From Martelella mediterranea (GTDB lineage: Bacteria > Pseudomonadota > Alphaproteobacteria > Rhizobiales > Rhizobiaceae): 64,000 nucleotides of DNA. The stretch spans positions 62,001 to 126,000 of the forward strand of contig PVUG01000014.1 of the NCBI GenBank assembly GCA_003001975.1, read 5' to 3'. Positions 1 through 64,000 of the stretch are shown here, piece by piece. The notes below the pieces were generated by a model. The model saw only the letters and a program-made list of their open reading frames with translations, was not told the DNA's origin and did not search any database. Each line of letters opens with the position of its first letter. Positions within the stretch are counted from its first letter, which is position 1. The translations under genes and the position numbers were made by a program.

Positions 1-429
1 CTTCTCGATGAAGGCATTGGCCGGCTGTTCGTTTTCGATCCCGACCGGAAAAAGGCTGACGCGCTGGTCGCGGTTCTTGCGCAGCACTTCAGCGCGGACC
101 GGGTTCAGGCCGTTGAAAATACGGAGATTGCTGCCGATGTCGACGGCATCGTCAACGCCTCGCCCGTGGGCATGGAAAAGCTGCCGGGCTGTCCGCTTCC
201 AAAACATCTGATCGCGCCGCGTCACTGGGTGGCCGATATCGTCTATTTCCCGCCGGAGACGGAACTGATCAAGGCTGCCACCGAAAAGGGATGCGCGGTT
301 TTGCCGGGCACCGGCATGGCGCTCTGGCAGGCTGTGCGCGCCTTTGAACTGTTTACCGGAAAAGAACCCGATATTGCCGAAATGAAGCCGGTTCTGCTTG
401 CGAAAGCGACACCGGAAAAGGGAGCGTGA
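1..429 (+). CDS. Shikimate/quinate dehydrogenase, 3' part only
   Basis: The window opens inside this gene; the frame is open from base 1 to the TGA at 427-429, giving about 142 C-terminal residues. The visible part is the NAD(P)-binding half of the AroE/YdiB family, with NASPVGM, then VADIVYFPPETEL, then GTGMALWQAV and a final ELFTGKEPD helix. Family members interconvert shikimate or quinate and the 3-dehydro acids in the cytoplasm. It lies 4 bp ahead of a 3-dehydroshikimate dehydratase and in the operon of a catabolic AroQ, so a degradative role on quinate or shikimate is more likely than the biosynthetic AroE role. Which cofactor and substrate it prefers cannot be told because the N-terminal half is missing. 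Confidence 0.85.
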   Translation, partial: LLDEGIGRLFVFDPDRKKADALVAVLAQHFSADRVQAVENTEIAADVDGIVNASPVGMEKLPGCPLPKHLIAPRHWVADIVYFPPETELIKAATEKGCAVLPGTGMALWQAVRAFELFTGKEPDIAEMKPVLLAKATPEKGA

Positions 430-433
430 CGGG

Positions 434-2326
434 ATGAAGACCTCAATCGCCACCGTTTGCATTGCCGGCGATCTGCCTGAAAAGCTGGCGGCCATTGCAG
501 CCGCCGGTTTCGATGGCATCGAGATTTTCGAGCAGGATTTCATTGCCTTCGATGCCTCGCCGCGCGAGGTCGGGCGCATGGTGCGCGATCACGGGCTGGA
601 AATCACGCTGTTCCAGCCGTTCCGCGATTTCGAAGGGCTGCCGGAGCCGCTGCGCGCGCGCGCCTTCGACCGCATGGAGCGCAAGTTCGACCTGATGCAG
701 GAACTGGGCACCGATCTGGTGCTGGTCTGCTCATCGACCCACCCGGAAGCGCTTGGCGGGATCGACCGCATGGCGAATGATTTCGCCGCGCTCGGTGAAC
801 GGGCGGCAAAGCGGGGCCTGCGCGTCGGTTTCGAGGCGCTTGCATGGGGCAAGCATGTCTGGGACCATCGCGACGCCTGGGAAGTCGTGCGCCGCGCCGA
901 TCATCCGAATATCGGGCTCATTCTCGACAGTTTTCACACGCTCGGCCGCGGCATCGATCCCGACACCATCCGCCGCATTCCCGGCGACCGGATTTTCTTT
1001 GTTCAGCTTGCCGATGCGCCGATCATCGAGATGGACCTGCTCTACTGGTCCCGCCACTTCCGCAACATGCCGGGCGAGGGCGATCTCGATGTGGTCTCCT
1101 TCATGCGCGCGGTTGCGGCAACGGGATATGCCGGGCCGCTGAGTCTGGAAGTCTTCAACGACCAGTTCCGTGGCGGCAGTCCCGGTGCGATTGCCCGCGA
1201 CGGACATCGTTCGCTGGTCTACCTCATGGATCAGGTCCGCCGGCAGGAGCCGGACAACGCCTTCAACCTGCCCGACATGCCGCCGCGGATTTCGACGCGC
1301 GGCGTTTCCTTCGTGGAATTTGCCGCCGATGAAACGGAAGCGGCGGAACTGGCCGGCATTCTGTCGGCGCTCGGTTTCCGGCGGGCCGGGCGGCACATCT
1401 CCAAACAGGTGGAACTCTGGCAGCAGGGCGACATCCGCGTGGTCATCAATACCGAACGCGAGGGCTTTGCCCACAGTGCGCATATCGTGCACGGCCTCAA
1501 TATCTGCGATATCGGGCTGCAGGTGGAAAGCGCCGCCGACACCGTTACGCGCGCCGAGGCGCTGGGCATCACGCCGTTCCACCAGCCGGTGGGAACCGGA
1601 GAGCTGGACATTCCGGCGATTCGCGGCGTCGGCGCGGGACTGATGCATTTCATTGATGATACCAGCGGCCTTGCCGGGGTCTGGGACAAGGAATTCCGAC
1701 CGGTCTCCGACGATACGCCGACGCGTGACGCCGGGCTGAAGCGGATCGACCATATTGCCCAGACGATGAATTACGAAGAAATGCTGACATGGTCGCTGTT
1801 CTACCTATCGCTTTTCGAGACCGAGAAAACGCCGACCGTCGATGTCGTCGATCCCGGCGGACTGGTCCGCAGTCAGGCCATTCAGTCGCCCGATGGCGCG
1901 CTGCGCGTGACCCTGAACGGCGCCGAAACCCACAGAACCTTTGCCGGCCGGTTCGTTGCCGACAGTTTCGGCTCGTCGGTGCAGCATGTCGCCTTCGAGA
2001 CCGATGACATCTTCGCCACGGCCGAGGCGCTTGCGGCAAACGGTTTTGCGTTCCTGCCGATGCCGGACAATTACTACGACGACCTCGTGGCGCGGCTGGC
2101 GGTGGAGCCGGAGACGGTCGAGCGTCTCAAACGCCACAATATCCTTTACGACGAAGACAAGAACGGCGCCTATTTCCAGCTTTACAGCCGGCCGTTCGGC
2201 GACGGTATTTTCTTCGAGATCGTTCAGCGGCGGGATGCGTATTCGGGCTATGGCGCAGTCAACGCGCCATTCCGCACCGCAGCGCAGCGCAGGCTGATGC
2301 GGCCTGCATCGGTGCCACGGCAATGA
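434..2326 (+). CDS. quiC: 3-dehydroshikimate dehydratase fused to HPPD-like domain (QuiC type)
   Basis: A 630-residue two-domain protein. Residues about 1-280 form a xylose-isomerase-like TIM barrel (FDGIEIFEQD, ILDSFHTLGRG, FFVQLADAP, SLEVFND) of the AsbF/QuiC kind, which dehydrates 3-dehydroshikimate to protocatechuate. Residues about 290-620 are a double VOC fold resembling 4-hydroxyphenylpyruvate dioxygenase. They keep the three metal-ligand positions of that family: His in RIDHIAQ, His in SVQHVAFE and Glu in FFEIVQR. Such fusions are known in Pseudomonas QuiC1, where the second domain has no proven activity. The ATG at 434 follows the dehydrogenase stop; an in-frame upstream ATG at 398 overlaps that gene and is less likely. 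The stop overlaps the next start (ATGA). Confidence 0.88.
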   Translation: MKTSIATVCIAGDLPEKLAAIAAAGFDGIEIFEQDFIAFDASPREVGRMVRDHGLEITLFQPFRDFEGLPEPLRARAFDRMERKFDLMQELGTDLVLVCSSTHPEALGGIDRMANDFAALGERAAKRGLRVGFEALAWGKHVWDHRDAWEVVRRADHPNIGLILDSFHTLGRGIDPDTIRRIPGDRIFFVQLADAPIIEMDLLYWSRHFRNMPGEGDLDVVSFMRAVAATGYAGPLSLEVFNDQFRGGSPGAIARDGHRSLVYLMDQVRRQEPDNAFNLPDMPPRISTRGVSFVEFAADETEAAELAGILSALGFRRAGRHISKQVELWQQGDIRVVINTEREGFAHSAHIVHGLNICDIGLQVESAADTVTRAEALGITPFHQPVGTGELDIPAIRGVGAGLMHFIDDTSGLAGVWDKEFRPVSDDTPTRDAGLKRIDHIAQTMNYEEMLTWSLFYLSLFETEKTPTVDVVDPGGLVRSQAIQSPDGALRVTLNGAETHRTFAGRFVADSFGSSVQHVAFETDDIFATAEALAANGFAFLPMPDNYYDDLVARLAVEPETVERLKRHNILYDEDKNGAYFQLYSRPFGDGIFFEIVQRRDAYSGYGAVNAPFRTAAQRRLMRPASVPRQ

Positions 2327-3222
2327 CGGGGGCACGGATGATGACACCTGAAGTGGACTGTATCCAGACGGTAAAGGCCCGGCTTGGCGAAACGCCGCTG
2401 TGGTGCGAGCAGACCCAGCGGCTTGTGTGGATCGACATCGAGGATCCGCAGTTCTGGCAGCTTGATCCGTTGACAGGCGAGGCGTTTTCGCGCGCCCAGC
2501 CCTGCACCTATCTCGGCGGTCAGGCGCTCACCCGCTCCGGCAAACACCTTGTCGCCCGCGATCTGGATCTGGTGCTGCTCGATCCGCAGACGGGCGTATC
2601 CGAACCCTTTGCCCGCGTGCCGGATGAAAATTTTCCCGCCACCCGGCTGAATGACGGCCGCGTCGACCGCAACGGCCGGCTCTGGATCGGCACCATGGAC
2701 AACGGGCTGAAAGATGGCCTGGGAAGCCTTTACCGTGTCGACCCGGACGGTTCGTTTACCGCCTTTTACGATGACGTTATCGTTTCGAACGGCATCGCCT
2801 TCGATCCCGACGGGCGGCATATGTATTTCACCGACACGCGGCGGCATCTGACCTGGAAGATCACGCTGGATGAGGCCGGCGAACGGCCGGTCTCGCGCAC
2901 GGTGTTTGCCGATTATACGGCTGGCGGCGAACGCCCCGATGGCGCATGCGTGGATACCGATGGCTGCCTCTGGCAGGCGTTTTTCGCCGGCGGCGCTGTC
3001 GTGCGCTACACGCCCGATGGCCGCATCGACCGCAGGATTTCCCTGCCGGTGACCAACCCGACGTGCCTGTGTTTTGGCGGCCCGGACTACAAGACGCTGT
3101 TCGTGACCACGGCCTTCAAGTTTCTAAGCGAAGAGCAGCTTGCGAAGGAACCGCTTGCAGGCAGCGTTTTTGCGATAACCGGTGCCGGTCAGGGGCTGGC
3201 CGAGCATCGATTTTGTTTCTAG
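2323..3222 (+). CDS. SMP-30/gluconolactonase/LRE family protein
   Basis: A 299-residue six-bladed beta-propeller of the SMP-30/regucalcin family. LGETPLWCEQ near the N terminus carries the metal-ligand Glu; RLNDGRVDRNGRLWIGTMD and SNGIAFDPDGRHMYFTDT supply the Asn and Asp ligands; PDGACVDTDGCLWQ is the last typical block. Family members hydrolyse sugar or aldonic-acid lactones in the cytoplasm with a divalent metal. The ATG at 2323 overlaps the preceding stop, suggesting translational coupling; ATGs at 2338 and 2341 are alternatives. In this operon it may open a lactone of a hydroaromatic acid (quinate forms a lactone), but this is inference from context only. Confidence 0.85.
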   Translation: MTGARMMTPEVDCIQTVKARLGETPLWCEQTQRLVWIDIEDPQFWQLDPLTGEAFSRAQPCTYLGGQALTRSGKHLVARDLDLVLLDPQTGVSEPFARVPDENFPATRLNDGRVDRNGRLWIGTMDNGLKDGLGSLYRVDPDGSFTAFYDDVIVSNGIAFDPDGRHMYFTDTRRHLTWKITLDEAGERPVSRTVFADYTAGGERPDGACVDTDGCLWQAFFAGGAVVRYTPDGRIDRRISLPVTNPTCLCFGGPDYKTLFVTTAFKFLSEEQLAKEPLAGSVFAITGAGQGLAEHRFCF

Positions 3223-3246
3223 GGATATTCAGGAGGAAGAAAAAAA

Positions 3247-4233
3247 ATGACAATCCATACAAAAATGCGGCGATTGGCTCTGATGGCTGCCGTCACGGTT
3301 GCCATGGCGGCCGGTGCACAGGCGCAGGACAAGATCGATCTGCTTTATTCCGATGTCACATCGGCCGATGTGCCGCGTTCGCAGGCAATGACCGGCATTT
3401 TTGCCGACGAAATCAGCGATGACTTCAATCTGAAAGCCCACTTCAACGGCACACTGGTCAAGCAGGGTGCGGAACTGGTTGCCGTCCAGCGCGGCAATCT
3501 GGATCTGGCCATCCTGCCGCCGTCGGACTTTGCCGAGCAGGCCCCGGCATTCGATATTCTCGGCGCGGCCTATGTCGTGCGCGATGCCGATCACCTGATG
3601 CGGATTTTCAACAGCGAGGTCGGCGACACGTTCCGCGAACTCGCGCGCGATAAAATGGGCATCGAGATCCTGGCGCCTGCCTATTACGGCCGCCGGCAGG
3701 TCAATGTCGTCGGTGACGAGAAGATCATGACGCCGGAAGACATGTCGGGTATCAAGCTGCGCATGCCGGGCGGCGAAAGCTGGCAGTTCCTCGGCAAGGC
3801 GATTGGTGCCAATCCGGCGCCGATTCCCTATCCGGAAGTTTATACCGCCCTGCAGACGGGCGTGATCGACGGGCAGGACAATCCGCTTCCCAACGACAAG
3901 GCGATGAAATTCTACGAGGTGACGGACCAGATCGTCCTGACCAGCCACAATGTCGGCTTCGGCATGCTGATCATGAGCGCGAAGAAGTTCGACAGCCTGA
4001 GCGAAGAACAGCAGCAGACCCTGCGCGATGCCGCGACCGAGGCCTTTACCTGGTCGAATGGGCAATATCTGGAGCAGGAAGACGAACTGGTGACCTTCTT
4101 CAAGGATCAAGGGCTCGACGTCTATACGCCCGATGTCGATGCGTTCCGTACCTACGCGCAGAAGCAGTATCTCGATTCGGACATGTCGAAGGACTGGCCT
4201 GAAGGCATGCTGGAAAAGATCAACAATCTTTGA
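3247..4233 (+). CDS. dctP: TRAP transporter substrate-binding protein DctP (first copy)
   Basis: A 328-residue periplasmic solute-binding protein. A Sec signal peptide (about residues 1-27, ending AQAQD) precedes a DctP fold with the family blocks VAVQRGNLDLAIL, GIKLRMPGGESW, where the Arg normally grips the substrate carboxylate, and VIDGQDNPL. An excellent AGGAGG ribosome site stands 9 bp before the ATG. It works with the DctQ and DctM proteins encoded downstream to import an organic acid using an ion gradient. The surrounding genes point to quinate, shikimate or dehydroshikimate as ligand. The next gene encodes a clear paralogue of equal length. Confidence 0.93.
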   Translation: MTIHTKMRRLALMAAVTVAMAAGAQAQDKIDLLYSDVTSADVPRSQAMTGIFADEISDDFNLKAHFNGTLVKQGAELVAVQRGNLDLAILPPSDFAEQAPAFDILGAAYVVRDADHLMRIFNSEVGDTFRELARDKMGIEILAPAYYGRRQVNVVGDEKIMTPEDMSGIKLRMPGGESWQFLGKAIGANPAPIPYPEVYTALQTGVIDGQDNPLPNDKAMKFYEVTDQIVLTSHNVGFGMLIMSAKKFDSLSEEQQQTLRDAATEAFTWSNGQYLEQEDELVTFFKDQGLDVYTPDVDAFRTYAQKQYLDSDMSKDWPEGMLEKINNL

Positions 4234-4239
4234 GGAATA

Positions 4240-4323
4240 AGGCCCGCGGGCCTGAATAATCATGGGAGCGTGCGATAATCGCACGACAATGAGGACACCC
4301 TGCGGTGGGAAAACCGCAGGGTG
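4240..4323 (+). repeat. Three consecutive stem-loops between the two dctP genes
   Basis: The 109-bp gap between the paralogous binding-protein genes holds three inverted repeats in a row. They are a 14-bp GC-rich palindrome at 4240-4253, an 8-bp stem at 4269-4285 and a perfect 10-bp stem with an 8-base loop at 4296-4323. None has a following T run, so they look more like mRNA-stabilising or processing elements than terminators. The second gene's ribosome site (GGAGGAGAG) lies just after the last stem. Confidence 0.7.
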
Positions 4324-4342
4324 CAAACTGGAGGAGAGAGAA

Positions 4343-5329
4343 ATGATCAATCGTAGAAACCTGTTGGGCGCTGTTGCGTCCGTTGGACTGGCTCTTGGAC
4401 TTGTCACGCCTGCGCTGGCGCAGGAGGATACGCCGCAGCTTCGCTTCTCGGCGGTGTTTTCCGAGCAGGATATCCGTGCGGATATGATGAAGCGGCTTCA
4501 GGAAAACGTGGCCGATATTGCCGATCTGGAGCTTTACTATGGTGGCAATCTGTTCAAGCAGACCACCGAGATTATTGCCATCCAGCGCGGCAATCTGGAA
4601 ATGGGCAACGTCTCGCCGCAGGATATCGCGACGCAGGTGCCGGCCTTTTCCATCCTGACATCGGCCTATCTGTTCCGCGATGCCGCGCATCTGAATGAAT
4701 TCTTCAAGAGCGATGCCGGGGCCGAGATGAAGGCTTTGGCCGAAGATCAGCTTGGCATTCACATTCTCGGGCCGACCTATTTCGGCACGCGTCAGGTCGG
4801 TTTGCGCATCGACAAGGAGATCAACACCCCGGAAGACATGGCCGGTGTGAAGCTCAGGATGCCGGGCGGCGATGCCTGGCAGTTCCTCGGTCGCGCTCTT
4901 GGCGCCAATCCGACGCCGATGGCCTATGCCGAGGTCTATACCGGTCTTCAGACCGGGGCGATCGATGGCCAGGACAATCCGCTGCCCAACGTCGAGAACA
5001 TGAAGTTCTACGAAGTCATGGACCAGATTGTCATGACCTCGCATCTGGTGGGATACGACCTTCTGGTGATTTCGCAGGAGGTCTGGGATTCCTTTACCGA
5101 TGAGCAGCGGCAGGCATTCGAGGCGGCCGCGGACGAGGCGATTGCTTGGAGCACCGAGCAGCATCTGGCGCGTGAGGGCGAACTGGCGTCGTTCTTCGAA
5201 GAACAGGGCCTCAACATCTACACGCCCGATGTCGATGCTTTCCGCACCTATGCGCAGCAGATGTATCTCGATTCCGATCTGTCGAAAGACTGGCCGGAAG
5301 GCATGCTCGATCGCATCAACGCGCTCTGA
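4343..5329 (+). CDS. dctP: TRAP transporter substrate-binding protein DctP (second copy)
   Basis: A 328-residue periplasmic binding protein, the same length as the preceding copy and sharing long blocks with it (AIQRGNLEMG, GVKLRMPGGDAWQFLG, IDGQDNPLPN, DLSKDWPEGMLDRIN). The N terminus (NRRNLLGAVASVG) is twin-arginine-like and ends ALAQED. The ATG at 4343 sits 7 bp after GGAGGAGAG; a start further up at 4262 would run through the stem-loops and is rejected. Both copies keep the ligand Arg in KLRMPGG but differ in the N-terminal lobe, which suggests different but related ligands for one DctQM pair. This is a tandem duplication that has since diverged. Confidence 0.93.
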   Translation: MINRRNLLGAVASVGLALGLVTPALAQEDTPQLRFSAVFSEQDIRADMMKRLQENVADIADLELYYGGNLFKQTTEIIAIQRGNLEMGNVSPQDIATQVPAFSILTSAYLFRDAAHLNEFFKSDAGAEMKALAEDQLGIHILGPTYFGTRQVGLRIDKEINTPEDMAGVKLRMPGGDAWQFLGRALGANPTPMAYAEVYTGLQTGAIDGQDNPLPNVENMKFYEVMDQIVMTSHLVGYDLLVISQEVWDSFTDEQRQAFEAAADEAIAWSTEQHLAREGELASFFEEQGLNIYTPDVDAFRTYAQQMYLDSDLSKDWPEGMLDRINAL

Positions 5330-5350
5330 ACTTATCCAGTAACCGTCAGT

Positions 5351-5376
5351 GATCGTACCCGGAAACGGGTACGATC
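5351..5376 (+). repeat. 10-bp stem-loop before dctQ
   Basis: Perfect inverted repeat GATCGTACCC / GGGTACGATC with a six-base GGAAAC loop. It lies between the second binding-protein gene and the membrane-subunit gene with no T run. It probably limits read-through or protects the upstream message, giving more binding protein than permease. Confidence 0.7.
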
Positions 5377-5394
5377 CGTTTGAGGCAGAATATC

Positions 5395-5904
5395 TTGCAA
5401 AAACTAACGCAAATAGGTGCATGGCTGCACAGAAGGGCCGAGAATATCGCAGCCCTGATGCTGGCGATCATGTTTATCGCCTTCATTGTTCAGGTGGCGT
5501 TCCGCTATCTCCTGAACCTGCCGATCGGCGGCGCGTCCGAACTGACAATCCTGATGTGGCTGTGGCTGGTGCTCTGGGGCGCGGCCTTCGTTCTGCGTGA
5601 AGCCGACGAAATCCGCTTCGACTTCGTGCTGGCGCTTGCCGGCCACCGTGTCCGGCGCGTCATGTCGGTGCTGGCGGCCGTGGCGCTCTTGTTTCTCTAC
5701 GGCTATTCACTGCCGGCCGTGTGGGACTATGTGACCTTCATGAAGGTGCAGGATACCTCCTATCTCGATATTCCCTATGACTATGTCTATTCGATCTACA
5801 TCATCTTCGCCGTCGCCACTCTGATACGTTATGCGTGGCTGTTATGGAGCGCGCTGACGGACCGCTACGTCGAACATGCCGAGCTCGGGGGGCATGAAGA
5901 ATGA
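5395..5904 (+). CDS. dctQ: TRAP transporter small permease DctQ
   Basis: An integral membrane protein of 169 residues with four predicted helices: one in AALMLAIMFIAFIVQVAFRYL, one around LTILMWLWLVLWGAAFVL, one in VLAAVALLFLYGYSL and one near the C terminus (IYIIFAVATLIRYAWLLW). The block GASELTILMWLWLVLWGAA is typical of DctQ. It joins the large subunit to the binding protein. No ATG lies near the natural N terminus. TTG at 5395 has GAGG nine bases upstream and is preferred; TTG at 5380 is in frame but has no ribosome site because the stem-loop ends 4 bp before it. The stop overlaps the dctM start. Confidence 0.88.
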   Translation: MQKLTQIGAWLHRRAENIAALMLAIMFIAFIVQVAFRYLLNLPIGGASELTILMWLWLVLWGAAFVLREADEIRFDFVLALAGHRVRRVMSVLAAVALLFLYGYSLPAVWDYVTFMKVQDTSYLDIPYDYVYSIYIIFAVATLIRYAWLLWSALTDRYVEHAELGGHEE

Positions 5905-7196
5905 TGGATCCCTTCACAATCTGCATCATCTCGATCCTCCTTCTGGCGCTTCTGGGGCTGCCGGTCGGTCACGCGATGATCGCTTCGTCCATCCTTTATC
6001 TGATGTTGGCCGGTCTCGATATGGGCACGGCCGCCGAGCAGATCCTGAACGGTCTGTTTTCCAGCTACATCCTGCTGGCCGTGCCGTTGTTCATCCTTGC
6101 CGCCGAACTGATGAATTCCGGCAGCATGACGCTGCGGCTTCTGGCCTTCTGTAACGCCTTCGTCGGCCGGTTTCGCGGCGGGCTGGCGCTGGTGAATGTG
6201 GCGCAAAGCATCATTTTCGCCGGCATGTCCGGTTCCGCGCTTGCCGATGCGGCGGGCACCGGCAAGATGATGCAGAAGATGATGACCGCGGATGGCAAAT
6301 ATCCGCCGGCGTTTGCGGCTGCGCTCACGGCCTCCACCGCGGTGATCGGTCCGATCATTCCGCCATCGATCCCGATGGTCATCTACGCGCTGGTTTCGGA
6401 TGCCTCCATCGGCTACCTGTTCCTTGCCGGCATGATTCCGGGGCTTTTGATGGGGCTTGTGCAGGCCACAATCGTGCTGACGAGCGCGCGTCGCCGGTCG
6501 TTTCCGGTGGAAGAGCCGGTGCCGATGCGCAAGCTGCCGGGCATTGTGGTCAAGGCTTTCCCGGTGCTGATGATGCCGGTGGTGCTTCTGGGCGGCATTT
6601 ATGGCGGCGCCACGACACCGACCGAGGCGGCTGCAATCGCCGCACTCTATGCCCTTCTCGTTTCCGCATTGCTTTACAACAGCGTCAGCGCAAGCGCGGT
6701 CTATCATTCACTGTTGTCGAGCGCGCGGACCACGGCTTCCATCGGCATGTTGATCGCAGGCGCCCTGGTCTTCAATTATGTGGTGACGATCGAGAATGTG
6801 CCGACAACGCTGAGCAACTGGCTTTCGGGCTTTAATCTCTCGCCGATCATGTTCCTGCTGATCGTCAACGTCATCCTGCTGGCGCTGGGCTGCCTGCTTG
6901 AAGGCACGACCGTGCTGCTGGTGATCGTGCCGGTGTTCATTCCGACAGCCAACGCGCTCGGCATCGATCTGGTGCATTTCGGCGTCGTCTGCGTGGTCAA
7001 CATCATGCTGGGCCTGATTACGCCGCCCTATGGTCTGCTGCTTTTCGTGATGTCGAACATATCGGGCAAGTCTCTGCATGCCATCATCCGCGAAATCCTG
7101 CCGTTCCTGCTGGCGCTCATCGCCGCGCTGCTGGTGATCACGCTGTTTCCGGATCTCTCGCTCTGGCTGCCGCGCCAGTTCGGCTACAAGGGGTAA
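5901..7196 (+). CDS. dctM: TRAP transporter large permease DctM
   Basis: A 431-residue membrane protein with about twelve hydrophobic segments, the translocating subunit of a TRAP importer. Family blocks include GLPVGHAMIASS, FAGMSGSALADAAGTGKMM, GPIIPPSIPMVIYAL and the PTEAAAIAALYALLVS stretch. The start ATGA overlaps the dctQ stop, so the two are translationally coupled. With two candidate binding proteins encoded upstream, this one membrane pair may serve two ligands. The downstream catabolic dehydratase begins 7 bp after its stop. Confidence 0.95.
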   Translation: MMDPFTICIISILLLALLGLPVGHAMIASSILYLMLAGLDMGTAAEQILNGLFSSYILLAVPLFILAAELMNSGSMTLRLLAFCNAFVGRFRGGLALVNVAQSIIFAGMSGSALADAAGTGKMMQKMMTADGKYPPAFAAALTASTAVIGPIIPPSIPMVIYALVSDASIGYLFLAGMIPGLLMGLVQATIVLTSARRRSFPVEEPVPMRKLPGIVVKAFPVLMMPVVLLGGIYGGATTPTEAAAIAALYALLVSALLYNSVSASAVYHSLLSSARTTASIGMLIAGALVFNYVVTIENVPTTLSNWLSGFNLSPIMFLLIVNVILLALGCLLEGTTVLLVIVPVFIPTANALGIDLVHFGVVCVVNIMLGLITPPYGLLLFVMSNISGKSLHAIIREILPFLLALIAALLVITLFPDLSLWLPRQFGYKG

Positions 7197-7202
7197 AACC
7201 GC

Positions 7203-7652
7203 ATGACCAAACCCGTCTATGTCCTGAACGGACCCAACCTCAACCGGCTCGGCCTGCGCGAGCCGGAAGTCTACGGCCATACGACCCTTTCCGAAGTCGA
7301 AGCCATGTGTATGGAAGCGGCCGGCGAGGAAGGGCTGGTGTTTCGCCAGACCAATTCCGAACAGGAGATGATCGAGTGGATCCACGAGGCCATCGATGCC
7401 TCTTCGGCGCTGCTGATCAACCCCGCCGCCTTCACCTTCTATTCGATGGCGATGATGGATGCGCTGAAGATGTATCCAGGCCCGCTGATCGAGTTCCACA
7501 TCTCCAACGTCCACAAGCGCGAACCGATGTACCACAATTCGCTGGTCTCTCCCGTGGCAACGGCGGTGATGGCCGGCTGCGGCGCCCGCGGCTATCCCCA
7601 TGCCGTGCGCCTGCTGCGCGAAATGGCGGCGGAGACGACACAAGGGGCGTGA
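7203..7652 (+). CDS. Divergent type II 3-dehydroquinate dehydratase (AroQ-like)
   Basis: A 149-residue flavodoxin-like protein of the AroQ family, which removes water from 3-dehydroquinate to give 3-dehydroshikimate. It keeps NGPNLN, the catalytic Arg and Tyr in REPEVYG, the INPAA loop and EFHISNVHKRE. Two usually invariant substrate contacts are changed: the His of the THTS motif is Phe (FTFYS), and the FRxxS Arg region reads MYHNS. In the operon it would link quinate dehydrogenation to the QuiC step. It may be a catabolic isoform or act on a modified substrate; I am sure of the family, less so of the exact reaction. Confidence 0.85.
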   Translation: MTKPVYVLNGPNLNRLGLREPEVYGHTTLSEVEAMCMEAAGEEGLVFRQTNSEQEMIEWIHEAIDASSALLINPAAFTFYSMAMMDALKMYPGPLIEFHISNVHKREPMYHNSLVSPVATAVMAGCGARGYPHAVRLLREMAAETTQGA

Positions 7653-7663
7653 TGTTGCAGTCA

Positions 7664-7680
7664 GGCGTCGGGGTGACGCC
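7664..7680. terminator. Possible weak terminator between convergent genes
   Basis: Inverted repeat GGCGTC / GACGCC with a five-base loop, followed by a second short repeat (GCGCT/AGCGC, 7684-7700), in the 54-bp gap between convergent genes. There is no T run on either strand, so factor-independent termination is uncertain. Confidence 0.35.
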
Positions 7681-7706
7681 GAAGCGCTGGCAATGAGCGC
7701 CCGGCT

Positions 7707-9212
7707 TTATGCCAGGCGCTGATATTCGATCATCCGCGCGCGGCTCAGAACCAGTTCCAGTCGGTCTTCTGTCAGCCTGTGCAGCAATATCCGCTTGGTC
7801 CAGGGGCCATCCACGAAACTGAACAGAAAACGGCCCCGGCCCAGTGACGTGAGCGGCATGCGCCGTTTTACCGGGCCGGTGCCGATAATCACATCGGTGC
7901 CGTCTATCACGATCATTGCCCCTTCCGGGGAAAGCCATCGGCCCTGAAGGCCGGCGGGGACGGGCTCTGGGTCGGCGGGCAGAAAGCGGCGTTCGGCATG
8001 GCCGATTTCCCCGGTAATCGCGCTTCCGTCCCATCGCAGCCGGGCCGGCGATGTTGGCGAGCGTGATGCCACGGTCCCGTTACTGTCCGCATAAACTGTG
8101 TCCGTGTTGTTCAGATAGGTCAGAGACGATCCCTTGACCTCGATCCACCATGGACCGTTTGCAGTCAGGTAAAGCCCGTCCGGCAGGCGCGTTGCAGGCT
8201 CCGGCAGGCCTTCGCCCGTGAGCGCCGCCATGACATCCATTGCCATCGCGTAGGCATCGACATCTTCGCGGTTTGCAACAATAACAGCGCCGGTCATGCT
8301 TTCGCGGTCGATGAGAAAATGGCTCTTGTAGCCCGGATGCGACCCGCCATGACCAAGCAATGTTCGGCTGCCAAGCTGGACGCGGCGTATGCCGAGGCCG
8401 TAATCCGTCGGGCGCCCGTCGGAAAGATAACGCCGGGCGGAAAGGTGCTCCAGAATGCCGGCATATTCACCTTCGGCGGTCATCAAGGCCTGCACCCACG
8501 CGGCCAGCGCGGCGGCGCTGCCGGTCATGCTGCCGGACGCGGAAATATGCAGGCCCGCCGCCGAAAGCCGCCAGTGTTCGCCGTCATGCCAGTATCCGGG
8601 GGCCAGATCGCGGACCGGCTCGCTCCACACGTCCGGCGCATCGAAGGTGACGCCGAGCGTCTCGCCCTGCCGGCGGATATAGTCGCGAAAGAATATATTC
8701 CTACGCTTCAGTGCGGTTTCCACCAGCCGGTAGCCCGTGTTGGAATAGGAAATCTCCGTGCCGGCGGGAAAATTCAGCCGGGTCATGCGGGTCAGAAATT
8801 CAAACAGGGGGCGGGCGGCGGTTTCGGTGAAAACCGAAAGGCCGAGCAGGGCTAGGCATTCGCGCACGTCCGGCAGGCCGCCGGTCATATCGAGCGCCTG
8901 CCCCACGGTCACGTCGGCGAGAGGCGGTTGCAGTTCGGGAAGGTGACGCCCGAGCGGATCGTCGAGTCCGATGATATCGTTATGCGCCGTGACCAGTGAG
9001 GCAAAGGCATGTTTGGTGACGGAGGCGTAGCGGACGACTGTGTCTGCAGTAAACGGCTTCAGCGTCGAAAGGTTTTCCACGCCGCCTGCGACGGCAATAC
9101 GTGGACCGCCCGCGTCGAAGACGACAATGGCGCCACCCGGCTCCGTTTCCCGCCATGCACCGACGCGCGCTGCCGCCGCCTTCTCCGCATTACCCCAGTT
9201 CAGTTCTGTCAT
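7707..9212 (-). CDS. D-aminopeptidase-like serine hydrolase (MEROPS S12)
   Basis: A 501-residue penicillin-recognising-fold hydrolase without an obvious signal peptide. It shows the catalytic SxxK (SVTK, about residue 61), the YSN motif (YSNTGY) and HGG (LGHGG). Beyond the catalytic domain come two beta-rich C-terminal regions, and the last residues (RARMIEYQRLA) resemble the end of Ochrobactrum D-aminopeptidase (Dap), which is also about 520 residues. Dap-type enzymes release N-terminal D-amino acids from short peptides and amides. The ATG at 9212 has CACAGGA 8 bp upstream; an ATG 33 bases earlier lacks one. It is divergent from an amidohydrolase and peptide-transporter operon, which fits D-peptide scavenging. 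Substrate is inferred. Confidence 0.8.
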   Translation of the reverse strand: MTELNWGNAEKAAAARVGAWRETEPGGAIVVFDAGGPRIAVAGGVENLSTLKPFTADTVVRYASVTKHAFASLVTAHNDIIGLDDPLGRHLPELQPPLADVTVGQALDMTGGLPDVRECLALLGLSVFTETAARPLFEFLTRMTRLNFPAGTEISYSNTGYRLVETALKRRNIFFRDYIRRQGETLGVTFDAPDVWSEPVRDLAPGYWHDGEHWRLSAAGLHISASGSMTGSAAALAAWVQALMTAEGEYAGILEHLSARRYLSDGRPTDYGLGIRRVQLGSRTLLGHGGSHPGYKSHFLIDRESMTGAVIVANREDVDAYAMAMDVMAALTGEGLPEPATRLPDGLYLTANGPWWIEVKGSSLTYLNNTDTVYADSNGTVASRSPTSPARLRWDGSAITGEIGHAERRFLPADPEPVPAGLQGRWLSPEGAMIVIDGTDVIIGTGPVKRRMPLTSLGRGRFLFSFVDGPWTKRILLHRLTEDRLELVLSRARMIEYQRLA

Positions 9213-9547
9213 ATCCCATTTCCTGTGTGTCTGCGGGCACGGCACAAAGCCACTGGCCTGAGAGGCGGTTGGTGGTCGTCAAACAGTTGACGTGAACCCG
9301 GAACCGAAAGCTGGTTTCTGAATACGGCCTTCTCATATCCTGATTAGCAGCCGCGCCTGCGGCTGACCAATTCCATGTTTTCCAGAAACTATTCCTGAAA
9401 CGCATCGGCCGGCGGCGCGGTCGGCGAAGGGGAAGATCATCTATTCTTATGATGACTGGAATCTGCGCGCATTGTCATTGGACAGAACCACGGCGTGGCC
9501 GGAAACTCGATAATCGTTGCAAACAAAATAACGTTCAGGGGAATGAA
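9213..9547. promoter_or_regulatory. Divergent intergenic region with inverted repeats
   Basis: 335 bp between two divergent genes. It contains a 16-bp palindromic site (CGTCAA, 4-base spacer, TTGACG) at 9277-9292, a hairpin AGCCGC/GCGGCT near 9349-9364 and an interrupted TTTCCAG...CTGAAA repeat near 9379-9400. The rightward gene has GGGGAATGAA before its ATG. These are candidate operator sites controlling both directions. I see no convincing gene here. Confidence 0.4.
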
Positions 9548-10981
9548 ATGCAGAATTCCGAGCCGGTGTGGGATTATGTCGATGAACACAGCGCGGATCT
9601 GATCGGTCTTGCCGACCGGGTCTGGGGCATGCCGGAAACGCTTTATGCGGAATACCGCTCCTGCGCCGAACATACGGCGATGCTGCGCGACAAGGGTTTC
9701 AGGGTGACGGAGGAAGTCGCCGGCATTCCCACTGCCGTCATGGGTGAAGCCGGCAAGGGTGGTCCGGTGATTGCCATTCTCGGCGAATATGACGCGCTTC
9801 CGGGGTTGAGCCAGGAAGCCAATATCGCCGAGCCCAAACCGCTGGAAGCCAACGGCCCGGGCCATGGCTGCGGCCACAACCTGCTGGGCAGTGCGGCATT
9901 GCTGGCGGCCTGCGCGCTGAAGGACTGGCTGGCGGCAACCGGCACGCCCGGCCGCGTGCGCTATTACGGCTGCCCGGCGGAAGAAGGCGGCGCTGCCAAG
10001 GCCTTCATGGTGCGTGACGGCGCGTTTGACGATGTCGATGCCGCGATCACCTGGCACCCCGCCGCCATGACCGGCGTTGCCAAGGCGCAAAGCCTTGCCA
10101 ATACCCGCATGGATTTCGAATTCACCGGCCGCTCCAGCCACGCCGCCGCCGCGCCGCATCTGGGCCGTTCCGCGCTCGATGCCGCCGAACTGATGAATGT
10201 CGGCGTGCAGTATCTGCGCGAACATGTCCCGCAGGAAAGCCGCATCCACTATGCCTATCTGAACGCCGGGGGCACCGCCCCGAACGTCGTTCAGGGCAAG
10301 GCGAAGACCCGCTACGCCATTCGTTCGACCACGCTTTCGGGCATGTTCGATCTCAATGAACGGGTCGAGAAGATCGCCCGCGGTGCGGCGATGATGACCG
10401 AGACGAGCGTCGATATCTCGATCATGTCCGCCGTTTCCAACATGCTCGGCAACAAGCCGCTCGACGAGGCAATGCAGAAGGCGTTCGAGGCGCTCGGCGG
10501 CATCGCCTTCGATGAGGCGGACCGAACGTTTGCCGCCGAAATCCAGAAGACACTGACGCTGGCCGACATTGCCGCGGCCTATCGCTCCGTCGGGCTTGAG
10601 CCGCGCGAGGGCGAGCCGCTGTGCGATTATGTCCTGCCGCTCGAGCTTGAAGGCGAAAAGATGATGGGCTCTACCGATGTTGCCGATGTTTCCTGGGCCG
10701 TGCCCACGGTTCAGGCGCATGCGGCGACCCACGCCATCGGCACGCCGGGGCACAGCTGGCAGATTGTCGCGCAGGGCAAGGCGCCTGCCGCCCACAAGGC
10801 CATGACCTATGTCAGCAAGGTGATGGCGGCAACCGGCCGCATGCTCATGGAAGATGAAACGCTCATGGCGCGGGTGAAGAAGGCGCATGCCGAAAATCTT
10901 GCCCGCGAGCCTTATGTCTGCCCGATTCCGGCAGATGTGAAACCGCCGCTCCAGCCGCGGCCTGCTGCCGCTGCCGAGTGA
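9548..10981 (+). CDS. M20 family amidohydrolase, AbgB-like
   Basis: A 477-residue cytoplasmic metallohydrolase close in length and motif order to AbgB (p-aminobenzoyl-glutamate hydrolase subunit B). Likely metal ligands are the Cys and His of GPGHGCGHNL, the Glu pair in CPAEEGG, the His in ITWHPAA and the His of GTPGHSWQ. A lid or dimerisation domain (FTGRSSHAAAAP) sits in the middle. The ATG at 9548 follows CAGGGGAATGAA; an upstream ATG at 9449 would add a stretch unlike the family. It is the first gene of an apparent operon with a peptide ABC transporter, so it probably cleaves an amide bond of the imported compound. AbgB normally works with AbgA, which is absent here. Confidence 0.85.
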   Translation: MQNSEPVWDYVDEHSADLIGLADRVWGMPETLYAEYRSCAEHTAMLRDKGFRVTEEVAGIPTAVMGEAGKGGPVIAILGEYDALPGLSQEANIAEPKPLEANGPGHGCGHNLLGSAALLAACALKDWLAATGTPGRVRYYGCPAEEGGAAKAFMVRDGAFDDVDAAITWHPAAMTGVAKAQSLANTRMDFEFTGRSSHAAAAPHLGRSALDAAELMNVGVQYLREHVPQESRIHYAYLNAGGTAPNVVQGKAKTRYAIRSTTLSGMFDLNERVEKIARGAAMMTETSVDISIMSAVSNMLGNKPLDEAMQKAFEALGGIAFDEADRTFAAEIQKTLTLADIAAAYRSVGLEPREGEPLCDYVLPLELEGEKMMGSTDVADVSWAVPTVQAHAATHAIGTPGHSWQIVAQGKAPAAHKAMTYVSKVMAATGRMLMEDETLMARVKKAHAENLAREPYVCPIPADVKPPLQPRPAAAAE

Positions 10982-10987
10982 AAGCCA

Positions 10988-11013
10988 CACCCGGCCTTTC
11001 GAGGGCCGGGGTG
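10988..11013 (+). repeat. GC-rich stem-loop before the ABC binding-protein gene
   Basis: CCCGGCC (10990-10996) pairs with GGCCGGG (11004-11010), extended by two pairs past a bulged G. It lies 7 bp after the amidohydrolase stop and about 80 bp before the binding-protein gene. No T run follows, so it is probably an RNA-stability or partial attenuation element. Confidence 0.5.
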
Positions 11014-11094
11014 CGGAGAATATCCGGACCGACAAAAGGGCAAAAAGCCACGGTCCGGCAAACTGAAAACGGGAACAGTAAGGATATCAGCCAA

Positions 11095-12690
11095 ATGAAC
11101 GGAATTCCGCGACTTCTCACAGCCGCTTTGCTCGCCGGCGGCAGCGCTCTGCCGGCACTGGCGGCCACGCCGGACGACGCACTCGTCATGGCATGGAATA
11201 TCGACGCCATTTCGACATTCGACCCGGCGCAGGTCGGCGAGGTCGTCACCAATGAATTGCTGCAGAACACATGCGATGCTCTGGTCAGCTTCAAACCGGA
11301 AGTCGAGGCCGAGGTCATCCCCGCTCTGGCCGAAAGCTGGACGGTCTCCGAGGATGGCAAGACCATCACCTTCAACCTGCATCAGGATGCCGTCTTTCCC
11401 TCCGGTAACCCGGTGACGGCGGAAGATTTCGTCTGGTCGCTGAAACGGGCAATTTCACTTGGCTACGGCAATGCGGCGGCACTGACGGATTACGGGTTTT
11501 CCGTCGACAACATGGATGAGCGCATCACCGCGCCGGACGACTATACGCTGGTGCTCAAATTCGGCGATGTCTATCCGTCCTCGCTGCTGATGCAGGCCAT
11601 CGCCGCCAATCGCGTATCGATCGCGCTCGATAAAGAGCTGATCATGCAGAACGAGCAGGATGGCGATTTCGGCAATGCCTATCTGAAGGACAAGACCGCC
11701 TGCGCCGGTCCCTATCATCTGGCCAGCTGGAATCAGGGGCAGGGCGTGCTTCTGGAAGCCAATGACGATTATTACGGCGAAAAGCCGGGTCTGTCGCGCG
11801 TGATGATCCGCCATGTTGCCGAAACCGGGACGCAGCGCCTGATGGTTGAAAAAGGCGATGTCGATATCGCCCGCGACCTGACGCCGGAAGACCTGCGCGA
11901 ACTGGAAGCCATGGACGGCATCCATGTCACATCGGCGCTGAAGCCGCAGCTGATCTTCTGGACCTTCAACACCGCCGACGAGATTTTCAGCCATCAGAAG
12001 GTGCGGCTGGCGATGAAATATCTCATCGACTATGACGCGCTCGGCGATACGGTGATGCAGTATCTCGGCAAGCCGTGGAACAGTTTCGCCCAGTCCGGCG
12101 CGTTCGGCGCCCTGCCGGAAGACGAGGCCCGTCCGTTCCACCTCGATCTGGACAAGGCGAAGGAACTCATCACCGAAGCCGGGTATCCGGATGGGTTCGA
12201 GGCGACGATCCTTGTCGGTTCGCTGCCCTGGTCGGCGCCGCTTGGCCAGCATGTTCAGCAGAACGCCGCCCAGATCGGCGTCAAACTCAATATCGAGCAG
12301 ATGGCCAATGCGCAGTTCTTTGCGCGGGTGCGCGGGCGCGAATACCAGTCCGGGATCAAGGCCTGGCAGACCGGTGTTCCCGATGCCCATGGCAATGCAT
12401 CGCGTCTGGTCATGAACCCGGACAATTCCTTTGAAGCGCAGCTGACGCAGTATCCGGCATGGCGCGCCTCCTATCAGGACCCGGAATATAATGCGATCGT
12501 GGAAGCGGCTGCCGTCGAAACCGACCCGGAAAAGCGCAAGGCCATGTATGCCGACCTCCAGAAGCGCTGGATGGAAACCGGTGAAATGGCGATCATGTTC
12601 CAGACCTATTTCGTGGCCGCTGCGCGCGACACGCTGAAGAACTGGACCTGGAATGGTTTCCAAGTCTACTACGACATGGCGAGTAAATAA
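11095..12690 (+). CDS. Peptide-type ABC transporter substrate-binding protein (SBP_bac_5)
   Basis: A 531-residue periplasmic binding protein of the DppA/OppA family. It has a signal peptide (about residues 1-22, ending LPALAA), then NIDAISTFDP, the NTCDALV block and the conserved AESWTVSEDGKTITFNL segment. AAGGAT precedes the ATG by ten bases. The stop overlaps the first permease gene (TAATG). A clear paralogue is encoded on the opposite strand at 21313-22914; the two share blocks such as LSRVMIRHV, TGTQRL, LTQYPAWR and NWTWNGF. Ligand probably a short peptide or peptide-like amide. Confidence 0.92.
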   Translation: MNGIPRLLTAALLAGGSALPALAATPDDALVMAWNIDAISTFDPAQVGEVVTNELLQNTCDALVSFKPEVEAEVIPALAESWTVSEDGKTITFNLHQDAVFPSGNPVTAEDFVWSLKRAISLGYGNAAALTDYGFSVDNMDERITAPDDYTLVLKFGDVYPSSLLMQAIAANRVSIALDKELIMQNEQDGDFGNAYLKDKTACAGPYHLASWNQGQGVLLEANDDYYGEKPGLSRVMIRHVAETGTQRLMVEKGDVDIARDLTPEDLRELEAMDGIHVTSALKPQLIFWTFNTADEIFSHQKVRLAMKYLIDYDALGDTVMQYLGKPWNSFAQSGAFGALPEDEARPFHLDLDKAKELITEAGYPDGFEATILVGSLPWSAPLGQHVQQNAAQIGVKLNIEQMANAQFFARVRGREYQSGIKAWQTGVPDAHGNASRLVMNPDNSFEAQLTQYPAWRASYQDPEYNAIVEAAAVETDPEKRKAMYADLQKRWMETGEMAIMFQTYFVAAARDTLKNWTWNGFQVYYDMASK

Positions 12691-13763
12691 TGGCTGACGC
12701 CGGAACGCTTGATAAAAGTGCGTCCGCAGGCGCGCGCGGCAGGTCTCTTCGCCTGCCGCGCATCTTCGGCGGCGCAAAATTTCTTCTGTCGTTTGCGGCA
12801 ACGCTGATCGGCCTTGCCGCCCTGACCTTCATCATCGGGCGGTTGCTGCCGATCGATCCGGTTCTGGCGATCCTTGGCGATAATGCCACGCAGGAAGCCT
12901 ATGATGCGCTCTATCAGAAACTGGGGCTGGACCAGCCTCTTCTCGTGCAGTTCGCGCATTATCTCTGGGATGTTGCCTGGTTCGATTTCGGCAATTCGCT
13001 GATTTCGGGGCGTCCGGTTTCAGACGAGATTGCCCGGGTTTTTCCGGCCACCATGGAGTTGGCGACGCTGGCAATGCTGATCGGTACGGTGATCGGCGTT
13101 CCGCTGGGCGTGATTGCCGCCGTCTATCGCAATTCGATCGTCGATCACGTCGCGCGCATTCTCTCCCTGCTCGGCTATTCGGCGCCGAATTTCTGGCTGG
13201 GCCTGATGGGTCTGGTCCTGCTCTACGCCCAGCTTGGCTGGGTCAACGGGCCGGGACGGATCGATTTCACCTGGGAATTCGAGCTTCATCAGGTCACCGG
13301 TTTCTTTCTGGTCGACGCCGTGCTCCAGCATAATTGGGGGCTTTTCAAGAATGTGTTCGGCCACATCATCCTGCCAGCCTCGATCCTGGCGCTGAGCGCG
13401 CTCGCCTATATCAGCCGGATGACGCGCTCGTTCATGATCGACCAGCTCGAGCAGGAATATGTCATCAGCGCCCGCGCCAAGGGGCTAGGCCTGTGGCGGA
13501 TCGTGTGGACCCATGTGTTCCGCAATGTCGCCGTGCAGGTCATCACCGTCATCGCGCTGTCCTATGCCTATCTGCTGGAAGGGGCGGTGCTGACGGAAAC
13601 CGTGTTCGCCTGGCCCGGTTTCGGCCGTTTCATGACCAATTCGCTGCTGTCCGGCGACATGAATGCCGTGGTCGGCTGCACGCTGGTCATCGGCGTCATC
13701 TTCGTCGTACTCAACCTGATCTGCGATCTTCTCTATCGCGTCATCGACCCCAGAACCCGCTGA
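12690..13763 (+). CDS. Peptide-type ABC transporter permease, DppB-like
   Basis: A 357-residue inner-membrane permease with six predicted helices after a 30-residue cytoplasmic start. The DppB/OppB marks are visible: ARILSLLGYSAPNFWLGL, then the cytoplasmic EAA-type loop that contacts the ATPase (EYVISARAKGLGLWRIVWTHVFRN). The ATG at 12690 overlaps the last base of the binding-protein stop. It forms the channel with the DppC-like protein that follows after 13 bp. Confidence 0.92.
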   Translation: MADAGTLDKSASAGARGRSLRLPRIFGGAKFLLSFAATLIGLAALTFIIGRLLPIDPVLAILGDNATQEAYDALYQKLGLDQPLLVQFAHYLWDVAWFDFGNSLISGRPVSDEIARVFPATMELATLAMLIGTVIGVPLGVIAAVYRNSIVDHVARILSLLGYSAPNFWLGLMGLVLLYAQLGWVNGPGRIDFTWEFELHQVTGFFLVDAVLQHNWGLFKNVFGHIILPASILALSALAYISRMTRSFMIDQLEQEYVISARAKGLGLWRIVWTHVFRNVAVQVITVIALSYAYLLEGAVLTETVFAWPGFGRFMTNSLLSGDMNAVVGCTLVIGVIFVVLNLICDLLYRVIDPRTR

Positions 13764-13776
13764 GAAGGAGAAGGAT

Positions 13777-14703
13777 ATGAGTGACACCACCACCCATCCG
13801 GCCAAGGCGCCGTCCTTCCGCGAGTGGCTGACGGCCGAAAACCCGGTTTCGCCGGCGCAAGCCCGCGCCCAGCAGGTGTGGCTCGGCTGGCGCAAGCTGC
13901 GCCGCAACGGCTCGGCTCTTCTTGGTTTCGCCCTGCTGGCGATCATCGTTTTTGCCGCCGTTTTCGCGCCGCTGCTCGCCACGCAGGACATTTTCACGCA
14001 GGACCTTGCAAACCGCCTGCAGGGGCCATCGCTTCAGCACTGGTTCGGCACGGATGAACTCGGGCGCGATATCTATTCGCGGCTTCTGTTCGGCGCCCGC
14101 ATCACCCTTTACATCGCCTGCCTGACGGCGGTGATCGCGGCCCCCGTCGGCCTGATCGTCGGCACGGTTTCCGGCTATTTCGGCGGCTGGGTCGATATCG
14201 TGCTGATGCGGATCACCGAAATATTCCTCGCCTTTCCGTCGCTGGTTCTGGCGCTCGCCTTCGTCGCAGCCCTCGGGCCGGGCATCAACAATGCGATCAT
14301 CGCCATTTCGCTGGCGTCCTGGCCGCCGATTGCCCGTCTGGCGCGGGCCGAAACCATGGTTATCCGGCGGTCGGACTATATTTCCGCCGTCCGGCTGCAG
14401 GGCGCGTCCAACACAAGGTTGATCGTCAGCCATGTCATGCCGATGTGCATTCCCTCGGTCATCGCCCGGATCACCCTCAACATGGCCTCGATCATCCTGT
14501 CGGCGGCAGGCCTCGGCTTTCTCGGCCTCGGCGCGCAGCCGCCATCGCCGGAATGGGGCGCGATGCTGTCGGCGGCCCGGCAGTTCATCCTGACAAGCCC
14601 GCATGTCGCGGCGTTTCCCGGCATCGCCATTCTGGTGACCTCGATCGCGTTCAATCTCGTCGGCGACGGTCTGCGTGACGTTCTCGACCCAAGGCATGAA
14701 TAG
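13777..14703 (+). CDS. Peptide-type ABC transporter permease, DppC-like
   Basis: A 308-residue permease with an N-terminal cytoplasmic tail and six helices. It has the DppC block HWFGTDELGRDIYSRLL, the EAA loop near IRRSDYISAVRLQGASNTRLIVSHVMP, and the typical end VGDGLRDVLDPRHE. GAAGGAGAAGGAT lies just before the ATG. It pairs with the DppB-like protein upstream in one operon. Confidence 0.93.
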   Translation: MSDTTTHPAKAPSFREWLTAENPVSPAQARAQQVWLGWRKLRRNGSALLGFALLAIIVFAAVFAPLLATQDIFTQDLANRLQGPSLQHWFGTDELGRDIYSRLLFGARITLYIACLTAVIAAPVGLIVGTVSGYFGGWVDIVLMRITEIFLAFPSLVLALAFVAALGPGINNAIIAISLASWPPIARLARAETMVIRRSDYISAVRLQGASNTRLIVSHVMPMCIPSVIARITLNMASIILSAAGLGFLGLGAQPPSPEWGAMLSAARQFILTSPHVAAFPGIAILVTSIAFNLVGDGLRDVLDPRHE

Positions 14704-14712
14704 GAGCGCGGC

Positions 14713-15573
14713 ATGACTGACGACCCGATCCTGAGCATCCGCAAGCTCAACATCCACTTTCACGGCGAAAACCGCACCACCCATGCCGTCCGCAACGTCT
14801 CCTTCGACCTCGGCGTCGAAAAGCTCGGCATTGTCGGAGAAAGCGGCTCCGGCAAGAGCCAGACCGGCCGCTCGATCATGCGGCTGTCTCCCCCCACGGC
14901 AAAGGTGACGGCCGAACGGATGGTGTTCAACGGCGAAAATATACTGGACCTGTCGGAACGGCGCATGCGGCGCATCCGCGGGCGCGAAATCGCGATGATC
15001 CTGCAGGACCCGAAATATTCGCTCAATCCGCTGATGACGGTGGGAAAGCAGATTTCGGAAGCCTACCGCGTCCATCACCGGGCAAGCCGCACCGAGGCCC
15101 GCCGTCGCGCGCTTGAAATGCTCGAAAGCGTTCATATCCGCGATCCGGAGCGGGTTTTCGACCTGCTGCCGCATGAAGTTTCCGGCGGCATGGGCCAGCG
15201 CATCATGATCGCCATGATGCTGATCCCCGAGCCCAAGCTGATCATTGCCGACGAGCCGACCTCGGCGCTTGATGTCACCGTGCGCCGGCAGGTTCTGTCT
15301 GTTCTGCAGGAGCTTGTGGATCGCGCCGGTGCCAGCCTGATCTTCATCTCCCACGACCTCAATCTTGTGGCGGATTTCTGTGACCGGGTTCTGGTCATGT
15401 ATGGCGGGCGGGTGATGGAAGACCTTGCCGCCCGCGATCTCGGCCGGGCGCAACATCCCTATACGCGCGGCCTGCTGGACAGCCTGCCGCGGCTGGACAG
15501 CCCGCGCGCCGAACTGGCCGTGCCCGTGCGCGACCCCGCCTGGCTGGACGACACCGAAGTGGAGCCGGCATGA
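14713..15573 (+). CDS. Peptide-type ABC transporter ATPase, DppD-like
   Basis: A 286-residue cytoplasmic ATPase: Walker A GESGSGKS (about residues 38-45), Q loop ILQDPKYSLNP, signature LPHEVSGGMGQR, Walker [12 protein letters not shown] and switch His in FISHDL. The C-terminal HPYTRGLLDSLP belongs to the oligopeptide-transporter extension. It has TAGGAG before its ATG, and the stop overlaps the next ATPase (ATGATG). With that partner it powers the permease pair encoded upstream. The C-terminal extension is shorter than in iron-sulfur-binding DppD proteins. Confidence 0.93.
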   Translation: MTDDPILSIRKLNIHFHGENRTTHAVRNVSFDLGVEKLGIVGESGSGKSQTGRSIMRLSPPTAKVTAERMVFNGENILDLSERRMRRIRGREIAMILQDPKYSLNPLMTVGKQISEAYRVHHRASRTEARRRALEMLESVHIRDPERVFDLLPHEVSGGMGQRIMIAMMLIPEPKLIIADEPTSALDVTVRRQVLSVLQELVDRAGASLIFISHDLNLVADFCDRVLVMYGGRVMEDLAARDLGRAQHPYTRGLLDSLPRLDSPRAELAVPVRDPAWLDDTEVEPA

Positions 15574-16337
15574 TGGCGGAAAACATTCTCGAAACGCTCG
15601 GCCTGACGGTCCGCTTTGGTTACGACGCTGCGACCATTACCGTGGCCGACGACATTTCCTTCGAAATCCCGCGTGGCAGCGCCTTTGGCCTGATCGGGGA
15701 ATCCGGTTGCGGAAAATCGACCGTGCTGCGTGCGATTTCCGGCCTCAACAGCGATTATGAAGGCTCGATCCTGCTGAACGGCAAGGAGTTGCAGAACAAG
15801 CGCAGCGGCGACTTTTTCCGTCGGGTGCAGATGGTGTTCCAGGACCCCTATGCCTCGCTGCATCCGCGCAAGATGGTGCAGAGCGTGCTGGCGGAGCCGA
15901 TCAAAATCATGAAGCTCGGCAAGTCGCAGCGATGGATCGATGAGGTTCTTCAATCCGTCGGGCTTAATTCCAGTTTCCGGTTCCGCTATCCGCACGAATT
16001 ATCCGGCGGTCAGCGCCAGCGCGTGGCAATTGCGCGCGCGCTGATCTGCGAACCGGAGCTGCTGCTGCTGGATGAGCCGACGTCTGCGCTCGATGTCTCC
16101 GTGCAGGCGGAAATTCTCAACCTCCTGAACCGTCTGCGCCGCGAGCGGGGGCTGAGCTATCTGATGGTCAGCCACGACATCGCCGTCATCGCCCATATGT
16201 GCGACCGCATCGCGATGATGCAGGGCGGCCGCATTCTCGAACAGCTGACGCCCGATCAGCTTCGCGCGGGCAATGTCCGCGAGACCTATACCCGCAACTT
16301 TCTTGCCGCCTCGGCGCCGGCCGTGGCGCGCAGCTGA
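15570..16337 (+). CDS. Peptide-type ABC transporter ATPase, DppF-like
   Basis: A 255-residue ATPase, second of the pair: Walker A GESGCGKST, Q loop MVFQDPYASLHPR, signature [12 protein letters not shown], Walker [14 protein letters not shown] and MVSHDIAVI. Its start overlaps the stop of the DppD-like gene; ATG at 15573 is an equally possible start. It completes the five-gene transporter set (binding protein, two permeases, two ATPases) that begins at 11095. Confidence 0.93.
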   Translation: MMAENILETLGLTVRFGYDAATITVADDISFEIPRGSAFGLIGESGCGKSTVLRAISGLNSDYEGSILLNGKELQNKRSGDFFRRVQMVFQDPYASLHPRKMVQSVLAEPIKIMKLGKSQRWIDEVLQSVGLNSSFRFRYPHELSGGQRQRVAIARALICEPELLLLDEPTSALDVSVQAEILNLLNRLRRERGLSYLMVSHDIAVIAHMCDRIAMMQGGRILEQLTPDQLRAGNVRETYTRNFLAASAPAVARS

Positions 16338-16352
16338 ACCCCGGAAAAACGC

Positions 16353-17723
16353 ATGGAAACCATCCTTGAACAGATTGCCGCCCGCGCGGCAGGCGGCGTC
16401 GCCGTCACCACCGAAAACCGTGTCGCCGCGCGCAACGCCATTGCCGATACGCTGGCCTGCATGGTGGCAGGGCAGGGCGACATGGCGGTTCTTGCCGCCC
16501 GCAGCGCATTGCTGAGGGCCGGACATGAGGGAGCTTCAACGCTGGTCGGCGGCGGTAGTGCCGATCCGGCGCAGGCCGCGATGATCAACGGCATTGCCGC
16601 GCACGCGCTCGATTTCGACGACAATTTCGGGCCGGGCATGAGCCATGCCTCGGCTGTGCTCGTGCCCGCGCTTCTGGCGCTGGGCGAGACGCTGGATGTC
16701 TCCGGTGCTGCCTTTATCGACGCCTATCTGACAGGCCTTGAGGCACAGGCGCTGGTCGGCGCGGGCGTGCGGCCGGAACATTATGCGGCGGGCTGGCATG
16801 CGACGTCGACCGTCGGCGCAATCGGCACAGCCGCCGGGTGCGCGGCCCTTCTGGGGCTCGATCATGCCGGCGTGGTGCAGGCCATGTCGCTTGCCGTCAG
16901 TTCGGCGGCCGGCATGAAAGGCCAGTTCGGCACGCCGGCCAAACCGTTTCACGCCGGCATGGCCGCGCGCAACGCTGTCGAGGCGGCGCTTCTGGCCCGC
17001 AGCGGTCTTTACGGGCGGGCCGATATTCTCGAACGCGCGCAGGGTTTCGGTGCGCTGATGGGCGGCGGTGCGGCGGCCGCGTGGACAATGCCGGAAGCCG
17101 CCACGCCCCATGTGATCGAAACCGACGGGCTGATGCCGAAAATTCATCCCTGCTGCGGCTCGACCCACAATTCGGTCGACATGATTGTCGCCCTGCGCCG
17201 CGAACACGGCTTTACCGCCGACGACGTGGACAGCATCGTGCTCACCGTCGGCCGCGCCAATTTCCGCAATCTCGCCTATCCCGAGCCGCTGACGGCAATG
17301 GAGGGTCGGTTTTCGATGCAGTATTGCGTGGCGCTGGCGCTGTTCGAGGACGAATTATCGCTTGCCGACTTTACCGATGCCGCCGTCATGCGGCCGCATC
17401 TGCGCGCGCTTTTTTCGAAGATCACGATGGAGGTCATGCCGCCGGAACAGGAGCAGGGCAGCACAAGGCCGCCGCATCAGGCGCGGGTGCAGTTGAAGGA
17501 CGGCCGGGTGCTGACAGCCTCGCTTGCGCATGCGCGCGGCACGCTGATGGACCCGCTTTCCGAAGATGCGCGCCGGTTCAAGCTGCGCGACTGTTTCGCC
17601 GCCGCCGGGCTGCCGTTCGACGCCAGCATGCAGGCGACACTTGATGATATCGACAGCCTTGCCGCGCTGAAACCGCTGGCGAAGCTTGTCGCCCGGAAAC
17701 CGGGGCGCTCCGAAGCCGCATGA
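16353..17723 (+). CDS. MmgE/PrpD family protein
   Basis: A 456-residue protein of the MmgE/PrpD fold, which includes 2-methylcitrate dehydratase, cis-aconitate decarboxylase and iminodisuccinate epimerase. The all-helical domain is seen in NAIADTLACMVAG, HALDFDDNFGPGMSH, HATSTVGAIGTAAG and FGTPAKPFHAGMAARN. The smaller alpha/beta domain follows with IHPCCGSTHNSVD. The start lies 15 bp after the transporter ATPase, so it is likely the last gene of that operon. It may dehydrate, decarboxylate or epimerise a polycarboxylate released from the imported compound. The substrate cannot be read from sequence. It converges on the LysR gene 32 bp downstream. Confidence 0.87.
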   Translation: METILEQIAARAAGGVAVTTENRVAARNAIADTLACMVAGQGDMAVLAARSALLRAGHEGASTLVGGGSADPAQAAMINGIAAHALDFDDNFGPGMSHASAVLVPALLALGETLDVSGAAFIDAYLTGLEAQALVGAGVRPEHYAAGWHATSTVGAIGTAAGCAALLGLDHAGVVQAMSLAVSSAAGMKGQFGTPAKPFHAGMAARNAVEAALLARSGLYGRADILERAQGFGALMGGGAAAAWTMPEAATPHVIETDGLMPKIHPCCGSTHNSVDMIVALRREHGFTADDVDSIVLTVGRANFRNLAYPEPLTAMEGRFSMQYCVALALFEDELSLADFTDAAVMRPHLRALFSKITMEVMPPEQEQGSTRPPHQARVQLKDGRVLTASLAHARGTLMDPLSEDARRFKLRDCFAAAGLPFDASMQATLDDIDSLAALKPLAKLVARKPGRSEAA

Positions 17724-17755
17724 TGCCTTCATGTCGGATGCCAGCGATGTCCTGT

Positions 17756-18703
17756 TCAGGCGTAGGACTGGGCGTAACGCTGCGGGAAGGGCGTTACCAC
17801 GGAACGTGCCTCCTCCTGCGTCGCCTGCCAAACCTTTTCGGCAAGAGGCCGGTGTTTCGCAGACGTTTTCCGGTAGAGGGAAATATCGGCGAAGATCGTC
17901 CAGTTGTCCTTTCCGGCGACGACCAGACGCCCCTCCTCGAGATCGCGATGCGCAAGGCTTTCCGGGATCCAGGCAACGCCGGTGCCCACCAGCGCCAGCG
18001 AGTGCAGGCCGACGCTCATGGCATTGACCGCGACAACATTGAGCGGCAGGGGATGTTCGCGCAGCACCGGGGCCAGAACCTGACCGAAGAAACTCTGCGT
18101 TCCGTAGCTCAGATAGCGGATAATGCCGTCGGTTTCGAGCGAATGCAGCGGTTTCCCGTCGGAATCGGGCGCGCTGACCGGCAGAATGCGTTCGCGCCCG
18201 AGCGTGATCGACTCCAGCTCGGAAGCTTCAAAGCCCATGCTGACCGAGGGGTGGACATAGGTCAGCAGAAAGTCGCTTTCATCATTGCGAAACTGGCGCA
18301 CGGTTTCGCTGTAGGCGGTATTGGCCGGGCAGGGATATTCCTCAAACGAACCGATGCGCGTTTCCACCGCCTTGTGCCAGATCGGAATACAGGTCACACG
18401 CAGCGTATGCATGGCGAGTACGCGAATCTTTTCATCCCGGTCGAGGCCGGAACTGCGAATTCCAGCCCGCAGCCCGTTGATCTGCCGCACCAGTTCACGC
18501 GCCTGCGGCAGCATGATCCGGCCTTCCGCCGTCAGCGAAACCGGATAGCTCGACCGGTCGACCAGCGCCGCGCCGACCCAGTGTTCCAGCATCCTGATCC
18601 GCTTCGACAGGGTCGATTGCGTGACATGACGCAGTTCGGCAGCGCGCGAAAAATTGCTGACTTCGCTCAGGCAGACAAAATCTTCCAGAAGTCTCAGTTC
18701 CAT
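17756..18703 (-). CDS. LysR-family transcriptional regulator
   Basis: A 315-residue regulator. The N-terminal winged helix is typical (ELRLLEDFVCLSEVSNFSRAAE, then TQSTLSKRIRMLEHWVG). It is followed by a periplasmic-binding-like effector domain from about residue 90. It reads leftwards and is divergent from the M20 peptidase at 18948, with a 244-bp A+T-rich region between, the usual LysR arrangement. Likely targets are the divergent peptidase and perhaps the transporter operon that converges on it. The effector is unknown. Confidence 0.93.
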   Translation of the reverse strand: MELRLLEDFVCLSEVSNFSRAAELRHVTQSTLSKRIRMLEHWVGAALVDRSSYPVSLTAEGRIMLPQARELVRQINGLRAGIRSSGLDRDEKIRVLAMHTLRVTCIPIWHKAVETRIGSFEEYPCPANTAYSETVRQFRNDESDFLLTYVHPSVSMGFEASELESITLGRERILPVSAPDSDGKPLHSLETDGIIRYLSYGTQSFFGQVLAPVLREHPLPLNVVAVNAMSVGLHSLALVGTGVAWIPESLAHRDLEEGRLVVAGKDNWTIFADISLYRKTSAKHRPLAEKVWQATQEEARSVVTPFPQRYAQSYA

Positions 18704-18947
18704 GACTGGCAGCTCGTATCCACGACGGTTGAATATCGGCTTTCGATCAGACTGCCGAAGACCGCGCGAGTCAAGTTTTTGATCAATTTTACGTCAACTT
18801 TGTGCGTTGCAATTTTTTTGCGCAATTTTTCGAGGCGCGCACCGGCAAATGCCGCCGCAAAATCCTTGTCTCTCCTCCAACGACAGGCGCCTGAACGCCT
18901 GTATCCCAGCAGAAATGCCCTTTGCAGGGCGAAGGAACCGTAAACCC
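18704..18947. promoter_or_regulatory. Divergent LysR/M20 promoter region with leader hairpins
   Basis: The region is locally A+T-rich (18775-18835) and contains TTGC-N9-GCAA (around 18808-18824), fitting the T-N11-A style of LysR sites. Two stem-loops lie in the presumed leader of the peptidase: ACAGGCG/CGCCTGT at 18883-18902 and GCCCT/AGGGC at 18917-18930. The second ends directly before the GAAGGA ribosome site, so it could influence translation. Confidence 0.5.
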
Positions 18948-20156
18948 ATGACAGAAATCGAAACCATTCTCGCGTCGCAACAATTCAAGGCCGCTGCAGC
19001 CGTGCTGAAGGCGGATCATGACCGTTTCGTCGACGACATCATAACGCTGACGGAAATCCCTTCGCCGCCCTTTGGCGAGGAGAAACGTGCCTTAGCTTAC
19101 GAGGCGATGTTCAACGCGCTTGGCCTGGAGGATGTCGGCCGCGACGAGATCGGCAATGTCACCGGACTCAGGCGCGGGCGCGGCAATGGCGGGCTGACGG
19201 TCGTGGCCGCGCATCTCGATACGGTTTTTCCGGAAGGCACCGATTGCACAGTGCGGCGCGAGGGCACGAAACTGTTTGCACCGGGTGTCGGTGACGATAC
19301 GCGCGGGCTGGCGGTACTGCTTGCCTTCATCCGTGCGCTCGATGCCGCGAACATCGAAACGGAAAGCGATCTTCTGTTCGTCGGCGATGTCGGCGAGGAA
19401 GGCAAGGGCGACCTGCGCGGTGTCCGCCACCTGTTTACGGAAAACGCCTATCGCGACCGGATCACCGCGTTTTTCACCATGGACGGCATCAGCCTTGATC
19501 GTCTGGTGACCGGCGCCGTCGGCTCCCGCCGCTATCATATCAGCTTCACCGGGCCGGGCGGTCATTCGCTGGCGGCGTTCGGCACGGTCAATCCGGCCCA
19601 TGCCCTGGCGCATGTGGTCACCGGCCTGTCGCGGACGGAGGTTCCCGAAAATCCGCGCACCACCTATTGCGCCTCGGTTCTGGGCGGAGGCACCTCGATC
19701 AACGCCATTCCCAACGCAGTCTGGCTTGAAGTCGACCTGCGCTCCGAAGACGCCGGCGCGCTGAAGACGCTCGATGCGACCCTGCACCGGCTGATCGCCG
19801 AGGCCGTTGCGGAAGAAAACGAACGCGGCGATACCGAGTCGGGCGTCATCGCGGCAAAAGCCGAGCTGATCGGTAACCGCCCCGCCGGGCGCACGGCCGA
19901 AGACAGCCGGATCGTGACCGCGACGACGGCCGCTCTTCAGGCTTTCGGCTTCAAGGCGGAGCCGGAATTCAGCTCGACCGACGCCAATATCGCCATGAGC
20001 CTCGGCATTCCCGCCGTCTGCGTGGGCACCGGCGGCGATGGCGGCCGGGCGCATTCCCTCGAAGAATGGATCGATGTCGAGCCGGAAAACTCGGTCCGCG
20101 GCCTGACCGCCGGACTGGCGGCAATCCTTGGCACGGCAGGGCTGTGGAATAGCTGA
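18948..20156 (+). CDS. M20-family metallopeptidase
   Basis: A 402-residue cytoplasmic peptidase of the PepT/ArgE/DapE group. It has all the usual metal-site motifs: HLDTVF, GVGDDTRG (bridging Asp), GDVGEEGKGD (catalytic Glu and metal Glu) and a late His in GGRAHSLEEW. The dimerisation insert FTGPGGHSLAAFG lies mid-protein. The ATG at 18948 follows GAAGGA; upstream in-frame ATGs lie inside the promoter region. It probably hydrolyses dipeptides or N-acyl amino acids brought in by the neighbouring transporters and may be controlled by the divergent LysR gene. Confidence 0.88.
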   Translation: MTEIETILASQQFKAAAAVLKADHDRFVDDIITLTEIPSPPFGEEKRALAYEAMFNALGLEDVGRDEIGNVTGLRRGRGNGGLTVVAAHLDTVFPEGTDCTVRREGTKLFAPGVGDDTRGLAVLLAFIRALDAANIETESDLLFVGDVGEEGKGDLRGVRHLFTENAYRDRITAFFTMDGISLDRLVTGAVGSRRYHISFTGPGGHSLAAFGTVNPAHALAHVVTGLSRTEVPENPRTTYCASVLGGGTSINAIPNAVWLEVDLRSEDAGALKTLDATLHRLIAEAVAEENERGDTESGVIAAKAELIGNRPAGRTAEDSRIVTATTAALQAFGFKAEPEFSSTDANIAMSLGIPAVCVGTGGDGGRAHSLEEWIDVEPENSVRGLTAGLAAILGTAGLWNS

Positions 20157-20176
20157 ACCCGCTGCCCCCTATCAGC

Positions 20177-20210
20177 AATCCGGCAGCAGGATGGTTCCCG
20201 CCGCCGGATT
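20177..20210 (+). terminator. Probable terminator after the M20 peptidase
   Basis: AATCCGGC (20177-20184) pairs with GCCGGATT (20203-20210), followed by TTGTCGTTTTT on the + strand. It lies between convergent genes. Confidence 0.55.
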
Positions 20211-20244
20211 TTGTCGTTTTTCTGGGTGATTGTGAGCGAAAAGG

Positions 20245-21243
20245 TCAGCCCGCTGCGGCCACCAGCACAGCCTTCAGAAAACGGCCGAATTCATGCTTGG
20301 AAATCGCGCGACCCTTCCTGTCGGTATCGACGCGGTGAATGATGACCATGTCCAACGCCGGGACCACCATGCAATAATGCCCGCCGGCACCCTGAGCGGC
20401 ATAGGAGCCTGGGGGCGTGCGGACGCCGGGGGCGAAAACGCCGTCGCGCTCAAGCCACCAGCAATAGCCGTAAGCGCCTCTTGCGCCGGCGTGGGAATAG
20501 GGCATGACGTTTTCCTCGGCCCAGCCATCGGGCAGAACCATCTGCCCCGACCATGAGCCGTTCTGCAGGAAAAGCTGGCCGAACCGCGCAAGGTCGCGAC
20601 TGGAAAGGCGGAACGGATAGGCCTCGTGCCGCGAGACTTCGAACGTTTCCGTCCACGCGTCCGGCCTGTCGCCATCGAGCGAAAAATCCTCCATGCCCAG
20701 CGGCGCTGCGATGCGCTGTGCAAAGGCTTCTGCCACGCTGAGGCCGGTCTGCTGAACGAAGATGGAGCCGAGGGCGTTGAAGTCCCAGTTATTGTAGCAC
20801 CAGAAGGTGCCGGGCGCGTGGGAATGGCGCTTTTCCTTGATCATCTTCATCCATTCGGTTTCATAACCGGCCGGATGGTAGATGCCCGAACGCGCCGTCA
20901 GGAGGTCATAGACCGTGGCGTTGCGCTCAACCGGGCTTAAGGGATCGAGATCATCGATGTCGAGCTGTTCCAGCGTTGCCGACAGGTCGATGCGTCCGGC
21001 TTCAACATCTTCTCCGATCAACGCGGCAAGAAAGCTCTTGCGCATCGAATGGCACAGATATTTGTGTTCGATATCACCATGGGTGAAGACAATACGACCG
21101 CCCTGTGTGATCAGCACGCAATCGGTGTTCTGGCGGCCGATGACGGTCTCGAGTGCTGCGACGGCCTTCTCATTCCATCCCGCCGCTGCCGGCGTTTCGT
21201 AACGGTCCCAATGCGCTGCGGGATTGGCATTGATGCTGCCCAC
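20245..21243 (-). CDS. Serine hydrolase, beta-lactamase/S12 family
   Basis: A 332-residue protein of the beta-lactamase-related family with no signal peptide. The nucleophile motif SxxK appears as SMRK, the second motif as YNN (CYNNWDFN), and a GAGGH block occupies the third position. GTG at 21243 has AGAAAGG eight bases upstream and lies after a stem-loop; a GTG at 21312 would read through the hairpin. It follows an orphan peptide-binding protein in the same orientation, so an esterase or amidase role on the same imported compound is plausible. It is shorter than the D-aminopeptidase-like enzyme at 7707 and lacks that protein's C-terminal domains. Confidence 0.8.
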   Translation of the reverse strand: MGSINANPAAHWDRYETPAAAGWNEKAVAALETVIGRQNTDCVLITQGGRIVFTHGDIEHKYLCHSMRKSFLAALIGEDVEAGRIDLSATLEQLDIDDLDPLSPVERNATVYDLLTARSGIYHPAGYETEWMKMIKEKRHSHAPGTFWCYNNWDFNALGSIFVQQTGLSVAEAFAQRIAAPLGMEDFSLDGDRPDAWTETFEVSRHEAYPFRLSSRDLARFGQLFLQNGSWSGQMVLPDGWAEENVMPYSHAGARGAYGYCWWLERDGVFAPGVRTPPGSYAAQGAGGHYCMVVPALDMVIIHRVDTDRKGRAISKHEFGRFLKAVLVAAAG

Positions 21244-21276
21244 CTTGTCTACCTTTCTGAATTGTTTCTTGGAGTT

Positions 21277-21296
21277 CCCGGCGCCTGAACGCCGGG
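21277..21296 (-). repeat. Stem-loop after the orphan binding-protein gene
   Basis: A perfect 7-bp stem CCCGGCG/CGCCGGG with a six-base loop lies 16 bp after the binding-protein stop. Its core (GGCGCCTGAACGCC on the + strand) is identical to the core of the hairpin at 18883-18902. Confidence 0.6.
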
Positions 21297-21312
21297 AAAG
21301 AGAGGGAAGCAC

Positions 21313-22914
21313 TCACTTCGTGGCCTTGCCGTAGTAGATACGGAAGCCGTTCCACGTCCAGTCATGCAGCGTTTCGCGCTTGGCCGCGCTGTTCATGGTC
21401 TGCATGACATAGGCCATTGGCCCCTGCTGCATGATGTCTTCCTGAAGCGCGTGATACATCTCTGCGCGCTTTTGCGGGTCTTTCTCGAAAAGGGCAGCCT
21501 GAACGCGCGCGTTCATCTCCTCATCGAAATAGCCGGAGCGCCATGCCGGATACTGGGTCAGCTTGGCATCGAAACTGTTGTCGGGATTGTAGACGAAACG
21601 CGATGCCATGCCGTTGGCATCGGGAACGTTGGTCTTGAAACCAAGCAGGGCAGCCTGAAAATCCCGGCCACGGTTTCGGGAATAGAGCTGGGCATTGGAC
21701 ATGCGCTCGATATTGAAGGTGATGCCGGCCTGGCTGGCGGCCTGCTGAATCTGCTGGGCAATCGGCGTCCCATAGGGATGTGAGCCGACGAGAAGCGTGA
21801 CCTCGAAACCATCGGGATAACCGGCTTCGGCCAGAAGTGCCTTCGCCTTGTCGATATCGAGCGAAAAGGGCTCGCCCGCCGTCTCGTCGAGAGCGCCGAA
21901 GGAGCCGAGCGGCACAAATGATGCGCGGGCGACGCCGACGCCGTCAATGACGGTTTTGGACAGGCCCTGATAGTCGATCAGGTAGCGCATGGCCAGACGC
22001 ACCTTCGGGTCGTCAAATGGCTCTTCCTGGGCGTTCATGCCCATATAGAACATCGAGGGGATCAGCGTGCGGACAACTTCGACACCCTCGGCATCCGGCA
22101 GTTCGGCAAGATCCTCGGGCGCCAGATTGCGGGCGATGTCGATATCGCCCTTTTCCAGCAACAGGCGCTGCGTGCCGGTTTCGACAACATGGCGGATCAT
22201 GACGCGGCTGAGATTGGGCTTCGGTCCGTTGTAGTTTTCGTTTGCTTCCAGAATAACGGCCTCGCCCGGGTTCCACCGCGCCAGATGATAGGGGCCGACG
22301 CAGGCCGTCCTGTCCTGAAGATAGGCATTGCCGAGGTCGCCATCCTTCTCGTTGGCCTCGACTTCGGCGCGGTTGAGCATGACGGAAACGCGGTTGGCCG
22401 CGACGGAGGCAAGAACCAGATTGAGCGGATAAGGCTTGTCGAGTTTCATCACGATCGTGCTCTCGTCCGGCGCGGTGATGAGATCGTCAATCGTTTCCTT
22501 GGTGAAACCGTATTCCGTCAGGGAAGCGGAGTTTCCGAAGCCGAGATTGACGACGCGTTTCATCGACCACAGCAGGTCATCGGCTGTTCCGGGCGTTCCG
22601 TCGGGAAAGACGATATCGTCCTTCAGGTGAAAGGTGATCTGCAGGCCATCGTCGGAAACATCCCAGCTTTCGGCAAGTGCGGGAATAAAGCTGGCCTCGT
22701 CTTCGGGGTCGTAGTTCACCAGCGCGTCACAGGTGTTCATCACGATCTCATCGGTGACGACTTCCGCGATCTGGGCCGGATCGAAGCTTGAAATGGCATC
22801 GATGTTGTAAGCCATGATCAGTGCATCCTGTGGGGTTGCCGCCAGCGCCGGCGTCATCGCGGCGGGCAGCGTCAGGGCCGTCAGGCATAAAAGGGATGTT
22901 TTCATGAACTTCAT
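21313..22914 (-). CDS. Orphan peptide-type ABC substrate-binding protein (SBP_bac_5)
   Basis: A 533-residue periplasmic binding protein with a signal peptide ending TPALAA. The ATG at 22914 has AAAGGAG seven bases before it; an ATG at 22935 does not. No permease or ATPase genes sit beside it. It is plainly a paralogue of the binding protein at 11095, sharing NIDAISSFDPAQ, ALAESW, LSRVMIRHV, LTQYPAWR and NWTWNGFRIYY. The likeliest reading is that it feeds the same membrane core encoded at 12690-16337, widening its substrate range. It sits between the S9 peptidase and the serine hydrolase, all read leftwards. Confidence 0.9.
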   Translation of the reverse strand: MKFMKTSLLCLTALTLPAAMTPALAATPQDALIMAYNIDAISSFDPAQIAEVVTDEIVMNTCDALVNYDPEDEASFIPALAESWDVSDDGLQITFHLKDDIVFPDGTPGTADDLLWSMKRVVNLGFGNSASLTEYGFTKETIDDLITAPDESTIVMKLDKPYPLNLVLASVAANRVSVMLNRAEVEANEKDGDLGNAYLQDRTACVGPYHLARWNPGEAVILEANENYNGPKPNLSRVMIRHVVETGTQRLLLEKGDIDIARNLAPEDLAELPDAEGVEVVRTLIPSMFYMGMNAQEEPFDDPKVRLAMRYLIDYQGLSKTVIDGVGVARASFVPLGSFGALDETAGEPFSLDIDKAKALLAEAGYPDGFEVTLLVGSHPYGTPIAQQIQQAASQAGITFNIERMSNAQLYSRNRGRDFQAALLGFKTNVPDANGMASRFVYNPDNSFDAKLTQYPAWRSGYFDEEMNARVQAALFEKDPQKRAEMYHALQEDIMQQGPMAYVMQTMNSAAKRETLHDWTWNGFRIYYGKATK

Positions 22915-22944
22915 GGAGCGCTCCTTTGGAAACATGATTGCGGG

Positions 22945-24759
22945 TCAGGTGATGAGGTGTTTTTGAAGAAAGGCGGAAACGGCGGAGAAAACCTGTATCC
23001 GGTTGGCCGTGCGGGAAAATCCGTGGCCTTCATGGTCGATGCGTAGATATTCCACCGGCCGGTCGTGTCCCTTGAGCGCGGAATAGACCTGTTCGCTCTG
23101 TTCGATCGGGACGCGCGGATCGCAGTTTGCGTGGACCAGCAGAAGAGGCGCGTTGATCCGCTCAATCCGCGTCATCGGAGAGATATCGGTCAGCAGGGCG
23201 GCATCCTCGACCGGGTCGCCATATTCCGCCGCGCGCAGCCGCATCCGCCACGGACCGGTGGTCATCATCAAGGTGGTGAAATTGGAGATGCCGTAAAAAT
23301 CGATCCCGCAGCGCCAGGCCTGCGGCGCTTCGGTCATGGCGGCCAGCACCATGAAGCCGCCATAGCTCTGGCCCATGACGCCGATGCGCGACGCATCCAC
23401 ATCCGGGCGGGCGGCAATGGCATCGCGCAACGCCAGAAGGTCGCGCACGCTGTCCATACGCTTTTCGCGGTCGTCCATCTGGTGGTAGCGGCGGCCATAG
23501 CCGGTGGAACCGCGCACATTCGGCGCGATAACCATGATCCCCTGTTTCAGGTAGTATTGCAGGTCTGCCCGGAACTGCGCCTTCCACTGGTTTTCGGGGC
23601 CGCCATGGACCATGAACAGAACCGGCCATCCGCCGGCCGGCGGCGTCTGGTCCGGCGTGTAGAGGAAATAGGGGACGGACAGCCCGTCGAAACTGGCAAG
23701 ACGTTCGACAACCGGTTCTGTGAAATCATGGTCGCCGGTTGCGCCGTCCGGTTCGGCTATCCGGGTAAACTGTCCGTTCTCCAGCGCCAGACGCCAGTTG
23801 TCCGACGGGAAGGCGGGACCTGCCAGCGAAAACAGAAGCGCCGTATCATCTTCCGCGAATTTCAGGCCACCGATCTGCCCCGTGCCGGGCGCGCCGAAGT
23901 GGCGTATTGAACCATCTGCGAGGGCGACGAGTTCTATGCGGTCGATGCCCTCATGGTTGACGGTGCAGGCCAGTGTCGTCTTGTCAGAAGAAAGTGCGGC
24001 AACATCGACATCAACGCCGTCGGGCGCGAAAACGGGGGATAGTGCCGCAGTCCGGAAATCGGCGATGCAGGGGCGAAGAAAGTCATTGTCCTGATCCGTC
24101 AGGATCACCGCCCTTTGTGCGTCCTCATCGAGGAATTTGACAGAGAGATAGCGGGCGCGGCCTGCATGCGGCAGGGCAGGTGTCACGGAAAGGTTTGCAA
24201 GATCGATCCAGACCAGATCCTGGTCGCTCATCGACCGGCGGGAATCGTTGACGAGCAGGCGTTTGCCGTCCGGGCTGAAGGCGACCGGTTCCGCATAGCC
24301 GTCGTTGTCCATGACGATGCGGCTTTCGCCGGTGGCGATATCCATGACGTGGATATCCATTTTCGCCGCGTTCCGCCCGTTACAGCCATAGGCAATCGAG
24401 GCGCCATCGGGCGACCAGCAACCCCATGCGTGGACGCGGCCCGGTGCATGGGTCAATCGAATGGGGTCTCCATCGGCATTTTTCAGCAGAAACAGCCGAA
24501 AGCGTTCGTCCATGCCGCAATCGGTCACGAAAAGCAGGTCCCGGCCCTTGGGCGAAAACGTCATTGAGACGATCCGCTCGTCCAGATCAGTCACCTGCCG
24601 CGCCGGTCCGGCGGGACGCCCGTTTTCGGCCGGCATCAGCCAGATTTGGGCAATGCCGGTTTCATTGGAGAGAAAGGCGATCAGCGACCCGTCGGCGGAA
24701 ACGGCCGGGGCGGATTTTTCCGGTATCGATACGAGGGCTGATATTGAGGGAGATGTCAT
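22945..24759 (-). CDS. S9-family peptidase (prolyl oligopeptidase type)
   Basis: A 604-residue two-domain serine peptidase. Residues about 1-350 form a TolB-like beta-propeller (repeated blocks such as FSPKGRDLLFVTD, WSPDGASIAY and FSPDGKRLLVND). Residues about 350-604 are the alpha/beta hydrolase domain with nucleophile GQSYGG, Asp in DPRVP and His in HEGHGF. No signal peptide is seen, so it is cytoplasmic. It resembles acylaminoacyl-peptidases or oligopeptidases. It is encoded 30 bp before the orphan binding protein in the same direction, so an operon of peptidase, binding protein and serine hydrolase is likely. Confidence 0.9.
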   Translation of the reverse strand: MTSPSISALVSIPEKSAPAVSADGSLIAFLSNETGIAQIWLMPAENGRPAGPARQVTDLDERIVSMTFSPKGRDLLFVTDCGMDERFRLFLLKNADGDPIRLTHAPGRVHAWGCWSPDGASIAYGCNGRNAAKMDIHVMDIATGESRIVMDNDGYAEPVAFSPDGKRLLVNDSRRSMSDQDLVWIDLANLSVTPALPHAGRARYLSVKFLDEDAQRAVILTDQDNDFLRPCIADFRTAALSPVFAPDGVDVDVAALSSDKTTLACTVNHEGIDRIELVALADGSIRHFGAPGTGQIGGLKFAEDDTALLFSLAGPAFPSDNWRLALENGQFTRIAEPDGATGDHDFTEPVVERLASFDGLSVPYFLYTPDQTPPAGGWPVLFMVHGGPENQWKAQFRADLQYYLKQGIMVIAPNVRGSTGYGRRYHQMDDREKRMDSVRDLLALRDAIAARPDVDASRIGVMGQSYGGFMVLAAMTEAPQAWRCGIDFYGISNFTTLMMTTGPWRMRLRAAEYGDPVEDAALLTDISPMTRIERINAPLLLVHANCDPRVPIEQSEQVYSALKGHDRPVEYLRIDHEGHGFSRTANRIQVFSAVSAFLQKHLIT

Positions 24760-24878
24760 GATCGGTCTCTGCTTCCAGCGAACATCGCAAGGGGATGGCG
24801 GAAATTAGAAACCGTATCGGATGTGAATTCCAACGATCTGTCGGAATGGTTTAAGTCATTTCGGGCATAGACTGTATT

Positions 24879-24927
24879 CGGCAAGGCGCGCTGCCATCAT
24901 CCTTGCAGCGCGCCTTGCCGTTTTTTT
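24879..24927 (+). terminator. Strong stem-loop with T7 tract facing the + strand
   Basis: A perfect 16-bp GC-rich stem (24879-24894 with 24905-24920), 10-base loop, then seven T on the + strand. It has the form of an intrinsic terminator for rightward transcription, yet both flanking genes read leftwards. It directly follows the stop of the hydantoinase-like gene, whose TAA overlaps the T run. Confidence 0.6.
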
Positions 24928-26467
24928 ATGAGAACGCGGCAATATCGCCGACGACGCGCACGCGCACGCGCCGCGCACCGCCGGGCAGATAGGCGATCGG
25001 AATGTCTTCGGTGTCGATCACGTTCACGCTTTCGGCCTTTGCGCCGGCGGCAACGGCGCGGTCACGCGCCAGACGTTCGGCTTCGGCGAGCGCTTCGTCG
25101 CGGCTCATCTCGGAAAACACCTGGTCGACTTCGCCGGACACCTGCGCCATGGCTGCGCCGAGCGCATTGGCGACGCCGGCGTGTTCAACCTTGACCACCT
25201 CGCTGATGCCCTTGATCTTTTCCGGGATCAGGAAAGCGCCGCCGCCGACGGCGATCAGCTTGACGCCTTCGGACGAAGTCTTCATCCGGTCGATGCCGTC
25301 TTCGACCATGCGTGCGATGCGGGCGAGCATGTCGGAGACGAAAGCCTGGTCCAGATGGCGCACGCGGTCGCGGTCGCCGATATCGGCAAGCCCGGCGGCC
25401 ACGGCAATATCGGTCGTCGTCAGCGTGTCGCCGCCGAAGACCAGCGCCTTTTCGGTAATCCTGTAGCCGACCGAACGCGGGCCGATGGTTCGGGTTTCGG
25501 GGTCGATGATGGTGCCGCCGCCAAGCGCCAGCGGCAGAAGATCGGGCATGCGGAACAGCGTGCGCACGCCGCCGACGGCGACGACATTGTTGGCCTCGCG
25601 CGGGAACCCGCCGACAAGGCAGCCGATATCGCTGGTGGTGCCGCCGACATCGACAACCATGGCCTCGCTCAGCCCGGTCAGGCTGGCCGCGCCGCGCATG
25701 GAATTCGTCGGCCCCGAGGCAAAGCTGTAGACCGGGTTGGCGGCGGCCACTTCCGCCAGCACCACGGTTCCGTCGTTCTGGGTGAGGTAGAAGGGCGCAT
25801 GAATGCCGGCCTGCCTGAGAGCCGCGCCGAAAGCGTCGATCGTATACTGTCCGAGGTTCTGCAACGCGGCATTCAGCAGTGTGACATTTTCGCGCTCGAG
25901 AAGGCCGATACGGCCGAGCGTGCTGGAAAGCGTAATCCGCGCTTCAGGAATGACGGAGCGGACGATTTCAGCGGCCTCATGCTCGCAGGCATCGGTCAGC
26001 GGCGAGAAAAGCGCGGTAATGCCGATGGCGGTGATACCGGCATCGCGCATCTTCATCGCGGCTTCGCGGACTGCGACAGTATCGAGCGGCACAAGTTCGC
26101 GACCGTCATATTCATGGCCGCCTTCGACCATGAAGGAAAGCGCGTCGACCTCGTTTCGAAGGTCCGCCGGCCAGTCGATCATCGCCGGAAGCGAGGCGCC
26201 TGCGGGCAGCGCGATGCGGATCGCGCCGACGCGTTCCAGCCGCGCGCGTTCGACAACGGCATTGGTGAAATGGGTGGTGCCGATCATGACCGCGTCAACC
26301 GGCGTGGCCGTTGCGGTCTCGTCTGCCATCACCTTGCCGATTGCCTGAACGACGCCCTGCATGACATCGGCCGTCGTCGGAAGCTTGACTGCGGCAAGAA
26401 CCTTATCGCCATCCAGCAGAACGGCATCCGTATTGGTGCCGCCAACGTCAATACCTATACGTTTCAT
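24926..26467 (-). CDS. Hydantoinase/oxoprolinase-type protein (HyuA-like, short form)
   Basis: A 513-residue protein of the hydantoinase A/oxoprolinase family with an actin-like ATPase fold. It has the N-terminal GIDVGGTNTDAVLLD, then MIGTTHFTNAV, NDGTVV and VDVGGTTSDIG, and a late AVGGGAFLIP. It lacks the long C-terminal extension of full HyuA. This short form is commonly found paired with a DUF917 protein, as here, where the TAA of the DUF917 gene overlaps its ATG. ATP-dependent opening of a five-membered cyclic amide such as a hydantoin or 5-oxoproline is the family reaction; the exact substrate is open. Confidence 0.88.
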   Translation of the reverse strand: MKRIGIDVGGTNTDAVLLDGDKVLAAVKLPTTADVMQGVVQAIGKVMADETATATPVDAVMIGTTHFTNAVVERARLERVGAIRIALPAGASLPAMIDWPADLRNEVDALSFMVEGGHEYDGRELVPLDTVAVREAAMKMRDAGITAIGITALFSPLTDACEHEAAEIVRSVIPEARITLSSTLGRIGLLERENVTLLNAALQNLGQYTIDAFGAALRQAGIHAPFYLTQNDGTVVLAEVAAANPVYSFASGPTNSMRGAASLTGLSEAMVVDVGGTTSDIGCLVGGFPREANNVVAVGGVRTLFRMPDLLPLALGGGTIIDPETRTIGPRSVGYRITEKALVFGGDTLTTTDIAVAAGLADIGDRDRVRHLDQAFVSDMLARIARMVEDGIDRMKTSSEGVKLIAVGGGAFLIPEKIKGISEVVKVEHAGVANALGAAMAQVSGEVDQVFSEMSRDEALAEAERLARDRAVAAGAKAESVNVIDTEDIPIAYLPGGARRVRVRVVGDIAAFS

Positions 26468-27543
26468 TATGCAAAAACCGATTTGTAATCAATGTCATAT
26501 CCGAAGGCGCGCGGGCCGACATGGGCAATGCCCTTCGCTGTCGTCAGCACATCCGGCGCGGGCAGGGCAACGGCGGTCACGCGCTGGCCGTAGCGAACGG
26601 TTTCCGTGCCGATGGCCTCGCCGGAGACGCTGTCGAGCAGGCAGATCAGGTCCGGTGTCATTGCTACCGGCGCGCCATTGCGGAAGGCAACCGCCCATTC
26701 GTTCTGGAACGCCAGTTCCAGCGTCGCGCCGTTATCGTCGTCGAGGCCGCCGATCGTCGCCATGCCGCGCAGAAAGCCGCCCGTCGTGGTCCGGTCGATA
26801 TCGGTCACCTTGCCGCGGAACAGAACCTTGCCGCCCTCGTGGCCGACAACGGCTGCCACCGGGTCTGAATGAGCCGCGCGGGCATCCTGCACGGCTCGCC
26901 CGAGCGCAATCGCCTTGGTGACGGTGTGAAGCACGCCCCAGTCCTTGACCTCACGGCCGGTGCGCGGCGCCTTGCAGGTCGCCGAAGTCGAGCCGACTTC
27001 GGTGCAGATCTGGCGGGAAATCCGTTCCATCCATTTCCAGGATGCCGCCTTGGCAACGATCGCCTCGTTGTCGCGGCAGTCGACCAGGGTCAGCGGATAC
27101 ATCGGCAGATCGCCGATCGCAAAACTGGTCATCTGGGCTTCCGGATAGGCGCGGCCCATGGCATCGGCATCCAGCACCGGTATGTCGAGCATCGCGCCCG
27201 CAAGGAAGGGCGACAGCGCATTGCCGCCGCCGATCTCGACGCTCATGATGGCGCGGAATTTCCGGCCCGTATAGTCTTCCATCAGGCGCACGGCGCGGGC
27301 CAGATGGGCGGGATCCACCAGCCGTTCCTGACCGACCAGCGGCGCGCCCATCTTGGAAACGACGGCGACCGCGTCGTCGTCATCAAGGGCCAGCGGGTCG
27401 AGAAGCCGGCAGCGTTTGCCGTCGCTGTACAGTTTCTTGAGATTGAGTTGGGCCAGATAGGGGCTTCCGCCACCACCGGTTCCCAGAATCCAGGCGCCGG
27501 TCGCCAGAGCATCGATCTCTGCCTCTTCAAATTCACGGATCAT
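26467..27543 (-). CDS. DUF917 / S-methyl-thiohydantoin desulfurase-type protein
   Basis: A 358-residue protein of the family formerly called DUF917 and now linked to thiohydantoin desulfurases. Visible blocks are the glycine-rich start WILGTGGGGSPYLAQLNL, SVEIGGGNALSPFLAGA, DADAMGRAYPE and a C-terminal VGPRAFGYDIDY. GGAGGTAAGA gives a strong ribosome site at 27543. It overlaps the HyuA-like gene by one base, so the two are surely co-translated and probably interact. Some relatives act in ergothioneine breakdown, but many occur in other hydantoin-like pathways; I do not assign a substrate. Confidence 0.85.
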   Translation of the reverse strand: MIREFEEAEIDALATGAWILGTGGGGSPYLAQLNLKKLYSDGKRCRLLDPLALDDDDAVAVVSKMGAPLVGQERLVDPAHLARAVRLMEDYTGRKFRAIMSVEIGGGNALSPFLAGAMLDIPVLDADAMGRAYPEAQMTSFAIGDLPMYPLTLVDCRDNEAIVAKAASWKWMERISRQICTEVGSTSATCKAPRTGREVKDWGVLHTVTKAIALGRAVQDARAAHSDPVAAVVGHEGGKVLFRGKVTDIDRTTTGGFLRGMATIGGLDDDNGATLELAFQNEWAVAFRNGAPVAMTPDLICLLDSVSGEAIGTETVRYGQRVTAVALPAPDVLTTAKGIAHVGPRAFGYDIDYKSVFA

Positions 27544-27682
27544 TCTTACCTCCGAAGATTGGACAGGAGCCTAACTTCTGAGTAGTTTTGCAGCTATAGG
27601 GGATTGCACCTAGAAATGCAGTGCCTTTTTATTAGGCATTTAGCTGGCGGTTTCACCGCCTTTTCTGATACGGAATTCATAC
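27544..27682. promoter_or_regulatory. Divergent promoter region with two inverted repeats
   Basis: 139 bp between the DUF917 operon and the AroM-LuxR gene. AAATGC (27614-27619) and GCATTT (27636-27641) form a spaced inverted repeat. GGCGGT-TTC-ACCGCC (27646-27660) followed by TTTT is a compact stem-loop that could act as an attenuator for the rightward gene. The region is a natural place for autoregulation by the LuxR-type protein. Confidence 0.45.
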
Positions 27683-28639
27683 TTGCAGATTTCAGACGAT
27701 CCAGATCGGCACCTTTCGCCCGGCGGCACGGAAAGACCGCGCCAGATCATGTTTGTCAGCGTCGGCCAGTCGCCGCGCACGGAACTGGTCGACAGCGTGA
27801 TGCGCGATGTCGGCATGCCCGTCGAGGCGCACGAAATCGGCGCGCTGGATGGTCTGGATGAAGAGGCTATCGACGATCTCAGGCCGTTGCCGGGCGAGGC
27901 GAGGATCATCACCGTGCTGCGCAATGACGAGAGCATCGTCTTGTCGAAACCGCGTATTGCCGACCGCATGTCACGCATTGTCGCGAATTTGCCATCCGGC
28001 GCATACGATCTTGTGGTGATCCTGACCACCGGTCTTTTCCGGGATTTCCAGAGTTCGTGCCCGACGGTCAATACCCAGCGCGTCATGGAGGCGACGGTCA
28101 TGTCGCTGGCATTTCGGGGGGATGCAATCGGCCTTATCCAGCCGCTGGAAGATCAGGTGGACGAGTTGGATATTCCGGCGCTCGGCCTGTTCCAGATCAC
28201 GGCCACACATGCACAGAACGCCAATCGCGCGTCTCTGGCCAGCGCGCTTCTCGATCTTGCCGAATGCGAGATCATCGTTCTCAATTCCGTCAGCTTCGAT
28301 GAGGAAGACCGCCAGACCGTGGCCAAGGCCAGCGGCAAGCCGGTCATCCTTGCCCGCCGGCTGGTGGCCGGCGCCATCCGGCTGCTGCTAGGCCGTCCCT
28401 ATCCGCCGCCACAGCCGGGCGCGTCGCAGGATTTCACGGACAAGCTGATGCGTCTGACCCCGCGGGAAAAACAGGTTCTCTCCCTGGTCGCCGAAGGGCT
28501 TTCCAACAAGGCCGTTGCCCGCCAGCTTGGCATCAGCCCGAAGACCGTCGAAATTCACCGCGCCAATGTGATGAACAAGATGGAAGTCAGCTCCGTCGGC
28601 GCGCTGATCCGGCTTGTGGTTTCTTCCGGTCAGTTCTGA
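27683..28639 (+). CDS. AroM domain fused to a LuxR-type DNA-binding domain
   Basis: A 318-residue protein with an unusual architecture. Residues about 23-235 are an AroM-family domain (VSVGQSPRTELV, IGALDGLDEE, SKPRIADRM, ARRLVAGAIRLLLG). After a proline-rich linker (RPYPPPQPG), residues about 255-318 are a GerE/LuxR helix-turn-helix (LTPREKQVLSLVAEGLSNKAVA, ISPKTVEIHRANVMNKM). At the two places where the neighbouring AroM protein has Cys, this one has Thr (ILTTG) and Ser (LNSVSF). I infer a ligand-binding, non-catalytic sensor that regulates transcription. TTG at 27683 with CGGAA upstream is the chosen start; ATG at 27749 would begin exactly at the AroM domain. Confidence 0.8.
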   Translation: MQISDDPDRHLSPGGTERPRQIMFVSVGQSPRTELVDSVMRDVGMPVEAHEIGALDGLDEEAIDDLRPLPGEARIITVLRNDESIVLSKPRIADRMSRIVANLPSGAYDLVVILTTGLFRDFQSSCPTVNTQRVMEATVMSLAFRGDAIGLIQPLEDQVDELDIPALGLFQITATHAQNANRASLASALLDLAECEIIVLNSVSFDEEDRQTVAKASGKPVILARRLVAGAIRLLLGRPYPPPQPGASQDFTDKLMRLTPREKQVLSLVAEGLSNKAVARQLGISPKTVEIHRANVMNKMEVSSVGALIRLVVSSGQF

Positions 28640-28673
28640 GCTATTCGGGTTTTGGCTGATTTTTAGGCGTGTC

Positions 28674-28799
28674 TTTTCATGAAATGCCTGTTTTTGCGGC
28701 GGGTTTGTCCGGCATGAAAAACGCCGGTTTAGGGGCTATTCCTGATAGAAGTGCGCGCGCCCCTGACGCTAGGCTGTTTTCATTCATGTATAAAACAGC
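28674..28799 (+). promoter_or_regulatory. Inverted repeats between the two AroM genes
   Basis: The 175-bp gap contains a perfect 8-bp inverted repeat TTTTCATG (28674-28681) / CATGAAAA (28713-28720). It also has a short stem CCGGC/GCCGG at 28709-28727 that may end the upstream transcript. A second 8-bp repeat, GCTGTTTT (28773-28780) / AAAACAGC (28792-28799), ends one base before the earliest possible start of the second AroM gene. These are candidate operators for the AroM-LuxR protein. Confidence 0.4.
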
Positions 28800-28814
28800 T
28801 TGCGGAATAAAGCC

Positions 28815-29492
28815 TTGAAAACCTCGCGCCTCGCTTTTGTCACCATCGGTCAGACACCGCGGATCGACCTTGTGCCTGAGATGGTTTCCGAAATCGTCGC
28901 CGGCCGTGAGGGCAATCCGCCGGAGATTGTCGAATTCGGCGTTCTGGATGGGCTTTCCGGCGCTGATCTCGATGCGCTGCGGGCAGAACCCGGCGAGCAT
29001 TCCTTTGCAACGCGGCTTGCCGATGGCAGCGAAATCGTCACCTCCAAGGATCGCACGGAAGAACGGCTGAACCGGCTTTTGCAGGATATCGACAGCAAGG
29101 GTTTCGACCTGATCGTGCTGTTGTGCACCGGCACGAAAATCGAGCCGTTGGCGAACACGCTCGTGGTCGAAGCCCAGCGCATCGTCGATTCCACCGTGGA
29201 AGCGCTGGCGCAGTCAGCGCGCAATCTCGGCGTCATTCTGCCGCTGGAGCGGCAGGTTGCCGATTTTGCCGAGCGGCATGTTTTCTCCCGCAATGCAAAG
29301 GCTGTGGCGGCCTCGCCCTATGCCGGAGACGATATGGCCGCACGTGCCGCCGCGCTTGCGGATTGCGACCTGATTGTCATGCATTGCATGGGCTATTCGG
29401 CCGCCATGCTGGAGGCGGTCCGCACATCGGTCGGTGCGCCGGTGCTGCTGTCGCGCCGGCTTGTGGCCGGTGTGGTCCGCCAGATGGTCTGA
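28815..29492 (+). CDS. AroM-family protein, cysteine-bearing paralogue
   Basis: A protein of about 225 residues made of a single AroM domain, the length of E. coli AroM, whose function is unknown. It aligns along its length with the AroM part of the upstream fusion (FVTIGQTPRIDLV, FGVLDGLSG, VLLSRRLVAGVVRQMV). It carries Cys at two positions, LLCTG (about residue 100) and MHCMGY (about residue 190), where the fusion has Thr and Ser. The second motif resembles the GCAGM motif of hydantoin and Asp/Glu racemases, so a racemase-like enzyme is possible. TTG at 28815 is preferred; TTG at 28800 is in frame. It lies 34 bp before a transporter operon. Confidence 0.8.
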   Translation: MKTSRLAFVTIGQTPRIDLVPEMVSEIVAGREGNPPEIVEFGVLDGLSGADLDALRAEPGEHSFATRLADGSEIVTSKDRTEERLNRLLQDIDSKGFDLIVLLCTGTKIEPLANTLVVEAQRIVDSTVEALAQSARNLGVILPLERQVADFAERHVFSRNAKAVAASPYAGDDMAARAAALADCDLIVMHCMGYSAAMLEAVRTSVGAPVLLSRRLVAGVVRQMV

Positions 29493-29526
29493 TTTTTCAA
29501 CCAAGTAACGATAAAGAGGGAATGAA

Positions 29527-31131
29527 ATGAAGAGACGCAGTTTATTCCAGGGCCTGGCTCTGGGCTTTTTCGCAGCTTCCGTGATGGGCTCCGTGCTTCC
29601 GGCTGCCCCCGCCGCAGCTTTCGAGCGCACCGATGATGGCGAGATCATCGTTTTCGGCGGTCGGCAGGCCATTCCGGTGCTCGACCCGCATGTGCGCTAT
29701 GACTGGTCGACGCGCATGATCCAGCAGGGCGTCTACGATGCGCTGGTCAAATATGAGGGCGATCCGGCCGAAGTGAAGCCGTGGCTGGCCGAAAGCTGGG
29801 ACATCAGCGATGATGGCAGCACCTGGACCTTTCACCTCGCCGAAGGGGTGACATTCCACAATGGCGACCCGGTGACGGCCGAAGCGGTGCGCTACTCTTT
29901 CGTGCGCGGCCTTGAGTTGAACAAGGGCGTGGCCTGGATGCTCAAGGATTTTCTGAAGCCGGAAGGCATCAAGGTTGTCGACGACTACACGGTCGAGTTC
30001 AACCTCGAAAAGCCCTATTCGCCGTTCCTGTCCTTCCTGCCCTGGTGGTATGTGGTCAACCCGGCACAGGTGGAAGCCAATATCGTTGACGACGATTACG
30101 GGCAGAAGTGGCTGACCGACCACGAAGCCGGCTCCGGTCCGTTCACGCTTGGCCGCTGGGAGCCGAATGTCCTTTATGAAGTCGAGGCCGTCGACGACTA
30201 CTGGAAGGGCTGGCCGCAGGGCGACAACCATCCCGCCGGCGTTATTTACCGGATCATCCGCGAACCGGCTGCCCAGAAGGCGGCGCTGCAGCGCGGCGAG
30301 GTCGATATTGTCGAAGGGCTGACCTCCGACGATTATGTCCAGATCGCCAATGCACCGGGCATCGCGATCGAAAACCACAAGGGCATGACCACGTTCGGCA
30401 TCAAGTTCAACAACCAGAAGGGTCCGACCGCCGACATCAACCTGCGCAAGGCGATTGCCTATGCAATGGACTACGATGCGCTGGTCCAGATCTACAACGG
30501 TGCGGCAACACTTGAGACAAGCCCGCTGCCGGGCGCAATGAAGGGCCATGTCGACGTTGCCGGCATTCCGCGTCAGGATATCGAAAAGGCGAAGGAATAT
30601 CTGGCCAAGTCCGATTATCCCGATGGCGGCATCACGCTCGACTATGTGCATGTTGCCGGTCTGGAAGAGGCGCGACGGATCGGTCTCGTTCTGCTGGATA
30701 ACCTCAAGGCGCTCAATATCGACGTCAACATCCGTCCGGAACAGTGGCCGAACATGGTGGCTGCCGGCGCCTCGATCGACACCACGCCCGACATGACGTC
30801 AATCTACGCGACGCCGATCTCGACCGACCCGGATTCGGTGGCCTACATGTATCACCGCGACAGCTGGGACAAGTATTACGGCATTGCCCATTACGACAAT
30901 CCCGAGGTCTGGGCGATGATCGACGAGGCCCGCGCGGAAACCGACTGGGACAAGCGCGCCGATCTCTATGCTCGGATCCAGACGCAGATTGTGGCCGATC
31001 AGCCGGAGGTTTTCGGCATGCTGCAGAACCGTCGCTGGGCGCGGCGCGACTATCTTGAAGGCTTTATCTTCAGCCCCGTCCGCTTTACCGGCGAAGTCGA
31101 CCTTTATCCGCTGTGGATCAAGACCGAATAA
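29527..31131 (+). CDS. Peptide-type ABC transporter substrate-binding protein
   Basis: A 534-residue SBP_bac_5 protein with an N-terminal export signal (KRRSLFQG, then hydrophobic core, ending PAAAFE) that is slightly twin-arginine-like. Family blocks include DPHVRYDWST, AESWDISDDGSTWTFHL, GVTFHNGDPVTAE and LRKAIAYAMDYDAL. It is clearly more distant from the pair at 11095 and 21313 than they are from each other. AGAGGGAATGAA precedes the ATG. Together with the following permeases and dual ATPase it forms a second complete importer, whose ligand is presumably the compound processed by the HyuA, DUF917 and AroM proteins. Confidence 0.92.
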   Translation: MKRRSLFQGLALGFFAASVMGSVLPAAPAAAFERTDDGEIIVFGGRQAIPVLDPHVRYDWSTRMIQQGVYDALVKYEGDPAEVKPWLAESWDISDDGSTWTFHLAEGVTFHNGDPVTAEAVRYSFVRGLELNKGVAWMLKDFLKPEGIKVVDDYTVEFNLEKPYSPFLSFLPWWYVVNPAQVEANIVDDDYGQKWLTDHEAGSGPFTLGRWEPNVLYEVEAVDDYWKGWPQGDNHPAGVIYRIIREPAAQKAALQRGEVDIVEGLTSDDYVQIANAPGIAIENHKGMTTFGIKFNNQKGPTADINLRKAIAYAMDYDALVQIYNGAATLETSPLPGAMKGHVDVAGIPRQDIEKAKEYLAKSDYPDGGITLDYVHVAGLEEARRIGLVLLDNLKALNIDVNIRPEQWPNMVAAGASIDTTPDMTSIYATPISTDPDSVAYMYHRDSWDKYYGIAHYDNPEVWAMIDEARAETDWDKRADLYARIQTQIVADQPEVFGMLQNRRWARRDYLEGFIFSPVRFTGEVDLYPLWIKTE

Positions 31132-31148
31132 GCCTGACCTTCAATCCG

Positions 31149-31174
31149 CCCCGGCCGGGTTCGCCCGACCGGGG
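31149..31174 (+). repeat. 11-bp stem with TTCG tetraloop after the binding-protein gene
   Basis: CCCCGGCCGGG (31149-31159) pairs with CCCGACCGGGG (31164-31174), one mismatch, closed by a TTCG loop, which is unusually stable in RNA. It lies 17 bp after the stop and 8 bp before the permease start, without a T run, and probably raises the ratio of binding protein to permease. Confidence 0.7.
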
Positions 31175-31182
31175 CACGACCC

Positions 31183-32205
31183 ATGCGGACGACAATGCTT
31201 TCATTTCTGCTGCGCAAGCTCCTGACGATTATCGGCACCATGATCGGTATCGCGGTGCTGACTTTCGTGATCACCAATATCGCGCCCGGCGATCCGGCGC
31301 GGCTGGTGGCCGGCCCCAATGCCACGCCGGATATGGTCGAGACCATCCGTGTGGAAAACGGGCTTGACAAGCCGATTGCCGAACAGTTCGTGATCTATAT
31401 GGGCAATCTGGTGCGCGGCGATCTCGGTACGTCGATCGTCACCACCCGTCCGGTGCTGGATGAACTGCTGCGCTATGCGCCTGCAACCATCGAACTTGTT
31501 CTGGTTGCCATGTCGCTCGGTGTTCTCGTCGGCGTGCCGCTCGGCATGCTATCCGCCGTCTACAAGGATACACCCTTCGACCATGCGGTGCGGATTTTCT
31601 CGATCTCCGGCGTGGCGCTGCCGGCCTTCTGGTTTGGCATTCTGCTGCAGCTTCTGTTTGCCGTCGATCTCGGCCTGCTTCCGGTCTCCGGCCGGCTGCC
31701 GCTGGTCACCCGCCCGCCCGACACCGTGACCGGGCTTCTGCTCATCGACAGCTTGATCCAGGGCCAGTTCTCGACCTTCGGCAAGGCGGTTTCGCACATC
31801 ATCCTGCCGGCGGTGGTGTTGTCCTTTCCCTGCCTCGCATCGATCCTCAGGGTCAACCGCGCCGAGATGATCGAAGTGCTGCAATCCGACTATATTGTCG
31901 CCGCCCGTGCGCACGGCATTGCCCGGACGCGGGTGATTATCGTTTACGCGCTGAAGAATGCGCTATTGCCGACCCTTGCGATGATCGGGCTGCGTTTCGG
32001 CTGGATGCTGGGGTCGACGGTTCTGGTCGAAACCGTGTTCGACTGGCCGGGCATTGGTCTTTATGCCGTGTCATCGGCGCTTTCATCCGATTTCAAACCC
32101 GTCATCGGCGTCACCCTCGTGATCGGGTTCTTCTTCATCGTCACCAATATGCTCGTTGATCTGGCCTATGTCTGGATCGATCCGCGCCTGAGGAAAGCCC
32201 GATGA
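31183..32205 (+). CDS. Peptide-type ABC transporter permease, DppB-like
   Basis: A 340-residue permease with six helices. It shows the family start LLRKLLTIIGTMIGIAVLTF, ITNIAPGDPARLVAGPNA, the middle block RIFSISGVALPAFWFGILLQLL and the ATPase-contact loop DYIVAARAHGIARTRVIIVYALKNALLP. ATG at 31195 is an alternative start that would remove four residues. The stop overlaps the next permease gene (ATGA). Confidence 0.92.
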   Translation: MRTTMLSFLLRKLLTIIGTMIGIAVLTFVITNIAPGDPARLVAGPNATPDMVETIRVENGLDKPIAEQFVIYMGNLVRGDLGTSIVTTRPVLDELLRYAPATIELVLVAMSLGVLVGVPLGMLSAVYKDTPFDHAVRIFSISGVALPAFWFGILLQLLFAVDLGLLPVSGRLPLVTRPPDTVTGLLLIDSLIQGQFSTFGKAVSHIILPAVVLSFPCLASILRVNRAEMIEVLQSDYIVAARAHGIARTRVIIVYALKNALLPTLAMIGLRFGWMLGSTVLVETVFDWPGIGLYAVSSALSSDFKPVIGVTLVIGFFFIVTNMLVDLAYVWIDPRLRKAR

Positions 32206-33116
32206 GCGATCTGCCAAGCGAAGTGCCGCAAACCCTTTCGTTCCGCGAGCGTCATGCCAGCACCATTCGTCAGTGGCGGCTTTATGCGTTCATGTTCCGC
32301 AAGAGCTTTTCCTCGATGCTGGGGCTGTTTCTTGTTGCCCTGTTTCTGATTCTGGCGGCAATCGGCCCGTGGATCGTGCCCCATCCCGAAGATGCGCTTG
32401 GCGCGGTCAATATGGGAGAGCGGCTGCTGCCGCCATCCTTCGCCCATCTTTTCGGAACCGATGAAATGGGAGCGGATATCTTTTCCCGGGTGATCGTCGG
32501 CACGCGGACATCGCTGTGGATCGGCATCGTGATTACCGGCGTGGCGGCGCTGATCGGTGTGCCGCTCGGCATTATCGCCGGCTATCGCGGCGGGTTTCTC
32601 CGCGCCGTTATCATGCGGGTGACGGAGCTTTTTCTGGCCGTGCCGGGGCTGGCGCTCGCGCTCGCCATCGTCGCCGCCCTCGGGCCGGGCATCACCAATT
32701 GCGTGGTGGCGCTTTCCCTGGTCTGGTGGCCGGGTTATGTCCGCCTCGTCGAGGCCAAGACGCTGGCAGTGAAGGAAGAGCTTTTCATCGAGTCTGCGCG
32801 CTCCATCGGGGCGAAGACGCCCTGGCTGCTCTGGCACCACATTCTGCCCAACTGCCTGTCGCCTATCATCGTCAAGATGAGCATGGATATGGGCATGGCC
32901 ATTCTGGCCGCAGCCTCGCTCGGCTTTATCGGCCTCGGTGCGCCGCCGCCGGCGCCGGAATGGGGTTCGATGATTTCGATTGCGCGCAGCTATATGCCGG
33001 ACTGGTGGTGGTATTCCTTCTTCCCCGGCATGGCGATTTTCCTGACCGTTCTGGGGTTCAACCTGCTTGGCGACGGTCTCCGCGACATTCTCGATCCCAG
33101 GAGCCGTGAACGATGA
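32202..33116 (+). CDS. Peptide-type ABC transporter permease, DppC-like
   Basis: A 304-residue permease of the DppC/OppC type. HLFGTDEMGADIFSRVI follows the first helix; LFIESARSIGAKTPWLLWHHILPN is the coupling loop; the end GDGLRDILDPRSRE is typical. It starts inside the stop of the DppB-like gene, and its own stop overlaps the ATPase gene, so the three are tightly coupled. Confidence 0.93.
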   Translation: MSDLPSEVPQTLSFRERHASTIRQWRLYAFMFRKSFSSMLGLFLVALFLILAAIGPWIVPHPEDALGAVNMGERLLPPSFAHLFGTDEMGADIFSRVIVGTRTSLWIGIVITGVAALIGVPLGIIAGYRGGFLRAVIMRVTELFLAVPGLALALAIVAALGPGITNCVVALSLVWWPGYVRLVEAKTLAVKEELFIESARSIGAKTPWLLWHHILPNCLSPIIVKMSMDMGMAILAAASLGFIGLGAPPPAPEWGSMISIARSYMPDWWWYSFFPGMAIFLTVLGFNLLGDGLRDILDPRSRER

Positions 33117-34756
33117 CCGATCTGCTTTCCATTCGCGACTTCTCGCTCGATATCGATACCTTCGATGGCGTCATTCCGGTTCTGAAGAACATCAATCTTT
33201 CGGTTGAGCGCGGCCAGACGCTCGGCATCGTCGGCGAAAGCGGCTCGGGAAAGACGGTGCTGGTGCGTTCGGTCATGGGCATCGGCCCGCGCCAGTCGCG
33301 GTGCACCGGCGGTTCCATCACCTTCGACGGGACCGAACTGACCGGGCTTTCCGACAAGGCCTGGGCCGGGATCCGCGGCATCCGCATCTCGATGATCTTT
33401 CAGGATCCGATGACCTATCTGAATCCGCTCTTCACCATCGCCACGCAGGTTGGCGATGTGGTGGCGGCGCACCGCCGGGCGGCGGGCGAACCGGTGCCGC
33501 CGCGCAAAGCGCGGCTGGCGCGTGTGGTCGAACTGCTGGATCAGGTCGGCATTCACGAGCCCGCGCGGGTTGCCGGGCAATATCCGCATGAGCTCTCCGG
33601 CGGCATGCGCCAGCGCGTGCTGATTGCCATGGCGCTGGCCGGCAAACCCGACCTGCTGATCGCCGATGAGCCGACAACCGCGCTCGACGTGACGGTTCAG
33701 GCGCAGGTGCTGGACCTGATCGGCAGTCTGGTCAGGAAGCTCAATCTGACCGTGGTGATGATCAGCCACGATATCGGCGCGATTGCCGCCGTGGCGGAGC
33801 GCTGTGCGGTGATGTACAAGGGCGAGATCGTGGAGCAGGGGCTGACGGCGGATATTCTGCGCAATCCCCAGCAGGACTATACGCGGCGTCTTCTCGCCGC
33901 CGTTCCCGATATCGACCGGGCACCGCCCGAACGGGCCGGCGATCAGCCGGAGCGAACCGATCACGCGCCGCTTGTCGAGGTTAACGGGCTCGAAAAAACA
34001 TATTCGGTCGGCGCGACCGGCACCATGAAAGCCGTCGACAATGTCAGCTTCCGGATTGAAAAGGGCGATGTGCTGGGCGTTGTCGGCGAAAGCGGGTCCG
34101 GCAAATCAACGCTGGCGCGGATGGTCCTCAGGCTGATCGAGCCGAGTGCCGGCGATGTGATCTTCGATGGCGTCAACCTGTCGGGGCTGACGGCGGAGGC
34201 GCTGCGGCGCAAACGGCAGGACATGCAGCTTGTGTTCCAGAACCCGCATTCGGCTCTCGATGGTCGGCACACGATCGGCGACGCCATTGCCGAACCGCTG
34301 CGCCTGCAGACAAGGATTGGCCGTCGCGAGATCGAGCGCCGTGTGGAAACGCTTCTCGATATCGTGCAATTGCCGAAACTGTTCAAATATCGCTATCCGC
34401 ATGAACTGTCCGGCGGGCAGAAACAGCGTGTCTGCATTGCCCGGGCGGTGGCGCTCAATCCGAAGCTGCTGGTGCTCGACGAGCCGACATCGGCGCTCGA
34501 TGTTTCGGTGCAGGCACAGGTGCTTTCATTCCTGCGGTCTCTGCGCGACGAGCTGGACCTGACCTATGTCTTCATTTCCCATGACCTCGCTGTTATCCGG
34601 CAGGTCTGCAACAGAACGCTTGTGATGCAGCGGGGCAGGGTTGTCGAGCAGGGGGAAACAGAGAAGCTGTTTTTGAACCCCGATCACGACTATACCCGCG
34701 CGCTCATCGAAAGCGGACGGCGGACATCGCCTGCGGCCCTGCAAGGGCGAATGTGA
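33113..34756 (+). CDS. Dual-domain peptide-type ABC transporter ATPase
   Basis: A 547-residue protein carrying both transporter ATPases in one chain, as in GsiA and YejF. Domain 1 (about residues 1-260) has GESGSGKT, signature [10 protein letters not shown] and [10 protein letters not shown]. Domain 2 (about residues 285-545) has GESGSGKST, signature [10 protein letters not shown] and [10 protein letters not shown]. Both switch His residues are present (MISHDI, FISHDL). It powers the importer made of the three proteins encoded immediately upstream. In contrast, the importer at 11095-16337 uses two separate ATPases. Confidence 0.94.
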
Positions 34757-34856
34757 GGCGCGTCCGGCGTCTTCGGCGCTGACGGCGACCGCGTTTCGGT
34801 GACGGGGCGGGGTCGCGATGGAGGATGCGCAGGCCCCGGCTTTTGCGGTTGAGCGG

Positions 34857-35309
34857 TTATTGCTGCTTCTTCAGCGCATCGCGGATTTCGAGGAGGACAT
34901 CCAGCTCGCTTGGTCCGGGCGGCGGGGCTTCTGCCGCCTTGATCTCTTCCTGCTTCTTGGCCTTGCGTTCAGCGGCTGCACGCACCCGGTTGATGGTCTT
35001 GACCAGCATGAAGACCACGAAGGCGATGATCATGAAATTGATGACGGAGGTGATGAACGCGCCATAGGCAAAAATCGCCGCGCTTGAATCGCGCGCGTCG
35101 GCAAGGCTCGCGCCGGCAGGCACCGTGCCGTTCATCACGAAATACATGTCCGAAAAATCGATGCCGCCGACGATCAGGCCGATGATCGGGTCGATGATAT
35201 CGGCGACCAGCGAACGGACGATGGCGGTGAATGCCGCGCCCACGATGATGCCGACGGCCATGTCCACGACATTGCCTCTGGCGATGAAATCCCTGAATTC
35301 CTTCAGCAT
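34857..35309 (-). CDS. mscL: Large-conductance mechanosensitive channel MscL
   Basis: A 150-residue inner-membrane channel. The N terminus is typical ([29 protein letters not shown]), with the pore-lining first helix. A periplasmic loop and a second helix ([20 protein letters not shown]) follow, then a charged cytoplasmic bundle helix. It opens under membrane tension to release solutes during osmotic downshock. ATG at 35309 has AGAGGGACC upstream. It is a single-gene unit between the transporter cluster and bpt. Confidence 0.95.
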
Positions 35310-35444
35310 GGTCCCTCTGTCTCTCCTGCTGGCGCGATGTTTCAACGCAATTACTGACGGAATGACGTTAGGCGAATGCGACCATGGGTTCCAGACGCTA
35401 CGGTGCAAAAACAATGCTGATGGTAAAAATGGTGCTGGCGGGTA

Positions 35445-36197
35445 CTATTCCACAGGCTCTTCCGCCTCGGCGGGTTCCCACCCGCGGGCTGTCAGGTGTT
35501 CCTGCGGCTGAAAGCGCTTCTTGTAGTCCATCTTCTGCGAGCCTTTGACCCAGTAGCCGAGATAGACATAAGGAAGGCCAAGCCTTTGCGCCCGGGTCAC
35601 ATGGTCGATGATCATGTAGCTGCCGAGTGAACGCTTCACATAAGCCGGGTTGAAGAAGGAATAGACCATCGAAAGCCCGTCGGAGAGAACATCGGACAGA
35701 GCGACGGCAACGAGTTCGCCTTCTTCGTCCGCACGGCCGGTCGAGGCCCGATATTCGAATATCCGGGTTTCCACATGGGTTTCCTCCACCATCACCGCAT
35801 AATCGTCGATGGTCATGTCGGCCATGCCGCCGCGCTGGTGGCGGCTGTCGAGATAGGTGCGAAACAGGTCGTATTGTTCGGCTGTGGCAATGGCCTGCCG
35901 CTCGCTCGATACGAGATCGCCGTTGCGGGTGAGGATGCGGCGCAAGGAGCGCGGCTTTTCAAATTCCTCGGCCACGATCCTGACGGAGACGCAGGCGCGG
36001 CAGTTTTCGCAGGCCGGGCGGTAGGCGATGTTCTGTGAACGCCGGAACCCGCCTTGCGTCAAAAGGTCGTTCATCTCGTTGGCGCGCGGGCCGACGAGAT
36101 GGGTAAACACCTTGCGCTCGCGCTCGGCCTCCAGATAGGGGCACTGCGCCGGAGCGGTCAGATAAAACTGTGGCGACTGAGTGGCTTGCGTATTCAT
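35445..36197 (-). CDS. bpt: Aspartate/glutamate leucyltransferase Bpt
   Basis: A 250-residue aminoacyl-tRNA-protein transferase of the bacterial ATE-like type, which adds leucine to N-terminal Asp or Glu and so marks proteins for ClpS/ClpAP degradation. The cysteine-containing N-terminal regions [16 protein letters not shown] and [15 protein letters not shown] are present. The GNAT-like C-terminal half contains [15 protein letters not shown] and [18 protein letters not shown] at 36197 gives the family N terminus; an earlier ATG at 36242 adds 15 unlikely residues. Confidence 0.93.
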
Positions 36198-36297
36198 GGC
36201 CAGCACAACATGCTTCGGGTTCCTGTCCCTAGCATGGCGCAATCGAACAAAAGGTCAACCGTGCTGGCGGCGATCTTGTTGCAACAATGTTCCTGTT

Positions 36298-36765
36298 TCA
36301 GATCGTTTCTTCGCGCACGACAACGGCGCCGATCAGGAAATCATGCAGCAGGCGCTTGCGGTCGGTAAAAATGCCGACCAGCAGAACCAGCGGCGTCAGG
36401 ACGGAGTTGAACAGCCAGAACAGCGCCAGATGCACGGCGGCGGTCAGAAAATCCATCCGCAGGCCATCGGTGCGCACCACCTTCAGCCCCATTGTCCGCA
36501 TGCCGGGGGAGGCCTGGGCGGGGCCGCCCATGGTCATGCCGAAATAGCACACGGCAACGATGAAATAGAGCGCCGGATAGAGCAGGAAGGCGAGACCCAG
36601 CGTTGCAATGCCGACGAAGAACAGCACAACCGCTGCCGGCACCCACAGGATGGCGATGATGAGGTAATCGACCAGAAACGCCAGAACCCGGCGCGACAGC
36701 ACACCGGAATAGGCAGGGCTGCCGGCATTCGGCGCGGCATAAGGCATGTCTCGTTCAATGCTCAT
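36298..36765 (-). CDS. RDD-family membrane protein
   Basis: A 155-residue membrane protein with the RDD signature near the N terminus (RVLAFLVDYLIIA, with Arg and Asp) and three to four hydrophobic helices. A second motif (SPGMRTMGLKVVRTDG) is typical of the family. RDD proteins are small integral membrane proteins, some reported to act as Na+/H+ antiporters, but most lack an assigned function. It lies between bpt and hemB in the same direction. Confidence 0.88.
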   Translation of the reverse strand: MSIERDMPYAAPNAGSPAYSGVLSRRVLAFLVDYLIIAILWVPAAVVLFFVGIATLGLAFLLYPALYFIVAVCYFGMTMGGPAQASPGMRTMGLKVVRTDGLRMDFLTAAVHLALFWLFNSVLTPLVLLVGIFTDRKRLLHDFLIGAVVVREETI

Positions 36766-36868
36766 CGGTTCGGCTCGCTCGTTTCATCGGGCAGCGCCGT
36801 TGCGCTGCCTCTCCAGACCCCAATGTGGGACAGCGGCTGTCGATTGCAACGTTACCGCAATGTCGCGA

Positions 36869-37891
36869 TCACGATTTTGCCAGCTTTTCCGCCACTTCCA
36901 TGGCGAAATAGGTGAGAATGCCGTCGCAGCCGGCACGTTTGAACGACAGCAGCGTTTCCATCATCACCCGCTCGCCGTCGATGGCGCCGCGTTCGGCGGC
37001 CATGCGGATCATCGCATATTCGCCGGAGACCTGGTAAGCGAACACCGGCAGGCCGAAGGCCTCCTTCATCCGCCAGCAGATATCGAGATAGGGCAGGCCG
37101 GGTTTGACCATCAGCATGTCGGCGCCTTCCTCGACGTCGAGCGCTGCATCACGCAGGGCTTCCGTGCCGTTGGCAGTGTCGATGTAGTAGGTCGCCTTGT
37201 CGCCCTTCAACAGCCCCTTGGTCGAGATCGCCTCGCGGTAGGGGCCGTAAAAGCCCGACGAGAACTTGGTCGCGTAGGACATGATTCCTACGTCCTGAAA
37301 TCCCGCGGCGTCGAGCCGTTCGCGGATTGCACCGATGCGGCCGTCCATCATTTCAGACGGCGCGATGATGTCGGACCCGGCTTCGGCCTGACGCACCGCG
37401 GCCTCGCAGACGTGATCGACCGTTTCGTCGTTGACGATCTCGTCGCCGACGAGAATACCGTCATGACCATGGCTGGTGAACGGATCGAGGGCGACATCGG
37501 TAATCACGCCGATGCCGGGGGCAGCCTTCTTGACGGCGCGGGTTGCCTGATTGAGGAGGTTGTCCGGCTTCAGGATCTCCGAGCCGGTCATGTCGCGTTT
37601 TTCCATCTCGACATTGGGGAAGGTGGCAATCGCCGGAATGCCGAGATCGGCGGCCTTTTTGGCGGCCTCCGCCAGCCGGTCGACGCTCATGCGAGAGACA
37701 CCGGGCATGGCCGGGATCGGTTCCTCGACATTTTCGCCGGGAATGACGAAGACGGGCCAGATCAGGTCATCGACGGTCAGGCTGTTTTCGCGGACCATCC
37801 TGCGGGTCCAGTCGGCCTTGCGGTTGCGGCGCATGCGGCGGTGGCCGGTGATCCGGTCAACGAGGTGGGTTTTGTCGCTGGCGTCGTTCAT
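36869..37891 (-). CDS. hemB: Delta-aminolevulinate dehydratase HemB, magnesium-type
   Basis: A 340-residue enzyme joining two 5-aminolevulinate molecules to porphobilinogen for haem and cobalamin. Schiff-base lysines are seen in MSYATKFSSGFYG and MLMVKPGLPYLDI. The zinc-binding cysteine cluster of E. coli-type enzymes is replaced by DVALDPFTSHGHDG, with Asp and no Cys, the pattern of the magnesium-dependent enzyme of Bradyrhizobium. The long N-terminal arm (HRRMRRNRKADWTRRMVREN) supports the octamer. ATG at 37891 is chosen over a longer frame that begins 75 bases earlier. Confidence 0.95.
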   Translation of the reverse strand: MNDASDKTHLVDRITGHRRMRRNRKADWTRRMVRENSLTVDDLIWPVFVIPGENVEEPIPAMPGVSRMSVDRLAEAAKKAADLGIPAIATFPNVEMEKRDMTGSEILKPDNLLNQATRAVKKAAPGIGVITDVALDPFTSHGHDGILVGDEIVNDETVDHVCEAAVRQAEAGSDIIAPSEMMDGRIGAIRERLDAAGFQDVGIMSYATKFSSGFYGPYREAISTKGLLKGDKATYYIDTANGTEALRDAALDVEEGADMLMVKPGLPYLDICWRMKEAFGLPVFAYQVSGEYAMIRMAAERGAIDGERVMMETLLSFKRAGCDGILTYFAMEVAEKLAKS

Positions 37892-38034
37892 CCTGTGCCT
37901 CCGGCTTTCTCTGTCGTCTTTGCTGTTTGTCAGGCTTGTAGCATGGCGCCCGCACCGGCAAAACAATCCAATTTGTCACATCACCGATATCGTCCGGGGG
38001 TTGTCAGCCGGCAATTGCCGCGTATAAGGCGATC

Positions 38035-38442
38035 ATGTCTTCAGAGCCGAGCGTTACGCCCAGACCCAGTTTTTCGCAGACCGCTTTTCTCGTCTTCAAG
38101 CGGTGCGTTGCCGTGTTTCTGATCGTGCTGGCGCTTTCGAGCTGGGCGGCGTTGATCGGCATCACCGAAGGCGGCGCCGGGCGGTTCGATCTGGTTCATG
38201 CCGATGTCCGCGTTGTCGAGGCCATGCTTTCGGTGCTTTATCCGGTTGCCGCGGCCGGGCTCTGGTTCGGTGTCGGCTGGGGCTTTGTGCTCTGGGTGCT
38301 CGGCGCCGTCGTGCAGATCGGCGCGCACAGCACCTATCCGCATATATTCGGCGAGGCTGCGGGGGTGTCTGCGCTTCACATTCTGTTGATCGGTCTCTAC
38401 GTATCCTTCTGGGTTTACCTTACCTTCATTCGTCGGCGCTAG
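38035..38442 (+). CDS. Small membrane protein, probably DUF6163
   Basis: A 135-residue protein with a short cytoplasmic start and about four hydrophobic helices (VFLIVLALSSWAALIGI, AMLSVLYPVAAAGLWFGVGWG, FVLWVLGAVVQIGA, LLIGLYVSFWVYLTF). It has no catalytic motif. Its place between hemB and an L,D-transpeptidase gene matches a small membrane protein found next to such transpeptidases in rhizobia, which I recall as DUF6163; that name is from memory. It may help cell-wall remodelling, but no function can be assigned. Confidence 0.7.
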   Translation: MSSEPSVTPRPSFSQTAFLVFKRCVAVFLIVLALSSWAALIGITEGGAGRFDLVHADVRVVEAMLSVLYPVAAAGLWFGVGWGFVLWVLGAVVQIGAHSTYPHIFGEAAGVSALHILLIGLYVSFWVYLTFIRRR

Positions 38443-38573
38443 ATGTTGGATAACCATTGGCTGTCCGAGGGTTTGAAAGCCGACAATAATTAGCCATATT
38501 GATGTGCAAACGCCTTCGATGGAGAGCGGGGCGCGCTTTGAGCGCCCGAGGGACTGAACGAGATTTGGATTTC

Positions 38574-39866
38574 ATGACAAAAGACCTGAACCCGAAAGCG
38601 CATTCCAAAACTGTGTCGCGCCGTCGTTTTATCGCCGGCGCCGCCGGTGTGCTGGCGATGCCGCATCTGGCCTCGGCCCAGTCCGCGGTCGACGCGCTGA
38701 TCAATACGCCCGGACGCGGCACCTGGGACGACCAGTTCGACGCGGTGACATCGCGCGCCCAGGCCAGCGTCAGCTCCAACCAGCCGATCCTTGGTCCGAA
38801 CGCGCCGTCCAACCTGATGCAGGCGATTGCCGAATACCAGCGGATCGTCACCAGCGGCGGCTGGCCGCAGGTGCACCCGAATGTGCCGTTGCAGTTCGGC
38901 GTCTACGACCCCTCCGTGCAGCAACTGCGCCAGCGGCTGATCGTCTCCGGCGACCTGCCGTCTTCGGCCGGCATTTCCGATTCCTATGATTCCTATGTGC
39001 AGGGGGCGGTTCGCCGTTTCCAGGCGCGCCACGGCCTGGCCGAAACCGGCTATATCGATGAATACACGCTGAAGGCGCTCAATGTCAGCGCCCGGGTGCG
39101 GCTGGCGCAGCTTGAAACCAACCTGACCCGTGTGGAAGATACCGGCTCTGATCTCGGTGAGCGCTATGTGCTGGTCAATATTCCGGCAGCCTATGCCGAG
39201 GCGGTGGAAAACAATGCCGTTGCGCTGCGCAACGTCGCCATTGTCGGCCGGCCGTCGCGCCAGACGCCGTTGCTGAATTCGAAAATCTTCGAGATCATCT
39301 TCAATCCGCCGTGGACCGTGCCGCGCTCGATCATCCAGAAGGATATCATGCCGCTGATGCGCGAGGATCCGAACTATCTGGTGGATAACAAGATCCGGCT
39401 CTACGACAACAAGGGCAATGAAGTCGATCCGATGACCATCGACTGGAACGCCGAAAAGGCGCCGAACCTGACCTTCCGTCAGGATCCCGGCCCCAACAGC
39501 GCGATGGCCTCGACCAAGATCAACTTCCACAACAAGTATGCCGTCTATATGCACGACACGCCGAGCCAGTCGCTCTTCAATGAGATCGTGCGTTTCGAAT
39601 CATCCGGCTGTGTGCGGATCGAAAACGTGCGCGACCTCGATGTCTGGCTGCTGAAGAACACGCCCGGCTGGAACCGTCAGAAGATCGAGGAAACAATCCG
39701 CGCCGGCATCTCGACGCCGGTCAACCTTGCCGATCCGGTGCCGAACCATTTCGTCTACATCACCGCATGGTCTGCCAAGGACGGCGTGGTGCAGTTCCGC
39801 GACGATATCTACAATCTCGACGGCGCACCCGAGCTTGCCCTGCAGACGACCAGTGGCATCGAATAG
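38574..39866 (+). CDS. L,D-transpeptidase with peptidoglycan-binding domain
   Basis: A 430-residue exported protein. A twin-arginine-like signal (SRRRFIAGAAGVLAMPHLASA) precedes a peptidoglycan-binding helix bundle (about residues 125-185, AVRRFQARHGLAETG). The YkuD catalytic domain has its active-site block HDTPSQSLF through SSGCVRIENV with the nucleophilic Cys. Such enzymes make 3-3 cross-links in peptidoglycan or attach proteins to it. ATG at 38574 is used; an ATG at 38499 would place 25 residues before the signal. A good terminator follows. Confidence 0.93.
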   Translation: MTKDLNPKAHSKTVSRRRFIAGAAGVLAMPHLASAQSAVDALINTPGRGTWDDQFDAVTSRAQASVSSNQPILGPNAPSNLMQAIAEYQRIVTSGGWPQVHPNVPLQFGVYDPSVQQLRQRLIVSGDLPSSAGISDSYDSYVQGAVRRFQARHGLAETGYIDEYTLKALNVSARVRLAQLETNLTRVEDTGSDLGERYVLVNIPAAYAEAVENNAVALRNVAIVGRPSRQTPLLNSKIFEIIFNPPWTVPRSIIQKDIMPLMREDPNYLVDNKIRLYDNKGNEVDPMTIDWNAEKAPNLTFRQDPGPNSAMASTKINFHNKYAVYMHDTPSQSLFNEIVRFESSGCVRIENVRDLDVWLLKNTPGWNRQKIEETIRAGISTPVNLADPVPNHFVYITAWSAKDGVVQFRDDIYNLDGAPELALQTTSGIE

Positions 39867-39896
39867 GCAAGGCCTTCGTAATCATGATTGAAAATG

Positions 39897-39927
39897 CCGC
39901 CGGCGGACCATGTTCGCCGGCGGTTTT
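39897..39927 (+). terminator. Intrinsic terminator of the L,D-transpeptidase gene
   Basis: Perfect 9-bp stem CCGCCGGCG/CGCCGGCGG with a nine-base loop followed by TTTT. It separates this gene from glyA. Confidence 0.8.
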
Positions 39928-39993
39928 CGTCTATTGCACGATCATGCAGCGGACGCTAGAACGCTTCCGCCCGCCACAATTGAGGAACCCGCG

Positions 39994-41298
39994 ATGACAA
40001 GCCAGACTGTGTTTACAGAAAACTTCTTCAACCGCACGCTTGCCGACACCGATCCGGAGATCTTCGATGCGATCGGCAAGGAGCTGGGCCGCCAGCGCCA
40101 CGAGATCGAGCTGATCGCTTCGGAAAATATCGTCTCGCGCGCTGTGCTTGAGGCGCAGGGCTCCATCATGACCAACAAATATGCCGAGGGCTATCCGGGC
40201 AAGCGCTATTACGGCGGCTGCCAGTTCGTCGACATCGCCGAGGAACTGGCGATCGAGCGCGCCAAGAAGCTGTTCGGTGTCGAGTTTGCCAATGTGCAGC
40301 CGAATTCCGGCTCGCAGATGAACCAGGCCGTGTTCCTCGCGCTTCTGCAGCCGGGCGATACCTTCATGGGCCTCGACCTCAACTCGGGTGGTCACCTGAC
40401 CCATGGCTCGCCGGTCAACATGTCGGGCAAATGGTTCGATGTCGTCTCCTACGGCGTTTCCCGCGAGGACAACCTCATCGATATGGACGAGGTTGCCAAA
40501 AAGGCCGAAGAGCACCGTCCGAAGCTGATCATTGCCGGCGGCACGGCCTATTCGCGCGTGTGGGACTGGAAGCGGTTCCGCGAGATCGCTGATTCGGTCG
40601 GCGCCTACCTGATGGTCGACATGGCCCATATTGCCGGGCTCGTCGCCGGTGGCGCGCATCCTTCGCCGTGCCCGCATGCCCATGTCGTGACCACCACCAC
40701 CCACAAATCGCTGCGCGGCCCGCGCGGCGGCATGGTGCTGACCAACGATCCCGACATCGCCAAGAAGATCAATTCCGCCGTGTTCCCCGGCCTTCAGGGT
40801 GGCCCGCTGATGCATGTGATCGCCGCAAAGGCGGTCGCTTTCGGCGAGGCGCTGCAGCCGGAATTCAAGGCCTATGCCGAACAGGTGGTCAAGAACGCCC
40901 GTGCGCTGGCCGGCTCGCTGATGGAAGGCGGTCTCGACGTCGTCTCCGGCGGCACCGACAACCACTCCATGCTGGTCGATCTCAGGCCGAAGAATGCCAC
41001 CGGCAAGCGTGCCGAGGCAGCCCTTGGCCGCGCCTATATCACCTGCAACAAGAACGGCATTCCCTTCGATCCGGAAAAGCCCTTCGTCACCTCCGGCGTT
41101 CGTCTCGGCGCGCCGGCCGGCACCACCCGCGGCTTCACCGAAGCCGAATTCGGCGAGATCGGCAAGCTGATCGTCGAGGTGTTGGACGGGCTCAAGGAAT
41201 CCAATTCCGACGAAGGCAATGCGGCGGTTGAAAAAGCCGTGCGTGAAAAGGTCGTCGCTTTGACCGACCGTTTCCCGATGTATGGCTATATGGGCTGA
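39994..41298 (+). CDS. glyA: Serine hydroxymethyltransferase GlyA
   Basis: A 434-residue pyridoxal-phosphate enzyme converting serine and tetrahydrofolate to glycine and methylenetetrahydrofolate. Typical blocks are [41 protein letters not shown] and the cofactor lysine in [24 protein letters not shown] precedes the ATG at 39994. The stop overlaps the nrdR start (TGATG), the usual alphaproteobacterial arrangement. Confidence 0.97.
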
Positions 41299-41780
41299 TG
41301 CGCTGCCCGTTCTGCAATTCGCCTGACACCCAGGTCAAGGATTCGCGCCCGGCGGAGGACAATACGTCCATCCGCCGCAGGCGCGTCTGTCCCGATTGCG
41401 GCGGGCGCTTCACCACGTTCGAGCGCGTGCAGCTGCGCGAACTCGTCGTGGTCAAGAAGAACGGCCGCAAGGTGCCCTTCGACCGCGACAAGCTGGTGCG
41501 GTCCTTCGAGATCGCGCTCAGGAAACGTCCGGTCGAGCGCGAGCGCATCGAACGCGCCGTCTCAGGGATCGTCCGGCGGCTGGAAAGTGCGGGTGAGCCT
41601 GAAATCCAGTCGGAAGAAATCGGGCTTCTCGTGCTTGAGGCGCTGAAGAATCTCGACGATGTCGCCTTCGTGCGGTTTGCCTCGGTCTATCGCGATTTCT
41701 CGACAACGGAAGATTTCGAGGAAATCATCGCCGAGTTTTCGGCCAAACTTGCGCGTGATTCGGAGACGGGCGAGCTTTGA
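41298..41780 (+). CDS. nrdR: Transcriptional repressor NrdR
   Basis: A 160-residue ribonucleotide-reductase repressor. The N-terminal zinc ribbon is complete (CPFC at residues 3-6, [12 protein letters not shown] further on), followed by an ATP-cone domain ([18 protein letters not shown]) that senses ATP/dATP. It overlaps glyA by one base. In many rhizobia riboflavin genes follow; here the next gene is nusB after about 150 bp in which I see no gene. Confidence 0.96.
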
Positions 41781-41932
41781 GCGCAGTGCAATTCTGCCCG
41801 TCATAGCCGATCTGAAACAGCAAAACACTTGCAACTGACCCGCAGGCGTGGTTAAGCCGCTCGTAATGACAGGCTGGCGATGTTGCGCGGCCCTTGAAAA
41901 TGACCGCATCCTTTCGGAATGCGAGGAGACCC

Positions 41933-42400
41933 ATGACGACCGAAAAGACCGCAAACCAGCGGGGTGCAGCGCGCCTTGCCGCCGTTCAGGCGCTCTATCA
42001 GATGGATCTGGCAGGCACGGCGCTTGCCGATGTGCTTGCAGAGTATGAGGTCTACCGTCTCGGCAAGGAAATCGATGGTGACGTCTATCTGAAGGCCGAT
42101 CCCGCCTGGTTCCGCTCGATTGTCACCGGCGTCGTTCGCGATCAGAAGACGCTTGATCCCAAGATCTCGGATTCGATCTCCGAAGGCTGGACGCTGTCGC
42201 GTCTTGATTCCACCCTGCGGGCCATTCTGCGTGCCGGCGTGTTCGAGATCGTGAGCAAGCCGGATGTTCCGACAGCCGTCATCGTGACGGAATATGTCGA
42301 GATCGCCACGGCTTTCTTTGAAGGCGACGAGGGCAAGCTGGTCAATGCCGTGCTTGATCGTATCGCCCGGCGGGAGCGCGGTCAGCCCGGACAGGCCTGA
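41933..42400 (+). CDS. nusB: Transcription antitermination factor NusB
   Basis: A 155-residue all-helical RNA-binding protein that, with NusE, supports rRNA antitermination. The N-terminal [19 protein letters not shown] and the C-terminal [31 protein letters not shown] are characteristic. GAGGAGACCC gives the ribosome site for ATG 41933; an ATG at 41894 is in frame but lacks one. Confidence 0.95.
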
Positions 42401-42767
42401 TCCTCCTGCCGACTGCCTGCCCGGCGGGCATTCGGCTCAGGCCAGCGGCAGCGCCGGTTTCCAGCGGTTTTTAAATCGTTTGATTTCTTCGTTTTCTTTG
42501 CGTTATCGCAAAGTCTCTCTCCTTAGCAGCGTTCTAATGTGTCCCCGAAGCCCTTGACGCTTCGTTCGCTCCACAGCACTCTCGGATTTCCGCGGGGCGT
42601 GTGGAGGGAATGAGGCGCTTGGTGGTTTGAAACGGTGCGGTTTGTTTTGCTGTCATGAGATGGTTTTCCGACAGCTTGCAATGCCCCCGATGAGCAATTT
42701 CGGCTGAGCCGGACGGGTGCGAAGAACACTGCTCCGGTTCCAGCCGTAGAGGGAAGGAAAGCGAGAA
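42401..42767. other. Intergenic region before hppA
   Basis: 367 bp without a convincing gene. A 7-bp stem CTTTGCG/CGCAAAG with TTAT loop (42496-42513) followed by a pyrimidine run may end the nusB transcript. The rest presumably holds the hppA promoter; I cannot place it. AGGGAAGGAAAG lies close before the hppA start. Confidence 0.4.
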
Positions 42768-44903
42768 ATGACGATACTGCTTGCCGTGATTGTCTGCGGC
42801 CTGTTGTCGATTGTGTACGCCCTTTGGGCGACGCGCTCGGTGATGGTCGCCGATCAGGGAACCCCGCGCATGAAGGAAATCGCGGGCTTCATTCGAGAGG
42901 GGGCGCAGGCCTATCTGACGCGCCAGTATACAACGATTGCGATCGTGGGCGTGGTCGTCTTCATTCTGGCCTGGCTGCTGCTCTCCCTGAGTGCTGCAAT
43001 CGGCTTCGTCATCGGGGCGGTGCTGTCGGGGGCGGCGGGCTTCATCGGCATGCATGTTTCGGTGCGCGCCAATGTCCGCACCGCGCAGGCTGCCTCCTAC
43101 AGCCTGCCGGCGGGTCTTGATATCGCGTTCAAATCCGGCGCGATCACGGGCATGCTGGTCGCCGGTCTCGCGCTTCTCGGCGTCTCGGTCTACTACTACG
43201 TCCTCACCGCTGTGATGGGCCATGCTCCGGCCGACCGCGAAGTCATCGACTCGCTGGTCGCGCTCGGCTTCGGCGCTTCGCTGATTTCGGTGTTCGCGCG
43301 TCTGGGCGGCGGCATCTTCACCAAGGGGGCAGACGTCGGTGGCGACCTTGTCGGCAAGGTCGAAGCGGGGATCCCGGAAGACGATCCGCGCAACCCGGCA
43401 ACGATTGCAGACAATGTTGGCGATAATGTTGGTGACTGCGCCGGCATGGCAGCCGACCTGTTCGAGACCTATGCGGTTTCGGTCGTGGCCACCATGGTGC
43501 TCGGCGCCATCTTCTTCGGGGGAACCGCCATTCTGGCGGATGTCATGCTGCTGCCGCTCGCCATTTGCGCGGTCTGCATCCTGACCTCGATTGTCGGCAC
43601 CTTCTTCGTCAAGCTCGGCGCCAACGGTTCGATCATGGGCGCGCTTTATCGCGGCCTGATCGTGACCGGGATCCTGTCAATTGTCGGTCTCGGCATCGCC
43701 ACCTGGGCGACCGTCGGCTTCGGCAGCCTCGGCGAGGTTGCCGGTCGCGAAATCACCGGCTGGGCGCTGTTCATCTGCGGCATTGTCGGCCTGATCGTCA
43801 CCGCGCTGATCGTGGTCATCACCGAATATTATACCGGTACCGGCAAACGTCCGGTGGTTTCGATTGCCCAGGCATCGGTCTCCGGCCACGGCACCAATGT
43901 CATTCAGGGCCTTGCCGTTTCGCTTGAGGCGACGGCCCTTCCGGCAATCGTGATCTGCGGTGGCATCATCTCGACCTACCAGCTTGCCGGCCTGTTCGGC
44001 ACGGGTATCGCGGTTACTGCCATGCTCGGTCTTGCCGGTATGATCGTAGCGCTCGACGCCTTTGGTCCGGTCACCGACAATGCCGGCGGCATTGCCGAAA
44101 TGGCAGGTCTTGATCCGGACGTGCGCAAATCCACCGACGCGCTGGATGCCGTCGGCAACACCACCAAGGCGGTCACCAAGGGCTATGCCATCGGTTCGGC
44201 CGGTCTCGGTGCGCTGGTGCTGTTTGCGGCCTATTCGAACGACCTCTCCTATTTCGCGGCCAATGGCGATCAATATCCCTTCTATGCGAATATGGGCGAT
44301 ATCTCGTTCTCGCTGTCGAACCCCTACGTGGTCGCCGGCCTGATCTTCGGCGGGCTGATCCCCTACCTGTTCGGCGGCATCGCCATGACGGCGGTTGGCC
44401 GGGCGGCCAGCGCCGTTGTCAGCGAAGTGCGCCGGCAGTTCAAGGAAAAGCCCGGCATCATGGGCGGCACTGAAAAGCCGGATTATGGCCGTGCGGTCGA
44501 TATGCTGACCAAGGCCGCGATCCGCGAGATGATCATCCCGTCGCTGCTGCCGGTTCTGGCCCCGCTGGTCGTGTTCTTCGGCGTCTGGCTGATGTCCGGC
44601 TCGAAAGCCTCGGCCTTTGCCGCACTCGGCGCTTCGCTTCTCGGCGTGATCGTCAACGGCCTGTTCGTCGCCATCTCGATGACCTCCGGCGGCGGCGCCT
44701 GGGACAACGCCAAGAAGAGCTTCGAGGATGGTTTCGTCGATGCTGACGGCGCGACCCACGAAAAGGGCTCGGATGCCCACAAGGCCTCCGTCACCGGCGA
44801 TACGGTCGGCGATCCCTACAAGGATACGGCCGGTCCTGCCGTGAACCCGGCAATCAAGATCACCAACATCGTGGCATTGCTGCTGCTGGCGGTTCTGGCC
44901 TGA
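42768..44903 (+). CDS. hppA: Proton-pumping inorganic pyrophosphatase, K+-independent
   Basis: A 711-residue membrane pyrophosphatase with about sixteen helices, using pyrophosphate hydrolysis to export protons. The active-site signature [20 protein letters not shown] and the Asp-rich [12 protein letters not shown] are present, with the C-terminal [14 protein letters not shown]. The block [17 protein letters not shown] has Lys and Thr where the K+-dependent class has Ala and Gly, so this is the K+-independent class. Such pumps are common in rhizobia and often linked to low pH or energy stress. A strong terminator follows. Confidence 0.96.
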
Positions 44904-44953
44904 TCGAAAGACCATTTCCGGCGGGGACCTCTCCGCCGGAGCCTTCAAAAAAG

Positions 44954-44981
44954 AAGACCCCGCTGTCGACAGCGGGGTCTT
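44954..44981. terminator. Bidirectional terminator between hppA and bamE
   Basis: A perfect 28-base palindrome (AAGACCCCGCTGT and its complement) with A- and T-rich flanks, placed between convergent genes. It can serve both strands. Confidence 0.85.
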
Positions 44982-45006
44982 TGTATTTGGTTCTTCGGTG
45001 CGTTCT

Positions 45007-45531
45007 TTACTGAACGGCGCCGTTATTATTGGTGCCGAAGAAGTCGCGGGCGGCGCTGGAGCCGGAGCCCTGCAGGATCTGCTGGATGAAGGTGATGTCC
45101 TTGCCGCCGGTCGGCGTGGTATCGGAAACCATGTCGACGACGCGACCATCCTGCAGCGTGTAGCGGGCGATCCTGTCCACGCGGCCATTATTGTTGAAAT
45201 AGATGGCGAGGATTTCCTGACCAACGAGGCGCGGCTTCTGGAATTCGAAGCGCCGTTCCTTCCTCTGCGAAATGTAGAAGAACACCTCGTTATCGAAGGT
45301 TGCCGTTGTCGACGGCTCGCCAAGCGTCAGGACGACCTGCTCGCGGCTGGAGCCTTCCTTGACCAGCTGCAAGCGCTCTTCGTCGATGACATAGCCCTGA
45401 TAAAACACGTCCTTGGAGCCGATAATGTCGCTCGTCGAGCAACCTGCGGTCAGAAGCGCGACGGCAAACAATGCACCCGCGGCAGCCGGTCGAACCGGTC
45501 TGAAATCAAAATACTGTCGGCGCGTCTTCAA
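45007..45531 (-). CDS. bamE: Outer membrane assembly lipoprotein BamE/OmlA
   Basis: A 174-residue lipoprotein with a lipobox ending LLTAGC, so it is anchored to the outer membrane. The SmpA/OmlA domain follows (EGSSREQVVLTLGEPSTT, then VFFYISQRKERRFEF). It supports BamA in folding outer-membrane proteins. TTG at 45531 with AGGGAG upstream gives a normal short signal; an ATG at 45576 would add 15 residues before it. It is divergent from the CBP3-like chaperone gene, as in other rhizobia. Confidence 0.9.
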   Translation of the reverse strand: MKTRRQYFDFRPVRPAAAGALFAVALLTAGCSTSDIIGSKDVFYQGYVIDEERLQLVKEGSSREQVVLTLGEPSTTATFDNEVFFYISQRKERRFEFQKPRLVGQEILAIYFNNNGRVDRIARYTLQDGRVVDMVSDTTPTGGKDITFIQQILQGSGSSAARDFFGTNNNGAVQ

Positions 45532-45832
45532 ACGTACACTCCCTGGCAAAGCTTTTTCTGGGCCGCAGATAAACACCTTGCGGCTGTCTTCGTTTCAATT
45601 TGCAAACGCCACCTTCAGCGAAGGCCGGCCTGGACAACGATTTCCCGGTTGCGGGCGGGCGGCGCGCAAACTACCATTGACCATGGTTCGTTTTGGAAGC
45701 ACAGACCGCCTGTCGCCGGAATACCTCGAAGCCTCGCGTTTTCCAACTCAAATGGATAAACCAGCTTTTGCCCGGATGCAATTGTGGCGGGCGGATTGCG
45801 GCCAGGCGTTATAGCGGATTGAAGAGAGTGGG
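45532..45832. other. Divergent intergenic region bamE / CBP3-like gene
   Basis: 301 bp between divergent genes; it must hold both promoters. I see no clear operator, repeat or small gene. Confidence 0.4.
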
Positions 45833-46387
45833 ATGATCCTCAGGATTTTCGGCAGAAACCGTAGCAACAAGCAAATCGTGCAACGCCAATATGGCGTGAT
45901 CACGGCGACGGCGCGGCAGCCCTGCTTTTTCACCGATTATGGCGTGCCTGATACCGTGATGGGCCGTTTCGAGATGCTTTCCGTGGTGATGATCCTGTTT
46001 CTCGGACGAACCTCGAAATCATCGGAAAGCGGCAAGCAGATGGCGCAGGAGGTTGTGGATGCGTTTTTCATGGATATCGACTATTCAATCCGTGAACTGG
46101 GCGTCGGCGATAATTCGGTGCCCAAGCGAATGAAAAAGCTGGCCGGCATGTTCTACGGCCGTCTGGAGCGTTATATGCGCTGTCTTCAGGAACGCGACCT
46201 GGAACAGCTTGCCATCGCGCTGGCTCACAATATTCATTCCGACGATGGCGAGACTTCCGAAATGGCCGAGCTTTCCCGCTGGATGCTGGAAAACGCCGAT
46301 CATCTGGAGCAAACCGATGAAATTGTCGTGGAAACGGGGATGGTAAGCTTCCTCGTGCCCGAAAGCATGGAGACAGGACGTGTCTGA
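45833..46387 (+). CDS. Ubiquinol-cytochrome c chaperone (CBP3 family)
   Basis: A 184-residue protein of the CBP3/UQCC1 family, which helps assemble the cytochrome bc1 complex. The family blocks FFTDYGVPDTVMGRFEML and a DAFFMDIDYSIRELGVGDNSVPKRMKKL stretch are well kept, followed by FYGRLERY. The stop overlaps the GTG start of the next gene, a standard pair in alphaproteobacteria. Confidence 0.9.
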   Translation: MILRIFGRNRSNKQIVQRQYGVITATARQPCFFTDYGVPDTVMGRFEMLSVVMILFLGRTSKSSESGKQMAQEVVDAFFMDIDYSIRELGVGDNSVPKRMKKLAGMFYGRLERYMRCLQERDLEQLAIALAHNIHSDDGETSEMAELSRWMLENADHLEQTDEIVVETGMVSFLVPESMETGRV

Positions 46388-46964
46388 CAAGAATGCGAAC
46401 GAGATAACGCTGCCGTTTTCGCGCCCCTTCACGGTCGCGCGCGCGGCCGCCGTGCCGTTCGAAATGCGTATCGATGTGGAAGGTGACGAACTGGAGCGGC
46501 TTGCCGGGTTTCTGGATGTCGATGCCGTGACCAGCCTTTCGGCCGATCTCAGAATCACGCCCTGGCGGCGCGAAGGCGTAAGGGTCAGGGGCGAGGTCAG
46601 GGCGCATGTCGTGCAGTCCTGCGTCGTGACGCTGGAGCCGATCGAGACCGATTTCTCCGAGCCGGTCGATGCGACCTATCTTCCGGAAAACTCCCGGCAG
46701 TTCAAACGCAAGATCAATGCGGAAGGCGAATTGCTCGTCGATCCCGAAGGGCCGGATGATCCCGAACCGTTCACCGGCAGCGATATCGACCTTGCCGCCG
46801 TCGTGATCGAGATGCTTGGCCTTGCAATCGATCCCTATCCGCGCAAGCCGGATGCCGAACTGCCGCCCGACGTGATCGATGAAGATGACGGCGAAGACGC
46901 AGTTGCAGACAGGGAATCGCCGTTTGCAGCATTGAAGGACTGGAAGGGCGGAGGATCGAAATAG
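46380..46964 (+). CDS. DUF177 (YceD-type) protein
   Basis: A 194-residue protein of the DUF177 family, related to YceD, which is linked to 23S rRNA accumulation and ribosome assembly. It has an N-terminal beta region and the conserved [19 protein letters not shown] block with Cys, then an acidic tail. The GTG start at 46380 overlaps the previous stop with GGAGACAGGAC upstream. As in many genomes it precedes plsX and fabH. Confidence 0.88.
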
Positions 46965-47142
46965 CCGTAAAAGGCGAGGGGGTTATGGTCCTTTCGGCAC
47001 CGCCCGTTGCGGCGTCGCGTACAGGGCTTTCGGCAAAACGCACGTAAATTGCGGTTTTTACACGGCGGTAGTTGTCTCCCGCAGCAAAAACGGTATTTTG
47101 GCCCGGCTTCTCCGGATGCGTGCAAACAGGGATCTCGAACGT

Positions 47143-48189
47143 TTGATTAGAATTTCCATTGATGCCATGGGCGGAGATGTCGGTCCGGAAGTTGCCGTCG
47201 CTGGCGCTGCCCAGGCGCTGACGCGGCACCCCGACATCAGCTACATACTTTATGGCAAGTCGTCCGTTATTGAACCGCTTCTTGCGTCCTATCCCAAACT
47301 GAAGGATCAGGCGCGTGTGGTCGACTGCGAAATCGCTGTCGGTATGGACGAAAAACCGAGCCAGGCGCTGCGGCGCGGCCGCAATGTTTCCAGCATGTGG
47401 AAGGCAATCGAGGCGGTCAAGGACAAGGAATCCGACGTGGCGGTTTCGGCCGGCAATACCGGTGCGCTGATGGCCATGGCGATGTTCTGTCTGAAAACCA
47501 TGCCCGATATCGACCGTCCGGCGATCGCCGGCATCTGGCCGACGCTGAAGGGCGAAAGCATTGTTCTCGATATCGGCGCCACCATCGGCGCCGATGCCAA
47601 GCAGCTTCTCGATTTCGCGCTCATGGGCGGGGCGATGGCGCGCGCGCTGTTTGAACTGAAAAAGCCGACCATCGGCCTGCTGAATGTTGGCGTCGAAGAA
47701 GTAAAGGGCGTCGAGCAGGTCAAGGAAGCCGGAAAGTTTCTGCGTGAAGCCGATATCGACAATCTCGATTATGCCGGCTTTGTGGAAGGCGACGATCTTG
47801 GCCGCGGCACGGTCGACGTGTTCGTGGTCGAAGGCTTTACCGGCAATATCGCCCTGAAGACGGCGGAGGGCACGGCCCGGCAGATCGCGCAATATCTACG
47901 TTCGGCCATGTCGCGCACATTGATGTCACGGATCGGCTATCTTTTTGCCCGCGGCGCGTTTCACATGCTGCGTGAGAAGCTTGATCCGCGAAAGGTCAAT
48001 GGCGGCGTCTTTCTCGGGCTCAACGGTATTGTCATCAAGAGTCACGGCAGCACCGATGCCGAAGGCTATGCCTCGGCCATCGAGGTGGCTTACGACATGG
48101 TGCATAACGGGCTTCAGGCTAAGATCCAGCATGATCTGAGTGAGTATCATGCGCGTAATGAATCACCCATGGGGCCGGAAGCGGCTTGA
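47143..48189 (+). CDS. plsX: Phosphate acyltransferase PlsX
   Basis: A 348-residue enzyme that turns acyl-ACP into acyl-phosphate for phospholipid synthesis. Motifs: the start [42 protein letters not shown] and [14 protein letters not shown]. The usual family start is MIRIS, so TTG at 47143 is chosen; an ATG at 47098 would add 15 residues. The fabH gene follows in the same direction. Confidence 0.93.
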
Positions 48190-48243
48190 CGCGGATGGGC
48201 AGACGGTTTTTCGCCGCTATGCCCGCCAACAAGGAATAACAAT

Positions 48244-49212
48244 ATGATCCGTTCTGTCGTTTGCGGTTTCGGGGCTGCGCTGCCAAAGCGTGTGGTGACC
48301 AATGAAGAACTGCGGCAGCTGGTGGATACATCCGACAGCTGGATCCAGCAGCGCACCGGCATCCGCCAGCGCTACATCGCAGGTCCGGATGAAACCACGG
48401 CCTCGCTCGGCGAACAGGCCGCGCGCAGGGCTCTCGACAATGCCGGTCTGACGCCGGACGATATCGACCTGATCGTGGTGGCGACCTCGACGCCCGACAA
48501 CACCTTTCCGGCAACGGCGGTGAATATCCAGAGCCGCCTCGGCATGCAGCATGGTTTTGCCTTCGACATGCAGGCGGTGTGCTCGGGCTTCGTCTATGCA
48601 TTGACGACGGCGGACAATTACATCCGTGCCGGCCGGGCGCGGCGTGTGCTGGTGATCGGCGCCGAAACATTCTCGCGCCTTCTGGACTGGACCGACCGGA
48701 CAACCTGCGTGCTGTTCGGCGATGGCGCCGGCGCGGTCATTCTCGAGGCGCAGGAAGACAGCGCTGCCGGAGAACGCGGGATTATTGCCGCCAGCCTTCG
48801 TTCCGATGGCGCCCATTGCAAGAAGCTTTATGTCGATGGCGGGGTTTCAACCACCGGCGATATCGGCCACCTGCGCATGGAGGGCCGCGAGGTTTTCAAA
48901 CATGCCGTGGGCATGATCACCGATGTGATCGAGGCGGCTTTTGATGAAGCGAAGATCGATATCGATCAGCTTGACTGGCTGGTGCCGCATCAGGCCAACC
49001 GCCGGATCATCGAAGGCTCGGCCAAAAAGCTCGGCATTCCGATGGACAAGGTGGTCGTGACCGTGGATCAGCACGCCAACACATCGGCGGCCTCGATCCC
49101 GCTGGCACTGGCGACGGCAGCCGGCGATGGTCGGATCCAGCGCGGCGACATGGTGATGCTTGAGGCCATGGGCGGCGGATTTACCTGGGGTGCGGTGCTT
49201 TTGCGCTGGTAA
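48244..49212 (+). CDS. fabH: Beta-ketoacyl-ACP synthase III FabH
   Basis: A 322-residue enzyme starting fatty-acid synthesis by joining acetyl-CoA to malonyl-ACP. The catalytic Cys lies in [12 protein letters not shown], His in VPHQANRRI and Asn in [24 protein letters not shown] before the ATG gives a clear start. Part of the plsX-fabH-ihfA run. Confidence 0.96.
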
Positions 49213-49316
49213 TGTCTGTCTGGGACGGAATTGAGTTCCTTGATGCGCTTGACCGTTTTGCCACACGGCAATAGTGTCTTGGCCAAGGGGAAATTAGACA
49301 AGCTTGGGATGCGGTA

Positions 49317-49661
49317 ATGCCTGGCAAAACTGTGACGCGTGCGGATCTGGCCGAGTCGGTGTTCCGTAAAGTGGGACTTTCTCGTACGGAATCGGCGGAA
49401 CTGGTCGAAACTGTGATCGATGAAATCTGTGATGCAATCGTGAAAGGGGAAACGGTCAAGCTCTCCTCGTTCGCGACATTTCAGGTGCGCGACAAGAATG
49501 AACGCATCGGTCGAAATCCGAAAACCGGTGAGGAGGTTCCGATCTCCCCGCGCCGGGTGATGACCTTCAAGGCCTCGAACGTGCTGAAGCAGAAAATTCT
49601 GAAGGCGCATCTCAATCGCAAGCAGCGCGCGGAAAAAGCGGCCCAGAAGACTGCGTCCTGA
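49317..49661 (+). CDS. ihfA: Integration host factor alpha subunit
   Basis: A 114-residue DNA-bending protein of the HU/IHF family. The N-terminal helices ([26 protein letters not shown]) and the arm region with [21 protein letters not shown] are typical of IhfA. The C-terminal tail is a little longer and Lys/Arg-rich. It pairs with IhfB (not in the window) to bend DNA at promoters and recombination sites. Confidence 0.93.
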
Positions 49662-49766
49662 GCATCTGCCCTGGGGGTGTTTGACGCGGCATCTTGTCTT
49701 TCGACGGTGATCGGGTTGAAATACGCTTGATTCGATCACTGTGGTTGGCGAGGACGTTTGAACATC

Positions 49767-50291
49767 ATGGACAAGTCTCCCGAGGCGTTTCGCACCATTT
49801 CGGAAGTGGCGGAAGAACTGGAACTGCCGCAGCATGTGCTGCGCTTCTGGGAAACGCGCTTCACGCAGGTCAAGCCGATGAAGCGGGGCGGCGGCCGCCG
49901 CTATTACCGCCCGGAAGACATCGAGCTTCTGAAGGGCATCCGTCATCTCCTCTATGATCACGGCTACACCATCAAGGGCGTGCAGAAGCTTCTGAAAAGC
50001 AATGGCAACCGTTTCGTCACCGCTATCGGCAGTGGCGATGCCGAGCTTGTCGAGGCCCTGGCACCGCAGCCCGAACGCAGGGTGGACGAGGATCAGCCTT
50101 CCATCTTCGACGACGATCAGGTCGTCGGCCGCCCGAAAAAGTCAGGCGGTACCGGGTTCTTTCGCCGGAAGAAGGATGAAGAGGGCGACGTTGATCCCGC
50201 CTCCGGCATTACCCGCTCCGACGATGCCTTGCTGCAGGAGGTGCTCTACGACCTTCTCGAATGCAAGCGCCTGCTCGATCAGGTGCGCTGA
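49767..50291 (+). CDS. MerR-family regulator downstream of ihfA
   Basis: A 174-residue protein with an N-terminal MerR-type winged helix ([40 protein letters not shown]) and a variable C-terminal half ending in a short coiled helix ([14 protein letters not shown]). It has no metal-binding cysteines, so it is not a metal sensor. ATG 49767 fits the family; TTG at 49758 with a close GAGGA is possible. The gene is fixed after ihfA in many alphaproteobacteria, but its targets are not established as far as I know. Confidence 0.88.
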
Positions 50292-50579
50292 GATAAGGCG
50301 TTGCCCGTTTTGGGTTGCCGCTTTCAAAAACGGACAAGCGCTATTGTGGAACCTGTGTCGGCGACGTCTGACGGGTGTCAAGATCGTGTCTTCATAACTG
50401 CGCTATAGTGTCCCCGCAGCGGGGAATCCATTCTCCGGTATTGCCAAAACCGCCTCATTCTGCTTCCACTCTAGGTGGCAGGTCGTTATTTTTCGATAAG
50501 AAAGAGCGGCTTTTGGAGGCAAGTTTGCGCATCGCGGCAGGATGCCTGACGCGGTACGCCATTATGCTGGAGAATGATG

Positions 50580-53129
50580 ATGGCGGAAAATGCAGCGTCC
50601 AGTGACCTGGAGACCATGCCTGTCGACGCGGTTCTCGAAAAGCTTGGCGTCGACCCGGAAAAGGGGCTTGCCGCGGCTGAGGCGAAAGAGCGGCTCGCGA
50701 AATTTGGCCCGAATGCACTGCCGGAAGAAAAGGTCAGTCTTTTCAAACAAATCGCCGGGCATTTCGTCGGGCCGATCGCATTCATGATCGAGGCCGCTGC
50801 CCTGGTTTCGCTGATTCTGGGCGACTGGGGCGATTTCTTCATCATTTTCGGTCTGCTGGTCTTCAATGCCGGTCTCGAATTCTATCAGGACAGCAAGGCG
50901 ACGAGTGCACTGGCAGCGCTGAAGAACTCGCTCGCGCCGCAGGCAACGGCGCTTCGGGACGGCAAGTTTTCGGTCATCGATGCGTCGACCCTGGTGCCGG
51001 GTGATATCATCAAGATCAGGCTCGGCGGCATTGTTCCCGCCGATGTCCGTCTGGTATCGGGTGAATATGCTTCGATCGATCAGGCTGCATTGACGGGTGA
51101 GTCGCTGCCGGTCAACAAGACGGTCGGCGATATCGCCTATTCGGGCAGCGTGGTGAAACAGGGTGAAATGGCCGCTGTCGTCACCGCCACCGGATCGGAA
51201 ACCTTCTTCGGCCGCACCGCCAAGCTGGTGGCCGGGGCAGGGGCCGTCAGCCAGGCGCAAAAGGCGATGTTCCAGATCGGCAATTTCCTGATCGTGGTCG
51301 CCGTGGTGCTGGCGCTGATCATGGTTGCCGTTCAGGTCTATGTCGATATCGTCCAGACCGATGCCTGGGGGCTTGCCGATGCGCTCGGCATTCTGCAATT
51401 CGTGCTGGTGCTGCTGGTTGCCTCCATTCCGGTGGCAATGCCGGCTGTTTTTTCCATCACCATGGCGCTTGGCGCACTGGCGCTTTCCAAGGAAAAGGCG
51501 ATCGTTTCGCGCCTGTCATCTATCGATGAAATGGCGGGTGCGGACATCTTGTGCTCCGACAAGACCGGTACGCTGACAAAGAATATCCTGACGCTTGGCG
51601 ATCCGATTCCCGTTGGCGGCGCCGAGGCGGCGGATATCGTGCTGGCAGGCGCTCTGGCCTCGCGCGCCGAGGATGGCGACGCGATTGATGGTGCGGTCAT
51701 CGGTGCGCTTGCCGACAGGTCGGTTCTTGATCAGTACGCGGTCGGCAAGTTCACGCCGTTCGATCCGGTGTCGAAACGGACCGAAGCGGCGGTGACGGGG
51801 CCGGATGGCGCGGCCTTCCTGACATCGAAGGGCGCGCCCCATGCCATCGTCCTGCTGGCCAAAGCGGAGCAGGCGGTGGCCGATGAGGTCGATGCGCATG
51901 TCGCCGAACTGGGCGCGAAGGGCTATCGTGCGCTGGCCGTTGCCCGGTCCGATGATGGCGGTGCAAGCTGGAAACTTCTCGGCATCCTGCCGATGTTCGA
52001 TCCGCCGCGTGACGATTCGAAACAGACGATCGAGAATGTCCGGGCCAAGGGTGTCGAGGTGAAGATGATCACCGGCGACGATACCGCGATTGCAAAGGAA
52101 ACCGCGCGTCAACTCGGCCTTGGCACCAATATATTGCCGGCAGCGGAAGTGTTTCCGAAAGACATGGACCCGGACAATGTGCCCGGTTCGATCGCCAACC
52201 GGATCTTGACGGCGGATGGTTTTGCCCGCGTGTTTCCCGAGCACAAATATGCCATCGTCAAGACATTCCAGAAAAACGGCCATCTGGTGGCCATGACCGG
52301 AGACGGCGTCAATGATGCGCCGGCGCTGAAACAGGCCGATTGCGGCATTGCCGTTTCCGGTGCGACCGATGCCGCCCGCAGCGCTGCGGCGCTGATCCTG
52401 ACGGCGCCCGGCCTTTCGGTGATCCAGAACGCCGTCGACGAGGCTCGGCGGATTTTCGGACGGATCACCAGCTACACGATCTATCGGGTGGCGCTGACCA
52501 TGGATATCATGTTTCTCGTGGTGCTCTCGACCATCTTCCTTGGCGTTCAGCCGCTGACGCCGATCATGATCGTGCTGATGTCGCTGCTGGACGATATTCC
52601 GATCATGACGGTGGCCTATGACAACACCAGCGTGTCCGATCAGCCGATCCGATGGCGCATGCCGCATCTGCTGACCGTCTCCGCGGTTCTTGGCTTTGCG
52701 TCCATCGTCCAGTCATTCGGTCTGCTGCTGATGGGCATGGAGGTGCTGTCGGAACCGGCCCGTTGGTTGGGGCTTGGTCTGACGGACCAGTCGCATCTGC
52801 AATCGATGATGTTCCTGCAACTGGTGGCCGGCGGACACCTTCTGATGCTGGTCAGCCGCAAGGAAAACTGGTTCATGAAGCGGCCCTATCCGGCAAAGCC
52901 GCTGGTCATCGCCATTGTCGCGACCCAGCTTGTGGCGGTGCTGATGTGTGGCTTCGGCATTCTCGTTCCGCAAATTCCCTGGAAACTTATCGGCCTCGTG
53001 TGGGGTTACCTGATTGTCTGGCTGTTCATTATCGGGCTTGTCAGGATCGGTATTGACCATGTGCTCGAAAACCGCAGTGCCCGGCGGGCAATGTCCATCG
53101 ACGTGGTCAATAAACGGTTGTTCCGCTAG
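50580..53129 (+). CDS. Plasma-membrane-type H+-exporting P-type ATPase
   Basis: An 849-residue P-type ATPase of class IIIA, the type of fungal and plant proton pumps. In order: cation-ATPase N domain (about 15-80), actuator loop ALTGESLPV, phosphorylation site CSDKTGTLTKN, nucleotide block SKGAPHAI and hinge TGDGVNDAPALK, with ten predicted helices. ATG 50580 lies seven bases after GGAG; ATGs at 50574 and 50577 are too close to it. Proton export is inferred from subfamily likeness. PPK2 follows after 31 bp, suggesting an energy-linked operon. Confidence 0.88.
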   Translation: MAENAASSDLETMPVDAVLEKLGVDPEKGLAAAEAKERLAKFGPNALPEEKVSLFKQIAGHFVGPIAFMIEAAALVSLILGDWGDFFIIFGLLVFNAGLEFYQDSKATSALAALKNSLAPQATALRDGKFSVIDASTLVPGDIIKIRLGGIVPADVRLVSGEYASIDQAALTGESLPVNKTVGDIAYSGSVVKQGEMAAVVTATGSETFFGRTAKLVAGAGAVSQAQKAMFQIGNFLIVVAVVLALIMVAVQVYVDIVQTDAWGLADALGILQFVLVLLVASIPVAMPAVFSITMALGALALSKEKAIVSRLSSIDEMAGADILCSDKTGTLTKNILTLGDPIPVGGAEAADIVLAGALASRAEDGDAIDGAVIGALADRSVLDQYAVGKFTPFDPVSKRTEAAVTGPDGAAFLTSKGAPHAIVLLAKAEQAVADEVDAHVAELGAKGYRALAVARSDDGGASWKLLGILPMFDPPRDDSKQTIENVRAKGVEVKMITGDDTAIAKETARQLGLGTNILPAAEVFPKDMDPDNVPGSIANRILTADGFARVFPEHKYAIVKTFQKNGHLVAMTGDGVNDAPALKQADCGIAVSGATDAARSAAALILTAPGLSVIQNAVDEARRIFGRITSYTIYRVALTMDIMFLVVLSTIFLGVQPLTPIMIVLMSLLDDIPIMTVAYDNTSVSDQPIRWRMPHLLTVSAVLGFASIVQSFGLLLMGMEVLSEPARWLGLGLTDQSHLQSMMFLQLVAGGHLLMLVSRKENWFMKRPYPAKPLVIAIVATQLVAVLMCGFGILVPQIPWKLIGLVWGYLIVWLFIIGLVRIGIDHVLENRSARRAMSIDVVNKRLFR

Positions 53130-53160
53130 TCTCGACCGGGAATGCAAGGGAGGTGCGCTG

Positions 53161-53994
53161 ATGGATTTTGGCGAAAAGCTGATGATCAAACCGGGAAGTT
53201 CCGTCAAGCTGGCGGATATCGACCCGTCCTTTCACGGCGATATCAGGAACAAGGCGGCCGGCAAGGACGCGCTGGCTGAGGTTCTTGATGAGATCACGCC
53301 GTTGCAGGAAAAGCTTTACGCCGAAAAGAAACATGCCCTCCTGATCGTGCTGCAGGGCATTGATGCCGCCGGCAAGGATGGTGTGTGCTGGCATGTGATC
53401 CGGGCGATGAACCCGCAGGGCACCTATGTTGCAAGCTTCAAGCAGCCGACGGAAATCGAAAAGGCGCATGATTTCCTGTGGCGCGTGCATCAGCGCACGC
53501 CGGCCATGGGGCAGGTCGGGGTTTTCAACCGCTCGCATTATGAAGATGTTCTGGTGGCGCGGGTCCACAATCTCGTGCCGGAGCATGTCTGGTCGAAACG
53601 CTACCGCCAGATCAATCACTTCGAGGAATTCCTCAGCGAAAACGGCGTGAGTATCGTCAAGTTCTTCCTCTATATTTCCAAGGACGAACAGCTGGACCGC
53701 TTCGAAAAGCGCCTGGAGGACAAGGAGCGTCAGTGGAAGATTTCCGGTTCGGATTATTCCGAACGCGAACGCTGGGATGAATATATCGCCGCCTATGAAG
53801 ATATGTTGTCGAAGTGCTCGACCGAACATGCCCCCTGGTATGTGCTGCCGGCAAACCGGAAATGGTTTCGCAATCTGGCTGCGGCCAACATCATCCATCA
53901 GGCCCTTGTCGATATGCGGATCGAAACGCCCGAACCGAGCGTTGATCTCCACGAAATCTACCGCAAATATCACCACGCCATCCGCAACGGATAG
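53161..53994 (+). CDS. ppk2: Polyphosphate kinase 2 family protein
   Basis: A 277-residue PPK2-family kinase that transfers phosphate between polyphosphate and nucleotides. Walker A is GIDAAGKDG; Walker B region FNRSHYEDVLVARV; the lid holds Arg and Lys residues (EKRLEDKERQWKIS). The single-domain length and motif pattern look like the class that phosphorylates AMP and ADP, but I cannot fix the class. GGGAGGTG gives a strong ribosome site. It probably shares a transcript with the proton ATPase. Confidence 0.9.
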   Translation: MDFGEKLMIKPGSSVKLADIDPSFHGDIRNKAAGKDALAEVLDEITPLQEKLYAEKKHALLIVLQGIDAAGKDGVCWHVIRAMNPQGTYVASFKQPTEIEKAHDFLWRVHQRTPAMGQVGVFNRSHYEDVLVARVHNLVPEHVWSKRYRQINHFEEFLSENGVSIVKFFLYISKDEQLDRFEKRLEDKERQWKISGSDYSERERWDEYIAAYEDMLSKCSTEHAPWYVLPANRKWFRNLAAANIIHQALVDMRIETPEPSVDLHEIYRKYHHAIRNG

Positions 53995-54000
53995 GCCACG

Positions 54001-54026
54001 GCCCGTCGGGTAGGACGGGCAGTTTT
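54001..54026 (+). terminator. Intrinsic terminator after ppk2
   Basis: GCCCGTC/GACGGGC stem with a six-base loop, then AGTTTT, 6 bp past the stop. Confidence 0.7.
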
Positions 54027-54072
54027 CGATAAAATATGCCGCGGTGTTTGCGCTGCAGTGCAAAACGCCGTC

Positions 54073-54101
54073 TTGTCAAATGTCAAAATTATGCGATAGA
54101 T
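54073..54101 (+). promoter_or_regulatory. Candidate sigma-70-type promoter
   Basis: TTGTCA (54073-54078), 17-base spacer, ATAGAT (54096-54101), in a locally A+T-rich stretch about 165 bp before the small zinc-ribbon gene. Assigned by eye only. Confidence 0.35.
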
Positions 54102-54268
54102 TCCGTTTAGATGAGTTTGTGCTAATATTCGATCGGCATTTTTATGCTGCATTGCGTCAGTATGCATGACGCGACCTCGTCCAGAAGAAGCGAAAAGCGC
54201 CTGAAGCCAAGCCCCTATCTGGCCGTTGTGGTCATTGACGTTGATGCCTTACAGAAGGACGCAGCGAA

Positions 54269-54439
54269 ATGCGGCTTTTCCATTGCAAGTTTTGCGGACA
54301 CCACCTTCGTTTCGGCCAGGCATTTTGTACAGCCTGTACAATGCCGACCAGACCGGCCAATCGCTACGGATTCTGGATCGCGGTCTTTATCATACTGTTG
54401 ATCGCTCTTCCGGCGATTGGGTTTTCTTTCCTGTTCTGA
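54269..54439 (+). CDS. Small zinc-ribbon, single-helix membrane protein
   Basis: A 56-residue protein easily missed because of its size. Residues 6-9 read CKFC and residues 20-23 read CTAC, a compact zinc-ribbon with four cysteines. After a short basic spacer (PTRPANR) comes one hydrophobic helix (WIAVFIILLIALPAIGFSFLF) that reaches the C terminus. AGAAGGAC lies ten bases before the ATG. The fold is that of small zinc-ribbon membrane proteins of unknown role. It stands between ppk2 and the antiporter, possibly monocistronic. Confidence 0.7.
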   Translation: MRLFHCKFCGHHLRFGQAFCTACTMPTRPANRYGFWIAVFIILLIALPAIGFSFLF

Positions 54440-54536
54440 ATTTTCGCAACGCCCTTTAATCCACATGTCAAAAACATGCTGCGATTGCTGACTCGCACGC
54501 CTGATTTCGGCTAAGGAAGAAGCTGAAATCGTTCAT

Positions 54537-54604
54537 GGCTTCGGTAAGGTCGTGACTTCGGTAAGGCCGTGGCTTCGGTCGGGTCGTGCGTTCGGGAAAG
54601 GGAG
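54537..54604 (+). repeat. 17-bp tandem repeat upstream of the antiporter
   Basis: Three near-identical 17-bp units (GGCTTCGGTAAGGTCGT type) at 54537-54553, 54554-54570 and 54571-54587, plus a decayed fourth at 54588-54604. The array ends 6 bp before the antiporter GTG and so includes its ribosome-binding region. Confidence 0.75.
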
Positions 54605-54610
54605 TGCGGG

Positions 54611-57199
54611 GTGGATCTCGCGATACTTGTCGCCATAGCAGCAGGCATATTCGCGGTCATCGGTTTGAGCGAACCGCTGGCCGCGCGTCTGCGGTTGCCT
54701 TATTCGGTGATCCTTGCCGGTATGGGCATCGGCATCGGCGTCGCTGCAACTTTCTTCTGGCAGACGAACCTGACCAATGCGCTCAACCCGCTGGCGCTCG
54801 GCATCCTCAACCTGCCGATCCGGGCGAGTTTCTTTCTAAATGTGTTTCTGCCGCTGCTGGTGTTTCAGGTGGCGCTCAATATCGACATCAGGCGCATGCT
54901 CGATGACTGGGTGCCGATCCTGGTGCTGGCCGTCTTCGCGGTGTTTGTGGCAATGCTCGCCGTCGGCTTTGCACTTTATCCGGTGGCCGGCCTGCCGCTT
55001 GCCGGTTGCCTGCTGATCGGCGCGATCGTTTCGACCACCGATCCTTCCGCGGTCGTCTCGATTTTCAAGGCGACGCCGTCGCCCCAGCGGCTGGCACGGA
55101 TTGTCGAAGGCGAAAGCCTGCTCAATGACGCGGCGGCCATCGCCCTGTTTTCACTGTTTCTGGGCTTTGTGACCGTCAATGTCGCCAATCCTGAAATCGG
55201 CCCCACACTGCTGACCTTTCCGTGGATTGCCGGGGTCGGTGGCCTGATCGGCATCGCCTTCGGCCGGATCGGGGTTGAGGTGATCGCCCGCATGCCGGAT
55301 TTTCCGCGCGGGCAGCTTTCTGTATCTATGGCGGTTCCGCCGCTCACCTTCCTGCTGGCCGAGCAGCTGTCTGCGTCGGGCGTGATTGCCGTGGTCGCGG
55401 CAGGCCTGACCATCAACCTGCATATGACAGCCCGTTTCACACCGGCAATGAACCTGCAAATGCGCGCCACATGGGATCTGATTGCTCACTGGGCCGGGTC
55501 ACTGATCTTCATTCTGGCGGCCATCCTGATCCCGAAGCTGCTGTCGGAATTCGTTCTTTATGACGTTTTGCTGATCGGGATCGTGGTTGTCGCGGCGCTG
55601 GCTGCCCGCGCGCTCATCCTCTTCGGCGTCTTGCCGGTCCTCACCCATTTCAGGCTCTCTCCGCAGATGGAGCGCCCCTACAGCGTTGCGATCCTGTGGG
55701 GCGGTCTGCGCGGCGCCGTCACCCTGGCGCTGGCGCTGGCGGTGACCGAGAACCGGTTCGTGCCGCCCGATGTCAAACACCAGGTCGGGCTGATCGCAAC
55801 CGGGTTTACCCTTTTCACCCTGATCGTGCAGGGCACGACGCTGCGCTGGATCATCAGGAAACTGCGGCTTGATCAGCTGAGCCCGCTGGATGTCGCGCTC
55901 TCCAATCAGGTGATTGCCGTGGCGTTGCAGAGTGTGCGCGAGCGCGTTGCCGAGACCGCGCGCGATCTAGGCCTGACGCGCGAGATTGTGCGCGACGAAG
56001 CCAAGCAGTTTGCCGAGCGTGTCGATGACGCCGTCTCGAAAACCGACGCCACGGAACAGCTTCAGGACAGGGATCGCGTCACGCTGGGCCTGGTGGCCCT
56101 TGCCGCGCATGAGCGCGATACCGTCCTTGATGAATACCGCAATCAGGTGATTTCCGCCGATCTGGCAGAACGCCTTGTGATCGGCGCGGACAGGATCATC
56201 GAGGCGACGCGGACAGGCGGACGTGCCGGCTACCGGACGGCGGCGCGCCAGACCTATGTCACCGGCCTGCGGTTTCGGGTTGCCACCTTGCTGCACAATT
56301 ACCTCGGCATCACGCGGCCGCTTGCCCGCATCGTGGAAGACCGGTTTGACGTTCTGGTGTTCTATGGAATGGTGCTGCCGCGCTTGGCGTTGTTCATCGA
56401 TGACCGCATCCGCCGCATCCATGGACGGCGCATTGCCGATCTGCTGCACGAATTGCTGAACCGTCGTCTTGATGAGGCCCGTCAGGAACTGGAAAGCCTG
56501 CGCCTTCAGTTCCCCGGTTATGCGGAGGCGCTGGAACGGCGGCTGATCCGGCGGACCACATTGCAGCTTGAGGAAGGCGAGTATGAAGCGCTGGTGGAAG
56601 ACGGGCTGATCGGCCCCGAACTGCGATCCACCCTCGGTGCGGACATCGACAGGCGCCGGGCGCGGCTGAAGGGCAGGCCCGTTCTCGATCTCAGACAGCA
56701 GAAGTCCGTGACGATCGACGGATTTGCCGCATTTGCCGATTTCAGCGAGAAGGAGCGCAAGCTGCTCGGCAAGAAGGTCCGCATTGTCTATGCCGCTCCC
56801 GGTCAGCAGATATTGCGGAAGGAAAGTTCGGCCCGCGAAGTCTGGTTCATTGCCGCAGGCACGGTAAATGTCGTGACCGACGGCGTGAAGATAAGGCTGA
56901 CGGAGGGCGATCTGTTCGGCCAGTTCGCCGTGCTCGCCCGGTGGCGCAGGCCGATCCAGGTTACGGCGGTGACGGATTGCACGCTTTTGACGCTGGATGA
57001 ACACACCTTTCGCACGCTCGTCTCGCGCGAAGGCACATTCCGCACGGCCGTGATCGAAAGCGCGGCCGCGCGCGGCGTCGAAATTCCACCCGAGGTTTTC
57101 GACCAACCGGAAGAGCAGCGGACCGGCACAATCCGCGCGATTCTGGTCAAGGCCGGATCGCTGCGCCTCAAGGCGCGCAAGGCGTCTGCAGAACGCTAG
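54611..57199 (+). CDS. CPA1-type Na+/H+ antiporter with cyclic-nucleotide-binding-like domain
   Basis: An 862-residue protein. Residues about 1-420 form a Na+/H+ exchanger membrane domain with twelve or so helices; GAIVSTTDPSAVVSIFK and ESLLNDAAAIALF hold the ion-site Asp residues, and WGGLRGAVTLALALAV follows. A helical cytoplasmic region (about 430-700) leads to a cNMP-binding-like beta roll (about 735-830: APGQQILRKESSAREVWFIAAGTV, EGDLFGQFAVL). The layout resembles SOS1-like exchangers. GTG at 54611 after GGGAGTGCGG is chosen over ATG 54569, which lies in the tandem repeat. Confidence 0.88.
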   Translation: MDLAILVAIAAGIFAVIGLSEPLAARLRLPYSVILAGMGIGIGVAATFFWQTNLTNALNPLALGILNLPIRASFFLNVFLPLLVFQVALNIDIRRMLDDWVPILVLAVFAVFVAMLAVGFALYPVAGLPLAGCLLIGAIVSTTDPSAVVSIFKATPSPQRLARIVEGESLLNDAAAIALFSLFLGFVTVNVANPEIGPTLLTFPWIAGVGGLIGIAFGRIGVEVIARMPDFPRGQLSVSMAVPPLTFLLAEQLSASGVIAVVAAGLTINLHMTARFTPAMNLQMRATWDLIAHWAGSLIFILAAILIPKLLSEFVLYDVLLIGIVVVAALAARALILFGVLPVLTHFRLSPQMERPYSVAILWGGLRGAVTLALALAVTENRFVPPDVKHQVGLIATGFTLFTLIVQGTTLRWIIRKLRLDQLSPLDVALSNQVIAVALQSVRERVAETARDLGLTREIVRDEAKQFAERVDDAVSKTDATEQLQDRDRVTLGLVALAAHERDTVLDEYRNQVISADLAERLVIGADRIIEATRTGGRAGYRTAARQTYVTGLRFRVATLLHNYLGITRPLARIVEDRFDVLVFYGMVLPRLALFIDDRIRRIHGRRIADLLHELLNRRLDEARQELESLRLQFPGYAEALERRLIRRTTLQLEEGEYEALVEDGLIGPELRSTLGADIDRRRARLKGRPVLDLRQQKSVTIDGFAAFADFSEKERKLLGKKVRIVYAAPGQQILRKESSAREVWFIAAGTVNVVTDGVKIRLTEGDLFGQFAVLARWRRPIQVTAVTDCTLLTLDEHTFRTLVSREGTFRTAVIESAAARGVEIPPEVFDQPEEQRTGTIRAILVKAGSLRLKARKASAER

Positions 57200-57223
57200 A
57201 ATTCAAGGCGTATCGTTCGGCAG

Positions 57224-57249
57224 GGCACGGGATTTCCGTTCCCGTTGCC
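57224..57249 (+). terminator. Possible terminator after the antiporter
   Basis: GGCACGGGA pairs with TCCCGTTGCC around a seven-base loop with one bulged T. A looser T-rich stretch follows some 15 bases later. Confidence 0.4.
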
Positions 57250-57350
57250 GGTCTTTCAGGGCTATTTTTCCGTTTTTGTTCAAGAAACCCAATTTCCCTC
57301 TTGCGCGCAGAAACCCGAAAGTCTAATGGGGACGGGCCGTTATGGCTGGT

Positions 57351-57427
<77 letters not shown>

Positions 57428-57643
57428 TTTAAACTTCCCCCAATTTTCTTGATAAAACAATCAGATATGGGCGATGTGAGTCTGAAGTCACGTCACCATT
57501 CTGCGTGGTATCATCGCGCCATATGGCCGTTTGACGGATTTGTTCGGTTGCGGGCAGACGGTTTTCATCCAGATCAAAAAGGTCTAGAAATCGCTTCAAT
57601 GTAACCGGGGCGGATGAAGTCTGGTTCTGTGAAGGGAGAGATG

Positions 57644-58597
57644 ATGACGGATGCGGTAAAGGGCAGTTGTTGCGCCGTTTCTCGAAATGCCTCGCAGCCG
57701 CCGCCGGCTGCTGCCGCAACGGTGCGTGACGCGCCGGTAACGGCGGGCCAACGGGTCAATCCGATTTTCATTCCCGGCGGGCGCAGCCATGTCGGCACCG
57801 ACAAGCCTGAAATTCCGCTTGATGGCGAAGGCCCGGCGCGCAGCGTCAAGCTCAATCCGTTTCATCTTGAGGCCGAGGCGGTGACCGTCCGCCGCTTTTC
57901 CGATTTCGTGGCTGCGACAGGTTATGTCAGCGAGGCGGAGCGTTTCGGCTGGTCGGCGGTGTTTGCCGGGCTTTTGCCGCCGGATAGCGATGTGAACGGA
58001 AATGCGCCTTCGACGCCCTGGTGGGTGCGTATCGATGGCGCGTACTGGCGTCAGCCCGAGGGGCCGGGCAGCAACACCGATGACAGGCTCGACCACCCCG
58101 TGACCCAGGTTTCCCTTGCCGATGCGCAGGCTTTCGCCGAATGGGTCGGCGGCCGGTTGCCGAGCGAGGCGGAATGGGAGCGGGCCGCCCATGGCGGCGT
58201 GCGTGGCCGCAAATTCACCTGGGGCAATGCCGAGCCGGACGACGAGACCATCTTCTGCAACATCTGGCAGGGACAGTTTCCGCATCACAATACGATGGCC
58301 GATGGCTATATGGCGACAGCCCCCGCGCGCTCCTTCGAGCCGAATGAGGGCGGTTTCTACAACATGGCCGGTAATGTCTGGGAGTGGACCGCCGATCCCT
58401 ATCGCATTCGCTCGCTGTCACGCCATGCCAAGAAGCGCAATGCCGATGCGGTGGCCGCCGATGAGCGGCTCTTGAAGGGCGGCTCGTTCCTCTGCCATAT
58501 TTCCTATTGCTACCGCTACAGGATTGCCGCGCGCATGGCGCTCACACCGGATAGCGCGGCCAGCAATGTCGGCTTTCGTGTCGCTTACGACGCCTGA
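57644..58597 (+). CDS. Formylglycine-generating enzyme (SUMF1 family)
   Basis: A 317-residue enzyme of the FGE-sulfatase fold, which oxidises a cysteine in sulfatases to the catalytic formylglycine. The two active-site cysteines are in the canonical context (LLKGGSFLCHISYCYRYRIAAR). FNRF-like fold marks include PVTQVSLADAQAFAEW, GRLPSEAEWERAA and NMAGNVWEWTAD. No signal peptide is seen; a Cys-Cys pair lies near residue 9. GGGAG sits five bases before ATG 57644; ATG 57641 is too close. No sulfatase gene lies in the window. Confidence 0.92.
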   Translation: MTDAVKGSCCAVSRNASQPPPAAAATVRDAPVTAGQRVNPIFIPGGRSHVGTDKPEIPLDGEGPARSVKLNPFHLEAEAVTVRRFSDFVAATGYVSEAERFGWSAVFAGLLPPDSDVNGNAPSTPWWVRIDGAYWRQPEGPGSNTDDRLDHPVTQVSLADAQAFAEWVGGRLPSEAEWERAAHGGVRGRKFTWGNAEPDDETIFCNIWQGQFPHHNTMADGYMATAPARSFEPNEGGFYNMAGNVWEWTADPYRIRSLSRHAKKRNADAVAADERLLKGGSFLCHISYCYRYRIAARMALTPDSAASNVGFRVAYDA

Positions 58598-58604
58598 CGC
58601 TTCG

Positions 58605-58624
58605 GCCTGAGGCCTGCCTCAGGC
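58605..58624. terminator. Hairpin between convergent FGE and ClC genes
   Basis: GCCTGAGG/CCTCAGGC with a four-base loop spans the 21-bp gap and overlaps the stop codon of the leftward gene. It may serve as a two-way terminator; T runs are absent. Confidence 0.45.
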
Positions 58625-59974
58625 AATACCGGTGCCCGAACGCTTTTTCGGCATGCGCTCGGGGTGGACGCCGGCCTGTGCAAGGGTGCGTTCCAGAAGC
58701 TGCTCGTAGATCGGATGGCCACCGAGCCACTGGGCAATCAGGTTGGCTGTCAGGCAGGTGGCGATCAGCGGCATGGTCATCGTATAGGCACCGGTGAGTT
58801 CCAGCGTCAGCGCCACGCCGACAATCGGGGCGCGCACGGAGGCGGAAAACAGGCCGCCCATGGCTGCAATCCCGAAGGCGAGCGGCACGGCGGTTCCGGC
58901 AGGCAGCAGACCTTCAAGCGAAGTGCCGAAGGCAAGGCCGATACAGATGGCGAGCGCCAGCATCGGCGCGAAAATGCCGCCCGGCGTGCCCGTGGAATAG
59001 CTGGCCACCATGCTGATGTAACGCAGCACCGCAAGCCCCAGAAGGGCGCTCAGCGCCAGATGTTCGCGCGCCATCATGACAATCACGTTCTCGCCGCCCG
59101 TGACGGCGCGCGGAAACAGAATGAACATCGCCCCGACGGCAAGGCCGATCAACGCCGGCATCAGGAAGGGCACGTGTTTGTGCATCCGTATGACGAAGCC
59201 GCTCACGGCCATGAGCGCGGCATTGAGGCTGACGCCGATGGCCCCCAGAACGCAACCAAGCAGCACGAAGGCCGGCAGCAGGGCGAGCGCGGGGGCGGGA
59301 ACCGACATCGAGAAATCCGGTGCCGTGCCGCCGATGACCTCTGTCATCACGGTCGAAAAGAAGGCGGCGGCGATAACGCCCATATAGGTGCGGAATGTGT
59401 AGGGAAACTGGCTGTGGGTTTCCTCGATGATGAACAGCACGGCGGCCAGCGGCGCGTTGAAGGCGCAGGCAAGCCCTGCCGCAGCCCCGGCGCCCAGAAG
59501 CCCGCGCCGCTCGACATCGGAGACCTTGAAAAATCCGGTGATCGCTGCCGAAAGCGATGCCCCGATATGGATCGTCGGCCCTTCGCGACCGAGCACAAGC
59601 CCCGACGACAATGCGGCGATACCGGTCAGAAATTTCACCGGAAGAACCCTGCGCCAGTGCACGGTGCGCAGGTTGCTCATCGCGCCTTCGATTTCCTGCA
59701 CGCCGCTGCCGCCCGCCTCTGGCGCATAACGGCGGACGATATAGACCGAGGCAACGGTGATGCACATGGTGATGACCGCGGCGGCTGCGACCAGAACCGC
59801 GCCGTTCAGGTGGTGCGCCAGCTCTTCCGGCCATCGCAGCAGTCTGTCGATGACGAGATGGAAGAACGACCCGACAGTTCCGGTCAGAACGCCCGCGGCC
59901 ACTGCCAGAATGATGAAACGCGCTTCGGCACGCCGGTTGCCGGGTTGATCGGGAAGCTGTGACATGTCATCCAT
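58619..59974 (-). CDS. ClC-family chloride/proton antiporter
   Basis: A 451-residue membrane protein with the ClC signature motifs: GGSGVQEIEGA, GREGPTIHIG with the gating Glu, the proton-path Glu region LFIIEETHSQF and GTPGGIFAPML. Presence of both glutamates suggests a 2Cl-/H+ exchanger rather than a channel. No cytoplasmic CBS domains follow. No start has a good ribosome site; ATG 59974 or 59965 fit the family length. Possible role in acid resistance with the neighbouring ion genes. Confidence 0.93.
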   Translation of the reverse strand: MDDMSQLPDQPGNRRAEARFIILAVAAGVLTGTVGSFFHLVIDRLLRWPEELAHHLNGAVLVAAAAVITMCITVASVYIVRRYAPEAGGSGVQEIEGAMSNLRTVHWRRVLPVKFLTGIAALSSGLVLGREGPTIHIGASLSAAITGFFKVSDVERRGLLGAGAAAGLACAFNAPLAAVLFIIEETHSQFPYTFRTYMGVIAAAFFSTVMTEVIGGTAPDFSMSVPAPALALLPAFVLLGCVLGAIGVSLNAALMAVSGFVIRMHKHVPFLMPALIGLAVGAMFILFPRAVTGGENVIVMMAREHLALSALLGLAVLRYISMVASYSTGTPGGIFAPMLALAICIGLAFGTSLEGLLPAGTAVPLAFGIAAMGGLFSASVRAPIVGVALTLELTGAYTMTMPLIATCLTANLIAQWLGGHPIYEQLLERTLAQAGVHPERMPKKRSGTGIA

Positions 59975-60202
59975 GAGGAACGCGCCGGATTGCAAAGGGT
60001 CAGTATCAGCAGAAAAGTGGGTATGTCATGCCTGTTTGCGTTGCAGGCGCGCCATGTGTCATCCCCTTCACGCAGGCTCAGTATGCAGACAAGCGAAATG
60101 AAGTCCAGCCTTGGCGACGGGTCGTTCACACCTGTTGGGCAAACTGTCATCAAGGTTTCAAACGGCTTTGTTTCATAAGGGAAAACTGAAAGGAGCTCTG
60201 CC

Positions 60203-61246
60203 GTGACGGATGCAACAGCTGGTGATTTTGAACTGGGCGCTCCTCTGACGCCGCTGGCGCGGATAACCGATACCTCACCGTTGACGCTGAAGCCGGATAC
60301 GAGCTGCGGCGAGGCCGTGAAGCTTTTTTCCAAGAGGGCAGGCAGGCACACGACGATGGCCTGCATTCGTGATGCGCAGGGGCTTTTTGCCGGTGTCGTC
60401 TGCCTGCATGACTGTCTGCGCCATCCGGCGGATGAACCCGTTGGCAAGATCGCACGGACTGACGGTCCGGTGGCGCAATCCGGCCGGTCTGCCGAATCCG
60501 TGGCCCACGAGATGGTTGAGGGCGACTGTGATTTCATGCCGGTCGTGGACCCGCAAAACCGGCTTGTCGGCGCCGTGGAAGGCGCAACAGCCAGCCGCTT
60601 CATGGTGGATACGCTTCAGGAGGACGCCCAGGTTTTTGTCGGCCTTTCCGGGGCGGTCAACGATGATTATTTCGAACATTCCGTATGGTCCGATTTCCGC
60701 CGCCGCTTTCCCTGGGTGCTGGGGCTGGCAATTGCCGGTCTTGCCGCGGGCTATGTCGTCCACATCTACGAAAGCGCGCTCGATGCGCTGGTGATCCTCG
60801 CGCTCTATATGCCGATGGTTGCCGATACCGGCGGTAATGTCGGCACCCAGTCGGCAAGTCTCGTCACCCGTGTTCTGACCACCGGCAGTATTCGCTGGAG
60901 CCAGGCCGTTTCGATCATGTGGCGGGAAATGCGGGTGTCGTTGATGATGGCTGCGATGCTGTTTGCCTTCGCCTTCCTCAAGGTGGTGCTGATTTCCAAT
61001 GTCGCTGACGTGCCGGAGGGGCTGACACTTTCGGGCATCGGGCTGGCGATTGCCGTTGCGCTGGCCGCTCAGGTGGTCTCGGCCACGCTGATCGGCGCAT
61101 TGCTGCCGCTCGGGGCCATTGCGGTGAAGCAGGACCCGGCCGTCGTTTCAGGTCCGGCCCTGACCACGATTGTCGATCTGACCGGGCTTCTGCTCTATTT
61201 CACCATCACCACCATGATGCTCGGTATCGTCGTCGTCCACCAGTAG
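60203..61246 (+). CDS. Short MgtE-like magnesium transporter
   Basis: A 347-residue protein. Residues about 15-140 look like a CBS pair (VEGDCDFMPVVDPQNRLVGAVEG), and residues about 160-347 are the MgtE membrane domain with five helices: ADTGGNVGTQSASL, then the late TTIVDLTGLLLYF that holds the conserved pore Asp. The N-terminal MgtE_N superhelix is missing, and the GNxGxQ motif reads GNVGTQS. GTG start at 60203 after AAAGGAG. It is expected to move Mg2+ or a related ion; the metal-gating mode may differ. Confidence 0.8.
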   Translation: MTDATAGDFELGAPLTPLARITDTSPLTLKPDTSCGEAVKLFSKRAGRHTTMACIRDAQGLFAGVVCLHDCLRHPADEPVGKIARTDGPVAQSGRSAESVAHEMVEGDCDFMPVVDPQNRLVGAVEGATASRFMVDTLQEDAQVFVGLSGAVNDDYFEHSVWSDFRRRFPWVLGLAIAGLAAGYVVHIYESALDALVILALYMPMVADTGGNVGTQSASLVTRVLTTGSIRWSQAVSIMWREMRVSLMMAAMLFAFAFLKVVLISNVADVPEGLTLSGIGLAIAVALAAQVVSATLIGALLPLGAIAVKQDPAVVSGPALTTIVDLTGLLLYFTITTMMLGIVVVHQ

Positions 61247-61249
61247 ATT

Positions 61250-62101
61250 TCAGACCGCAGCATTGTTTCCCGCATGGCGGGCTTCGCGCATGCTGAGGGC
61301 GGCCGCGAGGGCGAAACAGAACGCACCCAGCCAGAGGTTGGCGTTGGAAATATCCATCACGACGTCCGAGATACCGTGACGTGGCACATAGGCAATCGTC
61401 GAAGCGATCATGAAGGCGATGCAGCCGATAAGGTTGATTGCCGCAATCCACCAGCCAAGTTCGCGGCGGGGGCGGGAGAAATGGGCGTGGCCAACCTCGA
61501 TATAGGCGAGATAGGCCGAGACCAGAAACAGCACCGAGCCGATCATGCCGGGCACCCAGATCACAAGGTCCTGAGCAGCCCAGCCCTTCGGCGTGTTGAT
61601 GGCATCGAACGTGTTGAAATTGAAGGCCACGGTGCCGATGAACTGGGTGATGGCGCTGAGCCAGCCGGGGCTTTCGGGTGACCATCCTAAGAGCTTGACC
61701 CGCGTGCCGGCGGTCGCTGCCGTCTGGTCGGCATTGGCGGCCTGGAACAGTTGCAGATAGGCGGCGGTCGTGAACGGAATGGAACCGATGAAGAAGGTGA
61801 CATTGGTCGTCCAGCCCGGCAGGCCGGCAACGATTTTCGGAAACAGCGCCATGGCGCTGCCGGCCATGAACAGCGAGGCGCCGATCACGAAAACAAGGCC
61901 CATGATCCAGTTATAGAACGCAGTCTGCCAGACGGGGGCGCGTACACCCGCCAGTGCGCGCCTGTGTCTGAACAGGCCCTTGCGGTGATCGCGGGCACGC
62001 CAGTCTAGCAGTTGCCCGCCGCGCGTTTCATGGCGCAGCGTCACGAAAGGCCACGGCCCTCGCTGAAGATGCGCCTCGGCATGGGTGACCTGTGACATCA
62101 T
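61250..62101 (-). CDS. Uncharacterised multi-helix membrane protein
   Basis: A protein of about 283 residues that I cannot assign. After a 50-residue cytoplasmic start with many Arg and His, about seven hydrophobic helices follow. Two blocks look like internal repeats: FFIGSIPFTTAAYLQLFQAAN and FIGTVAFNFNTFDAIN, each after a Trp-rich segment; this recalls YrhK-type domains but is not proof. Start is uncertain: ATG 62101 or 62098 after AGAAGA, or ATG 62122. It ends 3 bp from the convergent MgtE-like gene. Confidence 0.7.
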   Translation of the reverse strand: MMSQVTHAEAHLQRGPWPFVTLRHETRGGQLLDWRARDHRKGLFRHRRALAGVRAPVWQTAFYNWIMGLVFVIGASLFMAGSAMALFPKIVAGLPGWTTNVTFFIGSIPFTTAAYLQLFQAANADQTAATAGTRVKLLGWSPESPGWLSAITQFIGTVAFNFNTFDAINTPKGWAAQDLVIWVPGMIGSVLFLVSAYLAYIEVGHAHFSRPRRELGWWIAAINLIGCIAFMIASTIAYVPRHGISDVVMDISNANLWLGAFCFALAAALSMREARHAGNNAAV

Positions 62102-62312
62102 GAAATCTTCTGTTATTGGCATGTATCCGGTTGCCGGCGACTTTGGCTGCTTGCGCGCACAAGGTCAACACAGCCGGTTGTGTGCATTGTCTGAAACGAT
62201 CTGTGATCCGGTGTTGATTGCAAAACGCTTTCGGGCAAAACTCACCGACCGCGCTTGCTGAGCGGGACGGCAAACCGATGCGACATACGGTAAAAGAGAG
62301 GGACAGTTACAG

Positions 62313-62813
62313 ATGGATCGTGCTCACGACCCGAGCCAGCTCGAGATGGTGGTCTTGATGACGCCCGATATGGCGAATTTTTCCGGAAAGGTGCATGGCG
62401 GTGCGCTGCTGAGCCTGCTTGACCGGGTCGCATATTCCTGCGCCGCCCGCTATTCGCAGGACTATGCCGTCACGCTGTCGGTCGATCAGGTCACGTTCAA
62501 GGAACCGATTGCCGTTGGCGAACTGGTGACGCTGCGCTCATCGGTCAACTATACCGGCCGGACGTCCATGGAAATCGGCATCCGTGTTGAAGCGGAAGAT
62601 GTTCGCAGCGGTCAGCGGCGGCATACGAATTCCTGTTATTTTACCATGGTGGCGGTGGATGAACACGGCAAACCGACCCCTGTTCCGCCTCTTGATCTGA
62701 ACACGGACGACAAGAAACGCCGGTTCGAGGAAGCAAAGATGCGCCACCAGCTGCGCCGTGAATATGCCGAGAAGTTCAGGGACCTCAAATCGGGCAAGGC
62801 CGACCGGGGATGA
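62313..62813 (+). CDS. Acyl-CoA thioesterase (hotdog fold)
   Basis: A 166-residue hotdog-fold thioesterase of the YciA/BACH type. The block ANFSGKVHGGALLSLLDRVAY carries the catalytic region, followed by DQVTFKEPIAVGELVTLRSSV. It hydrolyses acyl-CoA esters in the cytoplasm. The stop overlaps the start of the acetyltransferase gene (ATGA). Ribosome site AGAGAGGGA. Confidence 0.9.
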   Translation: MDRAHDPSQLEMVVLMTPDMANFSGKVHGGALLSLLDRVAYSCAARYSQDYAVTLSVDQVTFKEPIAVGELVTLRSSVNYTGRTSMEIGIRVEAEDVRSGQRRHTNSCYFTMVAVDEHGKPTPVPPLDLNTDDKKRRFEEAKMRHQLRREYAEKFRDLKSGKADRG

Positions 62814-63355
62814 CGGAAAAGGACCGGATGCTGGCGGGAGAGTGGTATTGCTGTCTCGACCCGGAACTCGATAGATTGCGGGCGGCGGCCCGGCAGGCCG
62901 TGCACCAGCACAATACTCTGTCGCCGGACCGGCGCGGCGCTCTTGGTCCGCTGCTTTCCGCCTGTTTTGCCGGCGTTGGCGAAGGGGTGTTCGTCGAAGC
63001 GCCGTTTCACTGTTCCTACGGCTTCAATATCAGGCTCGCCGATCAGGTCTACATCAATGCCGGCTGTACCATTCTGGACAACGGCAGGGTGGAAATAGGC
63101 GAGGGGACGATGCTCGGGCCTTCGGTACAGATCTATTGTGCCGAACATCACCGGGACGCAGAACGGCGCCGGGCAGGCGAGGAAGTGGCGCGGCCCGTCA
63201 GTATTGGCCGGAATGTCTGGATCGGTGGCGGGGCGATCATTCTCGGCGGTGTTTCGATCGGGGATGCGGCAATCGTCGGGGCGGGGGCTGTTGTTACCCG
63301 TGATGTTGCGGCGGGCAGCATCGTTGCCGGAAATCCGGCCCGCCCGCTGCGGTGA
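62810..63355 (+). CDS. Maltose/nodulation-type O-acetyltransferase
   Basis: A 181-residue left-handed beta-helix acetyltransferase of the Maa/NodL/LacA group. It has the N-terminal Mac domain (MLAGEWYCCLDPEL), hexapeptide repeats (INAGCTILDNG, IGRNVWIGGGAIILGG, IGDAAIVGAGAVVT) and the catalytic His in YCAEHHRD. It transfers acetyl from acetyl-CoA to a sugar hydroxyl. Translation is coupled to the thioesterase. The sugar acceptor is not known; no nod genes are in the window. Confidence 0.92.
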   Translation: MTEKDRMLAGEWYCCLDPELDRLRAAARQAVHQHNTLSPDRRGALGPLLSACFAGVGEGVFVEAPFHCSYGFNIRLADQVYINAGCTILDNGRVEIGEGTMLGPSVQIYCAEHHRDAERRRAGEEVARPVSIGRNVWIGGGAIILGGVSIGDAAIVGAGAVVTRDVAAGSIVAGNPARPLR

Positions 63356-63437
63356 TTGAGGTTGCGTTGCAGCATCTTCCGGCCGCTCACGTTTTTTTCA
63401 TCTTAAAAAAGTGTATTTGAAACAATGCTTTGAGGTG

Positions 63438-63454
63438 TTGAACAGTTCGTTCAA
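63438..63454. promoter_or_regulatory. Palindromic site upstream of the YceI gene
   Basis: TTGAAC-AGTTC-GTTCAA, 6-bp arms, in an A+T-rich stretch about 100 bp before the YceI start. A possible operator; the regulator is unknown. Confidence 0.35.
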
Positions 63455-63551
63455 TATTTGCGAAATTGTCGATGGCGCGAAATGCTCTAGGTGTTGTTCT
63501 GAACGCGGCCATTCCGGTCGTCATTCCAACCGCACCAGCGAGAGGTTATTT

Positions 63552-64000
63552 ATGATTCGTTTTGCTACTACGGCTGTCGCTCTGTCCTTGATGTCCGCTT
63601 CGGCCTTTGCCGCGCCGGTCTCCTACGAATTCGACAAGTCGCACAGCAACCTGTCATTCAGCTACAATCATCTGGGCTATTCCATCACCGATGGCCGCTT
63701 TGGTGACTGGGATGCCACGCTGGCAATCGATGCCGATGCGCCGGAAAATTCCTCGGTTGAGTTCGTGATCGACGCCGACAGCCTCGACACGTTCTGGGAA
63801 GCCCGCGACGAGCACTTCAAGAGCGCTGATTTCTTCGACGTTGCCAATTACCCGGAAATCACCTTCACCAGCACCGAAGTGAAGAAGGTTTCCGACACCG
63901 AGCTTGAGGTGACCGGCGACCTGACCATCAAGGATATCACCAATCCGGCAGTTCTCACTGTTGATGTGCTGTCGTTCGGCGAGCATCCGATGGCGGAAAA
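63552..64000 (+). CDS. YceI-family periplasmic protein, 5' part
   Basis: The frame is open from ATG 63552 to the window end, so the C terminus is missing. A signal peptide (about residues 1-20, ending ASAFA) is followed by the lipocalin-like YceI domain: YEFDKSHSNLSFSYNHLGYS, SVEFVIDADSLDT and FFDVANYPEITFTS. YceI proteins bind long isoprenoid lipids in the periplasm and are often induced by base or osmotic stress. Confidence 0.93.
   Translation, partial: MIRFATTAVALSLMSASAFAAPVSYEFDKSHSNLSFSYNHLGYSITDGRFGDWDATLAIDADAPENSSVEFVIDADSLDTFWEARDEHFKSADFFDVANYPEITFTSTEVKKVSDTELEVTGDLTIKDITNPAVLTVDVLSFGEHPMAE

Follow-up and report, generated by a model that had tools for sequence, protein, structure and literature searches.

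A probable one-component regulator with a putatively dead racemase-fold AroM sensor, encoded beside DUF917-hydantoinase and AroM-transporter genes in Alphaproteobacteria

The window, that is, the whole 64-kb stretch of DNA analysed here, is part of a 131-kb contig and carries two neighbouring genes of the AroM family, the first of which encodes an additional DNA-binding domain. The two genes lie between a divergent pair of genes for a DUF917 protein and a hydantoinase A-type protein (HydA) on one side and the genes of a peptide-type ABC transporter on the other. The features are as follows.

24926..26467, minus strand: short hydantoinase A/oxoprolinase-type protein (Pfam), overlapping the DUF917 gene by one base
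26467..27543, minus strand: DUF917 protein with S-Me-THD N and C domains (Pfam), divergent from the fusion gene
27597..27612, no strand assigned: proposed operator 1, TAGGGGATTGCACCTA, a 7-2-7 inverted repeat in the divergent DUF917/fusion promoter region
27683..28639, plus strand: AroM-GerE (LuxR-type) fusion, 318 amino acids, TTG start; proposed one-component regulator with a putative dead racemase-fold sensor
27752..28381, plus strand: AroM domain of the fusion, residues 24-233 (Pfam)
28451..28615, plus strand: GerE/LuxR-type DNA-binding domain of the fusion, residues 257-311 (Pfam)
28730..28745, no strand assigned: degenerate operator copy, TAGGGGCTATTCCTGA, upstream of the stand-alone AroM gene, 6.1 bits
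28800..29492, plus strand: stand-alone AroM, 230 amino acids, proposed cofactor-independent racemase/epimerase
29527..31131, plus strand: family 5 solute-binding protein (Pfam)
31183..32205, plus strand: peptide-type ABC permease (domain match)
32202..33116, plus strand: second ABC permease, assigned by position and conservation
33113..34756, plus strand: double ATPase of a peptide-type ABC transporter (domain match)

Both AroM proteins matched PF07302 far above its cut-off of 23.8 bits (134 bits for the fusion and 187 bits for the stand-alone protein), and the fusion also matched PF00196 (GerE) with 76 bits. The first-pass annotation had described an AroM protein ending in a GerE/LuxR helix-turn-helix, followed by a bare AroM domain with Cys in LLCTG and MHCMGY where the fusion has Thr and Ser, and this observation was confirmed in full. 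The cysteines of the stand-alone protein are Cys109 in LLCTG (Cys1, codon 29124-29126) and Cys196 in MHCMGY (Cys2, codon 29385-29387), and the equivalent residues of the fusion are Thr115 in ILTTG (codon 28025-28027) and Ser202 in LNSVSF (codon 28286-28288). The two AroM sequences are 33% identical over 221 amino acids, and these genes were the only AroM matches (E ≤ 0.001) in the whole 4.63-Mb genome. The TTG at 27683 is probably the start codon of the fusion, because TTG-CAG is also present at this place in the closest relative (L071).

The GerE part of the fusion had FixJ as its best NCBIfam match, below the cut-off of the FixJ model; the invariant GerE residues were present in all 19 aligned fusions, and the helices were predicted in the model of the fusion. 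Pfam detected neither a receiver domain nor an autoinducer-binding domain in the fusion, and its N-terminal part is AroM, so the protein is neither a two-component response regulator nor a quorum-sensing LuxR protein by its domain content. The DUF917 neighbour was also considered as a known thiohydantoin or S-methyl thiohydantoin desulfurase, and this was rejected, with scores of 111.7 against 450 bits and 88.7 against 440 bits for the NCBIfam equivalogs.

A racemase-like fold of AroM was predicted previously (in passages of PMC11055893). Our models, with a mean pLDDT of 93.9 for the stand-alone protein and 86.0 for the fusion, agree with this prediction. When the stand-alone model was compared with the PDB using Foldseek, all 11 matches at E ≤ 0.001 belonged to the racemase superfamily, namely arylmalonate decarboxylase, hydantoin or allantoin racemase, maleate isomerase and glutamate racemase, with moderate TM-scores of 0.45-0.61; other folds appeared at weaker E values. 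For the fusion model, the top match was 4ix1, a protein of uncharacterised function; next came FixJ and further GerE proteins, interspersed with the same racemase-superfamily entries, and 2pju (PrpR) was among the matches. The predicted fold of AroM is therefore that of the Asp/Glu/hydantoin racemase superfamily (PF01177), represented by 2eq5, the allantoin racemase 5lg5 and glutamate racemase, as proposed in the first-pass annotation from the likeness of the Cys motifs.

At the sequence level, the PF01177 match of the stand-alone AroM stayed below the cut-off (21 against 31 bits). A profile of 25 stand-alone AroM proteins was aligned by hhalign with seven proteins that pass the PF01177 cut-off (95.4%, E = 1.9e-8), and both cysteines were aligned; this test is not independent, because the seven partners had been selected beforehand, having surfaced through weak AroM-profile matches. 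The stand-alone AroM also matched the hydantoin racemase 2eq5 weakly (E = 0.019), again with both cysteines aligned. The profile comparison with a PF01177 protein chosen in another way, that of a Shinella plasmid, was weak (33% over 27 columns) and out of register, so that the Cys1 motif of AroM fell opposite the second of the two Cys motifs in the racemase. The racemases have two cysteines at places equivalent to those of the stand-alone AroM, and the fusion has no Cys there; we infer that the stand-alone AroM is a racemase.

AroM genes were searched in four overlapping genome sets, drawn from relatives (61), the family (394), the class (385) and the phylum (398), and a GerE tail was found in 19 of the 70 AroM loci that were fetched, the locus of the window included. 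Scanning genome contigs yielded 39 named fusion loci, for example in Rhizobium, Neorhizobium, Pseudorhizobium, Microvirga, Ferrovibrio and Sneathiella, and six plasmid records also carried a fusion, three of which (Ketogulonicigenium, Neorhizobium and Shinella) were opened. Together the window and the large regions selected for holding a fusion (L071-L129) contained 54 fusion genes in 52 loci, counted after eight contigs occurring twice had been dropped. As far as the records state, the hosts are Alphaproteobacteria, one record being titled only Proteobacteria, and none of the 398 sampled Pseudomonadota genomes, 14 of which had an AroM match, carried a fusion outside this class. With 54 non-duplicate genes and a low dN/dS (given below), a chance fusion, a pseudogene or an assembly error was excluded as an explanation.

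In the AroM tree, the fusions formed one clade of 44 of the 102 rows with support of 100/96 when all columns were used, and SH-aLRT was 95 after the cysteine columns and those adjacent to them had been deleted. These trees leave out the eight duplicate loci, nine Neorhizobium-type loci that are nearly identical, and the split fusion of L127. Several long branches restrict the fine detail of the trees. By this phylogeny, the fusion appears to be an old alphaproteobacterial protein, and a recent duplication of the adjoining AroM gene is ruled out. The suggestion in the first-pass annotation that the fusion is a sensor copy of the adjoining enzyme thus stands as far as the Cys contrast is concerned, and not as a statement of recent copying.

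The Cys contrast itself extended to the whole family. Cys was present at either racemase position in none of the 51 distinct intact AroM domains of fusions in the alignment; the residue pairs were Ser/Ser (42), Thr/Ser (5), Met/Ser (2), Ser/Ala (1) and Ala/Ser (1). Among the distinct intact stand-alone AroMs, those from the same type of cluster included, Cys2 was present in 68 of 68 and Cys1 in 61 of 68, and the seven lacking Cys1 all belonged to the nine sequences of one group (f220, L059-L067), which we take to be enterobacteria and which keep Cys2; both cysteines were found in all 59 sequences outside this group. The split fusion of L127 was excluded from both counts. Inspection by eye showed that both cysteines are also absent from the three plasmid fusions. 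Since every intact fusion examined showed the same pattern, the contrast is not due to chance, and since the fusions are a single clade, the loss represents one event, or a few, rather than 51. The best reading is a single early loss that has been retained since. The fusion is not a decaying copy: dN/dS of its AroM domain was 0.03-0.14 in the seven of eight close pairs for which it could be computed (all but L092/L093), compared with 0.07-0.13 for stand-alone AroM in the eight pairs, indicating strong purifying selection.

The search for the AroM-GerE architecture and its neighbours revealed DUF917 directly divergent from the fusion, at less than 500 bases, in 48 of the 54 cases. In the exceptions, the fusion follows DUF917-HydA in the same orientation (L073), DUF917 is divergent but 1.9 kb away (L088), the contig ends (L126), a second fusion faces the AroM operon (L087 and L129), or the fusion precedes genes for a fused hydantoinase A/B, AroM and an M20 hydrolase (L078). 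The genome of L078 (G301) had no DUF917 match anywhere and has the fused hydantoinase A/B instead, so that DUF917 is a nearly, not strictly, obligate partner. In the comparison set of nine genomes that have AroM only (L130-L138), DUF917 occurred within the stretch in seven. A stand-alone AroM was located downstream of the fusion, on the same strand and within 3 kb, in 43 of 54 cases by script and additionally in L128. In three genomes (G026, G590 and G687) the fusion was the only AroM match, which rules out an obligate pair of AroM enzyme and sensor. The constant partner of the fusion is thus DUF917-hydantoinase A, and not the AroM enzyme.

The accompanying genes vary around this core. The transporters are mostly systems with a family 5 solute-binding protein, with SBP_bac_8 in L072 and an OPT transporter in Shinella. 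The 16.9 kb examined of the Shinella plasmid contained no AroM; downstream of its fusion there is a gene for an Asp/Glu/hydantoin racemase (PF01177, 126 bits), and HydA is followed by an M20 gene. In Ketogulonicigenium the fusion is followed by the gene of an M20 hydrolase. A racemase, a hydantoinase and an M20 amidohydrolase together evoke the hydantoinase process.

Inspection of the DUF917-fusion intergenic regions, which were usable for 48 of the 54 fusions, showed a 16-bp palindrome of the type TAGGGGACTGCCCCTA, the form found in most rhizobial loci, or a close variant of it in 40 of 48 (counted at a match of 15 or 16 of 16 positions). Its position is fixed: the distance to a conserved DUF917 codon was 113 or 114 bases in every case. 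The eight regions without it were those of L083, L085, L086, L087, L089, L090, L128 and L129. In the window, nothing else in the 64 kb scores at least 10 bits apart from the palindrome at 27597-27612, which is also the sole place in the 4.63-Mb genome with no more than one mismatch from TAGGGGNNNNCCCCTA, the reversed-pattern control giving five per strand. No recognisable sigma-70-like promoter was found in the region.

A weight matrix was trained on 40 distinct regions and used to scan the 52 non-duplicate loci (930,465 bases) with a threshold of 14 bits. Of the 74 matches, 39 were at fusion promoters, which were the training sites, 33 were upstream of AroM, defined as within 250 bases of an AroM domain not classed as a fusion, and two were elsewhere (L078 and L090). 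The matches that were held out of training and precede a stand-alone AroM number 32 rather than 33, because the match of L127 precedes its split fusion. Accordingly, 32 of the 39 loci with a match at the fusion promoter have a second site before the stand-alone AroM-transporter operon. The seven without it are the window, L071, L072, L082, L092, L093 and L117, and the second sites of L071 (13.0 bits) and L072 (14.0 bits when rounded) are just below the threshold. A match at the fusion promoter was absent in 13 of 52 loci, among them L127. The reversed-sequence control, performed on the 51 loci other than the window, gave two matches in 866,465 bases.

The opened plasmids gave differing results. 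In Ketogulonicigenium, which is outside the training set, two matches of at least 11 bits were found in 16.9 kb: the first (14.2 bits) precedes the fusion and abuts its start codon, and the second (19.3 bits) is in the gap between the fusion and M20. Both sites were present in the Neorhizobium plasmid, which is kin of the training set, and the Shinella stretch had no matrix match. For divergent fusions, TA-N12-TA sequences such as TACGTGCGAGCACGTA were found in L085, L086, L087, L089, L090, L129, L073, L078 and Shinella, several of them spotted by eye only; these are suggestive at most, because TACGTN6ACGTA is a loose pattern which, when up to two mismatches were allowed, occurred one to five times in each of the 12 loci tested. 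No such site was seen before the fusions of L083, L088, L128 and L126, the contig of L126 starting there, and a site before AroM was present in L083, L126 and L128 and absent in L088. Recognition-helix residues were compared with the operator type by eye; the relation was not clean, and we make no claim from it.

On these grounds we consider it probable, with good confidence, that the fusion acts as a one-component regulator whose sensor is a dead racemase-fold domain, and that it controls the DUF917-hydantoinase and AroM-transporter genes for the breakdown of a cyclic amide. Its N-terminal AroM domain would keep the two-lobed racemase fold and, having lost both proton-transfer cysteines, is therefore proposed to bind a pathway compound without turnover. 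The C-terminal GerE domain would bind the 16-bp 7-2-7 inverted repeat, probably as a dimer, at one site between the divergent DUF917-hydantoinase A operon and the gene of the fusion itself and at another ahead of the AroM-transporter operon, and the conserved palindromes at both of these expected promoters support a role in transcription. Ligand binding may then alter DNA binding or activation, coupling the supply of a cyclic amide to its uptake by the ABC transporter, stereo-inversion by the stand-alone AroM and ATP-dependent ring opening by DUF917/HydA. The substrate would be a hydantoin-, thiohydantoin- or 5-oxoproline-like cyclic amide. In Ketogulonicigenium the site abuts the start codon of the fusion, so self-repression fits better than activation there.

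The residues at the lost cysteine positions bear on whether the sensor is indeed inactive. Ser or Thr at both sites in 47 of 51 fusions (SS 42, TS 5) could leave it with slow activity, and arylmalonate decarboxylase, a member of the superfamily lacking one Cys, is among the structural matches of the fusion model. That the fusion is a Ser/Thr-based or one-sided racemase or isomerase which also binds DNA, in other words a bifunctional trigger enzyme, is nevertheless highly improbable, since both cysteines are missing in all 51, Met/Ser, Ser/Ala and Ala/Ser pairs occur as well, and the activity would be redundant with the stand-alone AroM that follows most fusions. The AroM part might otherwise serve as a dimerisation or structural scaffold, the regulator answering another signal or its own abundance; the GerE domain has to dimerise, and dimers are common among racemase-family enzymes. 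We give this little credence, as the residues GQxPR, G-LD, TG, G, Q and PV vary little or not at all among 16 fusion domains and in part recur in stand-alone AroM, and purifying selection on the domain is strong.

The stand-alone AroM could also be another enzyme of the superfamily acting in the same pathway, such as a decarboxylase or cis-trans isomerase, which would leave the sensor reading unchanged. Arylmalonate decarboxylase and maleate isomerase are among its top Foldseek matches and seven of the nine f220 AroMs keep only Cys2, but both cysteines are retained throughout the stand-alone proteins outside that group, the Shinella plasmid has an Asp/Glu/hydantoin racemase gene in the usual place of AroM, and the neighbours are DUF917 and a hydantoinase; we regard this alternative as unlikely. 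Similarly, the palindrome might belong to another regulator or be a conserved promoter feature, and regulators are indeed encoded nearby in the four loci examined for them (GntR in L078, MarR and LysR in Ketogulonicigenium, LysR in Neorhizobium and RpiR in Shinella). These belong to no single family, in 40 of 48 regions, which come from several families, the site adjoins the gene of the fusion, and the TA-N12-TA 7-2-7 geometry fits a GerE dimer of the NarL/FixJ type, so this explanation appears quite improbable.

Returning to the fusion as a ligand-responsive regulator, it need not share its ligand with AroM, because the three genomes mentioned above carry the fusion without any other AroM. 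A substrate or product of DUF917/HydA is more likely than a product of AroM only, because DUF917-HydA is constant and AroM can be absent. We also considered that the regulator reads stereochemistry, the dead pocket binding the enantiomer that the hydantoinase cannot open, or a planar intermediate-like form, and thereby inducing the racemase. We think this unlikely; if true, it would be a sensor of metabolite handedness derived from a racemase fold.

The fusion differs from known members of the AroM family, such as E. coli AroM, in the added GerE domain and in the lack of both cysteines, whereas the f220 proteins noted above lack Cys1 only. With NarL/FixJ-type response regulators it shares the GerE domain and, as far as general knowledge of their site geometry goes, the 7-2-7 inverted-repeat site, and it differs from them in having a racemase-like input domain in place of a receiver. 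Enzyme-derived sensors in regulators are of a known kind, and in the one-component regulators BzdR and PrpR an enzyme-like domain has reportedly been repurposed to sense a pathway metabolite. The families differ from those here; in the present case the neighbouring gene encodes an intact relative of the sensor, and the catalytic residues can be seen to have been lost.

The association of AroM with DUF917 in gene clusters has already been published, and passages of PMC11055893, which call AroM experimentally uncharacterised, note gene clusters with AroM, DUF917 and hydantoin racemase near cyclodipeptide oxidases. The co-occurrence of AroM and DUF917 with peptide transporters is common to those clusters and the loci described here. 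Those passages mention no GerE fusion, Cys loss or operator, and a search of open-access PubMed Central found no literature on an AroM-GerE fusion or its operator. New here are the 16-bp palindrome at the fusion promoters and its second copy before the AroM-transporter operon.

In the six plasmid records the fusion is annotated as 'AroM family protein' (five) or 'hypothetical protein' (one), and therefore a family of regulators in Alphaproteobacteria has probably gone unnoticed. The conserved cluster ties AroM to ring-opening enzymes and to uptake. A regulator of the same fold would provide a genetic handle on it, with an operator for reporters and a sensor that can be screened, and the pockets of enzyme and putative pseudo-enzyme are available as a pair to compare.

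Between proposed operator 1, a 16-bp palindrome, and the TTG start of the AroM-GerE fusion gene lies a terminator-like hairpin with a T-rich tail (window 27646-27660). Because the scanned stretch has five terminator-like sites, compared with a shuffle mean of 1.8, this hairpin may be a chance occurrence.

Besides the fusion/AroM cluster, the window contains another peptide-catabolism block at 7707-24759, composed as follows.

7707-9245, beta-lactamase-fold hydrolase, first of two
9449-10981, M20 peptidase, first of two
10978-16337, Opp-type ABC system
16353-17723, MmgE/PrpD
18807-20156, M20 peptidase, second of two
20245-21312, beta-lactamase-fold hydrolase, second of two
21313-22935, family-5 SBP
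22945-24759, S9 peptidase

No counterpart of the S9 peptidase gene was matched in the relatives' regions, the stretches around AroM or fusion loci in other genomes. Away from the window's cluster, two further, adjoining DUF917 genes are located on contig C3 of the same genome (G000, 296367-297928).

Distant AroM-like proteins were found as pairs in the genomes G007 and G012, both of the same genus (loci L006, L007, L010 and L011), with a spacing of approximately 7 kb between the paired genes. Their open frames are 263-302 aa, they scored 38-43 bits, and the GerE tail is absent from all of them.

The Mesorhizobium sediminum fusion (L127, 7923-8893) is split over two overlapping frames, which reads as a frameshift or sequencing error. 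At L073, the fusion is immediately followed by a luciferase-like monooxygenase gene (7314-8666), and DUF917 and HydA are present in two sets around this gene. The clusters at L087 and L129 each carry two AroM-GerE fusions, one divergent from the DUF917-HydA genes and the other divergent from the AroM-transporter operon.
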